Shown: piece after piece, positions 1-64,000 of the stretch
How the letters are laid out: every line of letters begins with the position of its first letter
How positions within the stretch are numbered: the first letter of the stretch is position 1
NCBI RefSeq assembly: GCF_012563325.1
Contig: NZ_CP046232.1
Coordinates: 390,065 to 454,064 of the forward strand
Origin: Enterobacteriaceae endosymbiont of Plateumaris braccata
GTDB lineage: Bacteria; Pseudomonadota; Gammaproteobacteria; Enterobacterales; Enterobacteriaceae
DNA length: 64,000 bases
Direction of reading: 5' to 3'
Translations under genes and position numbers: made by a program
Notes under the pieces: model-generated
What the model saw: only the letters and a program-made list of their open reading frames with translations
Database searches by the model: none
What the model was told of the DNA's origin: nothing

Positions 1-75
1 CGATGCCGCTCGACTTGCATGTGTTAAGCTTGCCGCCAGCGTTCAATCTGAGCCATGATCAAACTCTTCAATTAA
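1..75 (-). rRNA. rrs: 16S ribosomal RNA, 5' end only (runs off the left edge)
   Basis: Read on the minus strand, the segment is the classic bacterial 16S start: TTGAAGAGTTTGATCATGGC, then the conserved CTCAG, ATTGAACGCTGGCGGCAAGC and CTTAACACATGCAAGTCGA blocks. Only about 75 nucleotides lie inside the window. The mature 5' end is placed near 75 by analogy with E. coli and is uncertain by a few bases. The gene directly upstream is murI, as at E. coli rrnB, so this is the ancestral rrnB position. The much higher G+C than in the flanks fits rRNA constraint. Confidence 0.95.
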
Positions 76-148
76 AACACAAAAATTAAATAAAACAAAA
101 AAAGTTAAATTTAATTTTTTATTTAAAATAAATTTATAAAATAACAAA

Positions 149-198
149 ACTCTTATAAAAGAGTGCCCTTAAAAATTTTTTATATATTGTTAAAGAAC
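149..198 (-). promoter_or_regulatory. rRNA leader with boxA-like antitermination element
   Basis: On the minus strand, positions 198-187 read GTTCTTTAACAA. This is very close to the enterobacterial rrn boxA (TGCTCTTTAACAA), which nucleates the NusB/S10 antitermination complex. Further downstream, 149-164 is a small perfect hairpin (ACTCTT-ataa-AAGAGT) in the precursor leader. Location between promoter and 16S is exactly as expected for rrn leaders. The sequence match and position are seen directly; function is inferred. Confidence 0.7.
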
Positions 199-223
199 TA
201 TATTAGATAAAGCATTAATCTGT

Positions 224-251
224 ATCTTACATCTAAATTCTAAAGAGTCAA
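224..251 (-). promoter_or_regulatory. rrn P2-like sigma-70 promoter
   Basis: On the minus strand a -35 box TTGACT (251-246) and a -10 box TAAGAT (229-224) are separated by 16 bases. The stretch TTGACTCTTTAG is nearly the same as the E. coli rrnB P2 start (TTGACTCTGTAG). It lies just after the murI stop codon and reads toward 16S. An upstream P1 would have to lie within the 3' part of murI, and I could not identify one there. Confidence 0.6.
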
Positions 252-278
252 GAATTTTTTACAAAATTAATAATAATT

Positions 279-1100
279 TTAATTTATTTTAATTTTTTTA
301 AAAAAATTAAATCCTTGACTAATTAAATATTTTTTTATTTTTTTTATTTTTACTGTATATTTTGTATATAGAATTATATTTTTTTGTGTATTAAATAAAA
401 ATTTGTTTTTTGTTATAATTTTTTTTATTTTAGATAGTATATAAATACTAGAATCTAAAAATTTAATATTTTTAGGTAAAATTTTTTTTAACTCATCAAG
501 AATTAAAGGAAAGTGAGTACAACCTAATATTATAGTATCTGGAAAAATTTTTAAATTATACCAAGGTTGAAATATTTTTTTAATTTTTTTTAAAGATATA
601 TTTAATCCTTGTATTTTTTTTTCAGATAAAAAAACTAATTCTTGAGAAGATAAAACTTCTATAATACAATTTTGACGAAAATCTTCAATTTTATTTTTTA
701 CATAATAATTTTCTAATGTTGTTTTTGTTGCAATAATACCAATTACACCATTATTTGTTATATTAATAGAATCTTTTATAACTGGAGTAACTCCTATTAT
801 TGGAAAAGAAAAATAATTTTGTATTATAGGAATACTAGAAACACTGGCTGTGTTACATGCTATTATTGCTAATGAAATATAATAATGATATGAAATTTTT
901 TTTAATATTTTTACACAACGTTTATAAATATAATTTTTAGATTTTATTCCATAAGGAAAAAATTTATTATCTAATAAATATATGAAATGTATTTCAGGAA
1001 ATATTTTTTTTATTTGACTATATACTGATATTCCACCTACTCCTGAATCAAAAATAAAAATTGTTATTTTACACTTAAAATGTAATAATTTATTATTCAT
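279..1100 (-). CDS. murI: Glutamate racemase
   Basis: MurI interconverts L- and D-glutamate and supplies D-Glu for peptidoglycan stem peptides in the cytoplasm. The 273-residue protein carries the substrate-binding DSGVGG motif (residues 18-23) and both catalytic cysteine motifs, ACNTAS (C82) and GCTHFP (C194), so it should be active. The length is typical. The gene sits immediately upstream of the rRNA operon on the same strand, the E. coli murI-rrnB arrangement, and its 3' end abuts the rrn promoter. Together with murJ in this window it indicates that some cell-wall synthesis is retained. The N-terminus before the first strand is a few residues longer than strictly needed. Confidence 0.95.
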   Translation of the reverse strand: MNNKLLHFKCKITIFIFDSGVGGISVYSQIKKIFPEIHFIYLLDNKFFPYGIKSKNYIYKRCVKILKKISYHYYISLAIIACNTASVSSIPIIQNYFSFPIIGVTPVIKDSINITNNGVIGIIATKTTLENYYVKNKIEDFRQNCIIEVLSSQELVFLSEKKIQGLNISLKKIKKIFQPWYNLKIFPDTIILGCTHFPLILDELKKILPKNIKFLDSSIYILSKIKKIITKNKFLFNTQKNIILYTKYTVKIKKIKKYLISQGFNFFKKIKIN

Positions 1101-1286
1101 AATAAAATTTCTTTTTTTATAAATTCTAATTTTTAGTAAAAATCATAATAATTATTAATTTATATTTAAATAATTAAATATTTATTTTATTATGAATAAT
1201 ATATAAAATATAGAAAAAATTAATCAATTATTATTAACGTATACACAATTTTTATAATAACAAATATAATTTTATAAATTAAAATA

Positions 1287-2462
1287 ATGAAAAATCCAAT
1301 TTATTTAGATTATGCATCTACTACACCAGTAGATAAAAGAGTTTTAAAAAAAATGATGAAATATTTAACTATAGATGGAATTTTTGGTAATCCTTCTTCT
1401 AATTTACATATATTTGGATGGAATGCAGAAAAAGCAGTTGATATTGCTAGAAAAAATATAGCTAAATGTCTGGGATGTCATGATAATGAAATTATATTTA
1501 CATCTACAGCAAGTGAATCTATTAATATAGCAATAAAATCTATAATTAATTGTTTTAAAAAACATAAAAAACATATTATTACTACTACAATAGAACATAA
1601 ATCTGTGATAGAAACATGTGTTTATTTAGAAAAAATTGGATTTTATGTTACATATCTAAAACCATCTAAAAATGGTTTAATAAACTTAAATAAATTAAAA
1701 AAAATAATTAATGAAAAAACAATTTTAGTTTCTATTATGCATGTTAATAATGAAATTGGAGTAATTCAAAATATATCGAAAATAGGTAAAATATGTCATG
1801 ATAAAAATATAATTTATCATGTTGATGCAACACAAAGTATAGGAAAATATCCATTTAATTTAAAAAATATGAATATTGATTTAATGTCATTTTCTGCACA
1901 TAAATTTTACGGTCCTAAGGGAATAGGAGCTTTATATATTAGTAAAAAAAAATCTAATGTTTTTTTAAAAACTTTTATCCATGGAGGTGGACAAGAACAA
2001 AATATACGTTCAGGCACTTTAGCAGTTCACCAAATAATTGGTATGTCAGAAGCATTACTTATATCTATTAATGAAATGGAAAAAGATAGGATAAAAATCC
2101 AAAATTTAAAAAATTATTTATGGAATAATATAAAACATATAAAAGGAATATTTTATAATGGAGATTACTTACATAGTTCACCTTACATAATTAATATAGG
2201 TATAAAAAATATATTGAATAAATTACTTATCATAGAAATGAAAAATATTGCTATTTCTCTTTCATCAGCATGTACATCTTATTATTCTCAATCTTCATAT
2301 GTATTAAAATCAATAGGATTAACAAATGAATTAATTAAAAATTCTATACGTATTTCTTTAGGTAGATTTACTACTAAAAAAGAAATTGATTATACTATTT
2401 ATAAGTTACATAAATCAATAAATAAAATAATATATAATAAAAATAATTTTTTTATTAATTAG
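1287..2462 (+). CDS. iscS: Cysteine desulfurase IscS
   Basis: This PLP-dependent class V aminotransferase removes sulfur from L-cysteine as an enzyme persulfide. The 391 residues align with E. coli IscS: the start YLDYASTTPVD, the PLP lysine K206 in SAHKFYGPKG and the active-site loop SSACTS with C329. IscS is preferred over SufS because of this loop and because sufS is separately present. There is no iscU, iscA, hscBA or fdx beside it, so it is an orphan here. A role in tRNA thiolation through MnmA/TusA-type acceptors, with Suf building clusters, is an inference. No clear Shine-Dalgarno sequence precedes the ATG. It is divergent from murI. Confidence 0.93.
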   Translation: MKNPIYLDYASTTPVDKRVLKKMMKYLTIDGIFGNPSSNLHIFGWNAEKAVDIARKNIAKCLGCHDNEIIFTSTASESINIAIKSIINCFKKHKKHIITTTIEHKSVIETCVYLEKIGFYVTYLKPSKNGLINLNKLKKIINEKTILVSIMHVNNEIGVIQNISKIGKICHDKNIIYHVDATQSIGKYPFNLKNMNIDLMSFSAHKFYGPKGIGALYISKKKSNVFLKTFIHGGGQEQNIRSGTLAVHQIIGMSEALLISINEMEKDRIKIQNLKNYLWNNIKHIKGIFYNGDYLHSSPYIINIGIKNILNKLLIIEMKNIAISLSSACTSYYSQSSYVLKSIGLTNELIKNSIRISLGRFTTKKEIDYTIYKLHKSINKIIYNKNNFFIN

Positions 2463-2520
2463 AATTTTATTTTTTAATTAAATTAAACTTATTAATATTT
2501 ATATATATTACAATAATATA

Positions 2521-3933
2521 TTATATTATATGAACAGAAATAGTATTAGTTGTTCCACTAGGCACTAAAGCTCCGGAAACCATAACAATAACATCTCCTA
2601 TAACAGCATATTTACTAGATAAAGCAACTTTTTTACCTATATGATAAAAATCATCTGTGGATAATATTTTTTTTACTAATTTAGGTATTATACCTTTACT
2701 TAATATCAATTGTTTAGAAGTTCTAATATTAGTTGTTAAAGCTAAAATCATAGCTTTAGGAAAATATTTTCTTACTGATTTTGCAGATTTTCCTAATTCT
2801 GTAGCTACAATTATTAAAGGTGCTTCTAATTTTTCTGATATTTCTACAGCACTACGACATATTGCATCAGTAATACTCATTTCTATAGATTTTTCATAAA
2901 AGTTTATTCTATTATTCATAGTTATATCTGTTCTTTCACAAATATTAGACATAATAGCAACAGATTCTAAAGGATATTTTCCTTTAGCACTTTCTCCAGA
3001 CAACATAACAGCATCAGTACCATCTAAAATAGCATTAGCTACATCTCCAGCTTCTGCTCTGGTAGGACGAGGATTTTTAATCATAGAATCTAACATTTGA
3101 GTTGCAGTTATTACTACTTTACCAAAAAAATTACATTTATTAATCATCATTTTTTGAGCAAAAATTACGTCTTCTACAGGTATTTCTACCCCTAAGTCTC
3201 CTCTCGCTACCATAATACCATCAGAAACATTTAAAATATCATCAAAATTATTTAAACCTTCTTGATTTTCAATTTTAGCTATAACTTGAATATTTTCCCC
3301 TTTATTTTTTTTTAAAAAATTTTTAATTTCTAATATATCTTCTTTTTTTCTTATAAACGAAGCAGCAATGTAATCTATATTATTTTTACATGCAAATATT
3401 AAATCATCTTTATCTTTTTCTGATAAAGATGGTAATTTAGTAGATATTCCCGGTAAATTAATTCCTTTGTTTTCTGATAATTTACCACTATTTAATACTT
3501 CACAAATAATATTATTATTATCTATATTTAATACTTTCATTTCTATGAGACCATCGTCTACAAGTATTTTATTTCCTATATTAAGATCAAATATTAAATT
3601 AGGATATGTTATAGCTACACAATGATTATCACCAATAATAGATTGATCTGTAGTTAAAATAAATTTTTGTCCTGATTTTAGATATACATCTACACCTTTT
3701 TTAAGTTTTATAGTACGAATTTCTGGTCCTTTAGTATCTAATAATATTGCTGCAGTTTGTCCTGTTATATTAATAATTTTTCTTAAATTTATAATACGTT
3801 TTTCATGATCTTTATGATTACCATGAGAAAAATTTAATCTCATAACATTCATACCTAAATTTAATAATTTAGACAATATTTGTCTAGATTCAGAACTAGG
3901 TCCAATAGTACATATTATTTTTGTTTTTTTCAT
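2521..3933 (-). CDS. pykF: Pyruvate kinase I
   Basis: Pyruvate kinase converts phosphoenolpyruvate and ADP to pyruvate and ATP, the last step of glycolysis. At 470 residues it has exactly the E. coli PykF length and aligns without large gaps from [12 protein letters not shown] to the C-terminal [13 protein letters not shown]. Active-site landmarks are visible: R32 in [19 protein letters not shown]220/E222 in KIENQEG and D246 in [12 protein letters not shown]. It lies downstream of sufE, as in E. coli, where ldtE and lpp intervene and are missing here. The synteny favours pykF over pykA. Confidence 0.96.
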
Positions 3934-4024
3934 ATATTGCCTGTTTTTAAATATAAAAAAGTTAATTTTAAATTTTTAAAATATTATAAATAATAATATA
4001 TTATTAATATAATTAAACAAAAAA

Positions 4025-4453
4025 TTATTTATTAATTAATTCTATTATCTTTTTTTTTATAGTATTTATAATAACTTCTATTCCTTGTAATCTAGATAAA
4101 GATAGATATTTATCTAAGGATAACTTTTTAAAATATGATTGAATATTAAATTGAATAATTTCGTTATAAGTTTTATTATTATAAAATATAAAAATAATTG
4201 CTAATAAACCTTGTACTATAGAAGAATCGCTATATCCTTTAAATAATACGTGATTGTTCGAATCAATTTTTAAAGTTATCCAAACTTGACTTTGACATCC
4301 ATGAATTAAATTTTTTAAAGAATGATGTTTTTGAGAAAGAATTGAAATTCTATGTCCTAATTCTATTATATATAAATATCGTTCTTCCCAACTATTACAA
4401 CGTTTAAAATTAGTTTCTAATATATTTTTGTTAGGTAATATTTTTATAAACAT
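4025..4453 (-). CDS. sufE: Sulfur acceptor SufE
   Basis: SufE accepts persulfide sulfur from SufS and passes it to SufB during Fe-S cluster assembly. The 142-residue protein has the family length and the key sulfur-accepting cysteine C53 in the HGCQSQVW motif. It is the last gene of the sufABCDSE order, only two bases after the sufS stop codon, so translation is probably coupled. The sequence is otherwise diverged but without disruption. Confidence 0.94.
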   Translation of the reverse strand: MFIKILPNKNILETNFKRCNSWEERYLYIIELGHRISILSQKHHSLKNLIHGCQSQVWITLKIDSNNHVLFKGYSDSSIVQGLLAIIFIFYNNKTYNEIIQFNIQSYFKKLSLDKYLSLSRLQGIEVIINTIKKKIIELINK

Positions 4454-4455
4454 AA

Positions 4456-5688
4456 TTATTTAGTTAATAAATTATTTATATAGATCAATTTACTAATAAA
4501 AATATCTATTTCTTCAAAATTATTATATATAGAAAAAGATATTCTACACATAGATTTAACATTATAATATTTCATTAAAGGAATAGCACAATGATGTCCG
4601 GTACGTATTGCAATACCATATTCATCAAGAAAACATCCTACATCATAAGGATGACAATTTTTTAAATTAAAAGAAATAATACCTATTCTATTTTTTAGAG
4701 AATTATTACCAAAAATTTTAATATTTGGTATATTAGACATTTTTTTTAAAGCATATAACATTAAATTTTTATTATGATTTATAATATCTTTTATATTAAA
4801 TGATGTAAACCATGATAAAGCAGCACCTAATCCTATAATACCAGCAATATTAGGCGAACCTGCTTCAAATTTCCATGGTATTTTTTCCCAAATAGGAAAA
4901 TTATTACAATCAATGTTACTTATCATTCCACCTCCACCCTCCCAAGGAGATATTAATTCTAATATTTTTTTTTTACCATAAAGAATACCTATTCCTGTAG
5001 GTCCAAAAATTTTATGTCCTGAAAAAACAAAAAAATCACATCCAATATTCTGAACATTAACTATTTTATTTGTAACTGCTTGAGCACCATCTATTACTGT
5101 TAAAATATTTTTACTTTGAGCTAATTTTACTATTTTTTTTATAGGATTAATTATTCCTAATACATTAGAAATATAAGTAATGGATATTAATTTAGTTTTT
5201 TTATCTATTAAATTATAAATTTTTTTATAGTTTAATTCTCCATTTTTAGTTAATGGTATGATGTGTATATTAAATCCTATTTTTTTTGATATAATTTGCC
5301 ATGGAATAATATTAGAATGATGTTCCATTACTGATATAATAATATTATCTCCTGATAAAATATTATTTACACCCCAAGTATTTGCAATTAAATTAATTCC
5401 TTCTGTAGTACTTTTAGTAAAAATTATTTCTTCTGTTTTTTGTGCATTAATAAAAATAGCTACTTGACGACGTATCTTTTCCATAATATTAGTTGCTTTT
5501 ATACTTAATGTATGTGTACCTCTATGTACTGATGAATAATATTTAGTATAAAATTTATTTAATGAAGAAATAACTGATATTGGTTTATGTACAGTAGCAG
5601 CATTATCAAAATAAATAAAGTTATGCTTATTAACTTTATGTGATAAAATTGGAAATTGTTGCCTAATTTTTATTAAATTAAAATTCAT
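4456..5688 (-). CDS. sufS: Cysteine desulfurase SufS
   Basis: SufS is the group II cysteine desulfurase of the Suf pathway. It releases sulfur from cysteine and hands it to SufE. I place the start at the ATG giving MNFNLIKIRQQFP (410 residues), because E. coli SufS begins at the corresponding point. A reading frame 23 codons longer exists but adds no conserved sequence. Catalytic features are K226 (PLP) in SGHKIFGPTG and C367 in RTGHHCA. The chosen start overlaps the 3' end of sufD by 11 bases, consistent with translational coupling in the operon. Confidence 0.95.
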   Translation of the reverse strand: MNFNLIKIRQQFPILSHKVNKHNFIYFDNAATVHKPISVISSLNKFYTKYYSSVHRGTHTLSIKATNIMEKIRRQVAIFINAQKTEEIIFTKSTTEGINLIANTWGVNNILSGDNIIISVMEHHSNIIPWQIISKKIGFNIHIIPLTKNGELNYKKIYNLIDKKTKLISITYISNVLGIINPIKKIVKLAQSKNILTVIDGAQAVTNKIVNVQNIGCDFFVFSGHKIFGPTGIGILYGKKKILELISPWEGGGGMISNIDCNNFPIWEKIPWKFEAGSPNIAGIIGLGAALSWFTSFNIKDIINHNKNLMLYALKKMSNIPNIKIFGNNSLKNRIGIISFNLKNCHPYDVGCFLDEYGIAIRTGHHCAIPLMKYYNVKSMCRISFSIYNNFEEIDIFISKLIYINNLLTK

Positions 5689-6967
5689 TAAAAATATTCT
5701 CTGTAGAGAAATAATTTGATAAATATTTATATACTTCTTTTTTAAAATTATCATCACAAATATTTTGAATTAAGTCAACTAAGAATGCAAAAAGAAGTAT
5801 ATTATTAGATTTTTTAAAATCAATACCACGGGTTCTTAAAAAGAATAATTGATTATTGTCTATTTTACCAGAAAAAACACCATGTTTACATTTTACATCA
5901 TCATTATAAATATCTAATTTTGGTTGAATATTTATTTTTGAAAAATTATTGAGTAATAATCCACTATAATTCATTTGTCCATCTGTTTTTATAGCCAATG
6001 GATTAATTTTTAATAATCCTTTAAAATTTATAATAGAATTATCAGAAACTATTGCTTTATGAAGTTGATTACTATAACAATATTTTTTATTATGTTCTAA
6101 ATAACTATTAATATAAGAAATATTGTTTCCTTTTGATAAGGATAAACTTTTATAAGTTAATTTAGAATTGTTTCCATTAAATTGAAAATTATTATTTTGA
6201 TATATAATTCTGTTAGACATTAAAAAATCATATTTTGTAATATAACTATTATTTTTAAAAAAATAATCATGATTAGCAAAATAATAATTTTTTTTATCGC
6301 CAGTAATAAATTTATAATGTGTTAAATTTATATTATTACCTAAAATTAAAGTTGTATAAATATTATTAAAATAAGATTGATTAATATTGATATAATGTTC
6401 AAATATTTTAATAGATTTTATTTTCTGAATATTTATATAAACTCTATAATTTGACATATAAAAAAAATTTTTGGTATTATTATTACCTATATTAATATAT
6501 ATTAAATAAAGTGGTTTTATATCACTAATATTATTTAAATTTACATCAATAAAAATGATTTCTTTAGATAAAGATTCTGATAAATGAGTAAAAATATTAT
6601 GTTTAATAAAAATATTTTGATAATTTAAAATATTAATTTTATTAATAGTTATTTTATAAAATATATTATCTATATCACTTATATTTTTATTCAATTTTCC
6701 ATTTATAAAATATAAAAAAACAGCATCTATTTGAAAAGTAAAATTTACTAAATCTTTTTTTAAAAATTCTCTTGTTAAAGGAATTTTAAATAATTTATTA
6801 TTAATAATATTTAAATATGTATTTTTTTTTACATATGTTGGATCATGTAATAAATTTTTTAATTTTAACCAATGATTTTCTGAATTTTTTGAAAAGTATT
6901 TTTGTTTATGTAATTGATATATATAATTTAATTGTTTTAATAAATTATTACTCATTAAGCCAACCAT
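5678..6967 (-). CDS. sufD: SufD, subunit of the SufBCD scaffold
   Basis: SufD pairs with SufB and the SufC ATPase in the complex on which Fe-S clusters form. The protein is 429 residues (E. coli 423). Its N-terminal half is very diverged and Lys/Asn/Ile-rich. The C-terminal beta-helix end is recognisable, including the KCKHG segment with the functionally important histidine, DNNQLFFLRTRGI, and a final helical tail. The start overlaps sufC by 20 bases, and the gene lies in the conserved B-C-D-S order. Confidence 0.93.
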   Translation of the reverse strand: MVGLMSNNLLKQLNYIYQLHKQKYFSKNSENHWLKLKNLLHDPTYVKKNTYLNIINNKLFKIPLTREFLKKDLVNFTFQIDAVFLYFINGKLNKNISDIDNIFYKITINKINILNYQNIFIKHNIFTHLSESLSKEIIFIDVNLNNISDIKPLYLIYINIGNNNTKNFFYMSNYRVYINIQKIKSIKIFEHYININQSYFNNIYTTLILGNNINLTHYKFITGDKKNYYFANHDYFFKNNSYITKYDFLMSNRIIYQNNNFQFNGNNSKLTYKSLSLSKGNNISYINSYLEHNKKYCYSNQLHKAIVSDNSIINFKGLLKINPLAIKTDGQMNYSGLLLNNFSKINIQPKLDIYNDDVKCKHGVFSGKIDNNQLFFLRTRGIDFKKSNNILLFAFLVDLIQNICDDNFKKEVYKYLSNYFSTENIFNEF

Positions 6968-7688
6968 AGCCTTGATCCTCTAATTGTTTAACTAGTGTAA
7001 AATCACTAGATTTCACAATCTTATTATTATAAAGTATATGTACATAATCTGGTTTAACATAATCTAAAATACGACGATAATGAGTAATAATAATAAATGA
7101 TCTAGTTTTAGATCTCATAATATTTATTATTTTTGAAACTTTTTTTAATGCATCAATATCTAAACCTGAATCGATTTCATCTAAAATACATAATTTTGGT
7201 TCTAAAATTAACATTTGTAATACATCATTAATTTTTTTTTCACCACCAGAAAAACCCACGTTGACAAAACGTTTAAGAAAATTTTTTTTTATATTTAACA
7301 TTTTTATTTTTTCGTGAATTAAATCTTGAAATTCAAATCTATCTAATAAAGATAATCCATTATATTTTCTTATTTCATTTAATGATGTATATAAAAATAA
7401 ATTATTAGTTACTCCTGGTATTTCAGGAGGATATTGAAAAGATACAAAAATACCTTCTCTTGCTCTTATTTCAGGATTCATATTTAATAAATTTTTTTTT
7501 TTGAAAATTATCTCTCCTTTAGAAATCATATACTCTTTTTTTCCTACTAAAATATATGATAAAGTACTTTTTCCTGATCCATTAGGACCCATTATAGCAT
7601 GAATTTCACCAGAATTAATTTTTAGATTAAGTCTATCTAATATTACTTTATTATTTATATGTACATGAAGATTTTTTATTTTTAACAT
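6948..7688 (-). CDS. sufC: SufC, ATPase of the Fe-S assembly complex
   Basis: SufC is an ABC-type ATPase that is soluble and drives the SufBCD scaffold rather than transport. The 246 residues contain Walker A GPNGSGKST (34-42), signature SGGEKK (147-152), Walker B ending in D170-E171 and the switch histidine H203, so ATP hydrolysis should be intact. The length matches E. coli SufC (248). It follows sufB after a 32-base gap and overlaps sufD. Confidence 0.97.
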   Translation of the reverse strand: MLKIKNLHVHINNKVILDRLNLKINSGEIHAIMGPNGSGKSTLSYILVGKKEYMISKGEIIFKKKNLLNMNPEIRAREGIFVSFQYPPEIPGVTNNLFLYTSLNEIRKYNGLSLLDRFEFQDLIHEKIKMLNIKKNFLKRFVNVGFSGGEKKINDVLQMLILEPKLCILDEIDSGLDIDALKKVSKIINIMRSKTRSFIIITHYRRILDYVKPDYVHILYNNKIVKSSDFTLVKQLEDQGYGWLNE

Positions 7689-7720
7689 AATTTATTTAAA
7701 TAATATTTAATTAAAAAATT

Positions 7721-9190
7721 TTAACCAATACTTTTTTCTAAATTAATTGATAATAGTTTTTGTGCTTCTATAGCAAATTCTAAAGGAAATTTAATAAAAA
7801 TATCTTTACAAAATCCATTAATAATCATAGAAATAGCATTATCCATATTAATACCCCTTTGTAAACAAAAAAATATTTGATCTTCTCCAATTTTAGAAGT
7901 TGTAGCTTCATGTTCAACTTGTGATGTATTATTAGCAATTTTTAAATTAGGATATGTATGAGTACTACATTTTGAACCTATTAAAATAGAATCACATTGA
8001 GTAAAATTACGTGAATAATTTGATTTTTGATTAATTTTCACTAAACTTCTATAAGTATTTTTACTATTTTCAGTAGAAATGCTTTTAGATATAATTGTGG
8101 ATTTTGTTTTTTTTCCAATATGAATCATTTTAGTTCCAGTATCAGCTTGTTGATAACCATTTGTTAAAGAAATTGAAAAAAATTCACCAATAGAGTAATC
8201 TCCTTTTAAAATAACACTAGGATATTTCCATGTAATAGCAGATCCTGTTTCTGATTGAGTCCATGACATTTTGCTATAATTTCCTTTACATATTGCTCTT
8301 TTAGTAACAAAATTTAAAATCCCTCCTGAATTTTTATTGCCTGAAAACCAATTTTGTACAGTAGAATATTTTACTTTAGCATTTTTTAATAATATTACTT
8401 CTACAACAGCAGCATGTAATTGATAATTATGTCTTATAGGAGCAGAACATCCTTCTATGTAATTTACACTGCTATTTTCATCTGCAATTAAAATAGTACG
8501 TTCAAATTGCCCAATATTTTTTTCATTAATACGAAAATAAGTAGACAATTCTATAGGACAATTTACATTTTTAGGTATATATATAAATGTTCCATCAGAA
8601 GCTACAGCTGCGTTTAAAGATGCAAAAAAATTATCATTAGCAGAAACAACTGTACCTAAATACTTTTTAACTAAATCAGGATAATTTTGAATAGCACTAT
8701 TTAAAGAACAAAAAATTATTCCTTTTTGAAATAATTTATCTTTATGAGTTGTAATAACAGATACTGAATCAAATATTCCATCAACAGCTATATTTTTATT
8801 ATTGATAGGAATCTTTAATTTATTAAAAGTATCTGATACAGCATTTGTAAAATATTTATTTTTATTAATATTGGGATTTATATTTAATGTATTATTATTT
8901 TTAATAGATAAAGGTGCAGAATAATAAATATAATTTTGATAATTTAATTTATCAAAATTTCCATTTAACCAATGTGGTTCTTTGCTATTTTTCCAAAAAT
9001 TATATCCTTTTAATCTAAAATCTAACATCCATTTAGGTTCATTACGAATTTTAGATATTTTTTTAATTATATTTTTATTAATTCCTGGTATTAATTGTTC
9101 ATTTTTTAAATTTGTAGAAAAACCTTCTTTATAAAGAGATTTTTTTTTATTAAAAAATTTAATTTTATTTTCTATATTATTATTTTGCAT
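7721..9190 (-). CDS. sufB: SufB, Fe-S scaffold protein
   Basis: SufB is the main scaffold on which sulfur from SufE and iron are combined into clusters. The 489-residue protein (E. coli 495) is well conserved in its C-terminal half. Visible features are the cysteine in the KRAICKGNYSKMSW stretch, the QQADTGTKMIHIGK segment, FTQCDS with its conserved cysteine and HEATTSKIGEDQ. All suggest full function. It follows sufA by 11 bases in the sufABCDSE operon. Confidence 0.97.
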   Translation of the reverse strand: MQNNNIENKIKFFNKKKSLYKEGFSTNLKNEQLIPGINKNIIKKISKIRNEPKWMLDFRLKGYNFWKNSKEPHWLNGNFDKLNYQNYIYYSAPLSIKNNNTLNINPNINKNKYFTNAVSDTFNKLKIPINNKNIAVDGIFDSVSVITTHKDKLFQKGIIFCSLNSAIQNYPDLVKKYLGTVVSANDNFFASLNAAVASDGTFIYIPKNVNCPIELSTYFRINEKNIGQFERTILIADENSSVNYIEGCSAPIRHNYQLHAAVVEVILLKNAKVKYSTVQNWFSGNKNSGGILNFVTKRAICKGNYSKMSWTQSETGSAITWKYPSVILKGDYSIGEFFSISLTNGYQQADTGTKMIHIGKKTKSTIISKSISTENSKNTYRSLVKINQKSNYSRNFTQCDSILIGSKCSTHTYPNLKIANNTSQVEHEATTSKIGEDQIFFCLQRGINMDNAISMIINGFCKDIFIKFPLEFAIEAQKLLSINLEKSIG

Positions 9191-9201
9191 AGTAAATTTC
9201 T

Positions 9202-9585
9202 TTAATGTTTAATATTAAAACTTTCTCCACAACCACAAGATTTTTTGATTTTAGTATTATAATATTTAAAATATTCTTTAAAATCTTCTTGAATAAAATC
9301 TATTATTGTTCCATCTATAAAAATAATGTCTATTCTTTTTATATATATATAGATATTATTATATTGAAAAATTAAATCATTTTTAAAAGGCTTTGTTATT
9401 AATTCAATTTTATATTTAAAACCAAAACAACCTGTTTTTTTTAAAATTAATCTAATACCATTAATAGTAGGATATTTTTTTATTATTTTATTAATTTGTA
9501 ATAATGAATTATTAGTTAAAAAAATTCCTTTCCAAGATTCTTTACAAAAAAAATGTATTAATTTCTTTTTGAACATAATTACCAT
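9202..9585 (-). CDS. sufA: SufA, A-type Fe-S carrier
   Basis: SufA receives clusters from SufBCD and delivers them to target apoproteins. It is 127 residues with the three cysteines of A-type carriers: one in the TGCFGFKY motif and two in the C-terminal CGCGESF motif. This is the promoter-proximal gene of the suf operon. A second in-frame ATG three codons in (9576) could be the true start; conservation does not decide. No OxyR, IscR or Fur site was recognised in the AT-rich upstream region. Confidence 0.93.
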   Translation of the reverse strand: MVIMFKKKLIHFFCKESWKGIFLTNNSLLQINKIIKKYPTINGIRLILKKTGCFGFKYKIELITKPFKNDLIFQYNNIYIYIKRIDIIFIDGTIIDFIQEDFKEYFKYYNTKIKKSCGCGESFNIKH

Positions 9586-9986
9586 CCAAAAAATAATGAA
9601 TTATATTATTAAAAATATAATTTATTTAAAATGTTTAATTTTAATTAATATTATTTAATCAAATTATATAAAACACAAAAAAATTAATTATTAAAAATAT
9701 TTAAATTATTTTAATAATAATTTTTATTATAATAAAATATAAATTTTATTAATATATAATATAATTATTCATAATTACTTTTAAATAAATATTTTTTCAA
9801 TTATAAATAAATAATTAATAATAATTAAGTTAAAGTTAAATCATATAATATATAATTATTATATATTAATTATATTGTTTATTATAAATAATATTTATTA
9901 AATATATTTTTTTATAAGATATAATGTTTTTTTTACTATTGATAATTATTGTTATATAATTTTCTGATATATTAAATTAATAAAAA
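9586..9986. other. Intergenic region without recognisable gene
   Basis: About 400 bases between the start of sufA and the stop of murJ are almost entirely A and T, with no open frame of coding character, no tRNA-like folding and no repeats beyond low complexity. It should contain the suf promoter. It probably marks genes lost between suf and murJ, eroded beyond recognition. Confidence 0.7.
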
Positions 9987-11546
9987 TTATATTTTTGTTT
10001 TATGTAATGAAAATTCTTGTAAACGGAAACCTAATAAAAATAATACTAACATATATAATATTAAAATAAAAAAACAAAAAATACATAAAAATATTATACG
10101 AAATTGTAAACTAGATAAAATTAACCATTGTTCAGAAATTATCATAGAAAAAAATAATAATAATATACCTAAAATAGTAGTAACAATTGTTATTCGTATA
10201 AGAAAATTGTACCATCCAGATTCTGGAATATAAATTTTATTTCGTACTAATTTAGATAATAATAAAATAAAATTTAAAAATGCAGCTAAACATATTGATA
10301 TAGCAAAACCAATATGATGTAAAAAATAAATAAATATAGGACTAATTAATTGAGTAATAACTAAAACAAATATTGCTATTGATACAGGAGTTTTAACATT
10401 TTGTCTAGCATAATACCCTAAAGCTAGAACTTTAGATGTTATTATAAATAATAAACCTATAGCATAAATAATAAGATTTTTTTGTGTCATTAAAACATCA
10501 AAATAAGTAAATGCTCCATATTGAAATAAAGAAATTAATAATATTTTAGAAAAAAAACCTAACATTAAAGAACTTGGAACTATTAAAAGAAAACATAAAC
10601 GTAAACCCAAATCTATTAATTGATTATATTCTTTTTCATTGTTTGTAGTAAATGCATCTGTTAATGCTGGCAATAATACTATACTTAATGCAATAGCAAA
10701 CATTCCAATAGGTAATTCCATTAAACGATCAGCATAATAAATCCACGTAACTGAACCTGTAATTAAAAAAGAAGCAAAAACAGAATTAATTAATAAAGAT
10801 ATTTGAGTTGCAGATACACCAATAATAGCTATACCCATTTTTTGAAAAACTTTTATTACACCATGAATATTATTATATATAACAAATTTACAACGTGGTT
10901 GTACTAACATATTTATTCTTTTTAAATAAATTAATTGATACATTAATTGTATAAAACCTCCGATTATAACAGACCATGCTAATATTAATACTGGAGGATT
11001 AAAACAAAATGGACAAAATATTATAAAAAATATCATACATAAATTTAATAATATAGGAGTAAATGCTGGAACTAAAAAATTTTTCCAAATATTTAAAATA
11101 GCACTTGCTATGGACGATAAAGAAATTAAAAGGATATAAGGAAAAGTTATTTTTAACATTTTAGAAGTTAATAGTAATTTATAAGTAGTAGTAACAAATC
11201 CAGGAGCTATTATAGAAATAATAAAAGTAGAAAATATTATACCTAATACAACAACAATTGATAATAATATTGTTAATATTCCTAATACAGCAGAAATAAA
11301 CTCTTTAGTTTCAATAATACTTCTTCTATTTTTATATTCTGCTAAAACTGGAGTAAAAGCTTGAGAAAAAGCTCCTTCAGCAAAAATACGACGTAATAAA
11401 TTTGGTAATTTAAATGCCATAAAAAAAGAATCACTATAAACACCAGCACCAAAAATTTTTGCTATAAGACTATCTCTAATAAAACCTAATAATCTAGATA
11501 ATAATGTTATAATACTAACCATTGTTAATGATTTTAACAAATTCAT
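9987..11546 (-). CDS. murJ: Lipid II flippase MurJ
   Basis: MurJ flips lipid-linked peptidoglycan precursor across the inner membrane. The 519-residue protein (E. coli 511) begins MNLLKSLTMVSIITLLSRLL and continues with the family-typical GFIRDSLIAKIFGAG and FKLPNLLRRIFAEGAFSQAF segments containing charged residues of the central cavity. About 14 hydrophobic membrane segments follow. It stands alone on the minus strand with AT-rich flanks. With murI it indicates a remaining peptidoglycan pathway. Confidence 0.96.
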   Translation of the reverse strand: MNLLKSLTMVSIITLLSRLLGFIRDSLIAKIFGAGVYSDSFFMAFKLPNLLRRIFAEGAFSQAFTPVLAEYKNRRSIIETKEFISAVLGILTILLSIVVVLGIIFSTFIISIIAPGFVTTTYKLLLTSKMLKITFPYILLISLSSIASAILNIWKNFLVPAFTPILLNLCMIFFIIFCPFCFNPPVLILAWSVIIGGFIQLMYQLIYLKRINMLVQPRCKFVIYNNIHGVIKVFQKMGIAIIGVSATQISLLINSVFASFLITGSVTWIYYADRLMELPIGMFAIALSIVLLPALTDAFTTNNEKEYNQLIDLGLRLCFLLIVPSSLMLGFFSKILLISLFQYGAFTYFDVLMTQKNLIIYAIGLLFIITSKVLALGYYARQNVKTPVSIAIFVLVITQLISPIFIYFLHHIGFAISICLAAFLNFILLLSKLVRNKIYIPESGWYNFLIRITIVTTILGILLLFFSMIISEQWLILSSLQFRIIFLCIFCFFILILYMLVLFLLGFRLQEFSLHKTKI

Positions 11547-11716
11547 ATTTTTCCTTAAATAAAAATAATTTTTTTATGTACATAAATTATTTCAATAAAA
11601 ATTTTAATATATATAAAAGTTTTATATATTTACTATAATAGTTTCATACAAAATTAATTTTAAATAAATATTAGTTTTATTTAATATTTAATTTTTACAA
11701 AAGTTGTATCTTTATG

Positions 11717-11734
11717 TTAGGTTATATAACCTAA
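11717..11734. promoter_or_regulatory. 18-bp perfect palindrome upstream of ribA
   Basis: TTAGGTTATATAACCTAA is a perfect inverted repeat 42 bases before the ribA start codon. It could be an operator or form a hairpin in the mRNA leader. I do not recognise it as a known regulator site, and it is far too short for an FMN riboswitch. Confidence 0.4.
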
Positions 11735-11775
11735 TAAATAATAAAATTATTTATATATTAATAAGGAATTATTAT

Positions 11776-12369
11776 ATGAATTTAAAAGAAATATCAAGAG
11801 CAAAATTGCCAACTATATGGGGAGAATTTATTATAATAGGTTTTGAAGAAATATCTACTGGAAAAAATCATATTGCTTTAATTTATGATATAAATAAAAT
11901 TTATAAAACAAATATTGTCTTAACAAGAATTCATTCTGAATGTTTAACTGGAGATACTTTATTTAGTCTTCGTTGTGATTGTGGTTTTCAATTAAAATCA
12001 TCTTTAATACAAATTTCTAAAGAAAAATGTGGAATATTAATTTATCATAGACAAGAAGGTAGAAATATAGGATTATTAAATAAAATTACAGCTTATAATT
12101 ATCAAGATAATGGGTTAGATACCGTACAAGCAAATCATAAGTTAGGTTTTGCTTCAGATGAAAGAAATTATAATGCATGTGCAGATATATTAAAAATATT
12201 AGGTATTTTAAAAATAAAATTATTAACAAATAATCCTAGTAAAATTAATATTTTAAAAAAAAATGGTATTAATGTAGTTAGTCGTATTCCATTAATTGTA
12301 GGATATAATTCAAAAAATAATCAATATTTAAAAACTAAAGCTAGTAAAATGGGTCATATTTTAAAATAA
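11776..12369 (+). CDS. ribA: GTP cyclohydrolase II
   Basis: RibA opens GTP to 2,5-diamino-6-ribosylamino-pyrimidinone phosphate, the first step of riboflavin synthesis. The start at [12 protein letters not shown] gives 197 residues (E. coli 196) and is supported by an AAGGA sequence nine bases upstream; an upstream TTG in frame is not supported. Zinc-binding cysteines appear in HSECLTGD and LRCDCGF, followed by [14 protein letters not shown] and the C-terminal LLTNNP segment. Riboflavin may serve complex I FMN as well as the host. The 3' end converges on sbcB with six bases between. Confidence 0.97.
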
Positions 12370-12375
12370 TTAAAT

Positions 12376-13809
12376 TTAACATTTATTATTTTTGTTAATA
12401 ATTTGTTTAAAGTAATTTATTAAATTATTTAAAATGATAGTTTTTTTTTCATCATTTTGATATTTATCTAATAAAATTTTTGTTTTATTAATATAATTAA
12501 AAATATAATCTTTATTAAAAATATTTTTTTTATATAAATTCCATTTATTTTTTTCTAAATTATTTAAAGTTTCAAAAAAATTTCTAGCTCTATATCTAAA
12601 TAATAATTCATTAGCTCTAGAATCATTAAAAATAAATTTACTTAATTTTTTAATTGGTGTGTGATGGATTTTTTTAAATTTTTGTAAATCTGAATATCCA
12701 AAAAAATTTTTATATAATTGTGTATCGACATTTTTAATATCAAAAAAAACATTTTTACTATAAAATTCAATTAAATGAGAAAAAATAATATTTTTAATTT
12801 TTAAAAAATTTCTTTTAAAGATTAGAAAATTTGCTTGATAATAGGTTAAATTAAAATTTAAACGTTTAATATCATTTAATTTAAGTATGTTTATTGGTAA
12901 TAATAAAGGTGAATTATTTATATTTATAAATTTTATATAGACTAAAAAATTAATACTCGAAATATTATTTTTTAAATCTAAATTCATAAGTTCATTAACA
13001 TTATTAATTAAATCAAAAGCAATTAATATATTTTTATTTTTAAAAGACCAAAATAATGGAACAATACATCCTATATTATTATTTAAATTTTTGTACATAT
13101 TACTAATATAAATTAAAGGTTTTAATTTAGATAAATTAATAATTTTTAATATTTCTTTTTTTGTTCTATTTTTAAACAAATAATTATAAAGAAGCAATTG
13201 TTTTTTTTTAATTAATTTAGCAATTTCTATTGTTCTATAAACATCAGATAAAGCATCATGTGATCTATAATATAGTCTAATATTATTAATGCTTGCAATT
13301 TTTTCAAGATTAAAAACTGGGATATTATTTATTTTGGGCCAATTAATACCTTTTGGTCTTAAAATATAACATGCTCGTACTAAACTTAATATATCCCATC
13401 TACTATTATTATTATTCCAATAACAATTATATGGATCATAAAAATTTCGATAAAATAAATTACGGCTAAATTCATCATCAAATACAATATTATTATATCC
13501 TACAATACAAGTATGATATTTAGAAAATATTTCATTAATTTTTTTTGCTAAATCACATTCAAGTATTCCTTTAGAATTAACAATTTGTGGACTTATATTA
13601 TTAATAATAACAGATGTAGGATCAGGCATATAATCCATTGGTAATTTACAATATAATACGATAGGATCTTCTATAAAATCTAAATTTATATTAGTGCGTA
13701 TACATGCAAATTGTGCTATTTTATCTATAGATGGATTTAAACCAAAAGTTTCATAATCATAAAATAAAAAATTAAATTGATCTTTTATAATTTTATTATT
13801 CATTAACAT
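12376..13809 (-). CDS. sbcB: Exodeoxyribonuclease I
   Basis: Exonuclease I degrades single-stranded DNA 3' to 5' in recombination and mismatch repair. The 477-residue protein (E. coli 475) keeps the DEDDh active site: FYDYETFG near residue 16-23, GYNN..FDDEF, and SHDALSDVY with the catalytic histidine and aspartate. The conserved NFYDPYNCYW and RPKGINWP stretches are present. The C-terminal half is much more diverged. A second in-frame ATG two codons in (13803) gives an equally plausible start. Confidence 0.94.
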   Translation of the reverse strand: MLMNNKIIKDQFNFLFYDYETFGLNPSIDKIAQFACIRTNINLDFIEDPIVLYCKLPMDYMPDPTSVIINNISPQIVNSKGILECDLAKKINEIFSKYHTCIVGYNNIVFDDEFSRNLFYRNFYDPYNCYWNNNNSRWDILSLVRACYILRPKGINWPKINNIPVFNLEKIASINNIRLYYRSHDALSDVYRTIEIAKLIKKKQLLLYNYLFKNRTKKEILKIINLSKLKPLIYISNMYKNLNNNIGCIVPLFWSFKNKNILIAFDLINNVNELMNLDLKNNISSINFLVYIKFININNSPLLLPINILKLNDIKRLNFNLTYYQANFLIFKRNFLKIKNIIFSHLIEFYSKNVFFDIKNVDTQLYKNFFGYSDLQKFKKIHHTPIKKLSKFIFNDSRANELLFRYRARNFFETLNNLEKNKWNLYKKNIFNKDYIFNYINKTKILLDKYQNDEKKTIILNNLINYFKQIINKNNKC

Positions 13810-13898
13810 AATAAATAATATTATTATAGTTTTATTATTAAAACAATAAATATTTTATTTATAAAATATTTAAATTAATATATCATTATATTATAATT

Positions 13899-13983
13899 GG
13901 TGAGATGGCCGAGTGGTTGAAGGCGCATGCCTGGAAAGCCTGTATATGAAAACATATCAGGGGTTCGAATCCCCTTCTCACCT
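13899..13983 (+). tRNA. tRNA-Ser (anticodon GGA)
   Basis: The cloverleaf can be drawn by hand: acceptor GGTGAGA/TCTCACC, D stem GCC/GGC, anticodon loop CTGGAAA, a long variable arm ATATG-aaaa-CATAT of class II tRNAs, and T arm AGGGG-TTCGAAT-CCCCT. It closely matches E. coli tRNA-Ser(GGA). Oddities are a T-C mismatch in the middle of the anticodon stem (position 29-41), a T at the discriminator position where E. coli has G, and no encoded CCA. Confidence 0.95.
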
Positions 13984-14056
13984 TATATAAATTATTAAAA
14001 TATTTATAGATGATTTTATAATTGTTTATTTATAATGATTATTATATAATTTTAAA

Positions 14057-14614
14057 ATGTTTGATATAGACATTACTAAAATCATTAATCAATATGGTTA
14101 TCTAATAATACTTATAGGATCTCTTATAGAAGGAGAAACATTTATTATTATTGGAGGTATTGCTATACATAAAGGATTATTAGTTTATCATTGGGTTATA
14201 ATAATTTCTACATTAGGTGCTATTATAGGAGATCAATTTTTATTTTATATTGGAAAGAAATATAGTAATAAATTATTATTTTTTTTAAAAAAAAATGATT
14301 TTAAAATACATAAATATCAAAATTTAATTACAAATTATCCATATATATTTATTATTGTGGTTAGATTTATGTATGGTTTTAGATTAATTGGTCCAATAAT
14401 TATTGGTATAACAAATATAACAACATTTAAATTTTTAATATTTAATATAATTGGTGCTATAATATGGTCTGTAATTTTTGTAAGTTTAGGTTTTATATTT
14501 GGAGATATTATTACTTCTTGGATTGGTGATATTAATAAAATTATAATATATGTATTATATATTTTAGTTTTTATATTTACAATTAAAATATTATATAAAA
14601 TTATAAAAAAATGA
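14057..14614 (+). CDS. yohD: DedA-family membrane protein, YohD-like
   Basis: DedA proteins are inner-membrane proteins related to lipid scramblases and flippases, and they matter for envelope homeostasis. This 185-residue protein aligns best with E. coli YohD (192): INQYGYLIILIGSLIEGET near the start, then GDQFLFYIGKKY, and the RFMYGFRLIGPIIIG motif with the conserved arginines. About four to five hydrophobic segments are visible. It is the only DedA paralogue in the window. The exact substrate is unknown, and the yohD name rests on remembered similarity. Confidence 0.85.
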   Translation: MFDIDITKIINQYGYLIILIGSLIEGETFIIIGGIAIHKGLLVYHWVIIISTLGAIIGDQFLFYIGKKYSNKLLFFLKKNDFKIHKYQNLITNYPYIFIIVVRFMYGFRLIGPIIIGITNITTFKFLIFNIIGAIIWSVIFVSLGFIFGDIITSWIGDINKIIIYVLYILVFIFTIKILYKIIKK

Positions 14615-14643
14615 TAATTTAAAAAAAATTTAATAAATTATAT

Positions 14644-16134
14644 TTATATTACAAATATAGATTTATTTACAATTTGTATTATAAATTCAGGATATACTCC
14701 TAATAAAATTGTTATTATTGTCAATAAAAATATTAAATATTTACTAATAAATGTTTTTTTTGTATGTAAATTATTTAGAAAACTTAATGTATATAATTTA
14801 TTATATGGACGTAAATATAAATTAATAATAACACGTAAATAATAATATAAACCAACTATACTACTAAGTATAACTATGAATGCAAGATACCATAACTTCA
14901 TTTTAACAACTAAAGATATTAAATAAAATTTAGAAATAAAACCTAGAGTTATTGGTATTCCAGCTAGAGATAGAAACATAACAGTCATAATAAATGATAA
15001 AACAGGATCATACCAAAATAATCCTCTATAAAAAAAAAGATGATCAAAATGTTTTCTATATTGTTGTTGTTTATTCAAATTAGAAATTATACTAATAACA
15101 GTAAATATACCTATATTATTTAATATATAACTAATACTGTATATTCCCATTGTTTCTAAAGATAATGATATATTATTTGGAAATATTATATTATATAATA
15201 AAATTATTAACATATATCCTAAATGGGCTATAGAAGAATATCCTAATAAACGTTTAATATTTTTTTGTGTAAGAGCTAAAAAATTTCCAAATATAATAGA
15301 AGTTATTGATATTAAAATTAATAAATTAAATAATAATAGTTTATTTGAAATTATATTAGTAAAATGAATTAATAATCTTACAAGAGATGTAAAAATAGCA
15401 ATTTTACTAAATGTAGATAAAAACATTGTTACTATAGTAGGAGCACCTTGATAAATATCTGGAGTCCATAAATGGAAAGGTACTAATGATAATTTAAATC
15501 CAATACTCACCAAAATAAATACTAAACCAAGAATACTTATATTATTTATCATTGGATGAAATAAATGATGTTTGCTTATATATGTAAAGTTTAAATTACC
15601 ATAATCAATAAAAATTAATGACATACCCAATATAAAAAAAGAAGATGCTATACTGGAAAGTATAGTATATTTAATACTGGCTTCTAGTGAATTTTTTAAT
15701 TTTAAGTTATATCCAATTAATCCAAATACAGGTATAGATATTAATTCTATTCCTATTAACATAGAAATAAAATTATTTGTAATAGTTAAAACCATTCCAC
15801 CAATAGTAGAAATAAGAATTAAAAGATAAAATTCATCTTTATGATAATCAAAGTTTGATAACCAAGGATATGCTATTATACAAGTAATAATACTAATTAT
15901 TAATAATATTATAGTATAAAAATAAGAATAATTATCTACTATAAATAATGTATTATTAATTACATTGATATTATAATACATATTATAAAGTATAGATATT
16001 AAAGTACAAAATAAACCACTAATTGTTATTATTGAATGAATAAAATTATTACGTTTAATAGAAATACTTATAAGTATAAATATTATTGTTATTATAATAA
16101 TAATTAAAGGTAATAGTATTATTAAATTGTTCAT
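14644..16134 (-). CDS. nuoN: NADH-quinone oxidoreductase subunit N
   Basis: NuoN is one of three antiporter-like membrane subunits of complex I that couple quinone reduction to proton pumping. I start it at MNNLIILLPL (496 residues; E. coli 485). An ATG 11 codons upstream also exists, but the AAAGGA element lies inside that extension, arguing for the inner start. Landmarks are LGIELISIPVFGLIGY, FKLSLVPFHLWTPDIYQGAP with proton-path residues, and LLGYSSIAHLGYM. It is the last gene of the nuo operon and converges on the DedA gene. Confidence 0.95.
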   Translation of the reverse strand: MNNLIILLPLIIIIITIIFILISISIKRNNFIHSIITISGLFCTLISILYNMYYNINVINNTLFIVDNYSYFYTIILLIISIITCIIAYPWLSNFDYHKDEFYLLILISTIGGMVLTITNNFISMLIGIELISIPVFGLIGYNLKLKNSLEASIKYTILSSIASSFFILGMSLIFIDYGNLNFTYISKHHLFHPMINNISILGLVFILVSIGFKLSLVPFHLWTPDIYQGAPTIVTMFLSTFSKIAIFTSLVRLLIHFTNIISNKLLLFNLLILISITSIIFGNFLALTQKNIKRLLGYSSIAHLGYMLIILLYNIIFPNNISLSLETMGIYSISYILNNIGIFTVISIISNLNKQQQYRKHFDHLFFYRGLFWYDPVLSFIMTVMFLSLAGIPITLGFISKFYLISLVVKMKLWYLAFIVILSSIVGLYYYLRVIINLYLRPYNKLYTLSFLNNLHTKKTFISKYLIFLLTIITILLGVYPEFIIQIVNKSIFVI

Positions 16135-16183
16135 AAAATATATTTTATTTTTCCTTTTGTAGATCATTTATATGATAAATATA

Positions 16184-17692
16184 TTAATTTAATATAATTT
16201 TATTATAAATATTATTAATTACATTATAAGAAATATTTAATATAGGCTGAGGATAAAAACCTAACATTAATAATAAAATTAATAAAGAAGTAATAATAAA
16301 TATTTCTCTATAAACCATTTTTTTAAAAATAAATGATTTTTTTATTGGTCCATAAAAAATTTTTTGCATCATATTTAATGAATAAATACTTGCAAATATT
16401 AAACCAAAAGTAGCAATACTTGCATATATTGGATAATATTGAAAATTTCCTATAAGAATTAAAAATTCTCCTATAAAATTTCCAGTACCTGGTATTCCTA
16501 AACTTGCTAATGCAAAAAATAAGAAAAATCCTGGTAACCAATTTATATTACTCCAAAAACCACCCATTAAATTTATATTTCTTGTTTTTAAACGTTCATA
16601 TATTTGTCCACAAATTATAAATTGTGCAGCAGCAGATATTCCATGTGATATCATTTGTATGATAACTCCTTGGTAAGCAATTTTATTATTACTATAAATA
16701 CCAATAAGTACAAATCCCATATGAGATATGGAAGTATAAGCTATTATTCTTTTTATATCATTTTGAATAAATGCTAACCAAGATCCATAAAATATGCCTA
16801 TAATACCTAATATTATAGCAATAGGTGCAAATTTTAAAGAAGCTAAAGGAAATAATGGTAAAGAAAATCTTAATAAACCATATGCTGCTGTTTTTAATAA
16901 AATACCTGCTAAATCTACAGAACCTGCAGTAGGAGCTTGACTATGAGCATCAGGTAACCATCCATGTAAAGGAATTACTGGTATTTTAACAGCAAAAGCA
17001 ATAAAAAAACATAACATTAATAAAAATTCTAAACTAAATGATTTTGGAGTATGTAATAAATGATTATATTCAAAAGTCCATAATCCTGTTATTTCTTGAT
17101 GTAAAAAAACTAATGTTAAAATACCAATTAACATTAATAAACCGCCAGCTTGTGTATAAATGAAAAATTTAGTAGCAGCTACTATACGGTTTTGACCTTT
17201 TATATTATTATGACCCCATAATGATATTAAAAAATACATGGGAATTAGCATAATTTCCCAACATAAAAAAAATAAAAACATATCAATAGCAAGAAATACA
17301 CCTATAACACCACTTAAAATCCATAATAAGTTTAAATGAAAAAAACCATGTAGTTTTTTTGTTTCATTCCAAGAACATAAAACAGCCATTATACCTAATA
17401 ATCCAGTTAAATTAATCATTATTATAGAAAGACCATCTGTAGCTAAATGGAAATTTATGCCAAATCTTGGAATCCAAGGTAATATAAATTCTGATATCCA
17501 TACAGGATGAGATAAAGATAATTTATTATTTAAAAAATATGAATGAATAAATAATTCAATAATAGAAAATAAAAAAACTATACTAATAGAAAATAAAGAA
17601 ATCCAACGAGGTAATTTATAATTTAATCGTTCACTTTGCCAACAAATTAAACCACCAATAAAAGGAATTAATATCAACCAAGGTAATAACAT
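16184..17692 (-). CDS. nuoM: NADH-quinone oxidoreductase subunit M
   Basis: NuoM is an antiporter-like proton-translocating subunit of complex I. The 502 residues (E. coli 509) contain LCWEIMLIPMYFLI with the essential glutamate, FAVKIPVIPLHGWLPDAHSQAP with the conserved lysine and loop, and IIAYTSISHMGFVLIG. Around 14 membrane segments can be counted. It lies between nuoL and nuoN in the standard order. No disruption is seen. Confidence 0.97.
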   Translation of the reverse strand: MLLPWLILIPFIGGLICWQSERLNYKLPRWISLFSISIVFLFSIIELFIHSYFLNNKLSLSHPVWISEFILPWIPRFGINFHLATDGLSIIMINLTGLLGIMAVLCSWNETKKLHGFFHLNLLWILSGVIGVFLAIDMFLFFLCWEIMLIPMYFLISLWGHNNIKGQNRIVAATKFFIYTQAGGLLMLIGILTLVFLHQEITGLWTFEYNHLLHTPKSFSLEFLLMLCFFIAFAVKIPVIPLHGWLPDAHSQAPTAGSVDLAGILLKTAAYGLLRFSLPLFPLASLKFAPIAIILGIIGIFYGSWLAFIQNDIKRIIAYTSISHMGFVLIGIYSNNKIAYQGVIIQMISHGISAAAQFIICGQIYERLKTRNINLMGGFWSNINWLPGFFLFFALASLGIPGTGNFIGEFLILIGNFQYYPIYASIATFGLIFASIYSLNMMQKIFYGPIKKSFIFKKMVYREIFIITSLLILLLMLGFYPQPILNISYNVINNIYNKIILN

Positions 17693-17761
17693 AATACTTC
17701 CTAAATATCTTAATAAAATTTAATAAAATTTAATAAAAAACATTAATTTAAAATTTTTATT

Positions 17762-19624
17762 TCATAATAAATAATATTTATTACTTAATATTATGATTAA
17801 TAATAATATTATTATACCTAAACACATAAATGATATATACCAACGTATGTATCCGTTTTCACTAACTAATAAATATTGTTCTGTTTTTTGAGAAAATTTA
17901 ATAAATATATTAACAATTTGAGTAATAGGATCATTTTTTATTAAAAATAATATTTTAAAAAAATTATTTACAAATAATTTTTTATATATTAAATCTAAAT
18001 AACAACCATTTAAAAAAAAATTTTTTATAATACAAAAATTAATATTATTTTTTTTAGTTAATTTTAATAAATAATTACGATTTTTCCAAAATAATATAAA
18101 AGATATAAAACCAGTAATAGATATTACTGCTGATATTATTTCTAAAATAAAATATTTATTTGTATGTTTTATTATTGCATGATTAAAATATGAATATATA
18201 CTTACTGGTAATAAATTTGTACCTATAAAACTAGACAATATAATTAATATAATTAATGGAATATTATGATTAAAAGTATTATTTTTAATAGGTATTATAT
18301 TTGTGTGACCATAAAAAACAATATAAACCATACGAGTAGTATATAGTGATGTAATAAAAGCACCAACAAAACCTAATATGACTAAAATAAAATGATGGTT
18401 AATTAAAGCTTCATATAAAATTTGTCCTTTACTAAAACCACTAATACTAATAATTGGAAAAGAACATAAAGATAATCCTCCTAATAAAAAACAATAATAT
18501 ATAAAAGGAATATATTTTTTCATATTTCCCATTTTAAATATATTTTGTTCATGATTAGTAGAAATAATAATAGAAGCAACAGATAAAAATAATAATGCTT
18601 TAAAAAAAGAATGTGCTATTAAATGAAATAAAGAAGCTTCCCATGAATGTATACCCAATGCTAAAAACATATAACCAATTTGACTCATAGTAGAATATGC
18701 TAAAATACGTTTTATATCTTTTTGTGCTAAAGCCGATAATCCTGATATTAATAATGTTATTGTTCCAATAATACTTACAAATAATAAAATGTTATTTGTT
18801 AATGAAAATAAAATATTATTTCGTATAATAAGATAAACACCTGCTGTTACCATAGTAGCAGCATGAATTAGTGCAGAAACTGGAGTAGGACCAGCCATTG
18901 CATCTATTAACCAAGTATTAAATGGAAATTGTGCAGATTTACTAATTGCTCCTATTGTTAACATTAAAGTAGCAATATTTAATAAAAATGATGAATAGTA
19001 AAAATTAGATGAAGTAATTAAAAAAGATATTTCTTGAAAATTTACTGTTTTAAATAATTTAAATATTAAAAAAATCCCTATTGATAAAAAAACATCACCT
19101 AAGCGAGTAATTAAAAATGCTTTTATAGCAGAAAAACCATTTAAAGTATTTTTATAAAAAAAACCTATTAATAAATAAGAACAAACTCCTACACATTCCC
19201 ATCCAAAAAACATGAGTATAAAATTATCAGCTAATATTAAAAGAATCATACTAGCCATAAATAAATTAGTATATGCAAAAAATCTTGAATAACCTTCATC
19301 ATTTTTCATATACCATGATGCAAATATATGTATAAGTAAACCTACACCGGTAGTAACTGATAGCATTATTAATGAAAGTATATCTAAATATAAATTTAGA
19401 TCAACATGAAAATTATTGATTCTTATAATTTGCCATAAAGACTCTTTATATACTAATAAATTATTTTTTAAAAAAAGTAAATTAATTACACATGTAATTA
19501 TCGCAATAATACCTATAGAACCAACACCAATAATAGTAGATATTTTTTTATTCAAATTAGTAAATAAAGATAATATAAAAAAACTTATTAAAGGTATTAA
19601 AATAGTAAAATAAAGAAATTTCAT
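17762..19624 (-). CDS. nuoL: NADH-quinone oxidoreductase subunit L
   Basis: NuoL is the distal antiporter-like subunit of complex I and carries the long lateral helix. The 620-residue protein (E. coli 613) has FFGWECVGVCSYLLIGF with the key glutamate, PFNTWLIDAMAGPTPVSALIHAATMV, and ILAYSTMSQIGYMFLALG. The C-terminal amphipathic helix region and last membrane helix are present though diverged. Its ATG overlaps the nuoK stop by four bases, so translation is probably coupled. Confidence 0.97.
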   Translation of the reverse strand: MKFLYFTILIPLISFFILSLFTNLNKKISTIIGVGSIGIIAIITCVINLLFLKNNLLVYKESLWQIIRINNFHVDLNLYLDILSLIMLSVTTGVGLLIHIFASWYMKNDEGYSRFFAYTNLFMASMILLILADNFILMFFGWECVGVCSYLLIGFFYKNTLNGFSAIKAFLITRLGDVFLSIGIFLIFKLFKTVNFQEISFLITSSNFYYSSFLLNIATLMLTIGAISKSAQFPFNTWLIDAMAGPTPVSALIHAATMVTAGVYLIIRNNILFSLTNNILLFVSIIGTITLLISGLSALAQKDIKRILAYSTMSQIGYMFLALGIHSWEASLFHLIAHSFFKALLFLSVASIIISTNHEQNIFKMGNMKKYIPFIYYCFLLGGLSLCSFPIISISGFSKGQILYEALINHHFILVILGFVGAFITSLYTTRMVYIVFYGHTNIIPIKNNTFNHNIPLIILIILSSFIGTNLLPVSIYSYFNHAIIKHTNKYFILEIISAVISITGFISFILFWKNRNYLLKLTKKNNINFCIIKNFFLNGCYLDLIYKKLFVNNFFKILFLIKNDPITQIVNIFIKFSQKTEQYLLVSENGYIRWYISFMCLGIIILLLIIILSNKYYLL

Positions 19625-19923
19625 CCATTCATCTCACTAATTGAATCAATATTAACAGTATTTTGATAATGATATAATTTTAATAATAAAACTAAACCTA
19701 TACAGCTTTCGATAGCTGCAATAGTAATAGAGATTATATACATAATTTCTCCTTCTGTTTGTTTCCAACAGTTTCCTGAAATTATACAAGATAATGCTGC
19801 AGCATTTAACATTATTTCTACACATATTAAAATATACAACATATTTTGTCTAATAATTACACCTATTAATCCAATTACAAATATAATAATAGTTATTAAT
19901 AATCCATAATATAAAGGAATCAT
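19621..19923 (-). CDS. nuoK: NADH-quinone oxidoreductase subunit K
   Basis: NuoK is a three-helix membrane subunit of complex I. At 100 residues it has exactly the family length. It keeps the two membrane glutamates needed for proton translocation, one in LYILICVEIMLNAAAL and one in ITIAAIESCIGLVLLL. It is placed between nuoJ and nuoL. Confidence 0.96.
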   Translation of the reverse strand: MIPLYYGLLITIIIFVIGLIGVIIRQNMLYILICVEIMLNAAALSCIISGNCWKQTEGEIMYIISITIAAIESCIGLVLLLKLYHYQNTVNIDSISEMNG

Positions 19924-19977
19924 ATTTTTTTTCTTTTTAATTTTTAATTTATTAATATCTCAAAAAAGATTAAATAT

Positions 19978-20475
19978 CTAATTTTTTTTATTTCCTATAT
20001 GAAAAATGACGATTAGTCCTGCTAATAGCAATATTGATATTAATTCAACAATTATTTTATATTCTTTAAACATATTTTTTCCGATATTATTAATATCAAT
20101 AATATTATTCAATATATATTTATTATTACATGGTTTTTTAATAAGAAAAATTAAAAAAGATAATAAAATTATTATTAATAAAATAGAACTAATTAATATT
20201 AGTGGTTTTTCTAATAATATTTTTTTTTCTTGAAAAGCTATTTTTTTATAATTTAATAACATTAATATAAATACAAATAATACAACTATTGCTCCTGCAT
20301 AAATAATAATTTCTAAAGCTCCTGCAAAATAATCACCTAAAGTAAAAAATATACCAGATATAGAGATTAATGATATTAAAAAATATAATAATGTATACAT
20401 AGGATGTATACTTATTACTGTACATAATGTAGAAATTATTGCTAATATTCCTAATATATAAAAAATCAATTCCAT
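19978..20475 (-). CDS. nuoJ: NADH-quinone oxidoreductase subunit J
   Basis: NuoJ is a membrane subunit of complex I next to NuoK and NuoA. The 165 residues (E. coli 184) begin MELIFYILGILAIIST and include the family segment GDYFAGALEIIIYAGAIVVLFVFILMLLN, with the conserved tyrosine and pi-bulge region. Five hydrophobic segments are visible. The soluble tail after the last helix is short compared with E. coli. Confidence 0.94.
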   Translation of the reverse strand: MELIFYILGILAIISTLCTVISIHPMYTLLYFLISLISISGIFFTLGDYFAGALEIIIYAGAIVVLFVFILMLLNYKKIAFQEKKILLEKPLILISSILLIIILLSFLIFLIKKPCNNKYILNNIIDINNIGKNMFKEYKIIVELISILLLAGLIVIFHIGNKKN

Positions 20476-20496
20476 AGATAAAACCTTTTATTTATT

Positions 20497-21036
20497 TTAT
20501 GGTAACAAACTTTTTACATCTACTTCAATATTATTTTTTTTATATTTTGAACAATTTTTTTTTATTGTAATTCCAGAAAAATTATAAAAATTATAATCAG
20601 GATATTTTCCTGTATTATTAATTAATAAATTTTCTTTTTCATATACCATATCTTGTCTCTTAAATTCACATAATTCGAAATCTGGTATTAATTGTATAGC
20701 ATTAGTAGGACAAGCTTCTTCACAAAAACCACAAAATATACAACGAGATAAATTAATACGAAAAAATATAGGATATGATCTACCGTTTTTTTTTGTTGCT
20801 TTTTTTAAAGAAATACATCCTACTGGACATACTACTGCACATAAATTACATGCAACACAACGTTCATTATTATCATTATCTAATGATAATATTATTCTTC
20901 CACGATATCTTGGAGGTAAATATACTTTTTCTTCTGGATACATTATAGTTTCTCTTTTTTTAAACATATTTGTCCAGACTAAAAATATACTACGTATTTG
21001 ACTAAATAATCCTATAATTAATTTTTTAAATTTCAT
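20497..21036 (-). CDS. nuoI: NADH-quinone oxidoreductase subunit I
   Basis: NuoI carries the two [4Fe-4S] clusters N6a and N6b that pass electrons toward N2. The protein is 179 residues (E. coli 180) with two ferredoxin motifs, [12 protein letters not shown] and [12 protein letters not shown], all eight cysteines present. The N-terminal amphipathic part and the RYRGRIILS segment match the family. It is in standard position between nuoH and nuoJ. Confidence 0.97.
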
Positions 21037-21064
21037 TTTTATGTTTGTTTTAAAGTAAAATAAC

Positions 21065-22033
21065 TTATATTACCATAATTAATGCAGTAAAAATTAGATT
21101 TATCAATGTTAATGGTAAACATATTAACCATCCAAAAGACATAACCTGATCATATCGAGGACGTGGTAAAGATGCTCTTATTAAAAAAAATAATACTATA
21201 AAAAACATTGTTTTTAAAAAAAACCATATAATAGGTGGTAAAATTGGTCCATACCAACCACCAAAAAATATTGTTGTGATTAAAGAAGAAATAATTATAA
21301 TATTAATATATTCTCCTACAAAAAATAAACCAAATTTAATTCCTGAGTATTCAATATGATATCCATCAGAAAGTTCTTGTTCTGTTTCTGGCTGGTCAAA
21401 AGGATGTCTATGACATAATGCTATAGCAGCGATAAAAAATGTAATAAATCCAAAAAATTGAGGAATAATATTCCAGCAATGATATTGTTTATATACAATA
21501 TCATTTAAATTAAACGATCCTGTTTGACATATAACACCCATTAATGACAAACCTAAAAAAACTTCATAACTTAAAATTTGTGCAATTCCTCTAATTGAAC
21601 CTAATAAAGCATATTTATTATTACTTGACCATCCTGCAAATAAAATAGAATAAACTGAAATACTAGACATCATTAGAAAAAATAGAATACCAATAGTTAA
21701 ATCAGATATTATTAGTGTCGAAGTAATAGGTATTATTGCAAATATAGATAATAATGAATTAAAAGCAATAATAGGAGCAATATTAAAAAAAAATTTATTT
21801 GTAAAAGTTGGTATTATATCTTCTTTAAAAATAATTTTTATCATATCTGCTAATAATTGTAAAGATCCAAACCATCCCACTCTATTCGGACCATAACGAT
21901 TTTGAAATAATGCTAATATACGACGTTCTATAAAACTTAAATAAGCACCACTAATTATTAAAATTATTAATATGAATAAAGATTTCACAATTATTAATAA
22001 ATTATTTATATTTAAAAATAAGTATAAATTCAT
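21065..22033 (-). CDS. nuoH: NADH-quinone oxidoreductase subunit H
   Basis: NuoH forms much of the quinone-binding chamber where complex I meets the membrane. The 322-residue protein (E. coli 325) has [34 protein letters not shown], the loop [24 protein letters not shown] with its string of acidic residues, and [17 protein letters not shown]. All are key family elements. Its start overlaps the nuoG stop by four bases. Confidence 0.97.
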
Positions 22034-24759
22034 TTTATTACCTTTAATTTTTCAATAGTTTTTCCTAAAAATACTAAAGGTATTCCTGGTATACCTAAAG
22101 GTAATCCAATTAATCCTTGATGTAAATTTTTTGAAATACGTAATGGTAAATGAATTTTATTATTTAAACAAAATATTTCTATTATACAATTATAAAAATT
22201 TTCTTGAATTCCTAAATTTATTGCATCTAAATTATTTATAATTATATATTGATGATAAAAATATTTTTTTATTAATTTTGATTTTTGTATTAAACTATCA
22301 CTATAAAATAAACTATAATAAGGAACAATAGTAAATTTTTTAAAATGTAAGGATTTTTTAAAATCATATTTAAACATATCTAATGGTTTTTTATTATATT
22401 TATTTAAAATTTTTATTCCTGTAGGACCATATTTAGATGAAATTCCTATTTCTTTTTGAAATTTATTTAAAGATTGTAAAGAATTCCATCCTGAATGCCA
22501 TAAAAATGGTAAATGAGAACATTTAATATTAGAATCATAGTTACCTTCCATAGAAAAATTAAAAATAGTATCTTTATCTTCTAATTGTTTTTGCTCATGT
22601 ATATTAATATTAGATAACATTGACGATCTTCCACTATAACGAATAGGAGATCTTGCAAATTTTCTATTAAAAATCTTATAATTAGCTTTTGGAGCTGCTT
22701 GACTAATTCCATTAAGTATAGGTATTTTAACTTCACAATTTTTTATTATTTTGTCTAAATTAATGTTATTTGATTTTTTGTTATTAATTTTAGATTTTAA
22801 TTCGGATAACCATTTCCAACTAGCTTTAACTTGAATTTTTTTATTATAAAATATAGGATTATAAGCTTGAAAAAATCTTTGTGCTCTAGATTCATTATTA
22901 ATAACAGTACCACTACTTTCAAAAAAACTAGCTGATGGTAAAATTATATTTGCTTTTTTCATTGTATCTGTATATTGATGATCTATAACAATAATATTAG
23001 ATATATTTTTAAATATATTATTTAATTTATTTTTTTCTTCTTGAAAATATAAATCATTTTCCATAACAATTAATGTATCTATTTTAGATAAATTTGTATT
23101 AAAAATTTCTTCTAAAGATTTACCATTAATTATTCCAATACCCATACTATTTACTGTATTTAACACAAAAAATAATCCTGCATGTTTTTCATAAATATTT
23201 AAAGATTTAACTATATTATATGCTGCAGAAATTAATTCTAATGAACCAGAATTAGTACCTGAAATAATTAAAGGTTTTTTTGCTTTTAATAATATTTGTG
23301 CTATTTTTTTTATTTGTTGTAATAAATTATTATCAGTAATAAAAATTTCAGATGATGTGTTTTGAATATAATTAGATAAGATAAAACCAAAATTAACTTG
23401 ATTTTCAATTGGAGCGTAATAATTCCAACTAGAAATATCATCTAAAGATGTATTATCTATATTTGTTATAAATAATGGATTTTTAAATTTATTATTTAAG
23501 TTTAAAATAGCATTATTATTCCAATATGGAATATTATTATTAAATACATTAGACAAATTTTTTTTAATAGCCTGTCTTATTGATAAAGCTAATCTAGGAC
23601 TAGTTATACTAATATCTTCACCTAAAATTAAAATTGCATCATAATTTTCTATTTCAGTAAGAGTAGGACAATATATATTTTTACTTTGTAAAATTTTTAT
23701 AATTAAATCAATCTGTAATTTTTCTTGATTTAAAATTCCAATAGAAAAATTTTCTTCTCCAACTAAATCTTTTAAAGCAAAATTACTTTCTATGCTTGCT
23801 CTAGGTGAGCCAATTCCAATAATTTTTTTTGATTTTTTTATTAAATTAATAATTTTTTCTATTGCTTCTGAATGTTCTAAAAAAGTATTTTGATTATTAA
23901 TTTTTTGAGTAATTTTTAATGGTCTATTATTAGAATTTACATAACCAGAACCAAAACGTCCACGATCACAGATAAAGTAATGATTTATTTCTTCATGAAA
24001 TCTATTTTCTATACTAGATAAATATCCATAACGTTCTCCAACTGTAATATTACAACCTAAAGAACAGTTTTGACAAATACTAGGGGCATACTGCATATCC
24101 CATTTACGAGAAAAATGTTCAGAATAAGTTTTATCTGTAAATACTCCTGTAGGACATATTTCTACTAAATTACCTGAACATTCATTTTCTAATATTCCAT
24201 CAGTTATTCTTCCAAAATAAAGATTATTATTAGCACCAAAAACATTAAAATCTTTTCCATCTGCATAGTCTTTATAAAATCTTACACAACGATAACACTT
24301 AATACAACGGTTCATTGTATGTGATATAAAAGGACCTAAATTTTGATTTTTATATTGTTTTTTAGTAAAATTATATCTACGATGAACATGACCAGCCATT
24401 ACTGTCATATCTTGTAAATGACAACTACCACCAGCATCACAAATAGGACAATCATGAGGATGATTAATCATTAATAATTCAATTATATTTTTACGAAAAT
24501 TTTTTATTTCTATATCATTTATAGAAATATATAAATTTTCAGTAGGTGAAGACATACAGGACATTATAACATGTCCTGTTAATTTCTTACAATTATCATA
24601 TTTTTTTATAGCACATAAACGACATGATCCTACACTACCAAGAATAGGATGCCAACAGAAATATGGTAAATCAAAACCTAAAGACAAACATATTTTTAAT
24701 ATGTTATCTTTATTATTAACTTTATAAAATTGCCCATCTATATTAATAATTGTAGTCAT
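22030..24759 (-). CDS. nuoG: NADH-quinone oxidoreductase subunit G
   Basis: NuoG is the large peripheral subunit, related to molybdopterin oxidoreductases, that carries several Fe-S clusters. At 909 residues it matches the E. coli length. The N-terminal [2Fe-2S] cysteines are seen ([14 protein letters not shown]), then [27 protein letters not shown] and C..CP motifs. It also keeps the extra cluster N7 cysteines (CQNCSLGC and a later ICDRGRFG). The middle part is diverged but open. It lies 100 bases after nuoF, the largest gap inside the operon. Confidence 0.96.
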
Positions 24760-24859
24760 AATAAATATATTCCAGTAAGTTATTATAATAAAAATTTTAT
24801 TATTTATTTAATATTTTTATATATAAATTTATAATATAAAGATTTATATAATTTTATAT

Positions 24860-26143
24860 TTACTGCGATATTCCTAGTTCAAACTCATTTAAAAAATATT
24901 TTAATGCACTACTTAATGGTTCTATAGCTCCAATAGGAAGAGCACAAAAAGATTTTCCTTCTATTAATTGAGTACTAATTTCTTTTAATAATTTTATATC
25001 TTTAATATGACCTTTTTTCTTTTCTAATTTATCTAATATTTTTACAATCCATGGTAATCCTTCACGACATGGCGTACAAAAACCACAAGATTCTCTTGCA
25101 AAAAATATTTCTAAATTTTTTACTAAAGATATCATATTAATATTATTGTCAATAGCCATAGATAATCCAGTACCTAATCTACTGCCTACTTTTTGTAAAC
25201 TAATAAAATCCATAGGTGTATCTAAATATTTTTCAGTTAAAAATCCTGTTCCTGCACCTCCAGTTTGCCAAGCTTTTAATTTTAATCCATTTTTCATGCC
25301 TCTAGCATATTTTTCTAAGACTTCACGAGCACTAGTACCAAATGGTAATTCCCATACTCCAGGATTTTTAACATTTCCAGAAAAACCTAACATTTTGGTC
25401 CCATTATCATATTTACTTTTAGAAATATTTTTATACCAGTTTGAACCATTTATTAATATACTAGATATATTAAATAGAGTTTCAACATTATTAATACATG
25501 TAGGTTTACCCCATAATCCAATAGAAGAAGGAAAAGGAGGTTTAAATCTAGGATTCGCTCTTTTACCTTCTAGTGAATTAATTAATGCTGTTTCTTCACC
25601 ACAAATATATCTTCCAGCTCCTATATGCATATATAATTCAAAATTAAATTCTGTATTTAAGATATTTTTTCCTAAAAACCCTAATGTATAAGCTTCTTGA
25701 ATTGCTGTAGTTAAAATTTTAGCACATGTTATATATTCTCCTCTTAAAAAAATATAACCTTGATTAGCTTGTATCGCAAAAGCACTAATAATTATACCTT
25801 CTATTAATTGATGTGGAATATGTTCTATTAAAAAACGATCTTTGTAAGTTCCAGGTTCCATTTCATCTGCATTACATAATAAATATCGAATTTCAGTCTT
25901 TTCTCTTTTTTGTGGCATTAAACTCCATTTTAACCCAGTAGAAAAACCTGCACCTCCTCTGCCTTTTAACTTTGAATTTTTAATTAAATTAATAACTTCT
26001 TCTGGAATCATATTCTTTAATGTTTTATTTAAACCAATATAACCATTTTTTTGAATATATTCTTTTAAAAAAACTGGTTTATTATCATGTCTCATACGCC
26101 ATGTTAATGGATAGTTTTCTTCATTAAGATTTAATTTTTTCAT
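24860..26143 (-). CDS. nuoF: NADH-quinone oxidoreductase subunit F
   Basis: NuoF binds NADH and FMN and holds cluster N3, the entry point for electrons. I start it at [20 protein letters not shown] (427 residues; E. coli 445). The frame is open 11 codons further, but those residues are not conserved. Motifs include [15 protein letters not shown] for [23 protein letters not shown] for FMN, and [12 protein letters not shown] plus a later [13 protein letters not shown] for the cluster. The C-terminus stops about 18 residues early relative to E. coli. The start overlaps nuoE by 20 bases. Confidence 0.95.
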
Positions 26144-26636
26144 TAATATATTTATCCAAAATTTGATTGATATCATTTTTTGACACTGAAGTATAAATTT
26201 GATTATTAATCATAATACTAGGACTTTTATCACATAAACCTAAACAACATATAGGTAACAAAGTAAATAAACCATTATTAGTTGTTTCACCAGGAATAAT
26301 TTGCAATTTATCTTTTATTATTTTTAAAATTTTTTCATATCCTGTTATATAACATACAACACTATCACAATATTTAATAACATATTTTCCTACTGGACAT
26401 CTAAAAATTTGACTATAAAATGTTGCAATACTATCAATTTCAGCTGGTGAAATATTTAATAAATTAGCAACAATATAAATAATATCATCAGATATCCAAC
26501 CATATTTTTTTTGTAAATATATTAAGACTTCAATAGAAGCTGCATGATTATATTCGTAATGAGATTTTATTTTATTGATTATTTTTAAATCTGTTTTATT
26601 TAATATATATTTTTTTTCATTAATTATTTTATTCAT
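26124..26636 (-). CDS. nuoE: NADH-quinone oxidoreductase subunit E
   Basis: NuoE carries the [2Fe-2S] cluster N1a beside NuoF. The protein is 170 residues (E. coli 166), with the thioredoxin-like fold's cluster ligands in CDSVVC and [10 protein letters not shown]. The N-terminal helical segment with [16 protein letters not shown] is also typical. It lies nine bases after nuoCD and overlaps nuoF. Confidence 0.96.
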
Positions 26637-26644
26637 AGTTTATA

Positions 26645-28474
26645 TTAACGATCAACATCAGACATAACAAAATCAATACTACCTAGATATGTAATTAAAT
26701 CAGATATTAAACTACCTCTAATAACTGAAGGTATTTGTTGTAAATGAGCAAAACTTGGTGTTCTTATTCTTGTACGATAACTAGTGGTATTACCATCACT
26801 AATTAAATAATAGCTATTAATACCTTTTGTTGCTTCTATCATTTGAAATGATTCATTAGGAGGCATTATGGGTCCCCAAGAAACCTGTAAAAAATGAGTA
26901 ATAAGTGTTTCAATATTTTTTAGTGTTTTTTCTTTTGGTGGGGGTGTTGTTAAAGGATGATCTACTTTAAACGGTCCGGAAGGCATATTATTTAAACATT
27001 GTTTTAAAATATTTAAACTTTGCCATATTTCTTCCAATTTTAACATAACTCTAGAATAACAATCACTTATATTATTACCTATTGGAATTTCAAAATCAAA
27101 ATTTTCATAACCAGAATAAGGTCTCCATTTACGTACATCAAAATTTAAACCAGTAGCTCTTAACCCAGCTCCTGTAATACCCCATTGTATAGCTTCTTTT
27201 TGTGAATATGATGCTACATTTTTGGATCGAGATATTAAAATACTATTTTCTAAAGCTGTTTTTTTATAAATTTGTAATCTGATAGGTAACCATTTTAATA
27301 TTTTTTTTAATAATATATTCCATCCTTTTGGTAAATCATTTGCTAATCCACCTATTCTAAACCATGCAGGATGCATTCTAGCACCTGTAATAGCTTCAAT
27401 TATATCATATATTTTTTGTCGATCAGTAAATGCAAGAAATACAGGAGTCATAGCACCAACATCTTGAATAAAAGTAGATAAATATAATAAATGACTATTA
27501 ATTCGAAATAATTCCGATAACATAATTCTAATAACTTTAATTCTATCTGAAACAATAATGTTTGCTAATTTTTCTATTGCAAGAATATAAGGCATTTCAT
27601 TTATACAACCGCCTAAATATTCAATACGATCTGTATATGGAATATAAGTATGCCAAGTTTGTCTTTCAGCTATTTTTTCTGCACCTCTATGATGATATCC
27701 TATATCAGGTATACAATCTATGATTTCTTCACCATTTAATTGTAAAATTATTCTAAAAGCTCCATGTACAGAAGGATGGTTTGGTCCTAAATTTAAAAAC
27801 ATATAATCATAGTTTTTATTATTAACTTTTATTCCCCATTCTTCTGGATGAAATTTTGTATTTTCAATATCTATTTTATATTTATTTTTAGATAAAGAAT
27901 AAAATTCATTTTCAGTCGCTCTTGAAGGAAAATCTTTACGTAAAGGATAACCACTATTCCAATTATATGGTAAAAGGATATGAGATAAATGAGGATGATT
28001 AATAAAATTAATTCCAAACATTTCCCATATTTCTCTTTCATACCAATTAGCATTAACAAAATATTTTGTTATGCTATCAATAGATAAATCATTTTTTATT
28101 AATGGAACTTTAATTATTATATCAATATTTCTATTAATTGAAATTAAATGATAAAATAAAGAAAAATCCATTTTTAATATTAAATTAAATTTATTGTGAT
28201 GTAGTCTTTCATCTACACCATGAATATCATATAACATATTATATGGATTATGAATTTTAGATAAAAATTTTATAAAATATATTAATTTTTTTTTTTTTAT
28301 CCAAATTACTAATGGCATATTTATATTTTTATTATTTTGTATTAAAAAATTTTTTGTTCCAAAATAATCATTTAATTTTTTAAGTATTGAATCATTTAAA
28401 TTATTAATTAAAGATTCAGAATAAATATTATTTATTGATATTTTTTTTTCTGAATTATTGTTCAAATTATTCAT
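26645..28474 (-). CDS. nuoC: NADH-quinone oxidoreductase subunit C/D fusion
   Basis: This single 609-residue chain fuses NuoC (roughly residues 1-200) with NuoD (roughly 215-609), as in enterobacteria, where the gene is also called nuoCD. The C part has [20 protein letters not shown] and GYPLRKDFP. The D part has [13 protein letters not shown], the quinone-site histidine region, YLGGCINEM and the C-terminal DFVMSDVDR ending. The fusion itself is a phylogenetic marker for gammaproteobacteria. It lies between nuoB and nuoE with intact reading frame. Confidence 0.97.
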
Positions 28475-28539
28475 AAATATTCCATTTATTATTTAAATAA
28501 TAACAAAATTACTAATTTAATAAATAATAAATAAATTAA

Positions 28540-29199
28540 TTAAATTTCTTCAGGAGAACGTAATTTTACATTTTTTTCAAATTTTATTTTTGATGATATT
28601 TTAGGTTTATATATTCCTTGATCACCCATTATCCAAGATAATGGACGTCTTTCTTTATCAATGGATTTTTGTAATAATAATAAAGCTTGAATATATGCTT
28701 CCGGTCTAGGCGGACAACCTGGAATATAAACATCAACCGGTAAAAATTTATCTACTCCTTGAACTACGGAATATATATCATACATTCCTCCAGAGTTAGC
28801 ACATGCTCCCATAGAAATTACCCATTTAGGTTCTAACATTTGATCATATAATCTTTGTATAATAGGTGCCATTTTAAGAAAACATGTGCCAGCTATAACC
28901 ATAAAATCAGCTTGTCTAGGAGATGATCTTAAAACTTCTGATCCAAATCGAGATATATCATTAATAGATGTAAATGATGTAGTCATCTCAACATAACAAC
29001 AAGAAAGACCAAAATTATATGGCCATAAAGAATTTTTTCTACCCCAATTGATAATTTTATGAGTAATTTTTTTTAAATTTCCTAAAAATATATTTTGATT
29101 AATTTGATTTTCAATTGGATCATCATTAATATTTTTTCGTTCTTCTAATGGATATGTTTTTTTATTATTAATATTTGTTTTAGTAAGAATATATTTCAT
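28540..29199 (-). CDS. nuoB: NADH-quinone oxidoreductase subunit B
   Basis: NuoB holds cluster N2, the last Fe-S cluster before quinone. The 219-residue protein (E. coli 220) keeps the tandem cysteines in [12 protein letters not shown] and further ligands in [11 protein letters not shown] and PGCPPRPEA. The [21 protein letters not shown] stretch is also nearly invariant. It follows nuoA by 22 bases. Confidence 0.97.
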
Positions 29200-29221
29200 A
29201 TAGATGATATCTATTTTATTT

Positions 29222-29620
29222 TTAATAAAAAATTAAAAATGTTTTTTTAGATTTCCAATTTAAAGCATTTATTTTAAATAAATAAAATAAACTAATTAAA
29301 ATTGTTATTATAAATAATAATCCTTCTATAAATCCTTCTAATTTAATTTCTTTAATAGAAAGAGACCATATATATAAATATAATGCTTCAATATCAAAAA
29401 TCACAAAAAACATAGCTATTAAATAAAATTTAATAAAAATTTTTATTTGAGAATTACCAAAAGAACAAGCACCAGATTCAAAAGGTATGTTTTTATCTAT
29501 ACCATAAGAACGACCTCCTAAAAAATGTGATACTAACATAACAGTACAGCTGATTATAACAGCAAATATTTGAAATATACAAAAAGATAAGTTATTAATA
29601 TAATGATTCGTAATAATCAT
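29222..29620 (-). CDS. nuoA: NADH-quinone oxidoreductase subunit A
   Basis: NuoA is a three-helix membrane subunit at the quinone-site end of complex I and the first gene of the operon. The 132 residues (E. coli 147) contain the conserved [38 protein letters not shown] region with its acidic residues; here it is read as [12 protein letters not shown] followed by [11 protein letters not shown]. The upstream 300 bases, which should hold the operon promoter, contain the 43-bp tandem repeat array. Confidence 0.95.
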
Positions 29621-29720
29621 AATTTATAATTTATATATTAAAGTTAATCCATTGATAATATATTATATAAACACAATATGTAAATAAATTAATTATTTAT
29701 ATAATAAATAATTACTAAAT

Positions 29721-29957
29721 AAATATAATTTTTTATTAAAAATGTAAAAATAATCAATTTATTAAATATAATTTTTTATTAAAAATGTAAAAATAATCAA
29801 TTTATTAAATATAATTTTTTATTAAAAATGTAAAAATAATCAATTTATTAAATATAATTTTTTATTAAAAATGTAAAAATAATCAATTTATTAAATATAA
29901 TTTTTTATTAAAAATGTAAAAATAATCAATTTATTAAATATAATTTTTTATTAAAAA
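29721..29957. repeat. 43-bp tandem repeat, five perfect copies plus a partial sixth
   Basis: Copies begin at 29721, 29764, 29807, 29850 and 29893, all identical as read. A sixth starts at 29936 and matches for 22 bases before diverging inside thrC. Each unit begins AAATATAATTTTTTATT and ends AATCAATTTATT. The sixth copy is the native 3' end of thrC, including its last seven codons, so the array looks like serial duplication of that end. On the minus strand each unit contains TTTACA, 15 bases, TATATT, a promoter-like pair facing nuoA. There are no spacers and no flanking genes of a CRISPR system. Confidence 0.95.
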
Positions 29958-31229
29958 ATTTTTAAAATAAGTAAAATTATTTGGAAAATTATAAGATAAA
30001 TTTTCTTTTTTCATATAATTAGTTAATACAATTGGTAATTGTATTGTTATTTTTAAAATTTTATTTATATAATTTTGAAATTTTGCTGGATGTGCAGTGC
30101 CTAAAAAAATTCCAAATTCTTTTTCATGTTTTATTTTTGAATATAAAGCATAATATGCTATTGCAGAATGTGGTTCTGTAATATATTCATATTGATGATA
30201 TAGTTTTATTATAGATTGTTCAGTAATACAATCTGATATTGATTGAGATGACAATTTATTTAAATCCCAATTATTTATTTGAAATAATTCTAATATACGT
30301 GGCCAATTATTAGGATTACTTACATCCATAGCATTAGATAATGTCGTAATAGTTTTTTTAGGTTTCCAAATACCACTTTTAAGATATCTTAAAACTGTAT
30401 CATTAGAATTAGTAGCTGCTATAAATTTTTTTACAGGTAAACCCATTGATTTGGATATCAATCCAGCAGTTAAATTACCAAAATTACCGCAAGGTATAGA
30501 AATAATAACGTTATTTCTATTTTTTTTTGAAATTTGAGCAAAAGCTTCAAAATAATAACATATTTGAGCTATTAATCTGCTGATATTAATCGAATTTGCA
30601 GAGTTAAGAATAACTTTATTTCTTAAATAAGTATCTTCAAAAGATTGCTTAACTAATTTTTGACAATCATCAAAATTACCTTGAACAGCAATTGTTTTAA
30701 TATTTTTACCTAAAGTACAAAATAATTTTTCTTGTAAAATAGAAATTTTATTTTTAGGATATAAAATTATAACTTCAATATTATTGATATTATAAAAAGC
30801 ATGAGCAACAGCAGCTCCGGTATCACCAGATGTAGCTGTTAAAATAATGATTTTTTTTTGTTTAGTAAAATAATTTAATATTTGTGACATAAAACGAACA
30901 CCAAAATCTTTAAAAGATAAAGTTGGTCCGTGAAATAATTCTAAACAAAAAATGTTATCCTTAATGTTAACTAATTTTAAAGGAAAATTAAATGCTTTAT
31001 TTACAATTTTTATTAAATCTTTTGAAGAAATTTCATCTTTGATAAATAAAGATAGTAAATAACTACTACGATTGATAAAATCCATATCTAATATTTCATT
31101 AATATTTTTTAAATGAATTTTAGGTATAAAACTAGGAAAAAATAATCCTTGATTTTTTCCTAATCCTATTTTTAATGCTTGTTTAAAACTTATTATTTCT
31201 TTATGATTATTTATGTTATAAAATTTCAT
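29934..31229 (-). CDS. thrC: Threonine synthase
   Basis: ThrC converts O-phosphohomoserine to threonine with PLP. The 431 residues (E. coli 428) include the PLP lysine K107 in LFHGPTLSFKDFG, the phosphate-binding TATSGDTGAAVAHAF, and IPCGNFGNLTAG. The start codon overlaps the thrB stop by four bases. The last seven codons form part of the 43-bp repeat that follows; the stop codon TAA lies in the repeat boundary. It is the distal gene of the thrABC operon. Confidence 0.97.
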   Translation of the reverse strand: MKFYNINNHKEIISFKQALKIGLGKNQGLFFPSFIPKIHLKNINEILDMDFINRSSYLLSLFIKDEISSKDLIKIVNKAFNFPLKLVNIKDNIFCLELFHGPTLSFKDFGVRFMSQILNYFTKQKKIIILTATSGDTGAAVAHAFYNINNIEVIILYPKNKISILQEKLFCTLGKNIKTIAVQGNFDDCQKLVKQSFEDTYLRNKVILNSANSINISRLIAQICYYFEAFAQISKKNRNNVIISIPCGNFGNLTAGLISKSMGLPVKKFIAATNSNDTVLRYLKSGIWKPKKTITTLSNAMDVSNPNNWPRILELFQINNWDLNKLSSQSISDCITEQSIIKLYHQYEYITEPHSAIAYYALYSKIKHEKEFGIFLGTAHPAKFQNYINKILKITIQLPIVLTNYMKKENLSYNFPNNFTYFKNFLIKNYI

Positions 31230-32161
31230 TTTTTCTCCATTATTTGTGTGCCTTTTTTATTAACTACACAAATATACACAAAACCTTTTTGATTTTTTAA
31301 ATAATTTATTTTTAACCACTTAACCATACTTTTTGCAATATTTAAATTATTAAATATAGTAAATAGAGTTGGTCCTGATCCTGCAATACCATAACTTAAA
31401 GCTCCTAATTTTTTAGAAATTTTACGAATTTTTTCAAAATGAGGTAATAGAGATTTTCTATATGGTTCAGCAATAAAATCTTTCATTAGTTTTGCTGCAA
31501 GTAATTCTTGCTTAGTATGACTTGCATGTATAAATCCTGCTAAATATTGACTTTGTTTTATACAAATATTTTTTTTATAACAATTAGGAAGTATTTTTCT
31601 AGAATTATAAGTTGAAAGTTTTATTCCAGGATATGTAATAACCCAAAACCAATTATCAAATACTGGTATATCTTGAATAATTAAATTATCTGTTATTAAT
31701 ATTAATTTAATCCCACCTAAGTAACAAGGTGCAACATTATCATAATGTATATTTCCGGATAATGATTGTTCTAACTCTCCCATTAAAACTAGTAATTCAT
31801 TATCATTTAAAGGATTATTAAGAAATAAATTCATAGCTTTTAAAAAAGCTACTATAGAACAAGAACTTGAACCTAAACCTGAAGCTACAGGTACATTTTT
31901 TTCTAAAATAATTTTTAATGGTACTGTTTTACCTATTTTATCACAAAATTTTGACCAACAATGAAAAATAATATTTTTATAAAAATTTTTGGGTAAATCG
32001 TTTAAAAAATATCCTTTATTTATTAATATAAATTTTTTAGATGATGTAATAGATACATAATCACCTAAAATGCCTCCATCTAATCTAGATAATGCTATAC
32101 CTAATGAATCAAATCCAACATTTATATTTCCAATAGAAGCAGGAGCATAGATTTTTATCAT
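31226..32161 (-). CDS. thrB: Homoserine kinase
   Basis: ThrB phosphorylates homoserine, the step between ThrA and ThrC. The 311-residue GHMP kinase (E. coli 310) begins MIKIYAPASIGNINVGFDSLG, and its ATP-binding loop is PVASGLGSSSCSIVAF. A C-terminal GIAGSGPTLFTI motif completes the family pattern. It is 21 bases from thrA and overlaps thrC by four bases. Confidence 0.97.
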   Translation of the reverse strand: MIKIYAPASIGNINVGFDSLGIALSRLDGGILGDYVSITSSKKFILINKGYFLNDLPKNFYKNIIFHCWSKFCDKIGKTVPLKIILEKNVPVASGLGSSSCSIVAFLKAMNLFLNNPLNDNELLVLMGELEQSLSGNIHYDNVAPCYLGGIKLILITDNLIIQDIPVFDNWFWVITYPGIKLSTYNSRKILPNCYKKNICIKQSQYLAGFIHASHTKQELLAAKLMKDFIAEPYRKSLLPHFEKIRKISKKLGALSYGIAGSGPTLFTIFNNLNIAKSMVKWLKINYLKNQKGFVYICVVNKKGTQIMEKK

Positions 32162-32182
32162 TACTTCAAATTCCTATTTTTA

Positions 32183-34624
32183 TTAAATAATAGTACGTAA
32201 TAAATCAGCAAATACTCCTGAAGCAGTAACTTTATTTCCAGCTCCATAACCTCTTAATACTAAAGGTATTGGTTGATAATACTTACTATAAAAAGCTAAA
32301 GCATTTTCACCATTTTTAATTTCAAACAAAGGATTTTTTTTATCTATTTGTAAAATTTGTACTTTACAAATACCATATTTATTTATACTTCCTATAAAAC
32401 GAAGAACTTTATTTTCTTTTTTAGCATTTTGTATTTTTTTATCAAAATGTGAATCTAATTCTGGCAATAAAGACATAAATTCTTTAACTGAATTTAAATT
32501 ATTAAATTTATTAGGAATAATTGATTCTATTTGAATATCATTTAATTCTAAATCATAACCAATTTCTCTAGCTAAAATAAGAAGTTTCCTAGCAACATCT
32601 ATACCTGATAAATCAATTCGTGGATCAGGTTCTGTAAAACCCATTTTTTTTGCCATATATGTAGCTTTAGATAAAGATATTCCTTCTTCTAATTTACCAA
32701 AAATAAATGAAAGAGATCCAGATAATATTCCTGTAAAATTAATTAATTTATCACCTGTATTTATTAAATTTTGCAAATTAAAAATTACAGGTAAACCAGC
32801 ACCTACATTAGTTTCATAAAAAAATTTACAATTATTTTTTTTTGCTGTTATACGTAAATCTTTATAATATTTTAAAGATGATGTATTAGCTTTCTTATTA
32901 GTAGCTATTACATGAAAACCATTATTAAAAAAATTAATATATTGATAAGCTATTTTTTGTGAAGAAGTACAATCTATAATAACAGGATTAATAAATTTAT
33001 ATTGTTTAATATTAGAAATAAAATTTTCTATTGTATAATTATTATAATTATTTTTAATTTGTGAAAACCAATTATTTAAATTAATACCATTAATATTTAT
33101 TAAAGAAGATTTAGAATTAAAAATCCCACAAATTTTAATATTAATAGATTTATTTTTTAATAATTTTTGTTGATTATTTATTTGTTCTAATAATGTACTT
33201 CCAATCCCTCCAATACCTATAACAAATACTTCAATTACCTTTTCTTTATAAAATAATAATTGATGCGCTATTTTCATAATGTCATCTACATAATTATTTT
33301 TTATCACTATAGAAATAGAATTTTGTAAAAAATTTTGTGAAATAGCTAAAATATTAATTTTTGTAATTTTAAATACATGTAAAAATTTTGTTATTATATT
33401 AATATAATTATTTATTTTATCACCTACTAAAGAAATAATAGATAATTTTTCTAGAATATATAAAGGATTAATTAATTTATTTTTAAATTCTAAACCAAAA
33501 TTATTTTCTAGTAATATTTTAAAATAATTTGCTTGTTTTTTAAAAACATAAAAATATAAACCATGTTTAGAAGATGAATGAATCATTAATAAAATTATTA
33601 TTTTTGATTTAAAGATAATATCCAACATTTTTGGTATTATATATTGTATTGTTTTAATTTTATTACTAGAAACATAAAACATTACTACGTTTTTTTGTTT
33701 AGTAATACTTTTTATCAATGGAGAATTATTATTTTCACTTATAAGTGTTCCTGGAGATTGTGGATTCATTGTATTTTTTATTATACATTGTATTTTATAT
33801 TTAGATATAGGAGAAATCATATTATAATGAATTACTTTTGCTCCTAAGTAAGATAATATTGTTGCTTCATTATAGGATATAAATGGTAATAATTTAGCTT
33901 TTGTTATAAGATTAGGATCTGCTGTATAGATACCATCTACATCAGTCCAAATTTCACAATGTTTTACATTTAAACAAGCTGCTAAAGCAGATGCTGAGTA
34001 ATCTGAACCATTACGACCTAATAAAACTAATTCATTATTTTTATTAGAAGCAGTAAAACCGGCCATTAAAATAATGTCAATATTTAATAAATTAATATTT
34101 TTTATTTTTTGAGAAGAAATATTTATATTAATTTTAGATTCTAAATAATCTCCTGTAGCGAATAAATATTTTTTTGGATCTAGAATATAAACATTATATT
34201 TTTTAGAAACTAATAATTCTTGCATGAAAATAACAGAAAATTTTTCTCCTTGTGCTAATATTTTAGCATAAATCATATCAGGACAAAAATTTAATAAACT
34301 AATACCATTTAATAAATTTTCTAATAATAAAAAAATAATATTTATTTTATTTTTAATATTACTAATATTTAAATTTTCTTCTTTAGAAGAAAGATCTTGA
34401 ATTAAATTTAAAAAAAAGTTTTTTATTTTTATAAAATCTATTTGAAAATTTTCATTTTTTATAGCTTTTTTTATTATTAATATCAAATAATTTGTAATAG
34501 TTGAAGATGCAGATAATACTATAGCTAATTTTTCTTTTTTTGAATAATTAGAAATAATATTTACTACCATTAAAAATTTTTTTGCATTTGATAATGATGT
34601 TCCACCAAATTTTAATACTCGCAT
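32183..34624 (-). CDS. thrA: Bifunctional aspartokinase I / homoserine dehydrogenase I
   Basis: ThrA catalyses the first and third steps from aspartate to threonine. The N-terminal kinase (roughly 1-250) starts MRVLKFGGTSLSNAKKF and has LLGRNGSDYSASALAA. Regulatory ACT-like sequence follows to about 460. The dehydrogenase part has VIGIGGIGSTLLEQI, GAGLPVIFNL and the TEPDPRIDLSGIDVARKLLILARE stretch. It is 813 residues (E. coli 820). No thrL-like leader peptide with runs of Thr and Ile codons is visible upstream, so attenuation control seems lost. Confidence 0.97.
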   Translation of the reverse strand: MRVLKFGGTSLSNAKKFLMVVNIISNYSKKEKLAIVLSASSTITNYLILIIKKAIKNENFQIDFIKIKNFFLNLIQDLSSKEENLNISNIKNKINIIFLLLENLLNGISLLNFCPDMIYAKILAQGEKFSVIFMQELLVSKKYNVYILDPKKYLFATGDYLESKININISSQKIKNINLLNIDIILMAGFTASNKNNELVLLGRNGSDYSASALAACLNVKHCEIWTDVDGIYTADPNLITKAKLLPFISYNEATILSYLGAKVIHYNMISPISKYKIQCIIKNTMNPQSPGTLISENNNSPLIKSITKQKNVVMFYVSSNKIKTIQYIIPKMLDIIFKSKIIILLMIHSSSKHGLYFYVFKKQANYFKILLENNFGLEFKNKLINPLYILEKLSIISLVGDKINNYINIITKFLHVFKITKINILAISQNFLQNSISIVIKNNYVDDIMKIAHQLLFYKEKVIEVFVIGIGGIGSTLLEQINNQQKLLKNKSINIKICGIFNSKSSLININGINLNNWFSQIKNNYNNYTIENFISNIKQYKFINPVIIDCTSSQKIAYQYINFFNNGFHVIATNKKANTSSLKYYKDLRITAKKNNCKFFYETNVGAGLPVIFNLQNLINTGDKLINFTGILSGSLSFIFGKLEEGISLSKATYMAKKMGFTEPDPRIDLSGIDVARKLLILAREIGYDLELNDIQIESIIPNKFNNLNSVKEFMSLLPELDSHFDKKIQNAKKENKVLRFIGSINKYGICKVQILQIDKKNPLFEIKNGENALAFYSKYYQPIPLVLRGYGAGNKVTASGVFADLLRTII

Positions 34625-35037
34625 TTTATCTAACCTACCTTTAATAATACTAAATATTTTAAATATTAAAAAATATTTTTAAAATAATATTTATTATTAA
34701 TAATTATTTATCCTTAAATAATAATAAATGCAATAAATATGAATAAATAATTTTAATTATTATTGATATTTAATAATTATTTAAATTTTATATATGAATA
34801 TTTAATTAAAAATTTATTAATTAAATTAATTATTAATAACTTAAATTTTTATATAAGAAATTTTTTCTTAAGATAAAATAATTTTTTTATTAAAGAATAT
34901 GAAAATTATTTTTTATAAATAAAATATTTTATTACGTATATTGATTAATTATTTTAACAATTAATAATATTTTTCTAATTAATATTTTATATTTAAAATT
35001 TAAATAAATATAATAAAAATTATTTAATCAAAATTTT
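34625..35037. other. Intergenic region between parC and thrA
   Basis: About 410 bases of low-complexity A+T sequence with no coding frame, RNA gene or leader peptide recognised. It should carry the thrABC promoter on the minus strand. There is one imperfect DnaA-box-like nonamer, TTATCCTTA (34708-34716), which alone means little. Confidence 0.6.
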
Positions 35038-37314
35038 TTATTTTAATAAAATTTGATGTTCTTTTTTTTTATCTAAAAAAATATTTTTTATTTTTTCTTT
35101 TTTATTTAAAAAAAAACCCTTATGATTTTTATTCATATAAAATTTTTTTAATTCTTTATATTTTAATTTAAGTTTGTGATTATTTAATTCAACAAAAATT
35201 ACTGATTTATTATCAATAACAAATATCCATTTTAATTTATCTTTATTTTGAATAAAATTTTTATTATCGATTAATATTAATTTATTACCTTTACCTTTAG
35301 AAAGTTTTGGTAAAATATTAATAGGAAATAATAAAAATCTTCCTATAGAAGATATAACTAATATCATATTTTTTTTATCATTAATAATTAAAGGAGGTAA
35401 AACTTCTGCTTTTTCAGAAAGTATCATTAAAGATTTACCATTTCGGTTACATGCTATTAAATCACTAAAATTACATAAAAAACCATAACCAGAACTAGAA
35501 GATAATAAAATTTCTTTATTATTTTCTTCCATTAAGATACTTTTTATAGTAGAACCATGTGGTATTTTTAGTTTACTTGATAATGGTTCACCTTGACTAC
35601 GTAAAGGTGGTAAAGAAATAGTATCTATACTATAACTACGTCCTTTTGAATCAATTAATACAATTGTCTGATTTTTTTTACCTTTAACAGAAATAGCAAA
35701 TGAATCTCCAGATTTATAATTTAAATTGATAGGATCAATAGTATGTCCTTTAGCAGATCGAATCCAACCCATTTTAGATAAAATAACAGTAATAGGTTCA
35801 TTAGATATTGATAATTCATTTTCATTTAATAATTTAGCTTCACTACATTTTTTAAATAATGAACGACGATTATTTGCATATTTATTTATAGTTAATAATA
35901 TTTCTTTTTTTAATAAAGAATTCATTTTATTTTTTGAATATAATATATTACTAATATATTTGTATTCTTTTTCTAATTTAGATTGTTCATCAATTATTTT
36001 TTTCTTTTCCATTAATGTAATAGCACGTAATTTTAAATTTAATAAAGTTTCAGTTTGTAATTCGGACATTTTAAATTTATTTTGAATTATAGAATTAGGA
36101 TTTAAATTTAAACGAATAATTTGTATTAATTCTTCTAAATTATTATGAGCTATTAATAAACCTTTTAAAATATGTAATTTTTTTATTAATTTATTTAAAT
36201 AAAAATTTAAACGTTTTTTAACTATATTTCTTCTAAATACAAGCCATTCTGATAAAATTTCTAATAAACTTTTTACAGAAGGTTTATTATTTAATCCAAT
36301 CATATTTAAGTTAATACGATAACTTTTTTCTAAATCAGTTGTAAAAAATAAATGATGTATAATTTTTTCTAATTTTAAATAATTAAAATTATTTTTAATA
36401 AATATAACAATTCTTATTGGATTTTCATAATCAGATTCATCCCTTATATCCTCAATCATTGGTAATTTTTTATTTTTTATTTGTGTGGTTATTTGTTCTA
36501 TTATACGTATAACTGAAACTTGATATGGTAATGATGTTATTATTATGGAATTATTTTTTATACTCCATAAAGATCTTAGTCTAATAGATCCTTTTCCATT
36601 TTCATATATTTTACGTAATTCTTTTTTAGGAGTAATAATTATACTTTCTGTTGGAAAATCTGGACCTTGAATAATATTTAGTATATCTTCTAATGTACTT
36701 TCAGGATAATCAATTAATTTAATAATTGCTGTTGCTACTTCTTTAATATTATGTGGTGGGATGTCTGTAACCATTCCTACAGCAATTCCTATTGCACCAT
36801 TTAAAATAATATTAGGTAAACAAGCAGGAAGTATTTTAGGTTCTAATAATGAACCATCAAAATTAGAAATATATTCAACAGTTCCTTTTTCAATTTCATT
36901 TAATAATAAATCAGAATATTCAGATAAACGAGATTCTGTATATCTCATTGCAGCAAAAGATTTAGGATCATCAGGAGAACCCCAATTTCCTTGTCCTTCT
37001 ATTAAAGGATATCTATAAGAAAAAGATTGTGCCATTAATACCATAGCTTCATAACATGCTACGTCTCCATGTGGGTGATATTTTCCAATTACATCTCCTA
37101 TAGTTCTAGCCGATTTTTTAAATTTAGAAGAGGATTTTAATCCTAATTCAGACATAGCATATATAATTCTTCTTTGAACAGGTTTTAAACCATCACCAAT
37201 ATGTGGTAATGCTCTATCTGAAATAACATAAATTGAATAATTTAAATAAGCATTTTCAGCAAATTTATATAATTCGATAGATTTTTCTTTTTTTTTCTGG
37301 ATTAGTTTAACCAT
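35038..37314 (-). CDS. parC: DNA topoisomerase IV subunit A
   Basis: ParC with ParE decatenates daughter chromosomes. The 758-residue protein (E. coli 752) aligns throughout with ParC rather than Gyr[39 protein letters not shown], catalytic tyrosine Y125 in [11 protein letters not shown], and [14 protein letters not shown] followed by LNYKSGDSF at the C-terminal domain. At the quinolone-contact position equivalent to E. coli S80 it has valine (V85), while the acidic E at the next contact is kept. It is divergent from aroF. parE is not in the window. Confidence 0.96.
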
Positions 37315-37436
37315 AAATTTTATGTATTCCTTTATTAAATTTATTTATTTTAACAATTTATCATAAATTATATTTAAATTATTTTAATCATTTTAAATAT
37401 TTATTAAATAAGTATTTATGCATTTCAATATATATA

Positions 37437-37469
37437 TGTTACGTTTGTAACAAATAACATTACTATAAT
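37437..37469 (+). promoter_or_regulatory. Putative aroF promoter with overlapping operator-like inverted repeat
   Basis: TGTTAC-gttt-GTAACA (37437-37452) is a perfect 6-bp inverted repeat, and a perfect -10 box TATAAT (37464-37469) follows. The repeat covers the place where a -35 box would be, the geometry of repressor operators. E. coli aroF is controlled by TyrR, but the TyrR consensus TGTAAA-N6-TTTACA has different spacing, so the binding protein is not identified. No good -35 is otherwise seen. Confidence 0.45.
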
Positions 37470-37488
37470 ATTTGAGGTTTACTTAATT

Positions 37489-38556
37489 ATGCAAAATAAT
37501 ATTAGTAATAATTTTACTAAAGAAGAAAATTTTATTACTCCTAAAGAATTAAAAAAAAAATTACCTATTACAGAAAAGATAAAAAAACAAATATTATTTT
37601 CACGTCAAATTATATGTAATATAATGAATAAAAAAGATTCTAGAATATTAATTATTTGTGGACCTTGTTCTATTCATAATGTTAAAGAAACCTTAGAATA
37701 TGCTAAATTATTAAAAAAAATTTCTTTAGAATTAAACAAAACTATATATATAGTTATGCGTGTTTATTTTGAAAAACCACGTACAATTATTGGATGGAAA
37801 GGATTGATTAATGATCCTTATATGAATAATTCTTATGATATTAATAAAGGATTATATATTGCACGTAAATTATTATTAAAATTAAACGAAATGGAAATTC
37901 CTTTAGCTACGGAAATATTAGATCCTAATACTCCACAATATTTAAGTGAACTTTTCAGTTGGGGTGCTATTGGAGCACGTACTACTGAATCTCAAATTCA
38001 TAGAGAATTAGCATCTTCATTAAAAATGCCATTAGGATTTAAAAATAATACAAATGGAAGTATTATAACTGCTATTAATGCTATTAAAGCTGCATCTATA
38101 TCACATAACTTTATTAGTACTAATCAAGAAGGATTAATTTGTTTAATAAAAACATTAGGAAATAAAAATTGTCATATAATTTTGCGTGGAGGAAAAAAAA
38201 CTAATTATCATGAAAAAGATATAAAAAGATGTAGTAATGATCTTATCAAAGCAGGATTACAATCTAATATAATGATAGATTGTAGTCATAATAATTCAAA
38301 TAAAAATTTTAAACGTCAAACTATTGTTGTTGATTCTATTATCTCTCAAATTGAAAAAGGTGATAATTCTATCATAGGAATAATGTTAGAAAGTTATATT
38401 AATGAGGGTAATCAATTAATGAATATAAATAATTACAATAAATTAAAATATGGAATATCAATTACAGATAGTTGTATTAGTTGGAAAACAACAGAAAAAA
38501 TTTTACATAAAATTTATAATAAACTAAATAAAATACTTCCATTGCGTTTTTTATAA
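37489..38556 (+). CDS. aroF: DAHP synthase, tyrosine-sensitive type
   Basis: DAHP synthase condenses phosphoenolpyruvate and erythrose 4-phosphate, committing carbon to the shikimate pathway. The 355 residues (E. coli AroF 356) show CGPCSIH, MRVYFEKPRT, the GWKGLINDPYM stretch, SAIGARTTESQ-like GAIGARTTESQIHRE, ILRGGK and DCSHNNSNK. Pairing with tyrA in one transcription unit, as in E. coli aroF-tyrA, supports the AroF assignment over AroG or AroH. Asn-8, which in E. coli AroF affects tyrosine feedback, is conserved. A GAGG sequence 12 bases upstream supports the start. Confidence 0.95.
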   Translation: MQNNISNNFTKEENFITPKELKKKLPITEKIKKQILFSRQIICNIMNKKDSRILIICGPCSIHNVKETLEYAKLLKKISLELNKTIYIVMRVYFEKPRTIIGWKGLINDPYMNNSYDINKGLYIARKLLLKLNEMEIPLATEILDPNTPQYLSELFSWGAIGARTTESQIHRELASSLKMPLGFKNNTNGSIITAINAIKAASISHNFISTNQEGLICLIKTLGNKNCHIILRGGKKTNYHEKDIKRCSNDLIKAGLQSNIMIDCSHNNSNKNFKRQTIVVDSIISQIEKGDNSIIGIMLESYINEGNQLMNINNYNKLKYGISITDSCISWKTTEKILHKIYNKLNKILPLRFL

Positions 38557-38574
38557 TAAGATGTAAAAATTAAT

Positions 38575-39711
38575 ATGACTAAAAAAAATATGGTAACTGA
38601 ATTAGTTACATTACGAAATAAAATCGATATATTAGATAAAAATTTAATAAACCTTTTATTAAAACGTTTAAAGTTAGTTAAAAAAATAGGAATATTAAAA
38701 AGTTATTATGGTTTTCCTATTTATATTCCAGAACGTGAAAAATTAATAATAGATTTACGAAGTAAAGAAGCTCAAAAATTAGGAGTATCTCCAAATTTAA
38801 TTAAAGATATATTATATCGTATAATGTATGAATCTTACATAAATGAAAATGAAAATGGTTTTAAAACATTAAATCCAAATTTAAAAAAAATATTAATTAT
38901 TGGTGGTAAAGGAGGTATGGGGCAATTATTTAAAAAAATGTTAATTTTATCTGGATACAAAGTTAATATTTTAGAAAAAGAAGATTGGAATAAAAATATA
39001 GATAATTTTTTCTTAAATATAAAAATGGTAATAATTAGTGTACCTATATCATCATTAGATGATGTAATAAAAAAATTACCTGTATTATCTAAAGAATGTA
39101 TATTAGTAGATGTTACTTCAATAAAAAATAAACCAATACAAAAAATGTTAAAAAAACATGATGGTCCTGTACTTGGATTACATCCAATGTTTAGTCCTGA
39201 AAATAATATTTTAGCAAAAAAATTAATAATATATTGTAATGGTCGTTATCCTGAATCTTATAATTGGTTTTTAAAACAAATAAAAATTTGGGGAGTGCAA
39301 TTAAAATGTATCGATCAAATAGAACATGATAAATATATGTCTTTTATTCAATCATTAAGATATTTTTCTATACTAGTTCATAGTTTTCATTTATCTACAG
39401 AAAATGTTAAATTAAAAGAATTGTTAAAATTTGCTTCTCCAGCATATAATGTAGATTTAATTATGACAGGTAGATTTTTTTCACAAAATCCTGATTTGTA
39501 TACTGATATTTTAATGTCATCTCATAATAATATAAAATTGATAAAAAACTATCTAAAAAAATCAAACTATATTTTATCATTAATTGAACAAAAAAATAAA
39601 ACAGAATTAATAAAATTATTTTATAAAATAAAAAATTGGTTTAAATTTTACATTAAATCTTTATACTTAAAAAGCAATAATATTTTACGACATATTAATA
39701 ATTCAAATTAA
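38575..39711 (+). CDS. tyrA: Chorismate mutase / prephenate dehydrogenase
   Basis: TyrA rearranges chorismate to prephenate and oxidises it to 4-hydroxyphenylpyruvate, the tyrosine precursor. In 378 residues (E. coli 373), the mutase domain (about 1-95) has ELVTLRNKID, KRLKLVKKIG and PIYIPERE. The dehydrogenase domain has the NAD-binding IIGGKGGMGQLFKKML, GLHPMFSPEN and SFIQSLRYF. It follows aroF by 18 bases. The phenylalanine gene pheA, which neighbours tyrA in E. coli, is missing between here and bamD. The first ATG is five codons before the MVTEL that matches the E. coli start; either could be used. Confidence 0.96.
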   Translation: MTKKNMVTELVTLRNKIDILDKNLINLLLKRLKLVKKIGILKSYYGFPIYIPEREKLIIDLRSKEAQKLGVSPNLIKDILYRIMYESYINENENGFKTLNPNLKKILIIGGKGGMGQLFKKMLILSGYKVNILEKEDWNKNIDNFFLNIKMVIISVPISSLDDVIKKLPVLSKECILVDVTSIKNKPIQKMLKKHDGPVLGLHPMFSPENNILAKKLIIYCNGRYPESYNWFLKQIKIWGVQLKCIDQIEHDKYMSFIQSLRYFSILVHSFHLSTENVKLKELLKFASPAYNVDLIMTGRFFSQNPDLYTDILMSSHNNIKLIKNYLKKSNYILSLIEQKNKTELIKLFYKIKNWFKFYIKSLYLKSNNILRHINNSN

Positions 39712-39730
39712 TATATGTTAATTTCAACTT

Positions 39731-39768
39731 TTAGAAACTTAATATTAATTATAATATTAAGTTTCTAA
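39731..39768. terminator. Bidirectional terminator hairpin between tyrA and bamD
   Basis: TTAGAAACTTAATATTA (39731-39747), a four-base loop, then its exact reverse complement (39752-39768): a 17-bp perfect stem between two converging genes. A/T runs flank it on both sides. The stem holds only two G-C pairs but is long, which is a common form in AT-rich genomes. Confidence 0.8.
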
Positions 39769-39788
39769 ATATTAAAAATACATTTTAA

Positions 39789-40511
39789 TTAAATTATATT
39801 AATAATTTTATATGTTTTATTCATTATCATTAATGCTAAAATACTTTCTGATGTATAAGGATAATTTTTAATTAACATTTCACATCTTTTTATAACTGAT
39901 ATATACATTTCTTTATTTAAATAAAATTGAATAACACTTAATTCATATAATGCTAAACGTTTTTTTAAAAATCTTAATCTTTTTTTAGCAAAAGGTATAT
40001 AAATACTATTAGGATAATTTTTAATTAATAATTTTAAGTCATATACAGCTTTATTAGCATAAAAAGGATTACAATCACTTCTATTTATTCTAAAAAAATA
40101 TTGAATTTTATTACTATCTAATGATATTTCTGATAAACTTTTTATATAAAGTATATAATCAGTATATTTTGATATAGGATATATTCTAATAAATTCATTA
40201 AATAAATTTATAACAGAAACAAATTGTTTATTTAAATAATATAAATATATTAAATTAACTTTAATTTCTTTAGTATATTTATTATAAGGGTATAATTTGT
40301 CAAGTTGTTCAAATTCTAACATTGATTTTGCATAATTTTTTTTAAATAAATCATTAGTTGCTTCTAAATATTTTTCTTTAATCAAAATATTCGTTAATAT
40401 AATTTTTTTTCTATTATTAATAGATGTACATTGAGAACAATTAGTTACTATTATTAATAATAAAATTATTAATGTTTTACAAAAAATATTTTTTATTATA
40501 AATTTTTTCAT
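39789..40511 (-). CDS. bamD: Outer membrane assembly lipoprotein BamD
   Basis: BamD is the essential accessory lipoprotein of the BAM complex that inserts beta-barrel proteins. The 240-residue protein (E. coli 245) has a lipoprotein signal with cysteine C25 in the lipobox-like IVTNC, then TPR helices with YPYNKYTKEIKVNLIYLYY and the family segment RSDCNPFYANKAVYDLKLL. The retention of BamD and BamE implies an outer membrane with barrel proteins. It lies next to rluD divergently, as in E. coli. Confidence 0.94.
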   Translation of the reverse strand: MKKFIIKNIFCKTLIILLLIIVTNCSQCTSINNRKKIILTNILIKEKYLEATNDLFKKNYAKSMLEFEQLDKLYPYNKYTKEIKVNLIYLYYLNKQFVSVINLFNEFIRIYPISKYTDYILYIKSLSEISLDSNKIQYFFRINRSDCNPFYANKAVYDLKLLIKNYPNSIYIPFAKKRLRFLKKRLALYELSVIQFYLNKEMYISVIKRCEMLIKNYPYTSESILALMIMNKTYKIINII

Positions 40512-40597
40512 GTTTTAGTCTTTAAAAATTAAATTTCTATTTAAAAATAATATTTTTTATTATATTATTCTATTTATTACTAATAAAATTAAATTTT

Positions 40598-41547
40598 ATG
40601 AATATAATAAAATTAATTAAAACTGTTGATAAATCTAATACTGGAATAAGATTAGATATATTTCTTACTAAAAAATTACTGCAATTTTCAAGATCTCAAA
40701 TAAAAAATTGGATTATTAATAATAATATAAAAATTAATAATATTATTATAAATAAACCTAAAAAAAAATTCTTACAGGAGACAAAATATACATTGATATT
40801 AAAATTTTACAAGAAAGAATATTATGGAAATCACAAAATATCCCATTAAATATAATTTATAATGATAATTATTTATTAATAATAAATAAATCTTCAAATT
40901 TAGTAGTACATCCAGGTAATGGAAATTTAGATAAAACATTATTTAATGCTTTATTATATTATTATCCCTTTCTTAGAGATTTACCAAGAGCAGGTATTAT
41001 TCATAGATTAGATAAAAATACAACCGGGTTAATAATTATAGCAAAAACAATGTTATCATATATTAATTTAAAAATAGCTTTAAAAAAACATAAAATTATA
41101 AGAGAATATGAAGCAATAGTAAATGGTATTGTTAAATATAATGATATTATTAACTATCCAATAAAAAAATTCTATAATAAAAAAAATATACGTATGAATG
41201 TAACTAATGAAGGTAAAGAAGCAATAACACAATATTTTTTAAAACGTATATTTAAAATGCATAGTCATTTAAAAATTAAATTACATACTGGACGTACACA
41301 TCAAATTAGAGTTCATTTAGAATATATTAATCATAGTATTGTTGGTGATCCTATTTATAATAAATCTCAAATTAATATTATAACAATTAATAATAAAAAA
41401 TATTTAATTAATAAAATTTTAAAAAGACAAGCATTACATGCATGTCGTTTAGAATTTATGCACCCTATATATAATTATCCATTAAAATTTAACTCATCAT
41501 TACCTAATGATATTAAACATTTAATTTCTATTTTAGAAAAAATATAA
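40598..41547 (+). pseudogene. rluD: 23S rRNA pseudouridine synthase RluD, one frameshift at a poly(A) tract
   Basis: RluD makes the pseudouridines of 23S helix 69. The N-terminal S4-like part (DKSNTGIRLDIFLTKKL, SRSQIKNWI) is in one frame from 40598. The rest is in the next frame, from LTGDKIYIDIK at 40771 to the stop at 41547, and contains the catalytic HRLDKNTTG and LHTGRTHQIRVHL. The shift maps to A9 at 40760-40768, and one more A restores a 316-residue protein (E. coli 326). No other disruption or stop is present. Slippage by RNA polymerase or ribosome may rescue it; a sequencing error is also possible. Confidence 0.9.
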
Positions 41548-41701
41548 TAAATATTTAAATTTAAAATTATTATTATTTTATAAATACATTATAATTTTAA
41601 TTAAATGAGATATAAAATATTAAATTTATATAAAAATAATTTTATTAATTTAATACTTTAGTTTATTATATTTATAATTACAAATTTTATATTAAAAAAA
41701 T

Positions 41702-42364
41702 ATGAATATTAAAAAATATATATTATTTTTCAGTGGTTTGTTTTTATTAACTTTTTCTAATTTTTGTTTATCATCTACAAAATATATACAAGATGTACAT
41801 TATGAATTAATAAAAAAATCTCCAAAAATAATATTTTATCCAAAAACTCCAATTATAGAGTTTTTTTCTTTTTTATGTCCTCATTGTTATGATTTTTATA
41901 ATATGACTCATAAAAAAAATTTATCAGTTCAAAATTTTTTAAAACATTTACAAATTACAAAATATCATATAGATAGTATGGGAGATAAAAAATTAGCTAA
42001 ATTAGCTACTTATAATTGGAGTATAGCTATAGCATTACATGTTGAAAATAAAGTTATTCTAGCAATATTTCAAGGTATACAATCTCATAAAATTTATAAT
42101 TATAAAACTATGAAAAAAATATTTATTAAAGCAGCTAATATAAATAATAATATTTATGATGCCGCATGGAATAGTTCTCTAGTTAAAGCATTAAATAAAA
42201 AACAAATTAAATTAGCTACAGCATGGAATATTACATCAATACCATTTATTGTAATTAATAATAAATATCATATTAAATTAGATTCATTAGATTTTACATC
42301 TACAAATCTTTTTCTTAGCGACTATATTAGTCTTATAAAAGTTCTTTTAAAAAAGAAAAATTAA
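41702..42364 (+). CDS. dsbA: Thiol:disulfide interchange protein DsbA
   Basis: DsbA introduces disulfide bonds into periplasmic proteins. The 220-residue precursor (E. coli 208) has a hydrophobic signal peptide of roughly 24 residues, the active site FFSFLCPHCYDF (C59, C62) and a cis-proline in TSIPFIVIN. AAWNSSLVKAL in the helical insert matches E. coli DsbA closely. The gene precedes polA, as in E. coli, where two genes lie between. dsbB is not in the window. Confidence 0.95.
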   Translation: MNIKKYILFFSGLFLLTFSNFCLSSTKYIQDVHYELIKKSPKIIFYPKTPIIEFFSFLCPHCYDFYNMTHKKNLSVQNFLKHLQITKYHIDSMGDKKLAKLATYNWSIAIALHVENKVILAIFQGIQSHKIYNYKTMKKIFIKAANINNNIYDAAWNSSLVKALNKKQIKLATAWNITSIPFIVINNKYHIKLDSLDFTSTNLFLSDYISLIKVLLKKKN

Positions 42365-42409
42365 ATAATATCAATTATTATAAAATATTTTTTATAAAAT
42401 ATATAATAT

Positions 42410-43291
42410 ATGAAAAAAAAATTAATATTAATAGACGGATCATTTTATTTATATAGAGCTTATTATGCTCTACCTAATTTAATGAATAGTAAAGGATTTC
42501 CTACAGGAGCAATATACGGTTTTCTAAATATGATGAATAAAATTATTAATAATAATTTACATAATTATGTTATTATTATTTTTGATTCTAAAGGTAAATC
42601 TTTTAGAAAAAAAATCTTTGATAATTATAAATCAAAACGTATTAAAATGCCAAAAAATTTAGTTATTCAAATAAAACCTCTATATAAAATTATAAAATCT
42701 ATGGGATATCAGATAATATCTATGAAAAATATTGAAGCTGATGATATTATCGGTACTATCGCTATAAAGGCTGTTAAAAATAATTATTTTGTTTATATTT
42801 TTAGTATAGATAAAGATATAGCTCAATTAGTCTCTAGTAATATTAATTTAATTAATCCTGTTAATAATTTCGTTTCAGGTCCCAATGAAATATATAATAA
42901 ATATGGTGTAATGCCAAATATGATAAGTGATTTATTGGCATTACAAGGAGACCCTGTAGATAATATACCTGGGGTACAAGGTATTGGAAAAAAAATAAGT
43001 GCTTATCTTATAAATAATTTAGGAAATTTAAAATTTATTTATAAAAATATAAATTTTATAAATAATTTAAATATTAAAAGAATACAATATATAAAAAAAT
43101 GTTTATTGAATAATAAAAAATTAGCTTTTATTTCACATAAATTAACAAAAATTAAGACAAATATTGATATTAATATAGATTTAAATAATTTAAATTTATA
43201 TTATAAACCAAATAAAAAATACTTATTATATTTATATAAAAAATATGAATTTCAAAAATTAATTAATAATTTTAGAAAAGATAAATATTAA
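42410..43291 (+). CDS. polA: 5'-3' exonuclease domain of DNA polymerase I (naturally short PolA)
   Basis: The 293 residues correspond to the N-terminal 5' nuclease of E. coli Pol I (928 residues), which removes RNA primers and flaps. Seen are LIDGSFYLYRAYYALP, IIFDSKGKSFRKKIFDNYKSKR, the metal-binding EADDIIGT, and LQGDPVDNIPGVQGIGKK. The 3'-5' exonuclease and polymerase domains are missing. There is no remnant, since engB ends six bases further. Such exo-only PolA is known from other reduced symbionts such as Buchnera. Gap filling must rely on another polymerase. Confidence 0.95.
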   Translation: MKKKLILIDGSFYLYRAYYALPNLMNSKGFPTGAIYGFLNMMNKIINNNLHNYVIIIFDSKGKSFRKKIFDNYKSKRIKMPKNLVIQIKPLYKIIKSMGYQIISMKNIEADDIIGTIAIKAVKNNYFVYIFSIDKDIAQLVSSNINLINPVNNFVSGPNEIYNKYGVMPNMISDLLALQGDPVDNIPGVQGIGKKISAYLINNLGNLKFIYKNINFINNLNIKRIQYIKKCLLNNKKLAFISHKLTKIKTNIDINIDLNNLNLYYKPNKKYLLYLYKKYEFQKLINNFRKDKY

Positions 43292-43297
43292 TTTTAT

Positions 43298-43909
43298 TTA
43301 ATTATTAATTAAAAAATTAATTGATTTTTTTATATTTTGTAAATTTTCTTTTTTTAATGATGAAAAAGTTAAAATTTTTATTTTTAAATTAAATTTATAT
43401 TTTAAATTTAAATTTATTAAAAATTTTTTTATTATATATATCTTTTTTTTAACTAAAATATTAGATAATTTATCAGATTTATTTAGAATTATTAAAACAG
43501 GTTTTTTTTTATTAATAAAAATTTTTAATAAAATTAAATCTATTTTTCTAAATAAAAAACGAATATCAATTATAAGAATTATACCTTTTAAAGAATTTCT
43601 AATTAAAATATATTTTTGAAAAAAATCATAAGTATTAAACATTGATTGTTTTAAAAATTTACTATATCCATAACCTGGAAAATCTAAAAAACGAATTTTT
43701 TGATTATTTTTAAATATATTAATTCTATATGTACAACCTGGTGTTTTACTAGTTCGAGCAATTTTTTGATTAAATAATAAATTAATTATTGTTGATTTTC
43801 CAACATTAGTATATCCAATAAAAGCAATTTCATTACCATAATCATATGTTAATTCACTTATACTTAAAATACTATTAATAAAATTAATAGATTGAAAATT
43901 AATTATCAT
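43298..43909 (-). CDS. engB: Ribosome biogenesis GTPase EngB/YihA
   Basis: EngB is an essential GTPase acting in 50S subunit assembly. The start at MIINFQSINF gives 203 residues (E. coli 210). An upstream in-frame ATG 13 codons earlier adds nothing conserved. GTPase motifs are GYTNVGKST (G1), TPGCTYRIN (G2), DFPGYGYSK (G3), LNKSDKL (G4) and TFSSLKK (G5). It follows polA tail to tail, the E. coli polA-yihA neighbourhood. Confidence 0.94.
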   Translation of the reverse strand: MIINFQSINFINSILSISELTYDYGNEIAFIGYTNVGKSTIINLLFNQKIARTSKTPGCTYRINIFKNNQKIRFLDFPGYGYSKFLKQSMFNTYDFFQKYILIRNSLKGIILIIDIRFLFRKIDLILLKIFINKKKPVLIILNKSDKLSNILVKKKIYIIKKFLINLNLKYKFNLKIKILTFSSLKKENLQNIKKSINFLINN

Positions 43910-44003
43910 AATTGATATTTTTAAATAAAATTTATAATTAATATACACTATATGTTTAATATTATGTTAAAAATTTTTAATAAATAATTAATAAGGAAAA
44001 TTT

Positions 44004-45833
44004 ATGAAAAAAATACGAAACATAGCAATTGTTGCACATGTTGATCATGGTAAAACAACTTTAATAGATAAATTATTAGAACAATCAGATAATTATCAAA
44101 ATAAAAAAAATGGTTATTATAAAGAAATAAAAGAACGTTTTATGGATACTAATGATCTAGAAAAAGAAAAAGGTATTACTATTTTTTCAAAAAATACATC
44201 TATATTATGGAATAAATATCAAATTAATATAATTGATACACCCGGTCATGCTGATTTTAGTGCTGAAGTAGAACGTATATTATCCATGGTTGATTCTGTT
44301 TTATTAGTAGTAGATGCTACTGAAGGACCTATGCCACAAACTAGATTTGTTACTCAAAAAGCATTTAATCATAATTTAAATCCTATTATTGTAATTAATA
44401 AAATAGATAGAAAAAATATACGTCCCGATTGGGTTATTAACCAAATATTTGATTTATTTGTTAATTTAAATGCATCTGATAAACAACTTGATTTTCCTAT
44501 TGTATATACTTCTGGTATTAAAGGGATATCTGGTTATGAAATTAACCAAATAAGTAATAATATGAATGCATTATATGAATCAATTATTCGTTATGTTCCT
44601 AAACCAAAAATGGATATTAATAAACCTTTTCAAATGCAAATTTCTCAAATAGAATATAATAATTATATAGGAAATATAGCAATTGGATTAATTAAAAGAG
44701 GTAAAGTTAAAATTAATCAATTGGTTTTAATAACTAATCAAAAAGGAAAAATGATAAAATCTAAAATATTACATTTAATTTATAATATAGGATTACGTCA
44801 AATACATTCTAATAATGCTGAAGCTGGAGATATAGTTGGTGTTGCTGGTAATGGTTTTGAAAATATTAAAATTTTTGACACAATATGCGATATTAATAAT
44901 AATAATCCATTACCAGCGTTAATAATAGAAAAACCTACAATAAATATGTTTATTCATGTTAATAATTCTCCATTTGCTGGTAAGGAAGGTAAATATATAA
45001 CATCTAGTAAAATTTTTTATAGATTAAAACAAGAATGTTTATATGATATTGCACTTAGTGTAAAAGAAACTAATAATAATAATATTTTTTGTATTTCAGG
45101 AAGAGGTGAACTACATTTAGTAATTTTAATAGAAAATATGAGAAGAGAAGGATTTGAATTAGCTGTTTCTAAACCGAAAGTGATTAATCATATTATAAAT
45201 GGTATTTTAAAAGAACCATTTGAAAAATTAATTTTAAATTTTGAAAATAATAAAAAAGGAAATATAATTCAGTTAATTAGTAACAGAAAAGCTATTATAA
45301 AAAATATAACATATGATATAAATAATAGAATTACAATAGAATCTATTATTTCAAGTAGAGGATTAATTGGATTTAGAAATGAATTTTTAAATGCAACTTC
45401 AGGAACAGGAATTATAAATTCTTTTTTTAGTCATTATGATAAAGTTTTATCTGAATCAATAGGACAAAGAAGAAACGGTGTTCTTATATCTAAGAATCAA
45501 GGAAATGCTGTAGGATTTTCTTTATTTCATTTACAATCTAGAGGTAAATTATTTATTAAACATAGTGAAAAAATTTATGAAGGACAAATTATAGGTATTC
45601 ATAATAAAAATAATGATTTAACTGTAAATTGTTTGACAGGTAAAAAATTAACAAATATGAGAGCTTCTGGAAATGATGAAGCCATTAATTTAATTCCTAT
45701 TAAAACAATGCTCTTAGAAGAAGCAATAACATTTATAAATGATGACGAATTAGTTGAAATCACTCCTATATCAATTAGAATTAGAAAAAAATATTTAAAA
45801 CAAAATCAAAGAAAAATCTCTAATAAAAACTAA
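44004..45833 (+). CDS. typA: Ribosome-associated GTPase TypA/BipA
   Basis: TypA is an EF-G-like GTPase involved in 50S assembly and stress translation. The 609 residues (E. coli 607) begin with a preceding AAGGA site and show G1 [10 protein letters not shown]2 [10 protein letters not shown]3 DTPGHADF and G4 NKIDR. The C-terminal [32 protein letters not shown] and [15 protein letters not shown] segments are conserved. It stands in the same relative order as E. coli (polA-engB-...-typA). Confidence 0.97.
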
Positions 45834-45894
45834 TAAAATTTAAATTAACAATTTTATTGGAATTTATATTATATATATTTTATATGATTAATAA

Positions 45895-46252
45895 TGGAGC
45901 TGGGGGGATTTGAACCCCCGTCCAAAACTATTACACTATAGGTATTTACATGTTTAGTATCATCTATTTTTATTCAACGAAATGAACTGATGAACAAAAT
46001 TACAATATCGTATAGTCTATTTTTTAATATATAGTTTTAGACAAACTATATACGATCTCTTTTATATATAACCCATTAACTTTTACCAAAGAGAAAAATA
46101 ATAAGTAACAGGGCTCTTACAGTATTTTAAGCTGCTAAAGCGTAATTTTTGTTTTTTGCAACTAAATTTATACGTTTTTTTACAAGGCCAACCGTACAAC
46201 CTTGACATGATTCCTGAAGTTTCATAATTCTGTCGAATCCAAAATCAGCCCC
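45895..46252 (-). ncRNA. ssrA: Transfer-messenger RNA (tmRNA)
   Basis: On the minus strand the RNA begins GGGGCTGATTTTGGATTCGA (46252 downward) and ends with the T-arm and acceptor GGTTCAAATCC..CAGCTCCA. The tag frame begins with resume codon GCA and encodes AKNKNYALAA followed by TAA, near 46161-46129. The protease-recognised ALAA end matches E. coli (ANDENYALAA), but the acidic D and E are replaced by lysine and asparagine. CCA is not encoded. The length is about 358 bases. It rescues stalled ribosomes together with SmpB, which is encoded just upstream. Confidence 0.95.
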
Positions 46253-46258
46253 TTATTT

Positions 46259-46780
46259 TTAAATTTTAATATTTTTTTTCATTATACGCATTTTGTCTAT
46301 ATTCCATTCTTTATTTTTTAATAAATGTCGTTTATCATATTGATTTTTACCTTTTGCAACAGCTATCTTTAATTTACACCAAGATTTTTTCCAATATAAA
46401 CTTATAACAACAATGGTATAACCTTTATAATTTAAATAATTTTTTAATAAAAAAATTTCTTTTTTATTTAGTAATAATTCTCTTTTTCTTAGAACATCAT
46501 ATTTAATATGATTACAAATAGTATTTAAAGGATTTATATTAGCATTTAATAAAAATGCTTTATTATTATTATGTAATATACTAACATAACTATTATTAAT
46601 AGTAATTTTATTAAATCTTAGTGATTTAACTTCCCATCCTTGTAATATAATTCCTGCTTCTATTTCTTTTTTAATAAAAAAATCATGATATATTTTTTTA
46701 TTTAAAATAATATATTTTTTTTTTTCATTAGATATATAATATTTTATATTAATTATAATGTAATAGCTATTATTTATCAT
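46259..46780 (-). CDS. smpB: tmRNA-binding protein SmpB
   Basis: SmpB binds tmRNA and brings it to stalled ribosomes. The 173 residues contain EAGIILQGWEVKSLR, NSYVSILHNNNKAFLLNANI, the SLYWKKSWCKLKIAVAKGK core and a KEWNIDKMRIMKKN tail, matching E. coli SmpB (160). The first 15 or so residues are extra and low in conservation, so the real start may be a later, non-ATG codon. The stop codon is only six bases from the 5' end of tmRNA. Confidence 0.94.
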   Translation of the reverse strand: MINNSYYIIINIKYYISNEKKKYIILNKKIYHDFFIKKEIEAGIILQGWEVKSLRFNKITINNSYVSILHNNNKAFLLNANINPLNTICNHIKYDVLRKRELLLNKKEIFLLKNYLNYKGYTIVVISLYWKKSWCKLKIAVAKGKNQYDKRHLLKNKEWNIDKMRIMKKNIKI

Positions 46781-46809
46781 AAAATATGATAAATATATAT
46801 TATTTATAA

Positions 46810-47142
46810 TTAATTTTTAATTAAATTTATTTTTTTTATATTAATTAATTTATTTTTATTATTAAATATTAAAATAATAGTATTTTGTTCTAATTTACTG
46901 TTTGATTTTTTAATAAAAATATAATACCAAATAGTATTATTTTTTTTATAATTAATAATATATGGATAACCTAATATATCAATAATTTGTTTTTTAGACA
47001 TATTGTTTTTAATTTTATTAGTTATATTAATATTTAAAAAATTTCCTTGATAAGTATTTTCTTGATATATTACTCTTTTTAAGATTGTACAACTAGAGAA
47101 CATTAAAATAAAAGGTAATATGAAAATTATTTTATAATTCAT
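46810..47142 (-). CDS. bamE: Outer membrane assembly lipoprotein BamE
   Basis: BamE is the small lipoprotein of the BAM complex. The 110 residues (E. coli 113) start with a signal peptide ending in a lipobox-like MFSSC (C18). The core YQGNFLN, MSKKQIIDILGYPYI and WYYIFI matches the SmpA/OmlA domain. The neighbourhood grpE-bamE-smpB-ssrA is the E. coli order with nadK, recN, ratA and ratB lost. Confidence 0.93.
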   Translation of the reverse strand: MNYKIIFILPFILMFSSCTILKRVIYQENTYQGNFLNINITNKIKNNMSKKQIIDILGYPYIINYKKNNTIWYYIFIKKSNSKLEQNTIILIFNNKNKLINIKKINLIKN

Positions 47143-47304
47143 ACAATTATCTCTGTAAATATTTATTTTTAATAATTTTAATAAAAATTAATATTTTATT
47201 GTAGATGCTTGATATTTAAAACAATCAATTTTTGATTAATATTTTTAAAAAATTATAGATTATATTTGATATATCTCAAAATAATTTAATAAAAAAAATT
47301 TTTT

Positions 47305-47333
47305 TTGACAATATTTATAAAAAATTAATTACT
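47305..47333 (+). promoter_or_regulatory. Possible grpE promoter (-35 only is strong)
   Basis: A perfect TTGACA (47305-47310) stands out in an almost pure A+T stretch 80 bases before grpE. At 17 bases lies ATTACT, a weak -10. No heat-shock sigma-32 -10 of the CCCCAT type is present, so heat regulation of grpE cannot be supported from sequence. Confidence 0.3.
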
Positions 47334-47389
47334 ATTAATATAACATTAATTCAATTATATATTTATAAATAATATAAATGGAGTAAAAA

Positions 47390-48025
47390 ATGATTAAAAA
47401 AAAACCATTAGATAATTCTAAAATAAATAATATTGAAGAAAAAGAAGATAAAGTTGAAAAAAATCAAAATGAAATAATTAAAAATACAAAAAAAAATATT
47501 GTAGAAAATGAAAATATTATAGAAAATATTCAAGAAAAAAATAGTTTATATCAACTTCGTATTTTTGAATTAGAAAACAAAATAAAAAATTATGAATATT
47601 CTCTAAGAGACGTTAAACTCCGTTCACAAGCTGAAATAGATAATATTAAACGTAGATCTCAATTAGATATAGAAAAAATTTATAAATTTTCATTAGAAAA
47701 ATTTATTAATGAATTACTACCTGTTATTGATAGTTTAGAAAAAGCTTCTGAAATTAGTTTTAAAAATGATACTCTTGAAAAATCTATAATTGAAGGTATT
47801 CAATTAACTTTAAAATCATTATTAAATACAATAAGAAAATTCGGAGTAAATATTATAAATAAAGTAAATATTCCTTTTAATCCATCTGAACATCAAGCTA
47901 TGTCTATACTAGAATCTAGTAAAATAAAAGATAATTATATAATAAAAGTTATGCAAAAAGGTTATACTTTAAATAAAAGATTATTAAGACCAGCTATGGT
48001 AATTATTGCTAAAGAAAAAAAATAA
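47390..48025 (+). CDS. grpE: Nucleotide exchange factor GrpE
   Basis: GrpE releases ADP from the chaperone DnaK. The 211-residue protein (E. coli 197) has a charged, Lys/Glu/Asn-rich N-terminus (about 1-55), a long coiled-coil helix with RSQAEIDNIKRR, and the C-terminal beta domain with NPSEHQAMSI and YTLNKRLLRPAMVIIAK. The N-terminal part is longer than in E. coli but unordered in the family. It is divergent from bamE. A hairpin follows the stop codon. Confidence 0.96.
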   Translation: MIKKKPLDNSKINNIEEKEDKVEKNQNEIIKNTKKNIVENENIIENIQEKNSLYQLRIFELENKIKNYEYSLRDVKLRSQAEIDNIKRRSQLDIEKIYKFSLEKFINELLPVIDSLEKASEISFKNDTLEKSIIEGIQLTLKSLLNTIRKFGVNIINKVNIPFNPSEHQAMSILESSKIKDNYIIKVMQKGYTLNKRLLRPAMVIIAKEKK

Positions 48026-48051
48026 TACTATTAAATTTATAAATATTTTTT

Positions 48052-48096
48052 ATATGCCCATAATAAAATATTATTTTGAAATTATTTTGGGCATAT
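48052..48096 (+). terminator. Hairpin after grpE
   Basis: ATATGCCCA (48052-48060) pairs with TGGGCATAT (48088-48096), and more pairs continue inward past one mismatch. The CCC/GGG block is unusual in this background. No long T run follows, so it may be a weak terminator or an mRNA-stabilising structure between grpE and rpmB. Confidence 0.6.
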
Positions 48097-48161
48097 GAAA
48101 TTTTGATTAAAATTTTAAAAAATTGTTTTATATATTAAAATTTTTTATAAAAGGATTATAT

Positions 48162-48380
48162 ATGGCTAAAATATGTCAAATAACAGGTAAAAAAGTTATG
48201 AAAGGAAATAATCGTTCACACGCAATGAATGCAACTAAAAGAAAATTTTTACCTAATATACATTATCATAAATTTTGGATAAGAAGCAAAAAAAAATTTA
48301 TTACTTTACGTATATCTACAAAAGGAATGCGTCTTATAGATAAACAAGGAATTGAAAAAACAATACTAAATTTATATTAA
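48162..48380 (+). CDS. rpmB: 50S ribosomal protein L28
   Basis: L28 is a small protein of the large ribosomal subunit. The start at [11 protein letters not shown] gives 72 residues (E. coli 78) and is supported by AAGGA six bases upstream; a 13-codon longer frame is not conserved. [17 protein letters not shown] and [15 protein letters not shown] are nearly identical to E. coli. The last residues of the E. coli protein are missing. It forms the conserved rpmB-rpmG pair. Confidence 0.97.
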
Positions 48381-48412
48381 ATTTATATTAAAATATAATT
48401 AGGATTACACTT

Positions 48413-48580
48413 ATGGCTAAAAAATCACGAAATATAATTAAATTAATTTCATCAGCTGATACAGGACATTTTTATACAACTACAAAAAACAAAAAATCCA
48501 ATTCTAAGAAATTAAAACTTAAAAAATTTGATCCTGTTATAAGAAAACATATAATATATAAAGAAAGTAAAATTAAATAA
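48413..48580 (+). CDS. rpmG: 50S ribosomal protein L33
   Basis: This short gene encodes 55 residues, the same length as E. coli L33. The sequence reads [20 protein letters not shown] then [28 protein letters not shown], close to identical with E. coli in the second half. The zinc-ligand cysteines of some L33 forms are absent, as in E. coli. An AGGA element lies eight bases upstream. It follows rpmB by 32 bases. Confidence 0.97.
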
Positions 48581-48590
48581 ATTTCTATTA

Positions 48591-48634
48591 TTAATCAATA
48601 ATGTTAATATTTAATAATAAACATTATTGATTAA
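48591..48634. terminator. Bidirectional terminator hairpin between rpmG and rpmE
   Basis: TTAATCAATAATGTT (48591-48605) and its exact reverse complement (48620-48634) form a 15-bp perfect stem with a 14-base loop between converging rpmG and rpmE. T-rich sequence follows on both strands. Confidence 0.75.
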
Positions 48635-48656
48635 TTAATATTTATATAAAATAATA

Positions 48657-48878
48657 TTAACCTAGTATTTTAGAATGTTTAAATTTTTTTTTAAATCTTT
48701 CTACTCGTCCTTTAGTATCTATTATTCTTTGTTTACCGGTATAGAAAGGATGACATTTATTACATACATCTAAATTTAATTTTTTTTTATTTATTAATGT
48801 TGATTTAGTATATATTATATTACCACAAGAACATTTTGCTATAATATCATTATATTTGGGATGAGTATTTTGTTTCAT
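48657..48878 (-). CDS. rpmE: 50S ribosomal protein L31
   Basis: L31 bridges the two ribosomal subunits. The 73-residue protein (E. coli 70) begins [12 protein letters not shown] and keeps the zinc cysteines in KCSCGN and [15 protein letters not shown], so this is the zinc-containing form. It is divergent from priA, the same neighbour as in E. coli. Confidence 0.97.
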
Positions 48879-49001
48879 TTATAATAACCACTTAACATTA
48901 AAACATAATTTTATTATTTATTATCTAGTTTTATTGTATATAAATATTATTTTTGATACAACAATAATATTTTTATTTTTTATAAAAAATTTTTATATAT
49001 T

Positions 49002-51185
49002 ATGAAAATAATTCAAATAGTACTTAATAATGAAGTATTTGATAAAATATTTGATTATTTATTACCAGATTTTATGAATGTAGAATTAGGAAGTAGAGTA
49101 ATAATTTCTATTAAAAATAAAGAATATATTGGAATTGTTATTAATATTAAAAATAGTACAAATATTCCTAAATCTAAATTAAAATATTTGAAAGAAATTT
49201 TAGATAATGAGTCGCTTTTTAGTCCTGAAATATGGAAATTTGCTAATAAAATATCTACATATTATCAATATTCTATAGGAGCAATACTTTTTCAAATACT
49301 TCCTATTTATTTAAGAGAAAAAATATATTCTAAATATATTTTAGATAATTTATATTGGGTATTAAATAAAAAATTCTTGAAAAATAATTTTAAAAAAATA
49401 AAATCATTAAAACAAAAAACAGCATTAAGTATACTCAAAAAAATTAAAATAAATTATGAGAAAATTTCTTTTTATGGTTTAACAAATAGTATAATGATAT
49501 CTTTACAAAAAAAAAATTTATGTTTTATAGAAAAAAAATATAATTTATTACCTATTTTTAAAAAACAAAACTATTTAAATAATTCATCAATTTTTATAAA
49601 ATATAATAATATTATAAATAAATTTTTTAACAAAATAAATATTTTCGTAACTTGGATAATATCAGGAAGTTTAGTTTTTCTTGAAAACATTAATTTATAT
49701 TTAAATATAATTAATATTATATTATATAAAAAAAAACAGATACTAATTTTAGTACCTAAAATATATGATTCTATATATATTTATAAGTTTTTAAAAAAAA
49801 ATTTAAATGTTTCTATATATTTACTAAATTCTAAAACTTCTAATAAAGAAAATTTTTTTATTTGGAAAAATATAAGAAATGGTACAATACCAATAATTAT
49901 TGGTACACATCATTCTATATTAACATCTTTTTTAAATTTAGGTTTAATTATTGTAAGTGAAGAACATGATATTACATATAAACAATTAAATAAATGTAAA
50001 TATAATATAAGAAATATTGCTATATTAAGAGCTAAAATAGAAAATATTCCAATAATATTAGATTCTGCTACTCCAAGTTTAGAAACATTAAATAATATTA
50101 ATATTGGTAAATATACATTTTTATCTGATAAACATCTAAATACATTATATAATAAATATTATTATTTTAATTTAATTAAAATAAATAAAAAAAAATTTAC
50201 AGATAGTATCTCTGATATGTTATTAAAAGTAATTAAAAGACATTTAGATTATAAAAATAATATATTATTATGTATTAATAACTTAGGACGTATAAATACT
50301 ATTTTATGTAATGAATGTTATTATATTCCTAAATGTTCTATTTGTAATAATAACTATATTTTTTATATAAAAAAAAAAAGATTATGTTGTTCTTTCTGTA
50401 AAAATACAATTTTAATTGTAAAATATTGTTTAAATTGTAAATCTATACATATTTCTATTATTGAAGTAGAAATAGCTCAAATAATACGATTTTTAAATAA
50501 AAAATTTCCCACTACTGTAATAGTATATATGAATGAATATAATATTTTCAAATATAAAGATAAATTAACTAATAAATCAGTTATAATTATAAATACATCT
50601 TTTTTTATCCAAAAAAAATATGATATATTAAGAACTACTCTTATAGCATTCATAAATGTAGATTACATTTTTTTTACAAAAAATTTTCGTTATACAGAAT
50701 ATTTTTTTCAATATTTTTTTAGAATATTAAAAAATAATTTAGAAATGCATAAAAAAAAAGAAATAATAATAGAAACTAATTTCACTCAACATGATTTTTT
50801 TAATAAATTAATTAATTATCCAAAATATTATTATTTAGCAAAATTTCTTTTAAAAGAAAGAAAACTAATGTTATTACCTCCTTTTAGTAATCACGTAATA
50901 TTAATAGCTGAATCATATAATATTGATTATATATTAATATTTCTTAATACATTAAAAGATATATTTATACAAAAATATATTAATGATCAAGATTTTTTTA
51001 TTATAGGTCCTATTAATTTATTAGAAAATAAACAAATAATATTTTTTCGTAAACAAATAATTTTACAACATTTATCAAAAAATAAGTTATATTTTATTAT
51101 AAAAAATATTACTCATGTAGCAAAAAAAATTATTTATTTTAATAAAATTAAATTTTCAATTGATATTGATCCTATAGAATATTAA
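49002..51185 (+). CDS. priA: Primosomal protein PriA with eroded helicase motifs
   Basis: PriA restarts stalled replication by recognising forks and loading DnaB. The 727-residue frame is intact (E. coli 732). The N-terminal DNA-binding domain is recognisable (about 1-105), as are SATPSLETL (355-363), eight zinc cysteines (436/439, 445/448, 463/466, 476/479) and the C-terminal LMLLPPFSNHVIL. However, Walker A GVTGSGKT is replaced by GSLVFLEN near 222-229. Walker B DEEH is SEEH (319-322), motif V lacks its KG, and motif VI QVAGRAGR is absent near 573. The ATPase and helicase therefore look dead while the scaffold stays. Confidence 0.93.
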   Translation: MKIIQIVLNNEVFDKIFDYLLPDFMNVELGSRVIISIKNKEYIGIVINIKNSTNIPKSKLKYLKEILDNESLFSPEIWKFANKISTYYQYSIGAILFQILPIYLREKIYSKYILDNLYWVLNKKFLKNNFKKIKSLKQKTALSILKKIKINYEKISFYGLTNSIMISLQKKNLCFIEKKYNLLPIFKKQNYLNNSSIFIKYNNIINKFFNKINIFVTWIISGSLVFLENINLYLNIINIILYKKKQILILVPKIYDSIYIYKFLKKNLNVSIYLLNSKTSNKENFFIWKNIRNGTIPIIIGTHHSILTSFLNLGLIIVSEEHDITYKQLNKCKYNIRNIAILRAKIENIPIILDSATPSLETLNNINIGKYTFLSDKHLNTLYNKYYYFNLIKINKKKFTDSISDMLLKVIKRHLDYKNNILLCINNLGRINTILCNECYYIPKCSICNNNYIFYIKKKRLCCSFCKNTILIVKYCLNCKSIHISIIEVEIAQIIRFLNKKFPTTVIVYMNEYNIFKYKDKLTNKSVIIINTSFFIQKKYDILRTTLIAFINVDYIFFTKNFRYTEYFFQYFFRILKNNLEMHKKKEIIIETNFTQHDFFNKLINYPKYYYLAKFLLKERKLMLLPPFSNHVILIAESYNIDYILIFLNTLKDIFIQKYINDQDFFIIGPINLLENKQIIFFRKQIILQHLSKNKLYFIIKNITHVAKKIIYFNKIKFSIDIDPIEY

Positions 51186-51246
51186 TTCTAAAAATTTTAT
51201 AAAATTTATTTTAATAAAAAATTAGATAATTTTAAGGTATTCATTT

Positions 51247-53136
51247 ATGACAATATGTTCAAATAGTTTTGATGTAATAGTTATAGGTGGGGGTCATTCT
51301 GGAACAGAAGCTGCAATAGCTAGTTCTCAAATGGGTAAACATACTCTTTTGATAACAAATAATATTGATACAATAGGCCAAATGTCATGTAATCCTTCTA
51401 TTGGAGGATTAGGAAAAGGACATTTAGTTAAAGAAATTGATGCTTTAAATGGAATAATGGGAACTACTATTGATAATTCAGGTATACATTTTAAAATTTT
51501 AAATAAAAGTAAAGGATCTGCTGTAAGAGCAACGAGAGTTCAAGCAGATAGAAAATTATATCAAAGAAATATTAAACAAAAATTAGAAAATCAAAATAAT
51601 TTATTAATCTTTCAACAAGAAGTAAAAAAAATAATAATTAAAAATTATAAAATAATAGGATTGATAACTAAAAATAATGATACTTTTTATTCAAAATGCA
51701 TTATTTTAACCACTGGAACTTTTTTAAATGGCAAAATTTTTATAGGAGTTAATCATCAATTTATGGGTGGAAGATTAAATGATTTTTCTTCTGTAGAATT
51801 ATTTAATTATTTAAAAGAATTGCCTATAAAAGAAGGAAGATTAAAAACTGGTACACCACCACGTATTGATAAAAGAAGTATTAATTTTAAAATTTTAGAA
51901 ATTCAAAACGGTGATTATCCTATACCTTTTTTTTCTTTTATTAAAAATAAAAAATTAAATTTAAAACAATTGCCTTGTTATATTACTCATACTAATCAAA
52001 ATACTCATAAAATTATATTAGATAATATTATGTATAGTCCAATTTATAAGGGAATAATTAAAAGTAATGGTCCAAGATATTGTCCTTCTATTGAAGATAA
52101 AGTAATAAAATTTTCTAAAAAGGATTCTCATCAAATTTTTTTAGAACCTGAAGGTTTATATAGTAATGAAATTTATCCTAATGGTATTTCTACAAGTTTA
52201 CCATTTAATGTTCAATTGTCAATTATTAGGTCTATTAAAGGATTAGAAAAAGCACATATTACACGTCCTGGATATGCTGTTGAATATAGTTTTTATGATC
52301 CTAGAGGTTTAAAACCTACTATGGAAAGTAAATTTATTAAAGGATTATTTTTAGCTGGACAAATTAACGGAACCACTGGTTATGAAGAAGCTGCTGCACA
52401 AGGATTATTAGCTGGAATAAATGCATCTCTTTTAATAGATGATAAAAATGGTTGGTATCCCCTAAGAAATGAAGCATATTTAGGTGTTTTAGTAGATGAT
52501 TTATGTACTTTAGGCACAAAAGAACCATATCGTATGTTTACTTCTAGAGCAGAATATAGACTAATTTTAAGAGAAAATAATGCTGATATAAGACTAACTG
52601 AAATAGGATACAAATTAGGATTAGTAGATAATAATCGTTGGAAAATTTTTAATCAAAAATTAGAAAATATAGAAAAAGAACGTAATAGATTAAAAAATAT
52701 TTATATTAAACCAAATAGTTCAACAAGTTTAAAATTTAGCAAACTCACAAATAATATTTTAACAAAAGAGATAAATGGAATTAATTTACTTAAAAGACCA
52801 GAAATAAATTATAATAATTTAATAAAATTAGATATATTTTGTCCTGGAATTGAAGATATAGAAATAATAAATTATCTTGAATCTGAATTAAAATATGAAG
52901 GATATATATTACAACAACAAAAAAACATTAATAAACAAAAAAAAAATGAAAATATTATAATTCCTTCACATATAGAATTTAAAAATATTAAAGGTTTATC
53001 TAATGAAGCAATTGATAAATTTCAATATTATAAACCTTATAGTTTAGGACAAGCATCTAGAATACCAGGTATTACTCATGCTAATATTTCTATTCTTTTA
53101 ATATATTTATTAAAATATAAATATATTAAACATTAA
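51247..53136 (+). CDS. mnmG: tRNA uridine 5-carboxymethylaminomethyl modification enzyme MnmG
   Basis: MnmG (GidA) with MnmE modifies the wobble uridine of several tRNAs, using FAD. The 629 residues equal the E. coli length. The FAD-binding [19 protein letters not shown] near the start, [35 protein letters not shown] and [15 protein letters not shown] are well preserved. In E. coli, oriC lies upstream and rsmG downstream. Here priA is 61 bases upstream and atpB follows directly. Confidence 0.97.
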
Positions 53137-53288
53137 TTAATTTTATTAATAAAATATTAATTATAATATAAAAATTATAAAAAATTTTTAATCTAATTAT
53201 ATATTTATAGTATACAGTATAGTTAAAAAAATTATAATTAATTTTTTTTTATTAATAAAATTAATAAAATATTAATAATTATAATTAG

Positions 53289-54140
<852 letters not shown>

Positions 54141-54148
54141 TATTATAA

Positions 54149-54412
<264 letters not shown>

Positions 54413-54446
54413 AATTTTCACTAAAATAAATTATATAAATAAAATT

Positions 54447-54923
54447 ATGAATATAAATGCAACTATTATCGGTCAAACTATTACTTTTATTTTAATTATT
54501 ATGTTTTGTATGTATTATATCTGGCCTCCAATTATTTTATCTATTGAAAATAGACAAAAATCAATTCAAGATAAATTATTATCTATAAATAAAAAAAAAC
54601 AAGATATAATGATAGCTGAAAATAATATTTATTTAAAAATTAAAAAAGCAAATGAAAAATATCAAATTATTATTAAACAAGCACAGAAATTAAGTGATAA
54701 AATTATTAATGACGCACAAATAGAAAGTAAAAAAATGTATAAAGAAATAGTTAAAAAAGCTCAAAAAAAAATAAAATATGAATATATAATAGCTAATGAA
54801 TCTTTAAAAAAAGAAACTGTAAAAATAGCAATATCTATTGCAGAAAAAATTATTAAAGATACTTTTAAAAAAAATAAAAATTATGAAGACAATTTATTAA
54901 ATAATTTTATTAATAAATTATAA
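54447..54923 (+). CDS. atpF: ATP synthase Fo subunit b
   Basis: Subunit b is the stator stalk that links Fo to F1. The 158 residues (E. coli 156) have one N-terminal membrane helix, MNINATIIGQTITFILIIMF, and then a long charged coiled coil ending with a delta-binding C-terminus. The start motif NATxxGQ is diagnostic. Confidence 0.95.
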   Translation: MNINATIIGQTITFILIIMFCMYYIWPPIILSIENRQKSIQDKLLSINKKKQDIMIAENNIYLKIKKANEKYQIIIKQAQKLSDKIINDAQIESKKMYKEIVKKAQKKIKYEYIIANESLKKETVKIAISIAEKIIKDTFKKNKNYEDNLLNNFINKL

Positions 54924-54935
54924 TATAGGTATATT

Positions 54936-55472
54936 ATGTGTTACATAAAAAATTATATTGCATTACAATATGCTAAAGCAGCATTTTTTTTTGCTTTAAA
55001 AAATAATAATATAAAATATTGGAAAAAAATGTTCATATTTTATTGTGATGTGATTAAAAATCATTATATAAAAAAATTTTTATTTTTTAATAATCATAAA
55101 TATATATCTGATATTCTTATTAAATTATCTAACAATAAATTAAATATTCATTTTATGAATATGATTAAAATTATATCAGCAAATAAACGTTTATTTATTT
55201 TAGATAAAATTTTAATAGAATTTAATAATTTAAATAATATTTATTATAATAAAGTAAATTTAAATTTATTATCTAATAAAAGATTAAGTATTACACAATT
55301 ATCACAAATAAAAAATTTAATGGATAAAAAATTATCTAAAAAAATTTCTATTAATTATATTAATAATAAAAAATTATTAATTGGAGGTATTATTATTTCT
55401 ATAGGAGATAAAATATTAGATAATAGTATAAGAAATAAAATTGATTTAATAAGTAAAGCATTACAAAAATAA
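54936..55472 (+). CDS. atpH: ATP synthase F1 subunit delta
   Basis: Delta connects the stator to the top of F1. The 178-residue protein (E. coli 177) has an N-terminal helical domain (YAKAAFFFALKNN) and a C-terminal LIGGIIISIGDKILDNSIRNKI segment typical of the family. The middle is strongly diverged. It lies 12 bases after atpF. Confidence 0.94.
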   Translation: MCYIKNYIALQYAKAAFFFALKNNNIKYWKKMFIFYCDVIKNHYIKKFLFFNNHKYISDILIKLSNNKLNIHFMNMIKIISANKRLFILDKILIEFNNLNNIYYNKVNLNLLSNKRLSITQLSQIKNLMDKKLSKKISINYINNKKLLIGGIIISIGDKILDNSIRNKIDLISKALQK

Positions 55473-55487
55473 GGTACAAATAATATA

Positions 55488-57026
55488 ATGAAATTAAAAG
55501 CAACGGAAATTAGTGAATTAATAAAAAATAAAATTAATGATTATAATGTATTAAATCAATACTATAATGAAGGAATTATTATTTCTATTGCTGACGGCAT
55601 TATAAAAATATATGGACTTTCAGATGTTAAAGAAGGAGAAATTATTTCTCTTCCTGAAGATACTTATGCTATAGCTTTAAATTTGGAAATAGATTTTGTT
55701 AGTGCTGTAGTATTAGGATCTTATGTACATTTAATAGAAGGAATGAAAGTTAGAAATACCGGTAGTCAACTAAGTATTCCAGTAGGAAAAAAATTGATGG
55801 GAAGAATTATAGATACATTAGGTAACCCTATTGATGGTAAGGGAAATATTGATTATGAATATTTATCTCCCATTGAAGTATCCGCACCTACTGTAATTGA
55901 TCGTTGTCCAGTAAATCAACCATTACAAACAGGATATAAGTTTATTGATGCCATAATACCTATTGGTAAAGGTCAAAGACAATTAATTATCGGAGATAGA
56001 CAGACAGGAAAAACTACATTAGCAATTGATACTATAATAAATCAAAAACATACTAATGTAAAATGTATATATGTAGGTATTGGGCAAAAACAAACAACTA
56101 TTGCTTATATAAAAAATATATTAGAAATAAATGATGTATTAAAAAATACAATTATCATTGTTGCTTCTGCATCAGATACAGCAATATTACAATATTTAGT
56201 TCCATACGCTGGTTGTACTATAGGTGAATATTTTAGAGATAGAGGAGAAGATGCTTTAATTATATATGATGATTTATCAAAACAATCTATTGCATATAGA
56301 CAAGTATCTTTATTGTTAAGACGTCCTCCTGGAAGAGAAGCATTTCCAGGAGATATATTTTATATTCATTCTCGTTTATTAGAAAGATCTTCTAGAGTTA
56401 ATAGTTTTTATGTTGAAAAATTTACTAAAGGTAATATAAAAGGCAAAACAGGTTCATTAACAGCTTTTCCTATAGTAGAAACTCAAGCTGGAGATATCTC
56501 TTCTTTCATTCCAACAAATATAATTTCTATAACTGATGGACAAATCTTTTTAGATAAAAATTTATTTAATAAAGGAATAAGACCTGCTATAGATCCTGGT
56601 ATTTCTGTTTCTAGAGTAGGTAGTACAGCACAAAATAATATTATAAAAAAATTATCTTCTAACATACGTTTAATTTTAGCTCAATATAGGGAATTAGCTA
56701 TATTTTCTCAATTTTCATCAGAATTAGATAAAAAAACTACCAAATATTTAACAAATGGAAAGAAAATAGTAGAAATTTTAAAACAAAAACCATACAAACC
56801 ACTATCTGTAATAAATCAAATTTTGATTTTATTTGCAATATATAAAAAATATATAGATTTAATAGATTTAAAAGATATCCCAAAATTTGAATATAATTTA
56901 ATTAATTATACTAATTTAAATTTTAAAGAAATTTTATATAAAATTAATAAAAATTGTATATATAATAAAGATATTGAAAATCAACTAAATTTTATTTTTA
57001 ACGATTTTTTTTCTCATTTTAAATAA
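55488..57026 (+). CDS. atpA: ATP synthase F1 subunit alpha
   Basis: Alpha carries the non-catalytic nucleotide sites. The 512 residues (E. coli 513) include the P-loop GDRQTGKTT (169-177), the [31 protein letters not shown] stretch, here seen as YDDLSKQ followed by [10 protein letters not shown], and the arginine finger region [10 protein letters not shown]. The C-terminus is slightly diverged. It follows atpH by 15 bases. Confidence 0.97.
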
Positions 57027-57050
57027 AATAAATTTTTCTAGGTAAAATAA

Positions 57051-57932
57051 ATGAATTTTATAAAAGAAATAAAAAACAAAATAGAAGGAATAAAAAATAC
57101 AAAAAAAATTACTAAAGCTATGGAAATGGTTACAGTATTTAAAATGCGTAAATCACAAAAAAAAATGTTTGCTAGTAAATTTTATTTATCTTTATTGAAT
57201 AAATTAATAAAAAATATTTATTTTTTTCAAAATAATTTACATAAACAACATCAATATTTATATAATAATAATAAAATTATAAAAAATATAGGATATATTC
57301 TTATAACAACAGATAAAGGATTATGTGGAAATTTTAATAATAATTTGTTGAAATTATTATTAAATGATATAAAAAAATGGAAAGAAAAATCTATTAATAT
57401 TAAATCAGCTGTTATAGGTTATAAAGGATTATTTTTTTTAAAAAAAAATAATATTCAAATATTATCACAAATAATAAATTTTAAAATAAATGATATTAAC
57501 ATATCAAAAATAATTGATATTATAAAATATATGTTAAATTTATATAAAATATCTCATATTGATAAATTATTTATAGTTTATAATAAATATGTAAATACTA
57601 TAATACAAACTCCAAAAATATTTCAATTATTACCATTATCTTTAAATGACACACAGGGGGGAAATATAGAAAAAAATAATTATCTTTATGAACCAAATTT
57701 TTCTACAATTATAAATCATGTTTTAAATAAATATATTCAATTACAAATATATAATTTTTTTTTAGAAAATTTAGTTGGAGAATATGCATCTAGAATTATA
57801 GCTATGAAAATAGCTACTGATAATGCTGATTTTTTTATTAAAGATTTACAATTATTATATAATAAAGTTAGACAATCAAATATCACTCAAGAATTAAATG
57901 AAATTATTACTGGTGCATCAGCTATGCAATAA
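57051..57932 (+). CDS. atpG: ATP synthase F1 subunit gamma
   Basis: Gamma is the central rotor shaft. The 293-residue protein (E. coli 287) has the N-terminal helix IKNTKKITKAMEMVTVFKM, ITTDKGLCGNFNNNLL, and the C-terminal MKIATDNADFFIKDL and TQELNEIITGASAMQ. A variable loop contains six consecutive G bases (57656-57661), a rare homopolymer in this genome, encoding Gly-Gly in frame. Confidence 0.96.
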   Translation: MNFIKEIKNKIEGIKNTKKITKAMEMVTVFKMRKSQKKMFASKFYLSLLNKLIKNIYFFQNNLHKQHQYLYNNNKIIKNIGYILITTDKGLCGNFNNNLLKLLLNDIKKWKEKSINIKSAVIGYKGLFFLKKNNIQILSQIINFKINDINISKIIDIIKYMLNLYKISHIDKLFIVYNKYVNTIIQTPKIFQLLPLSLNDTQGGNIEKNNYLYEPNFSTIINHVLNKYIQLQIYNFFLENLVGEYASRIIAMKIATDNADFFIKDLQLLYNKVRQSNITQELNEIITGASAMQ

Positions 57933-57965
57933 TAATTATTTAATATTTACTTAATAAAGGAATAA

Positions 57966-59345
<1,380 letters not shown>

Positions 59346-59377
59346 TGAATATATTATATATAATTGGAATAATATTT

Positions 59378-59797
59378 ATGCATAAAGAATATTTTTTAAA
59401 TATAATTAGTATAGAAAAAAAAATATTTTCTAATTTAGTAAAAAAAATAAAAATATCAGTAATAGAAGGTTATTTAAGCATACATCCTGGTCATATACCT
59501 TTACTAACTTTAATAAAACCAGGAGTTATATATATAACAAAAAAAAAAAATAATGAATATTTTTATATATCTGGAGGAATATTAGAAATTAAAAAAAATC
59601 AAGTTAATATTTTGGCAGATATTGTTATAAAAGGTACTGATTTAAACGAAAATATAATTTTATCAAATAAATCTAAAATAGAAAAAAAAATTAAAAATAA
59701 TATTTTTAATAAAAATTATTTAATAAATATAAAAGAATTATATAAAATTTTAGCTCAACTGAAAACAGTACAATTAACCAAAAAAAATAATACATAA
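59378..59797 (+). CDS. atpC: ATP synthase F1 subunit epsilon
   Basis: Epsilon sits at the base of the central stalk and inhibits ATP hydrolysis. The start at MHKEYFLNIIS gives 139 residues, the same as E. coli. A longer frame begins inside the atpD stop but is not conserved. EGYLSIHPGHIPLLTLIKPG and YISGGILEI are diagnostic. It ends the operon. Confidence 0.95.
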   Translation: MHKEYFLNIISIEKKIFSNLVKKIKISVIEGYLSIHPGHIPLLTLIKPGVIYITKKKNNEYFYISGGILEIKKNQVNILADIVIKGTDLNENIILSNKSKIEKKIKNNIFNKNYLINIKELYKILAQLKTVQLTKKNNT

Positions 59798-60147
59798 TTT
59801 AAATTATTGTATAATTAGTTATAATAAAAATATTATTTTTAATAAATTAATAAAATTATTATAATTTATACTTTACTTATATTAATAATATATAATAAAA
59901 CTAAATTTTAATATTAATATAATATATTATAAATGATTATTAATTTTGAAATTTAAATAATTAAAATATTATTTAACTGAAACTATATAGTTTTACTACT
60001 ATAATAAAAAAATTATATTAAAATAATAATTATTTTTTTTAAAAATATTATTTTTTTAAATCTTTATTTTATATAATATATATACATATCTATCAATAGA
60101 TAATTATCTATTTTTAAGAAAATGATATTTTTAATAGGTAATAATAT
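59798..60147. other. Intergenic region between atpC and nrdA with two perfect palindromes
   Basis: This 350-base A+T-rich stretch contains no gene. AAACTATATAGTTT (59980-59993, 14 bp) and AATAGATAATTATCTATT (60095-60112, 18 bp) are perfect inverted repeats. The latter is followed by TTT and could be an atp terminator (six-base stem, six-base loop) or an nrdA operator. Neither matches the NrdR box spacing. Confidence 0.6.
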
Positions 60148-62430
60148 ATGAATAATAATTTATTTGTAACAAAAAGAAATGGGGAAATTCAATCTATAAA
60201 TCTAAATAAAATTTGTATAATGCTTAAAAGGGCTGCTAAAGGATTAAAAAACATATCTATATCAAAAGTAGAATCCATATCTTATTCACAATTTTATAAA
60301 AATATTACTACTTCTAATATTCATGATATAATTATAAAAACTACAGCAGATCTCATTTCAGAAAAAAATCCTAATTATCAATTTATGGCTGCAAGATTAG
60401 TAATTTTTCATTTAAGAAAAAAAGCTTATGGTCAATTTAAACCACCTAAATTATATTATCATGTTCAATTTATGATTGAACAAAAAAAATATGATAAATT
60501 TCTTTTAGAAGTTTATACAAAAAAAGAATTTAATATTATGGATAGTTTTATTGATCATAATCGAGATATGAAATTTTCTTATGCTGCTGTTAAACAATTA
60601 GAAGGAAAATATTTAATTAAAAATAGAGTCACAGGAAAAATTTATGAAAGTGCTCAATTCTTGTATATTTTAATATCTGCATGTTTGTTCGCTAAATATC
60701 ATAATTCAAAAAGGATGTCTTATATAAAAAAATTTTATAATGCTATTTCTACATTTAAAATTTCCTTACCTACTCCTATTATGTCTGGTGTTCGTACTCC
60801 TAATAAACAATTTAGTTCATGTATTTTAATTGAATGTGATGATAATATTAATTCTATTAATGCTACAACTAGTGCCATTATTAAATATATTTCTCATAGA
60901 GCTGGAATTGGTATTAATGCAGGACGTATTCGTGCTGAAGGTAGTCCCATTAGAAATGGTGAAGCATTTCATACAGGATGTATTCCATTTTATAAACATT
61001 TCCAAACTGCAATAAAATCTTGTTCTCAAGGAGGAGTTAGAGGTGGTGCAGGAACACTATTTTTTCCATTATGGCATTTAGAAATTACTAATTTATTAGT
61101 ATTAAAAAATAATAGAGGAACAGAAGATAATAGAGTTCGTCATGTAGATTATGCAGTACAATTAAATAAATTATTATATAAACGTTTAATTAAGGGTAAA
61201 ATTATTACATTATTTAGTCCTTCAGATGTACCAGATTTATATGAATCTTTTTTTTCAGATCAAAAAAAATTTAAGTTTCTTTATAAAAAATATGAACAAA
61301 ATATTCATATACGTAAAAAAAAGCTTGCTGCTATCAATTTATTTTCATTAATGATGCAAGAACGTACTTCTACAGGAAGAATATATATTCAAAATGTTGA
61401 TCATTGCAATACACATTCTGCTTTTATACCTAATATAGCTCCAATTAGACAATCTAATTTATGTTTAGAAATTACTCTTCCAACAAAACCATTAAATGAT
61501 ATTAATGATGTTAATGGAGAAATTGGACTATGTACTTTATCAGCTTTTAATTTAGGAATAATTAATAATTTAAATGAATTAAAAACATTATCTGACTTAA
61601 TAGTTAGAGCATTAAATTGTCTGTTAGATTATCAAGAATATTTGATTCCAGCAGCAAAAAATGCTGCTTTAGGAAGAAGATCTTTAGGTATAGGAGTAAT
61701 TAATTTTGCTTATTATTTAGCAAAAAATAATGTTCGTTATTCTGATAATAGTGCAAATAATTTAACACATAAAACTTTTGAAGCTATTCAATATTACCTT
61801 TTAAAAGCTTCTAATAATTTAGCTAAAGAAGAAGGAGCTTGTCCTCTATTTAAAGATACTACTTATTCACAAGGAATTTTACCTATTGATACATATAAAA
61901 AATCAATTGATAATATCACAAATGAACCTTTACATTTTAATTGGGAAAAATTAAGAAATAAAATTAAAAAATATGGTTTACGTAATTCAACTCTATCTGC
62001 TTTAATGCCATCAGAAACTTCATCTCAAATATCTAATGCAACTAATGGTATTGAACCTCCTAGAGGATATATAAGTATAAAAACATCTAAAAATGGAGTT
62101 TTAAAACAGGTAATACCAGAATATGAAACATTAAAAGAAAAATATGAATTATTGTGGAATATTCCTAATAATAATGGATATTTAAATTTGATTAGTTTGA
62201 TGCAAAAATTTATTGATCAATCAATTTCATCAAATATCAATTATGATCCTAAAAAATTTATTAATGGTAAAATACCAATGCAACAATTATTACAAGATTT
62301 ATTAAAAGCTTATCAATTAGGTATAAAAACTTTATACTATCAAAATACTAGAGATGGTGCTAAAGATAGACAAAGTGATTTAAACTTCATAGAATCAGAT
62401 GTCTGTCATTATGGATCTTGTGTGATTTAA
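60148..62430 (+). CDS. nrdA: Ribonucleoside-diphosphate reductase class Ia, alpha subunit
   Basis: NrdA reduces ribonucleotides to deoxyribonucleotides with a thiyl radical passed from NrdB. At 760 residues (E. coli 761) it aligns almost without gaps. It has an N-terminal ATP-cone (VTKRNGEIQSINL), redox cysteines in FSSCILIE and ALCTLSAF-like GLCTLSAF, radical cysteine in SNLCLEI, the tyrosine pair in TLYYQNTRDGA and the C-terminal shuttle cysteines VCHYGSCVI. It is one of the more conserved proteins here. Confidence 0.98.
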   Translation: MNNNLFVTKRNGEIQSINLNKICIMLKRAAKGLKNISISKVESISYSQFYKNITTSNIHDIIIKTTADLISEKNPNYQFMAARLVIFHLRKKAYGQFKPPKLYYHVQFMIEQKKYDKFLLEVYTKKEFNIMDSFIDHNRDMKFSYAAVKQLEGKYLIKNRVTGKIYESAQFLYILISACLFAKYHNSKRMSYIKKFYNAISTFKISLPTPIMSGVRTPNKQFSSCILIECDDNINSINATTSAIIKYISHRAGIGINAGRIRAEGSPIRNGEAFHTGCIPFYKHFQTAIKSCSQGGVRGGAGTLFFPLWHLEITNLLVLKNNRGTEDNRVRHVDYAVQLNKLLYKRLIKGKIITLFSPSDVPDLYESFFSDQKKFKFLYKKYEQNIHIRKKKLAAINLFSLMMQERTSTGRIYIQNVDHCNTHSAFIPNIAPIRQSNLCLEITLPTKPLNDINDVNGEIGLCTLSAFNLGIINNLNELKTLSDLIVRALNCLLDYQEYLIPAAKNAALGRRSLGIGVINFAYYLAKNNVRYSDNSANNLTHKTFEAIQYYLLKASNNLAKEEGACPLFKDTTYSQGILPIDTYKKSIDNITNEPLHFNWEKLRNKIKKYGLRNSTLSALMPSETSSQISNATNGIEPPRGYISIKTSKNGVLKQVIPEYETLKEKYELLWNIPNNNGYLNLISLMQKFIDQSISSNINYDPKKFINGKIPMQQLLQDLLKAYQLGIKTLYYQNTRDGAKDRQSDLNFIESDVCHYGSCVI

Positions 62431-62466
62431 TATAATTTATTAGTTAGTATTTTGGATAATTATAAA

Positions 62467-63597
62467 ATGAGTTATACTACTTTTTCTTATAAAAAAAATA
62501 ATCAATTAAAAGAACCCATGTTTTTGGGACAATCTGTAAATATTGCTCGTTATGATCAACAAAAACATAATATTTTTGAAAAATTGATTGAAAAACAATT
62601 AAGTTTTTTCTGGAGACCTGAAGAGATAGATATATCGTGTGATCGTATTCATTATCAAAATTTACCTAAACATGAAAAACATATATTTATTAGTAATTTA
62701 AAATATCAAACTTTATTAGATTCTATTCAAGGGAGAAGTCCAAATATAGCATTATTACCATTAATTTCTATTCCTGAATTAGAAACTTGGGTTGAAACAT
62801 GGTCTTTTTTTGAAACAATACATTCTCGTTCTTATACTTATATTATTAGAAATATTGTCAATGAACCTTCATTAGTTTTTGATGATATTGTTACAAATGA
62901 AAACATTATTTTAAGATCTAAAGATATTGTTAATTATTATGATGAACTTATTAAAATGACAAATTATTGGCATTTATTTGGAGAAGGTGTTCATTTAATT
63001 AATGGGTCAAAAATTGTTGTTAGTTTATATGAATTAAAAAAAAAACTTTATTTATGTTTAATGAATATTAATATACTAGAATCAATAAGATTTTATGTTA
63101 GTTTTGCATGTTCTTTTGCTTTTGCTGAAAGAGAACTAATGGAAGGTAACGCAAAAATTATTCGTTTTATAGCACGTGATGAATATTTACATTTGATAGG
63201 AACACAATATATATTGAACGTAATGCGTCATGGTGATGAAGATATAGATATGGCAAAAATTGCTATTGAATGTCGTTCTGAATGTTATCAATTATTTTTA
63301 AATGCTGCTACGCAAGAACAAAAATGGGCTGAATATTTATTTTCTAATGGTACTATAATAGGATTAAATAAAAAAATCTTATGTCAATATATTAAATATA
63401 TTACTAATGTAAGAATGAAAAATATTGGATTACTTTTACCTTTTAAAATTAAAAAAAATCCAATACCTTGGATTAATTCCTGGTTAATTTCAGATAATGT
63501 ACAAATGGCACCTCAAGAAGTAGAAGTAAGTTCTTATTTAGTTGGACAAGTTGATTCTACAGTAAATATTAAAGATTTTAGTAATTTCAAATTATAA
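62467..63597 (+). CDS. nrdB: Ribonucleoside-diphosphate reductase class Ia, beta subunit
   Basis: NrdB houses the di-iron centre and stable tyrosyl radical. Starting at [10 protein letters not shown] it has 376 residues, identical in length to E. coli. The TTG five codons earlier is not needed. Radical tyrosine Y122 is in [11 protein letters not shown], and iron ligands are seen in ETIH and ARDEYLH. The C-terminal NrdA-docking tail [15 protein letters not shown] is kept. yfaE, the ferredoxin that follows in E. coli, is absent. Confidence 0.97.
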
Positions 63598-63603
63598 TTT
63601 CAC

Positions 63604-63637
63604 TATGACTGTTATACATTATATTATAACAGTCATA
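63604..63637 (+). terminator. Terminator hairpin after nrdB
   Basis: TATGACTGTTATA (63604-63616) and its exact reverse complement (63625-63637) form a 13-bp stem with an 8-base loop just after the nrdB stop codon. It can serve both nrdAB and the converging antiporter gene. Confidence 0.75.
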
Positions 63638-63689
63638 TAATTATATTAATCATATTAATTAATATATTTATATATATAACAATAAATTT

Positions 63690-64000
63690 TTACTTTATTA
63701 AATAAAATAAAGAAAAAATTGATCCTAATAATAAAAAAAATAAAATGAATTTTTCTTTATTATTTAAAAATAAAAATTTTGGATTATATCTTTTAAAAAT
63801 TATTAAAAATATTAATCCTGGAGCATATAAAATTAATGATAATAATAAATGTAAAAGTCCTGAAGCATATAATAACCATATACCATATATACAAGATCCC
63901 ATCCCTATAAATATATGTAATATATTTTTATTATAGAAAGATATTTTTAATAAATAAGCTCCAACTAAAAAATAAGGAATTAATATCATTTCAGATGATA
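63690..64000 (-). CDS. APC-family basic amino acid antiporter, C-terminal part (runs off the right edge)
   Basis: The reading frame is open to the window edge, so only about the last 100 residues are present. Four hydrophobic segments are visible, with MILIPYFLVGAYLLK, GMGSCIYGIWLLYASGL and LILYAPGLIFLI. These resemble the last helices of arginine/ornithine- or lysine-type antiporters (ArcD/YdgI, CadB relatives). The substrate cannot be fixed from this part. The first methionine at 63989 is internal, since coding sequence continues upstream (codons for Ser-Ser-Glu). Confidence 0.7.
   Translation of the reverse strand, partial: SSEMILIPYFLVGAYLLKISFYNKNILHIFIGMGSCIYGIWLLYASGLLHLLLSLILYAPGLIFLIIFKRYNPKFLFLNNKEKFILFFLLLGSIFSLFYLIK

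Follow-up and report, generated by a model that had tools for sequence, protein, structure and literature searches.

Loss of helicase motor motifs from a PriA kept under purifying selection in reed-beetle symbionts

The priA locus and its motor motifs

The window analysed here is a stretch of 64 kb from the 517.5 kb genome of the Enterobacteriaceae endosymbiont of Plateumaris braccata. On its plus strand lies an open reading frame of 727 amino acids (49002-51185), which begins with ATG, contains no internal stop codons and has mnmG (51247-53136, plus strand) as its downstream neighbour. In a profile search, the encoded protein matched TIGR00595 with 264.2 bits against a cut-off of 230.35, which places it in the PriA family, while the model of the 3' DNA-binding domain, PF17764, scored 81.2 bits and exceeded its cut-off of 22.7. 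The C-terminal domain model PF18074 gave 26.5 bits, slightly below its cut-off of 26.9, and the NF004065 PriA model gave 462 bits, far below 858. Among the candidates scored, the closest named sequences are the PriA proteins of four Plateumaris symbionts (Enterobacteriaceae endosymbionts), followed by those of Donacia, Macroplea and Neohaemonia reed-beetle symbionts. By homology the frame is a PriA, and it provides the single priA match of its genome, in which no second intact copy was found.

The domains follow one another on the plus strand. The 3' DNA-binding domain (residues 1-105, 49002-49316) retains F and D at the positions of E. coli F16 and D17, and is followed by a winged-helix domain (residues ~106-195, 49317-49586) in which the alignment contains gaps. 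In helicase lobe 1 (~196-410, 49587-50231) alignment and predicted structure indicate that the fold is retained and the ATPase motifs are gone. The zinc-binding cysteine-rich region (50307-50438) bears Cys 436, 439, 445, 448, 463, 466, 476 and 479, and the PriA C-terminal domain (~623-727, 50868-51182) closes the chain. The original prediction had described both terminal domains as recognisable. Donacia symbionts have a shorter winged-helix domain, and most of this domain is absent from the PriA of 611-612 aa encoded in genomes of ~300 kb.

The motor motifs were read by alignment to E. coli PriA (L002), and every loss that the original prediction had proposed was recovered. Walker A (residues 222-229, 49665-49688) reads GSLVFLEN for GVTGSGKT, with asparagine at the position of the lysine, and Walker B (residues 317-323, 49950-49970) reads IVSEEHD for VIDEEHD, so that the aspartate of DEEH has become serine (SEEH) and the second glutamate is retained. 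Motif V (residues 530-545, 50589-50636), INTSFFIQKKYDILRT, has lost its lysine-glycine, replaced by QK (INTSFFIQKK), and motif VI (residues 573-581, 50718-50744) is FRILKNNLE for TQVAGRAGR, RILKNNLE standing where QVAGRAGR is expected. Between motifs V and VI, the element NVDYIFFTKNFRYTEYF (residues 552-568, 50655-50705) persists in motorless PriA despite its eroding neighbours; neither its D554 nor its E566 varies in alignments of 31 and of 57 PriA.

Erosion of the motor extends across the genus, sampled as 24 reed-beetle symbiont genomes including the present one, although the pattern of loss is not as even as the window protein suggests. All 24 proteins have lost the Walker A glycine (G229) and both arginines of motif VI, 23 the Walker A threonine and 22 the Walker B aspartate; a lysine occupies the aligned Walker A position in 13/24, and the motif V lysine is present in 19/24. 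Neither the P-loop pattern [AG]x4GK[ST] nor the motif VI pattern QxxGRxGR occurs anywhere in the 24 sequences, so no intact P-loop pattern lies elsewhere in the protein. The second Walker B glutamate is retained throughout the genus, as are Y327, D560, F568 and E572 (E. coli numbering), and all eight zinc cysteines, which had been noted in the window protein, are present in 24/24 genus genomes and in all 31 aligned PriA. The intact frame of 727 codons is likewise matched by a full frame without internal stops in every genome of the genus, and structure prediction returned the PriA fold over the full chain, as in E. coli PriA.

In its sequence the window protein lacks the Walker A, Walker B and motif VI residues of an active SF2 ATPase, and it has the degenerate Walker A and B motifs that characterise a pseudohelicase of the D. 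radiodurans type (PMC4504706). That it might instead be a cryptic ATPase, holding nucleotide in a changed site and with motifs only seemingly lost, would accord with the Walker A lysine of 13 relatives and with the universal second Walker B glutamate. Against this stand the asparagine of the window protein itself at the lysine position, the loss of the P-loop glycine and of both motif VI arginines in 24/24 proteins and the lack of any P-loop pattern elsewhere, which together make such an activity very improbable.

Selection on priA and motor loss in other symbionts

The dN/dS ratio of priA across the reed-beetle genus is 0.111 (2dlnL 7175 against omega = 1; fits run from several starts), and purifying selection was found in every domain. 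Omega is 0.097 in the 3' DNA-binding domain, 0.090 in lobe 1, 0.090 in the cysteine-rich region and 0.10 in the C-terminal domain; the winged-helix domain is the most relaxed part, at 0.30. The eroded motor motifs are no less constrained than the remainder of the protein. The omega of priA is about three times that of mnmG, for which the first ~475-484 codons served as control. The pattern of motor-motif loss, shared by 24/24 genomes at an omega of ~0.11, is far beyond chance.

Ordinary neutral decay, with the gene on its way out and caught before stop codons could build up, is suggested by the general erosion of genes in reductive genomes, by the higher omega relative to mnmG, and by relatives in which priA is split or was not matched (see below). 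It is nevertheless rejected, and we regard it as scarcely tenable, because full frames persist in all 24 genomes, omega is far from 1 and the eroded motifs are as constrained as the rest; moreover, a simple neutral simulation predicts that a single lineage would have gathered ~41 stop codons since the window species and its nearest relative diverged. Of the findings that would have spoken against the original prediction, a P-loop elsewhere, dN/dS near 1 over the whole gene and a second intact priA, none was obtained.

In order to place the loss in a wider frame, 198 genomes of a family-wide draw were searched with the PriA model, of which 189 matched, 154 of them above cut-off. The motif reading was confined to 48 small, weak or odd genomes that were re-searched for priA. 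Four were dropped, two with a fragmented priA (G051, G117), one with its match in another gene by frame (G207) and one with none (G082); motifs were read in the other 44, and the table comprises 43 genomes, as G074 reads N in the P-loop region. Under a fixed rule, by which the motor is lost when neither the P-loop nor the motif VI pattern is present and part lost when one of the two is, 18 genomes have an intact motor, 3 a part-lost one and 22 a lost one. All 22 motor-lost genomes retain four CxxC pairs (pieces of split genes pooled), and the only genome with three is G038, whose motor is part lost.

Among the candidates scored, the PriA of Buchnera, Lightella, Providencia siddallii and Profftia are without the P-loop and motif VI patterns; GTKGSGKI and GSPGSGKK are still seen in those of P. 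siddallii and Profftia, respectively. On a PriA tree built without the motif columns, a minimum of 4-5 state changes was counted with the fixed rule and 2-3 with classes assigned by eye, the count being rough because the tree is long-branched; the trees contain neither G124 nor G074, and two free-living rows, L127 and L146, were dropped. Within genus g48 the motor is lost in G070 and half-recognisable in G203, which shows, at the level of the motifs, a transition inside one genus. By its motifs, the motor loss is recurrent: it is genus-wide in reed-beetle symbionts and is found in other symbionts as well. In four motorless relatives priA is split in two frames, and in other symbionts no priA match was obtained, so not every symbiont requires the gene.

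Several further sequences deserve mention. The apparent loss of zinc cysteines in P0198 and P0203 proved to be an alignment artefact, since both have four CxxC pairs, and P0201, from a 310 kb genome, has three of the four, perhaps as a later stage of erosion. Five distant PriA-like proteins (P0204-P0208) have four CxxC pairs, lack motif VI in 5/5 cases and lack the P-loop pattern in 4/5 (P0207 being the exception); from these motifs they are possibly further pseudohelicases. The priA of two genomes, G138 (L193) and G124 (L191), contain in-frame TGA codons and, when translated with table 4, are identical to the database proteins P0158 (Candidatus Providencia siddallii) and P0203, respectively; TGA may therefore encode tryptophan in both symbionts.

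Replication partners in the reed-beetle genus

The genes for the partners of PriA (dnaT, priB, priC and dnaC) were sought in the genus and none was found above cut-off. Profile searches of the 24 genomes returned neither DnaT nor PriC, and no match above cut-off to the PriB model or to the IstB/DnaC model, on which E. coli DnaC scored 58.1 bits. Weak matches to the PriB model numbered 23 and fell in frames of 172-242 aa, which are presumably SSB. Equivalog models of DnaC and DnaT had no match in the genome of the window (G000) or in that of a relative (G006); the same models, applied to 65 small genomes, matched DnaC strongly in 26 (24 above cut-off) and DnaT in 16 (5 above cut-off), and therefore work in symbionts. 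DnaB was above cut-off in 24/24 genomes. By these searches, the E. coli type of PriA-PriB-DnaT-DnaC restart pathway lacks the encoded PriB, DnaT and DnaC on which it is defined.

DnaA, DnaC and DnaT were also without a match in 532 kb of sequence from G000, G006 and G004, both by tblastn (E. coli queries, E <=1e-3) and by phmmer (E. coli and G113 DnaA, E. coli DnaC and DnaT; E <=1). These 532 kb are a composite of stretches of the three genomes that follows their common gene order and overlaps at the three changes of genome; a gene that G000 retains would escape it if the relative standing in for that stretch had lost the gene, and it does not extend to the second contig of G000 (5.3 kb). Weak AAA matches to the IstB/DnaC model were considered as DnaA and were not borne out, a frame of 445 aa being, by reading, HslU adjoining hslV; frames of ~781 and ~425 aa among them are taken for Lon and ClpX from their length and order. 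A frame of 458 aa, weakly matched by the DnaB model, reads as Ffh.

The locus where dnaA could be expected is closed up. In G000 the order is rpmH, 224 bp, dnaN and gyrB, without dnaA (L218:444-1917, contig 1 near 490.5 kb, outside the window), and the gap between rpmH and dnaN measures 144-249 bp in all 20 genus genomes in which both genes were found, the present one included. No DnaA match was obtained in any of 21 rpmH-dnaN loci (21 of the 24 genomes; in the twenty-first, G007, rpmH was not found), whereas in the Buchnera genome G113 dnaA lies between dnaN and rpmH (tblastn, 65% identity). The loss of dnaA has been described in many insect symbionts, one of which has lost dnaC and dnaT and retained priA and priB, as stated in passages of PMC3620526. 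A weak minimum of the cumulative GC skew lies at ~37.6 kb (window 30000-49000), 11 kb from priA and mnmG; E. coli oriC adjoins mnmG. Replication may still begin near the old origin without DnaA.

Other genes of replication and recombination are present. The composite stretches contain recA (G000), dnaG (G004), a Rep/UvrD-like helicase (G006; 35% identity to E. coli Rep over 650 aa), dnaN and gyrB, and recD, recB and recC, named by reading, are retained near the window (L209:5643-14248) in a genome of 517 kb.

Across the 43 genomes, motor loss and PriB were compared. With classes assigned by eye, the motor is lost in 0/14 PriB-bearing genomes against 21/29 others (p 5.6e-6); the fixed rule, which reclassifies G157 and G203 as lost and G038 as part lost, gives 1/14 against 21/29 (p 6e-5), or 3/14 against 22/29 if part losses are counted (p 0.001). 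With phylogenetic pairing, only 0-2 pairs remain informative; all of them point the expected way (median p of 0.5, or 1 with the fixed rule), and since the association is not significant after pairing, we do not claim that the loss of PriB opened the way to that of the motor. The presence of DnaT and DnaC goes with motor loss in raw counts because the Buchnera-like group retains both. Furthermore, seven small genomes that gave no PriB match above cut-off retain an intact motor, and two of them (G056 and G194, of 300-400 kb; L157, L161) also lack DnaT and DnaC matches, so the loss of partners does not force the loss of the motor. The position of the PriB-binding D438 of E. coli is acidic in 14/14 PriB-bearing small genomes against 4/29 without PriB, as would be expected if docking were released; these genomes are not independent, and E438 of the window protein is one of the four acidic cases.

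A candidate clamp at replication forks

Several systems can be set beside the reed-beetle protein. Actinobacterial PriA-like proteins, in which the helicase motifs are degenerate, are also divergent but belong to a different phylum. The nearest known counterpart is PriA of Deinococcus radiodurans, a pseudohelicase which has no ATPase and does not unwind DNA, binds forks normally and binds DnaB directly (Lopper et al. 2015, PMC4504706). It shares with the reed-beetle protein the degenerate Walker A and B motifs and a genome without clear priB and dnaT (PMC4504706), and since it belongs to another phylum the loss is independent. In Deinococcus-Thermus the Walker A lysine has become arginine within a recognisable box, whereas in the reed-beetle PriA Walker A, Walker B and motifs V and VI are all eroded; in the latter genus, moreover, DnaA, DnaC, DnaT, PriB and PriC were not found.

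E. coli PriA, whether wild type or ATPase-dead (K230A, priA300), has the same predicted fold over the chain and the same zinc cysteines, but it has an intact motor in the wild type and works with PriB, DnaT and DnaC. On fork binding its cysteine-rich region pivots, a pore shuts around the DNA of the lagging strand and sites at which PriB and DnaT can dock are exposed; this region bears the PriB docking site and its movement opens the DnaT site, according to passages of PMC10175261 and PMC13377028. ATPase-dead E. coli PriA supports DnaB reloading in vitro with PriB, DnaT and DnaC present (in part of PMC10175261), and cells combining an ATPase-dead priA with a priB deletion are severely defective in vivo (in part of PMC9713433). 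The original prediction had relied on the E. coli ATPase-dead protein as a precedent; this argument is not supported, because that protein works through PriB, DnaT and DnaC, none of which was found in the genus. A symbiont without the motor and without PriB found also breaks the E. coli rule as given in that part of PMC9713433. Buchnera, Lightella and P. siddallii PriA resemble the reed-beetle protein in having lost the motor motifs and kept four CxxC zinc pairs; twelve motorless genomes, Buchnera G113 included, retain DnaC and DnaT, in contrast to the two reed-beetle genomes to which the same DnaC and DnaT models were applied.

On balance, the reed-beetle PriA is probably a pseudohelicase that has lost ATP binding and unwinding and is kept as an ATP-independent fork clamp recruiting DnaB, most likely through direct contact. 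The motif losses, the fold and zinc site, the purifying selection and the genes present and absent come from sequence and prediction; from these we infer DNA binding, contact with DnaB and a role in restart. The 3' DNA-binding domain, helicase scaffold, zinc-bearing cysteine-rich region and C-terminal domain would recognise a fork or D-loop and enclose the lagging-strand single-stranded DNA, the clamp would then recruit DnaB, probably directly since PriB, DnaT, PriC and DnaC were not found, and the remaining RecA and RecBCD would supply D-loops. By analogy, the protein would work as D. radiodurans PriA does. The proposal that selection retains only fork recognition and DnaB loading stands as regards the lost motor and the selected frame, zinc site and fold; the loading would need a different, partner-poor mechanism, as the partners were not found in the genus. 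Several observations weigh against the clamp: the E. coli assay contains PriB, DnaT and DnaC (PMC10175261, in part), not found in the genus; E. coli with ATPase-dead PriA and no PriB is severely defective (PMC9713433, in part); the motor is intact in the seven PriB-less small genomes, G056 and G194 included; and the raised omega relative to mnmG, the split genes of four motorless relatives and the missing matches in other symbionts point the same way.

It is possible, though we think it doubtful, that PriA is kept for binding to forks and D-loops alone, for example by guarding 3' ends, barring polymerase or nuclease access or interacting with SSB, with no recruitment of DnaB. The constrained DNA-binding domains, the failure to find a known DnaB-loading partner and the fact that contact between E. 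coli PriA and DnaB had not been reported at that time (PMC4504706) would fit. However, the cysteine-rich region, which in E. coli carries the PriB dock and opens the DnaT site (PMC10175261 and PMC13377028, in part), is as constrained as the DNA-binding domain, with invariant cysteines, and DnaB must be loaded somehow, no other loader having been found. An improbable alternative is that the motor became dispensable because another helicase, such as the encoded Rep/UvrD-like protein, clears the lagging strand in trans. Its presence in G006 and the PriC/Rep restart pathway of E. coli (PMC9713433, in part) speak for this, but PriC, which would couple the two, was not found, and the idea accounts for the loss of the motor rather than the present role of PriA, so that it supplements the clamp reading.

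The boldest reading, which we hold only tentatively, extends the clamp to initiation. With DnaA, DnaC, DnaT, PriB and PriC not found, the motorless PriA might be the sole protein left that brings DnaB to DNA. It would recruit DnaB directly and without ATP, for restart as well as for ordinary chromosome initiation at D-loops made by RecA and RecBCD or at R-loops, and would thus as a single protein take the place of the origin initiator, the primosome and the helicase loader. Such a start without DnaA would be akin to stable DNA replication in E. coli, in which replication begins in the absence of DnaA (PMC7174701, in part).

A PriA pseudohelicase as such is already known, from D. radiodurans. 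As far as the literature searched goes, from which subscription papers were mostly out of scope, no report of a motorless PriA in insect symbionts was found; what appears to be new is that symbionts have lost the motor repeatedly, that there is evidence of selection on the motorless form and that it occurs where the known DnaB loaders were not found. Word searches of the main texts of the reed-beetle symbiont genome and transcriptome papers (PMC7289800, PMC12508126) gave no mention of priA, dnaA, replication or recombination, and yielded no evidence of a priA transcript or protein. The helicase activity of PriA is not strictly needed in E. coli (PMC4504706, in part), which raises the question of what the motor is for. 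The motor has been lost naturally several times while the rest of PriA stayed under selection, and in one of these cases, the reed-beetle genus, searches for the textbook DnaB loaders found none; the reed-beetle protein is therefore a natural test of what PriA does without its motor. If PriA recruits DnaB alone, a fork could receive its replicative helicase by a very short route, which would offer a testable explanation of how replication starts or restarts in symbionts without DnaA.
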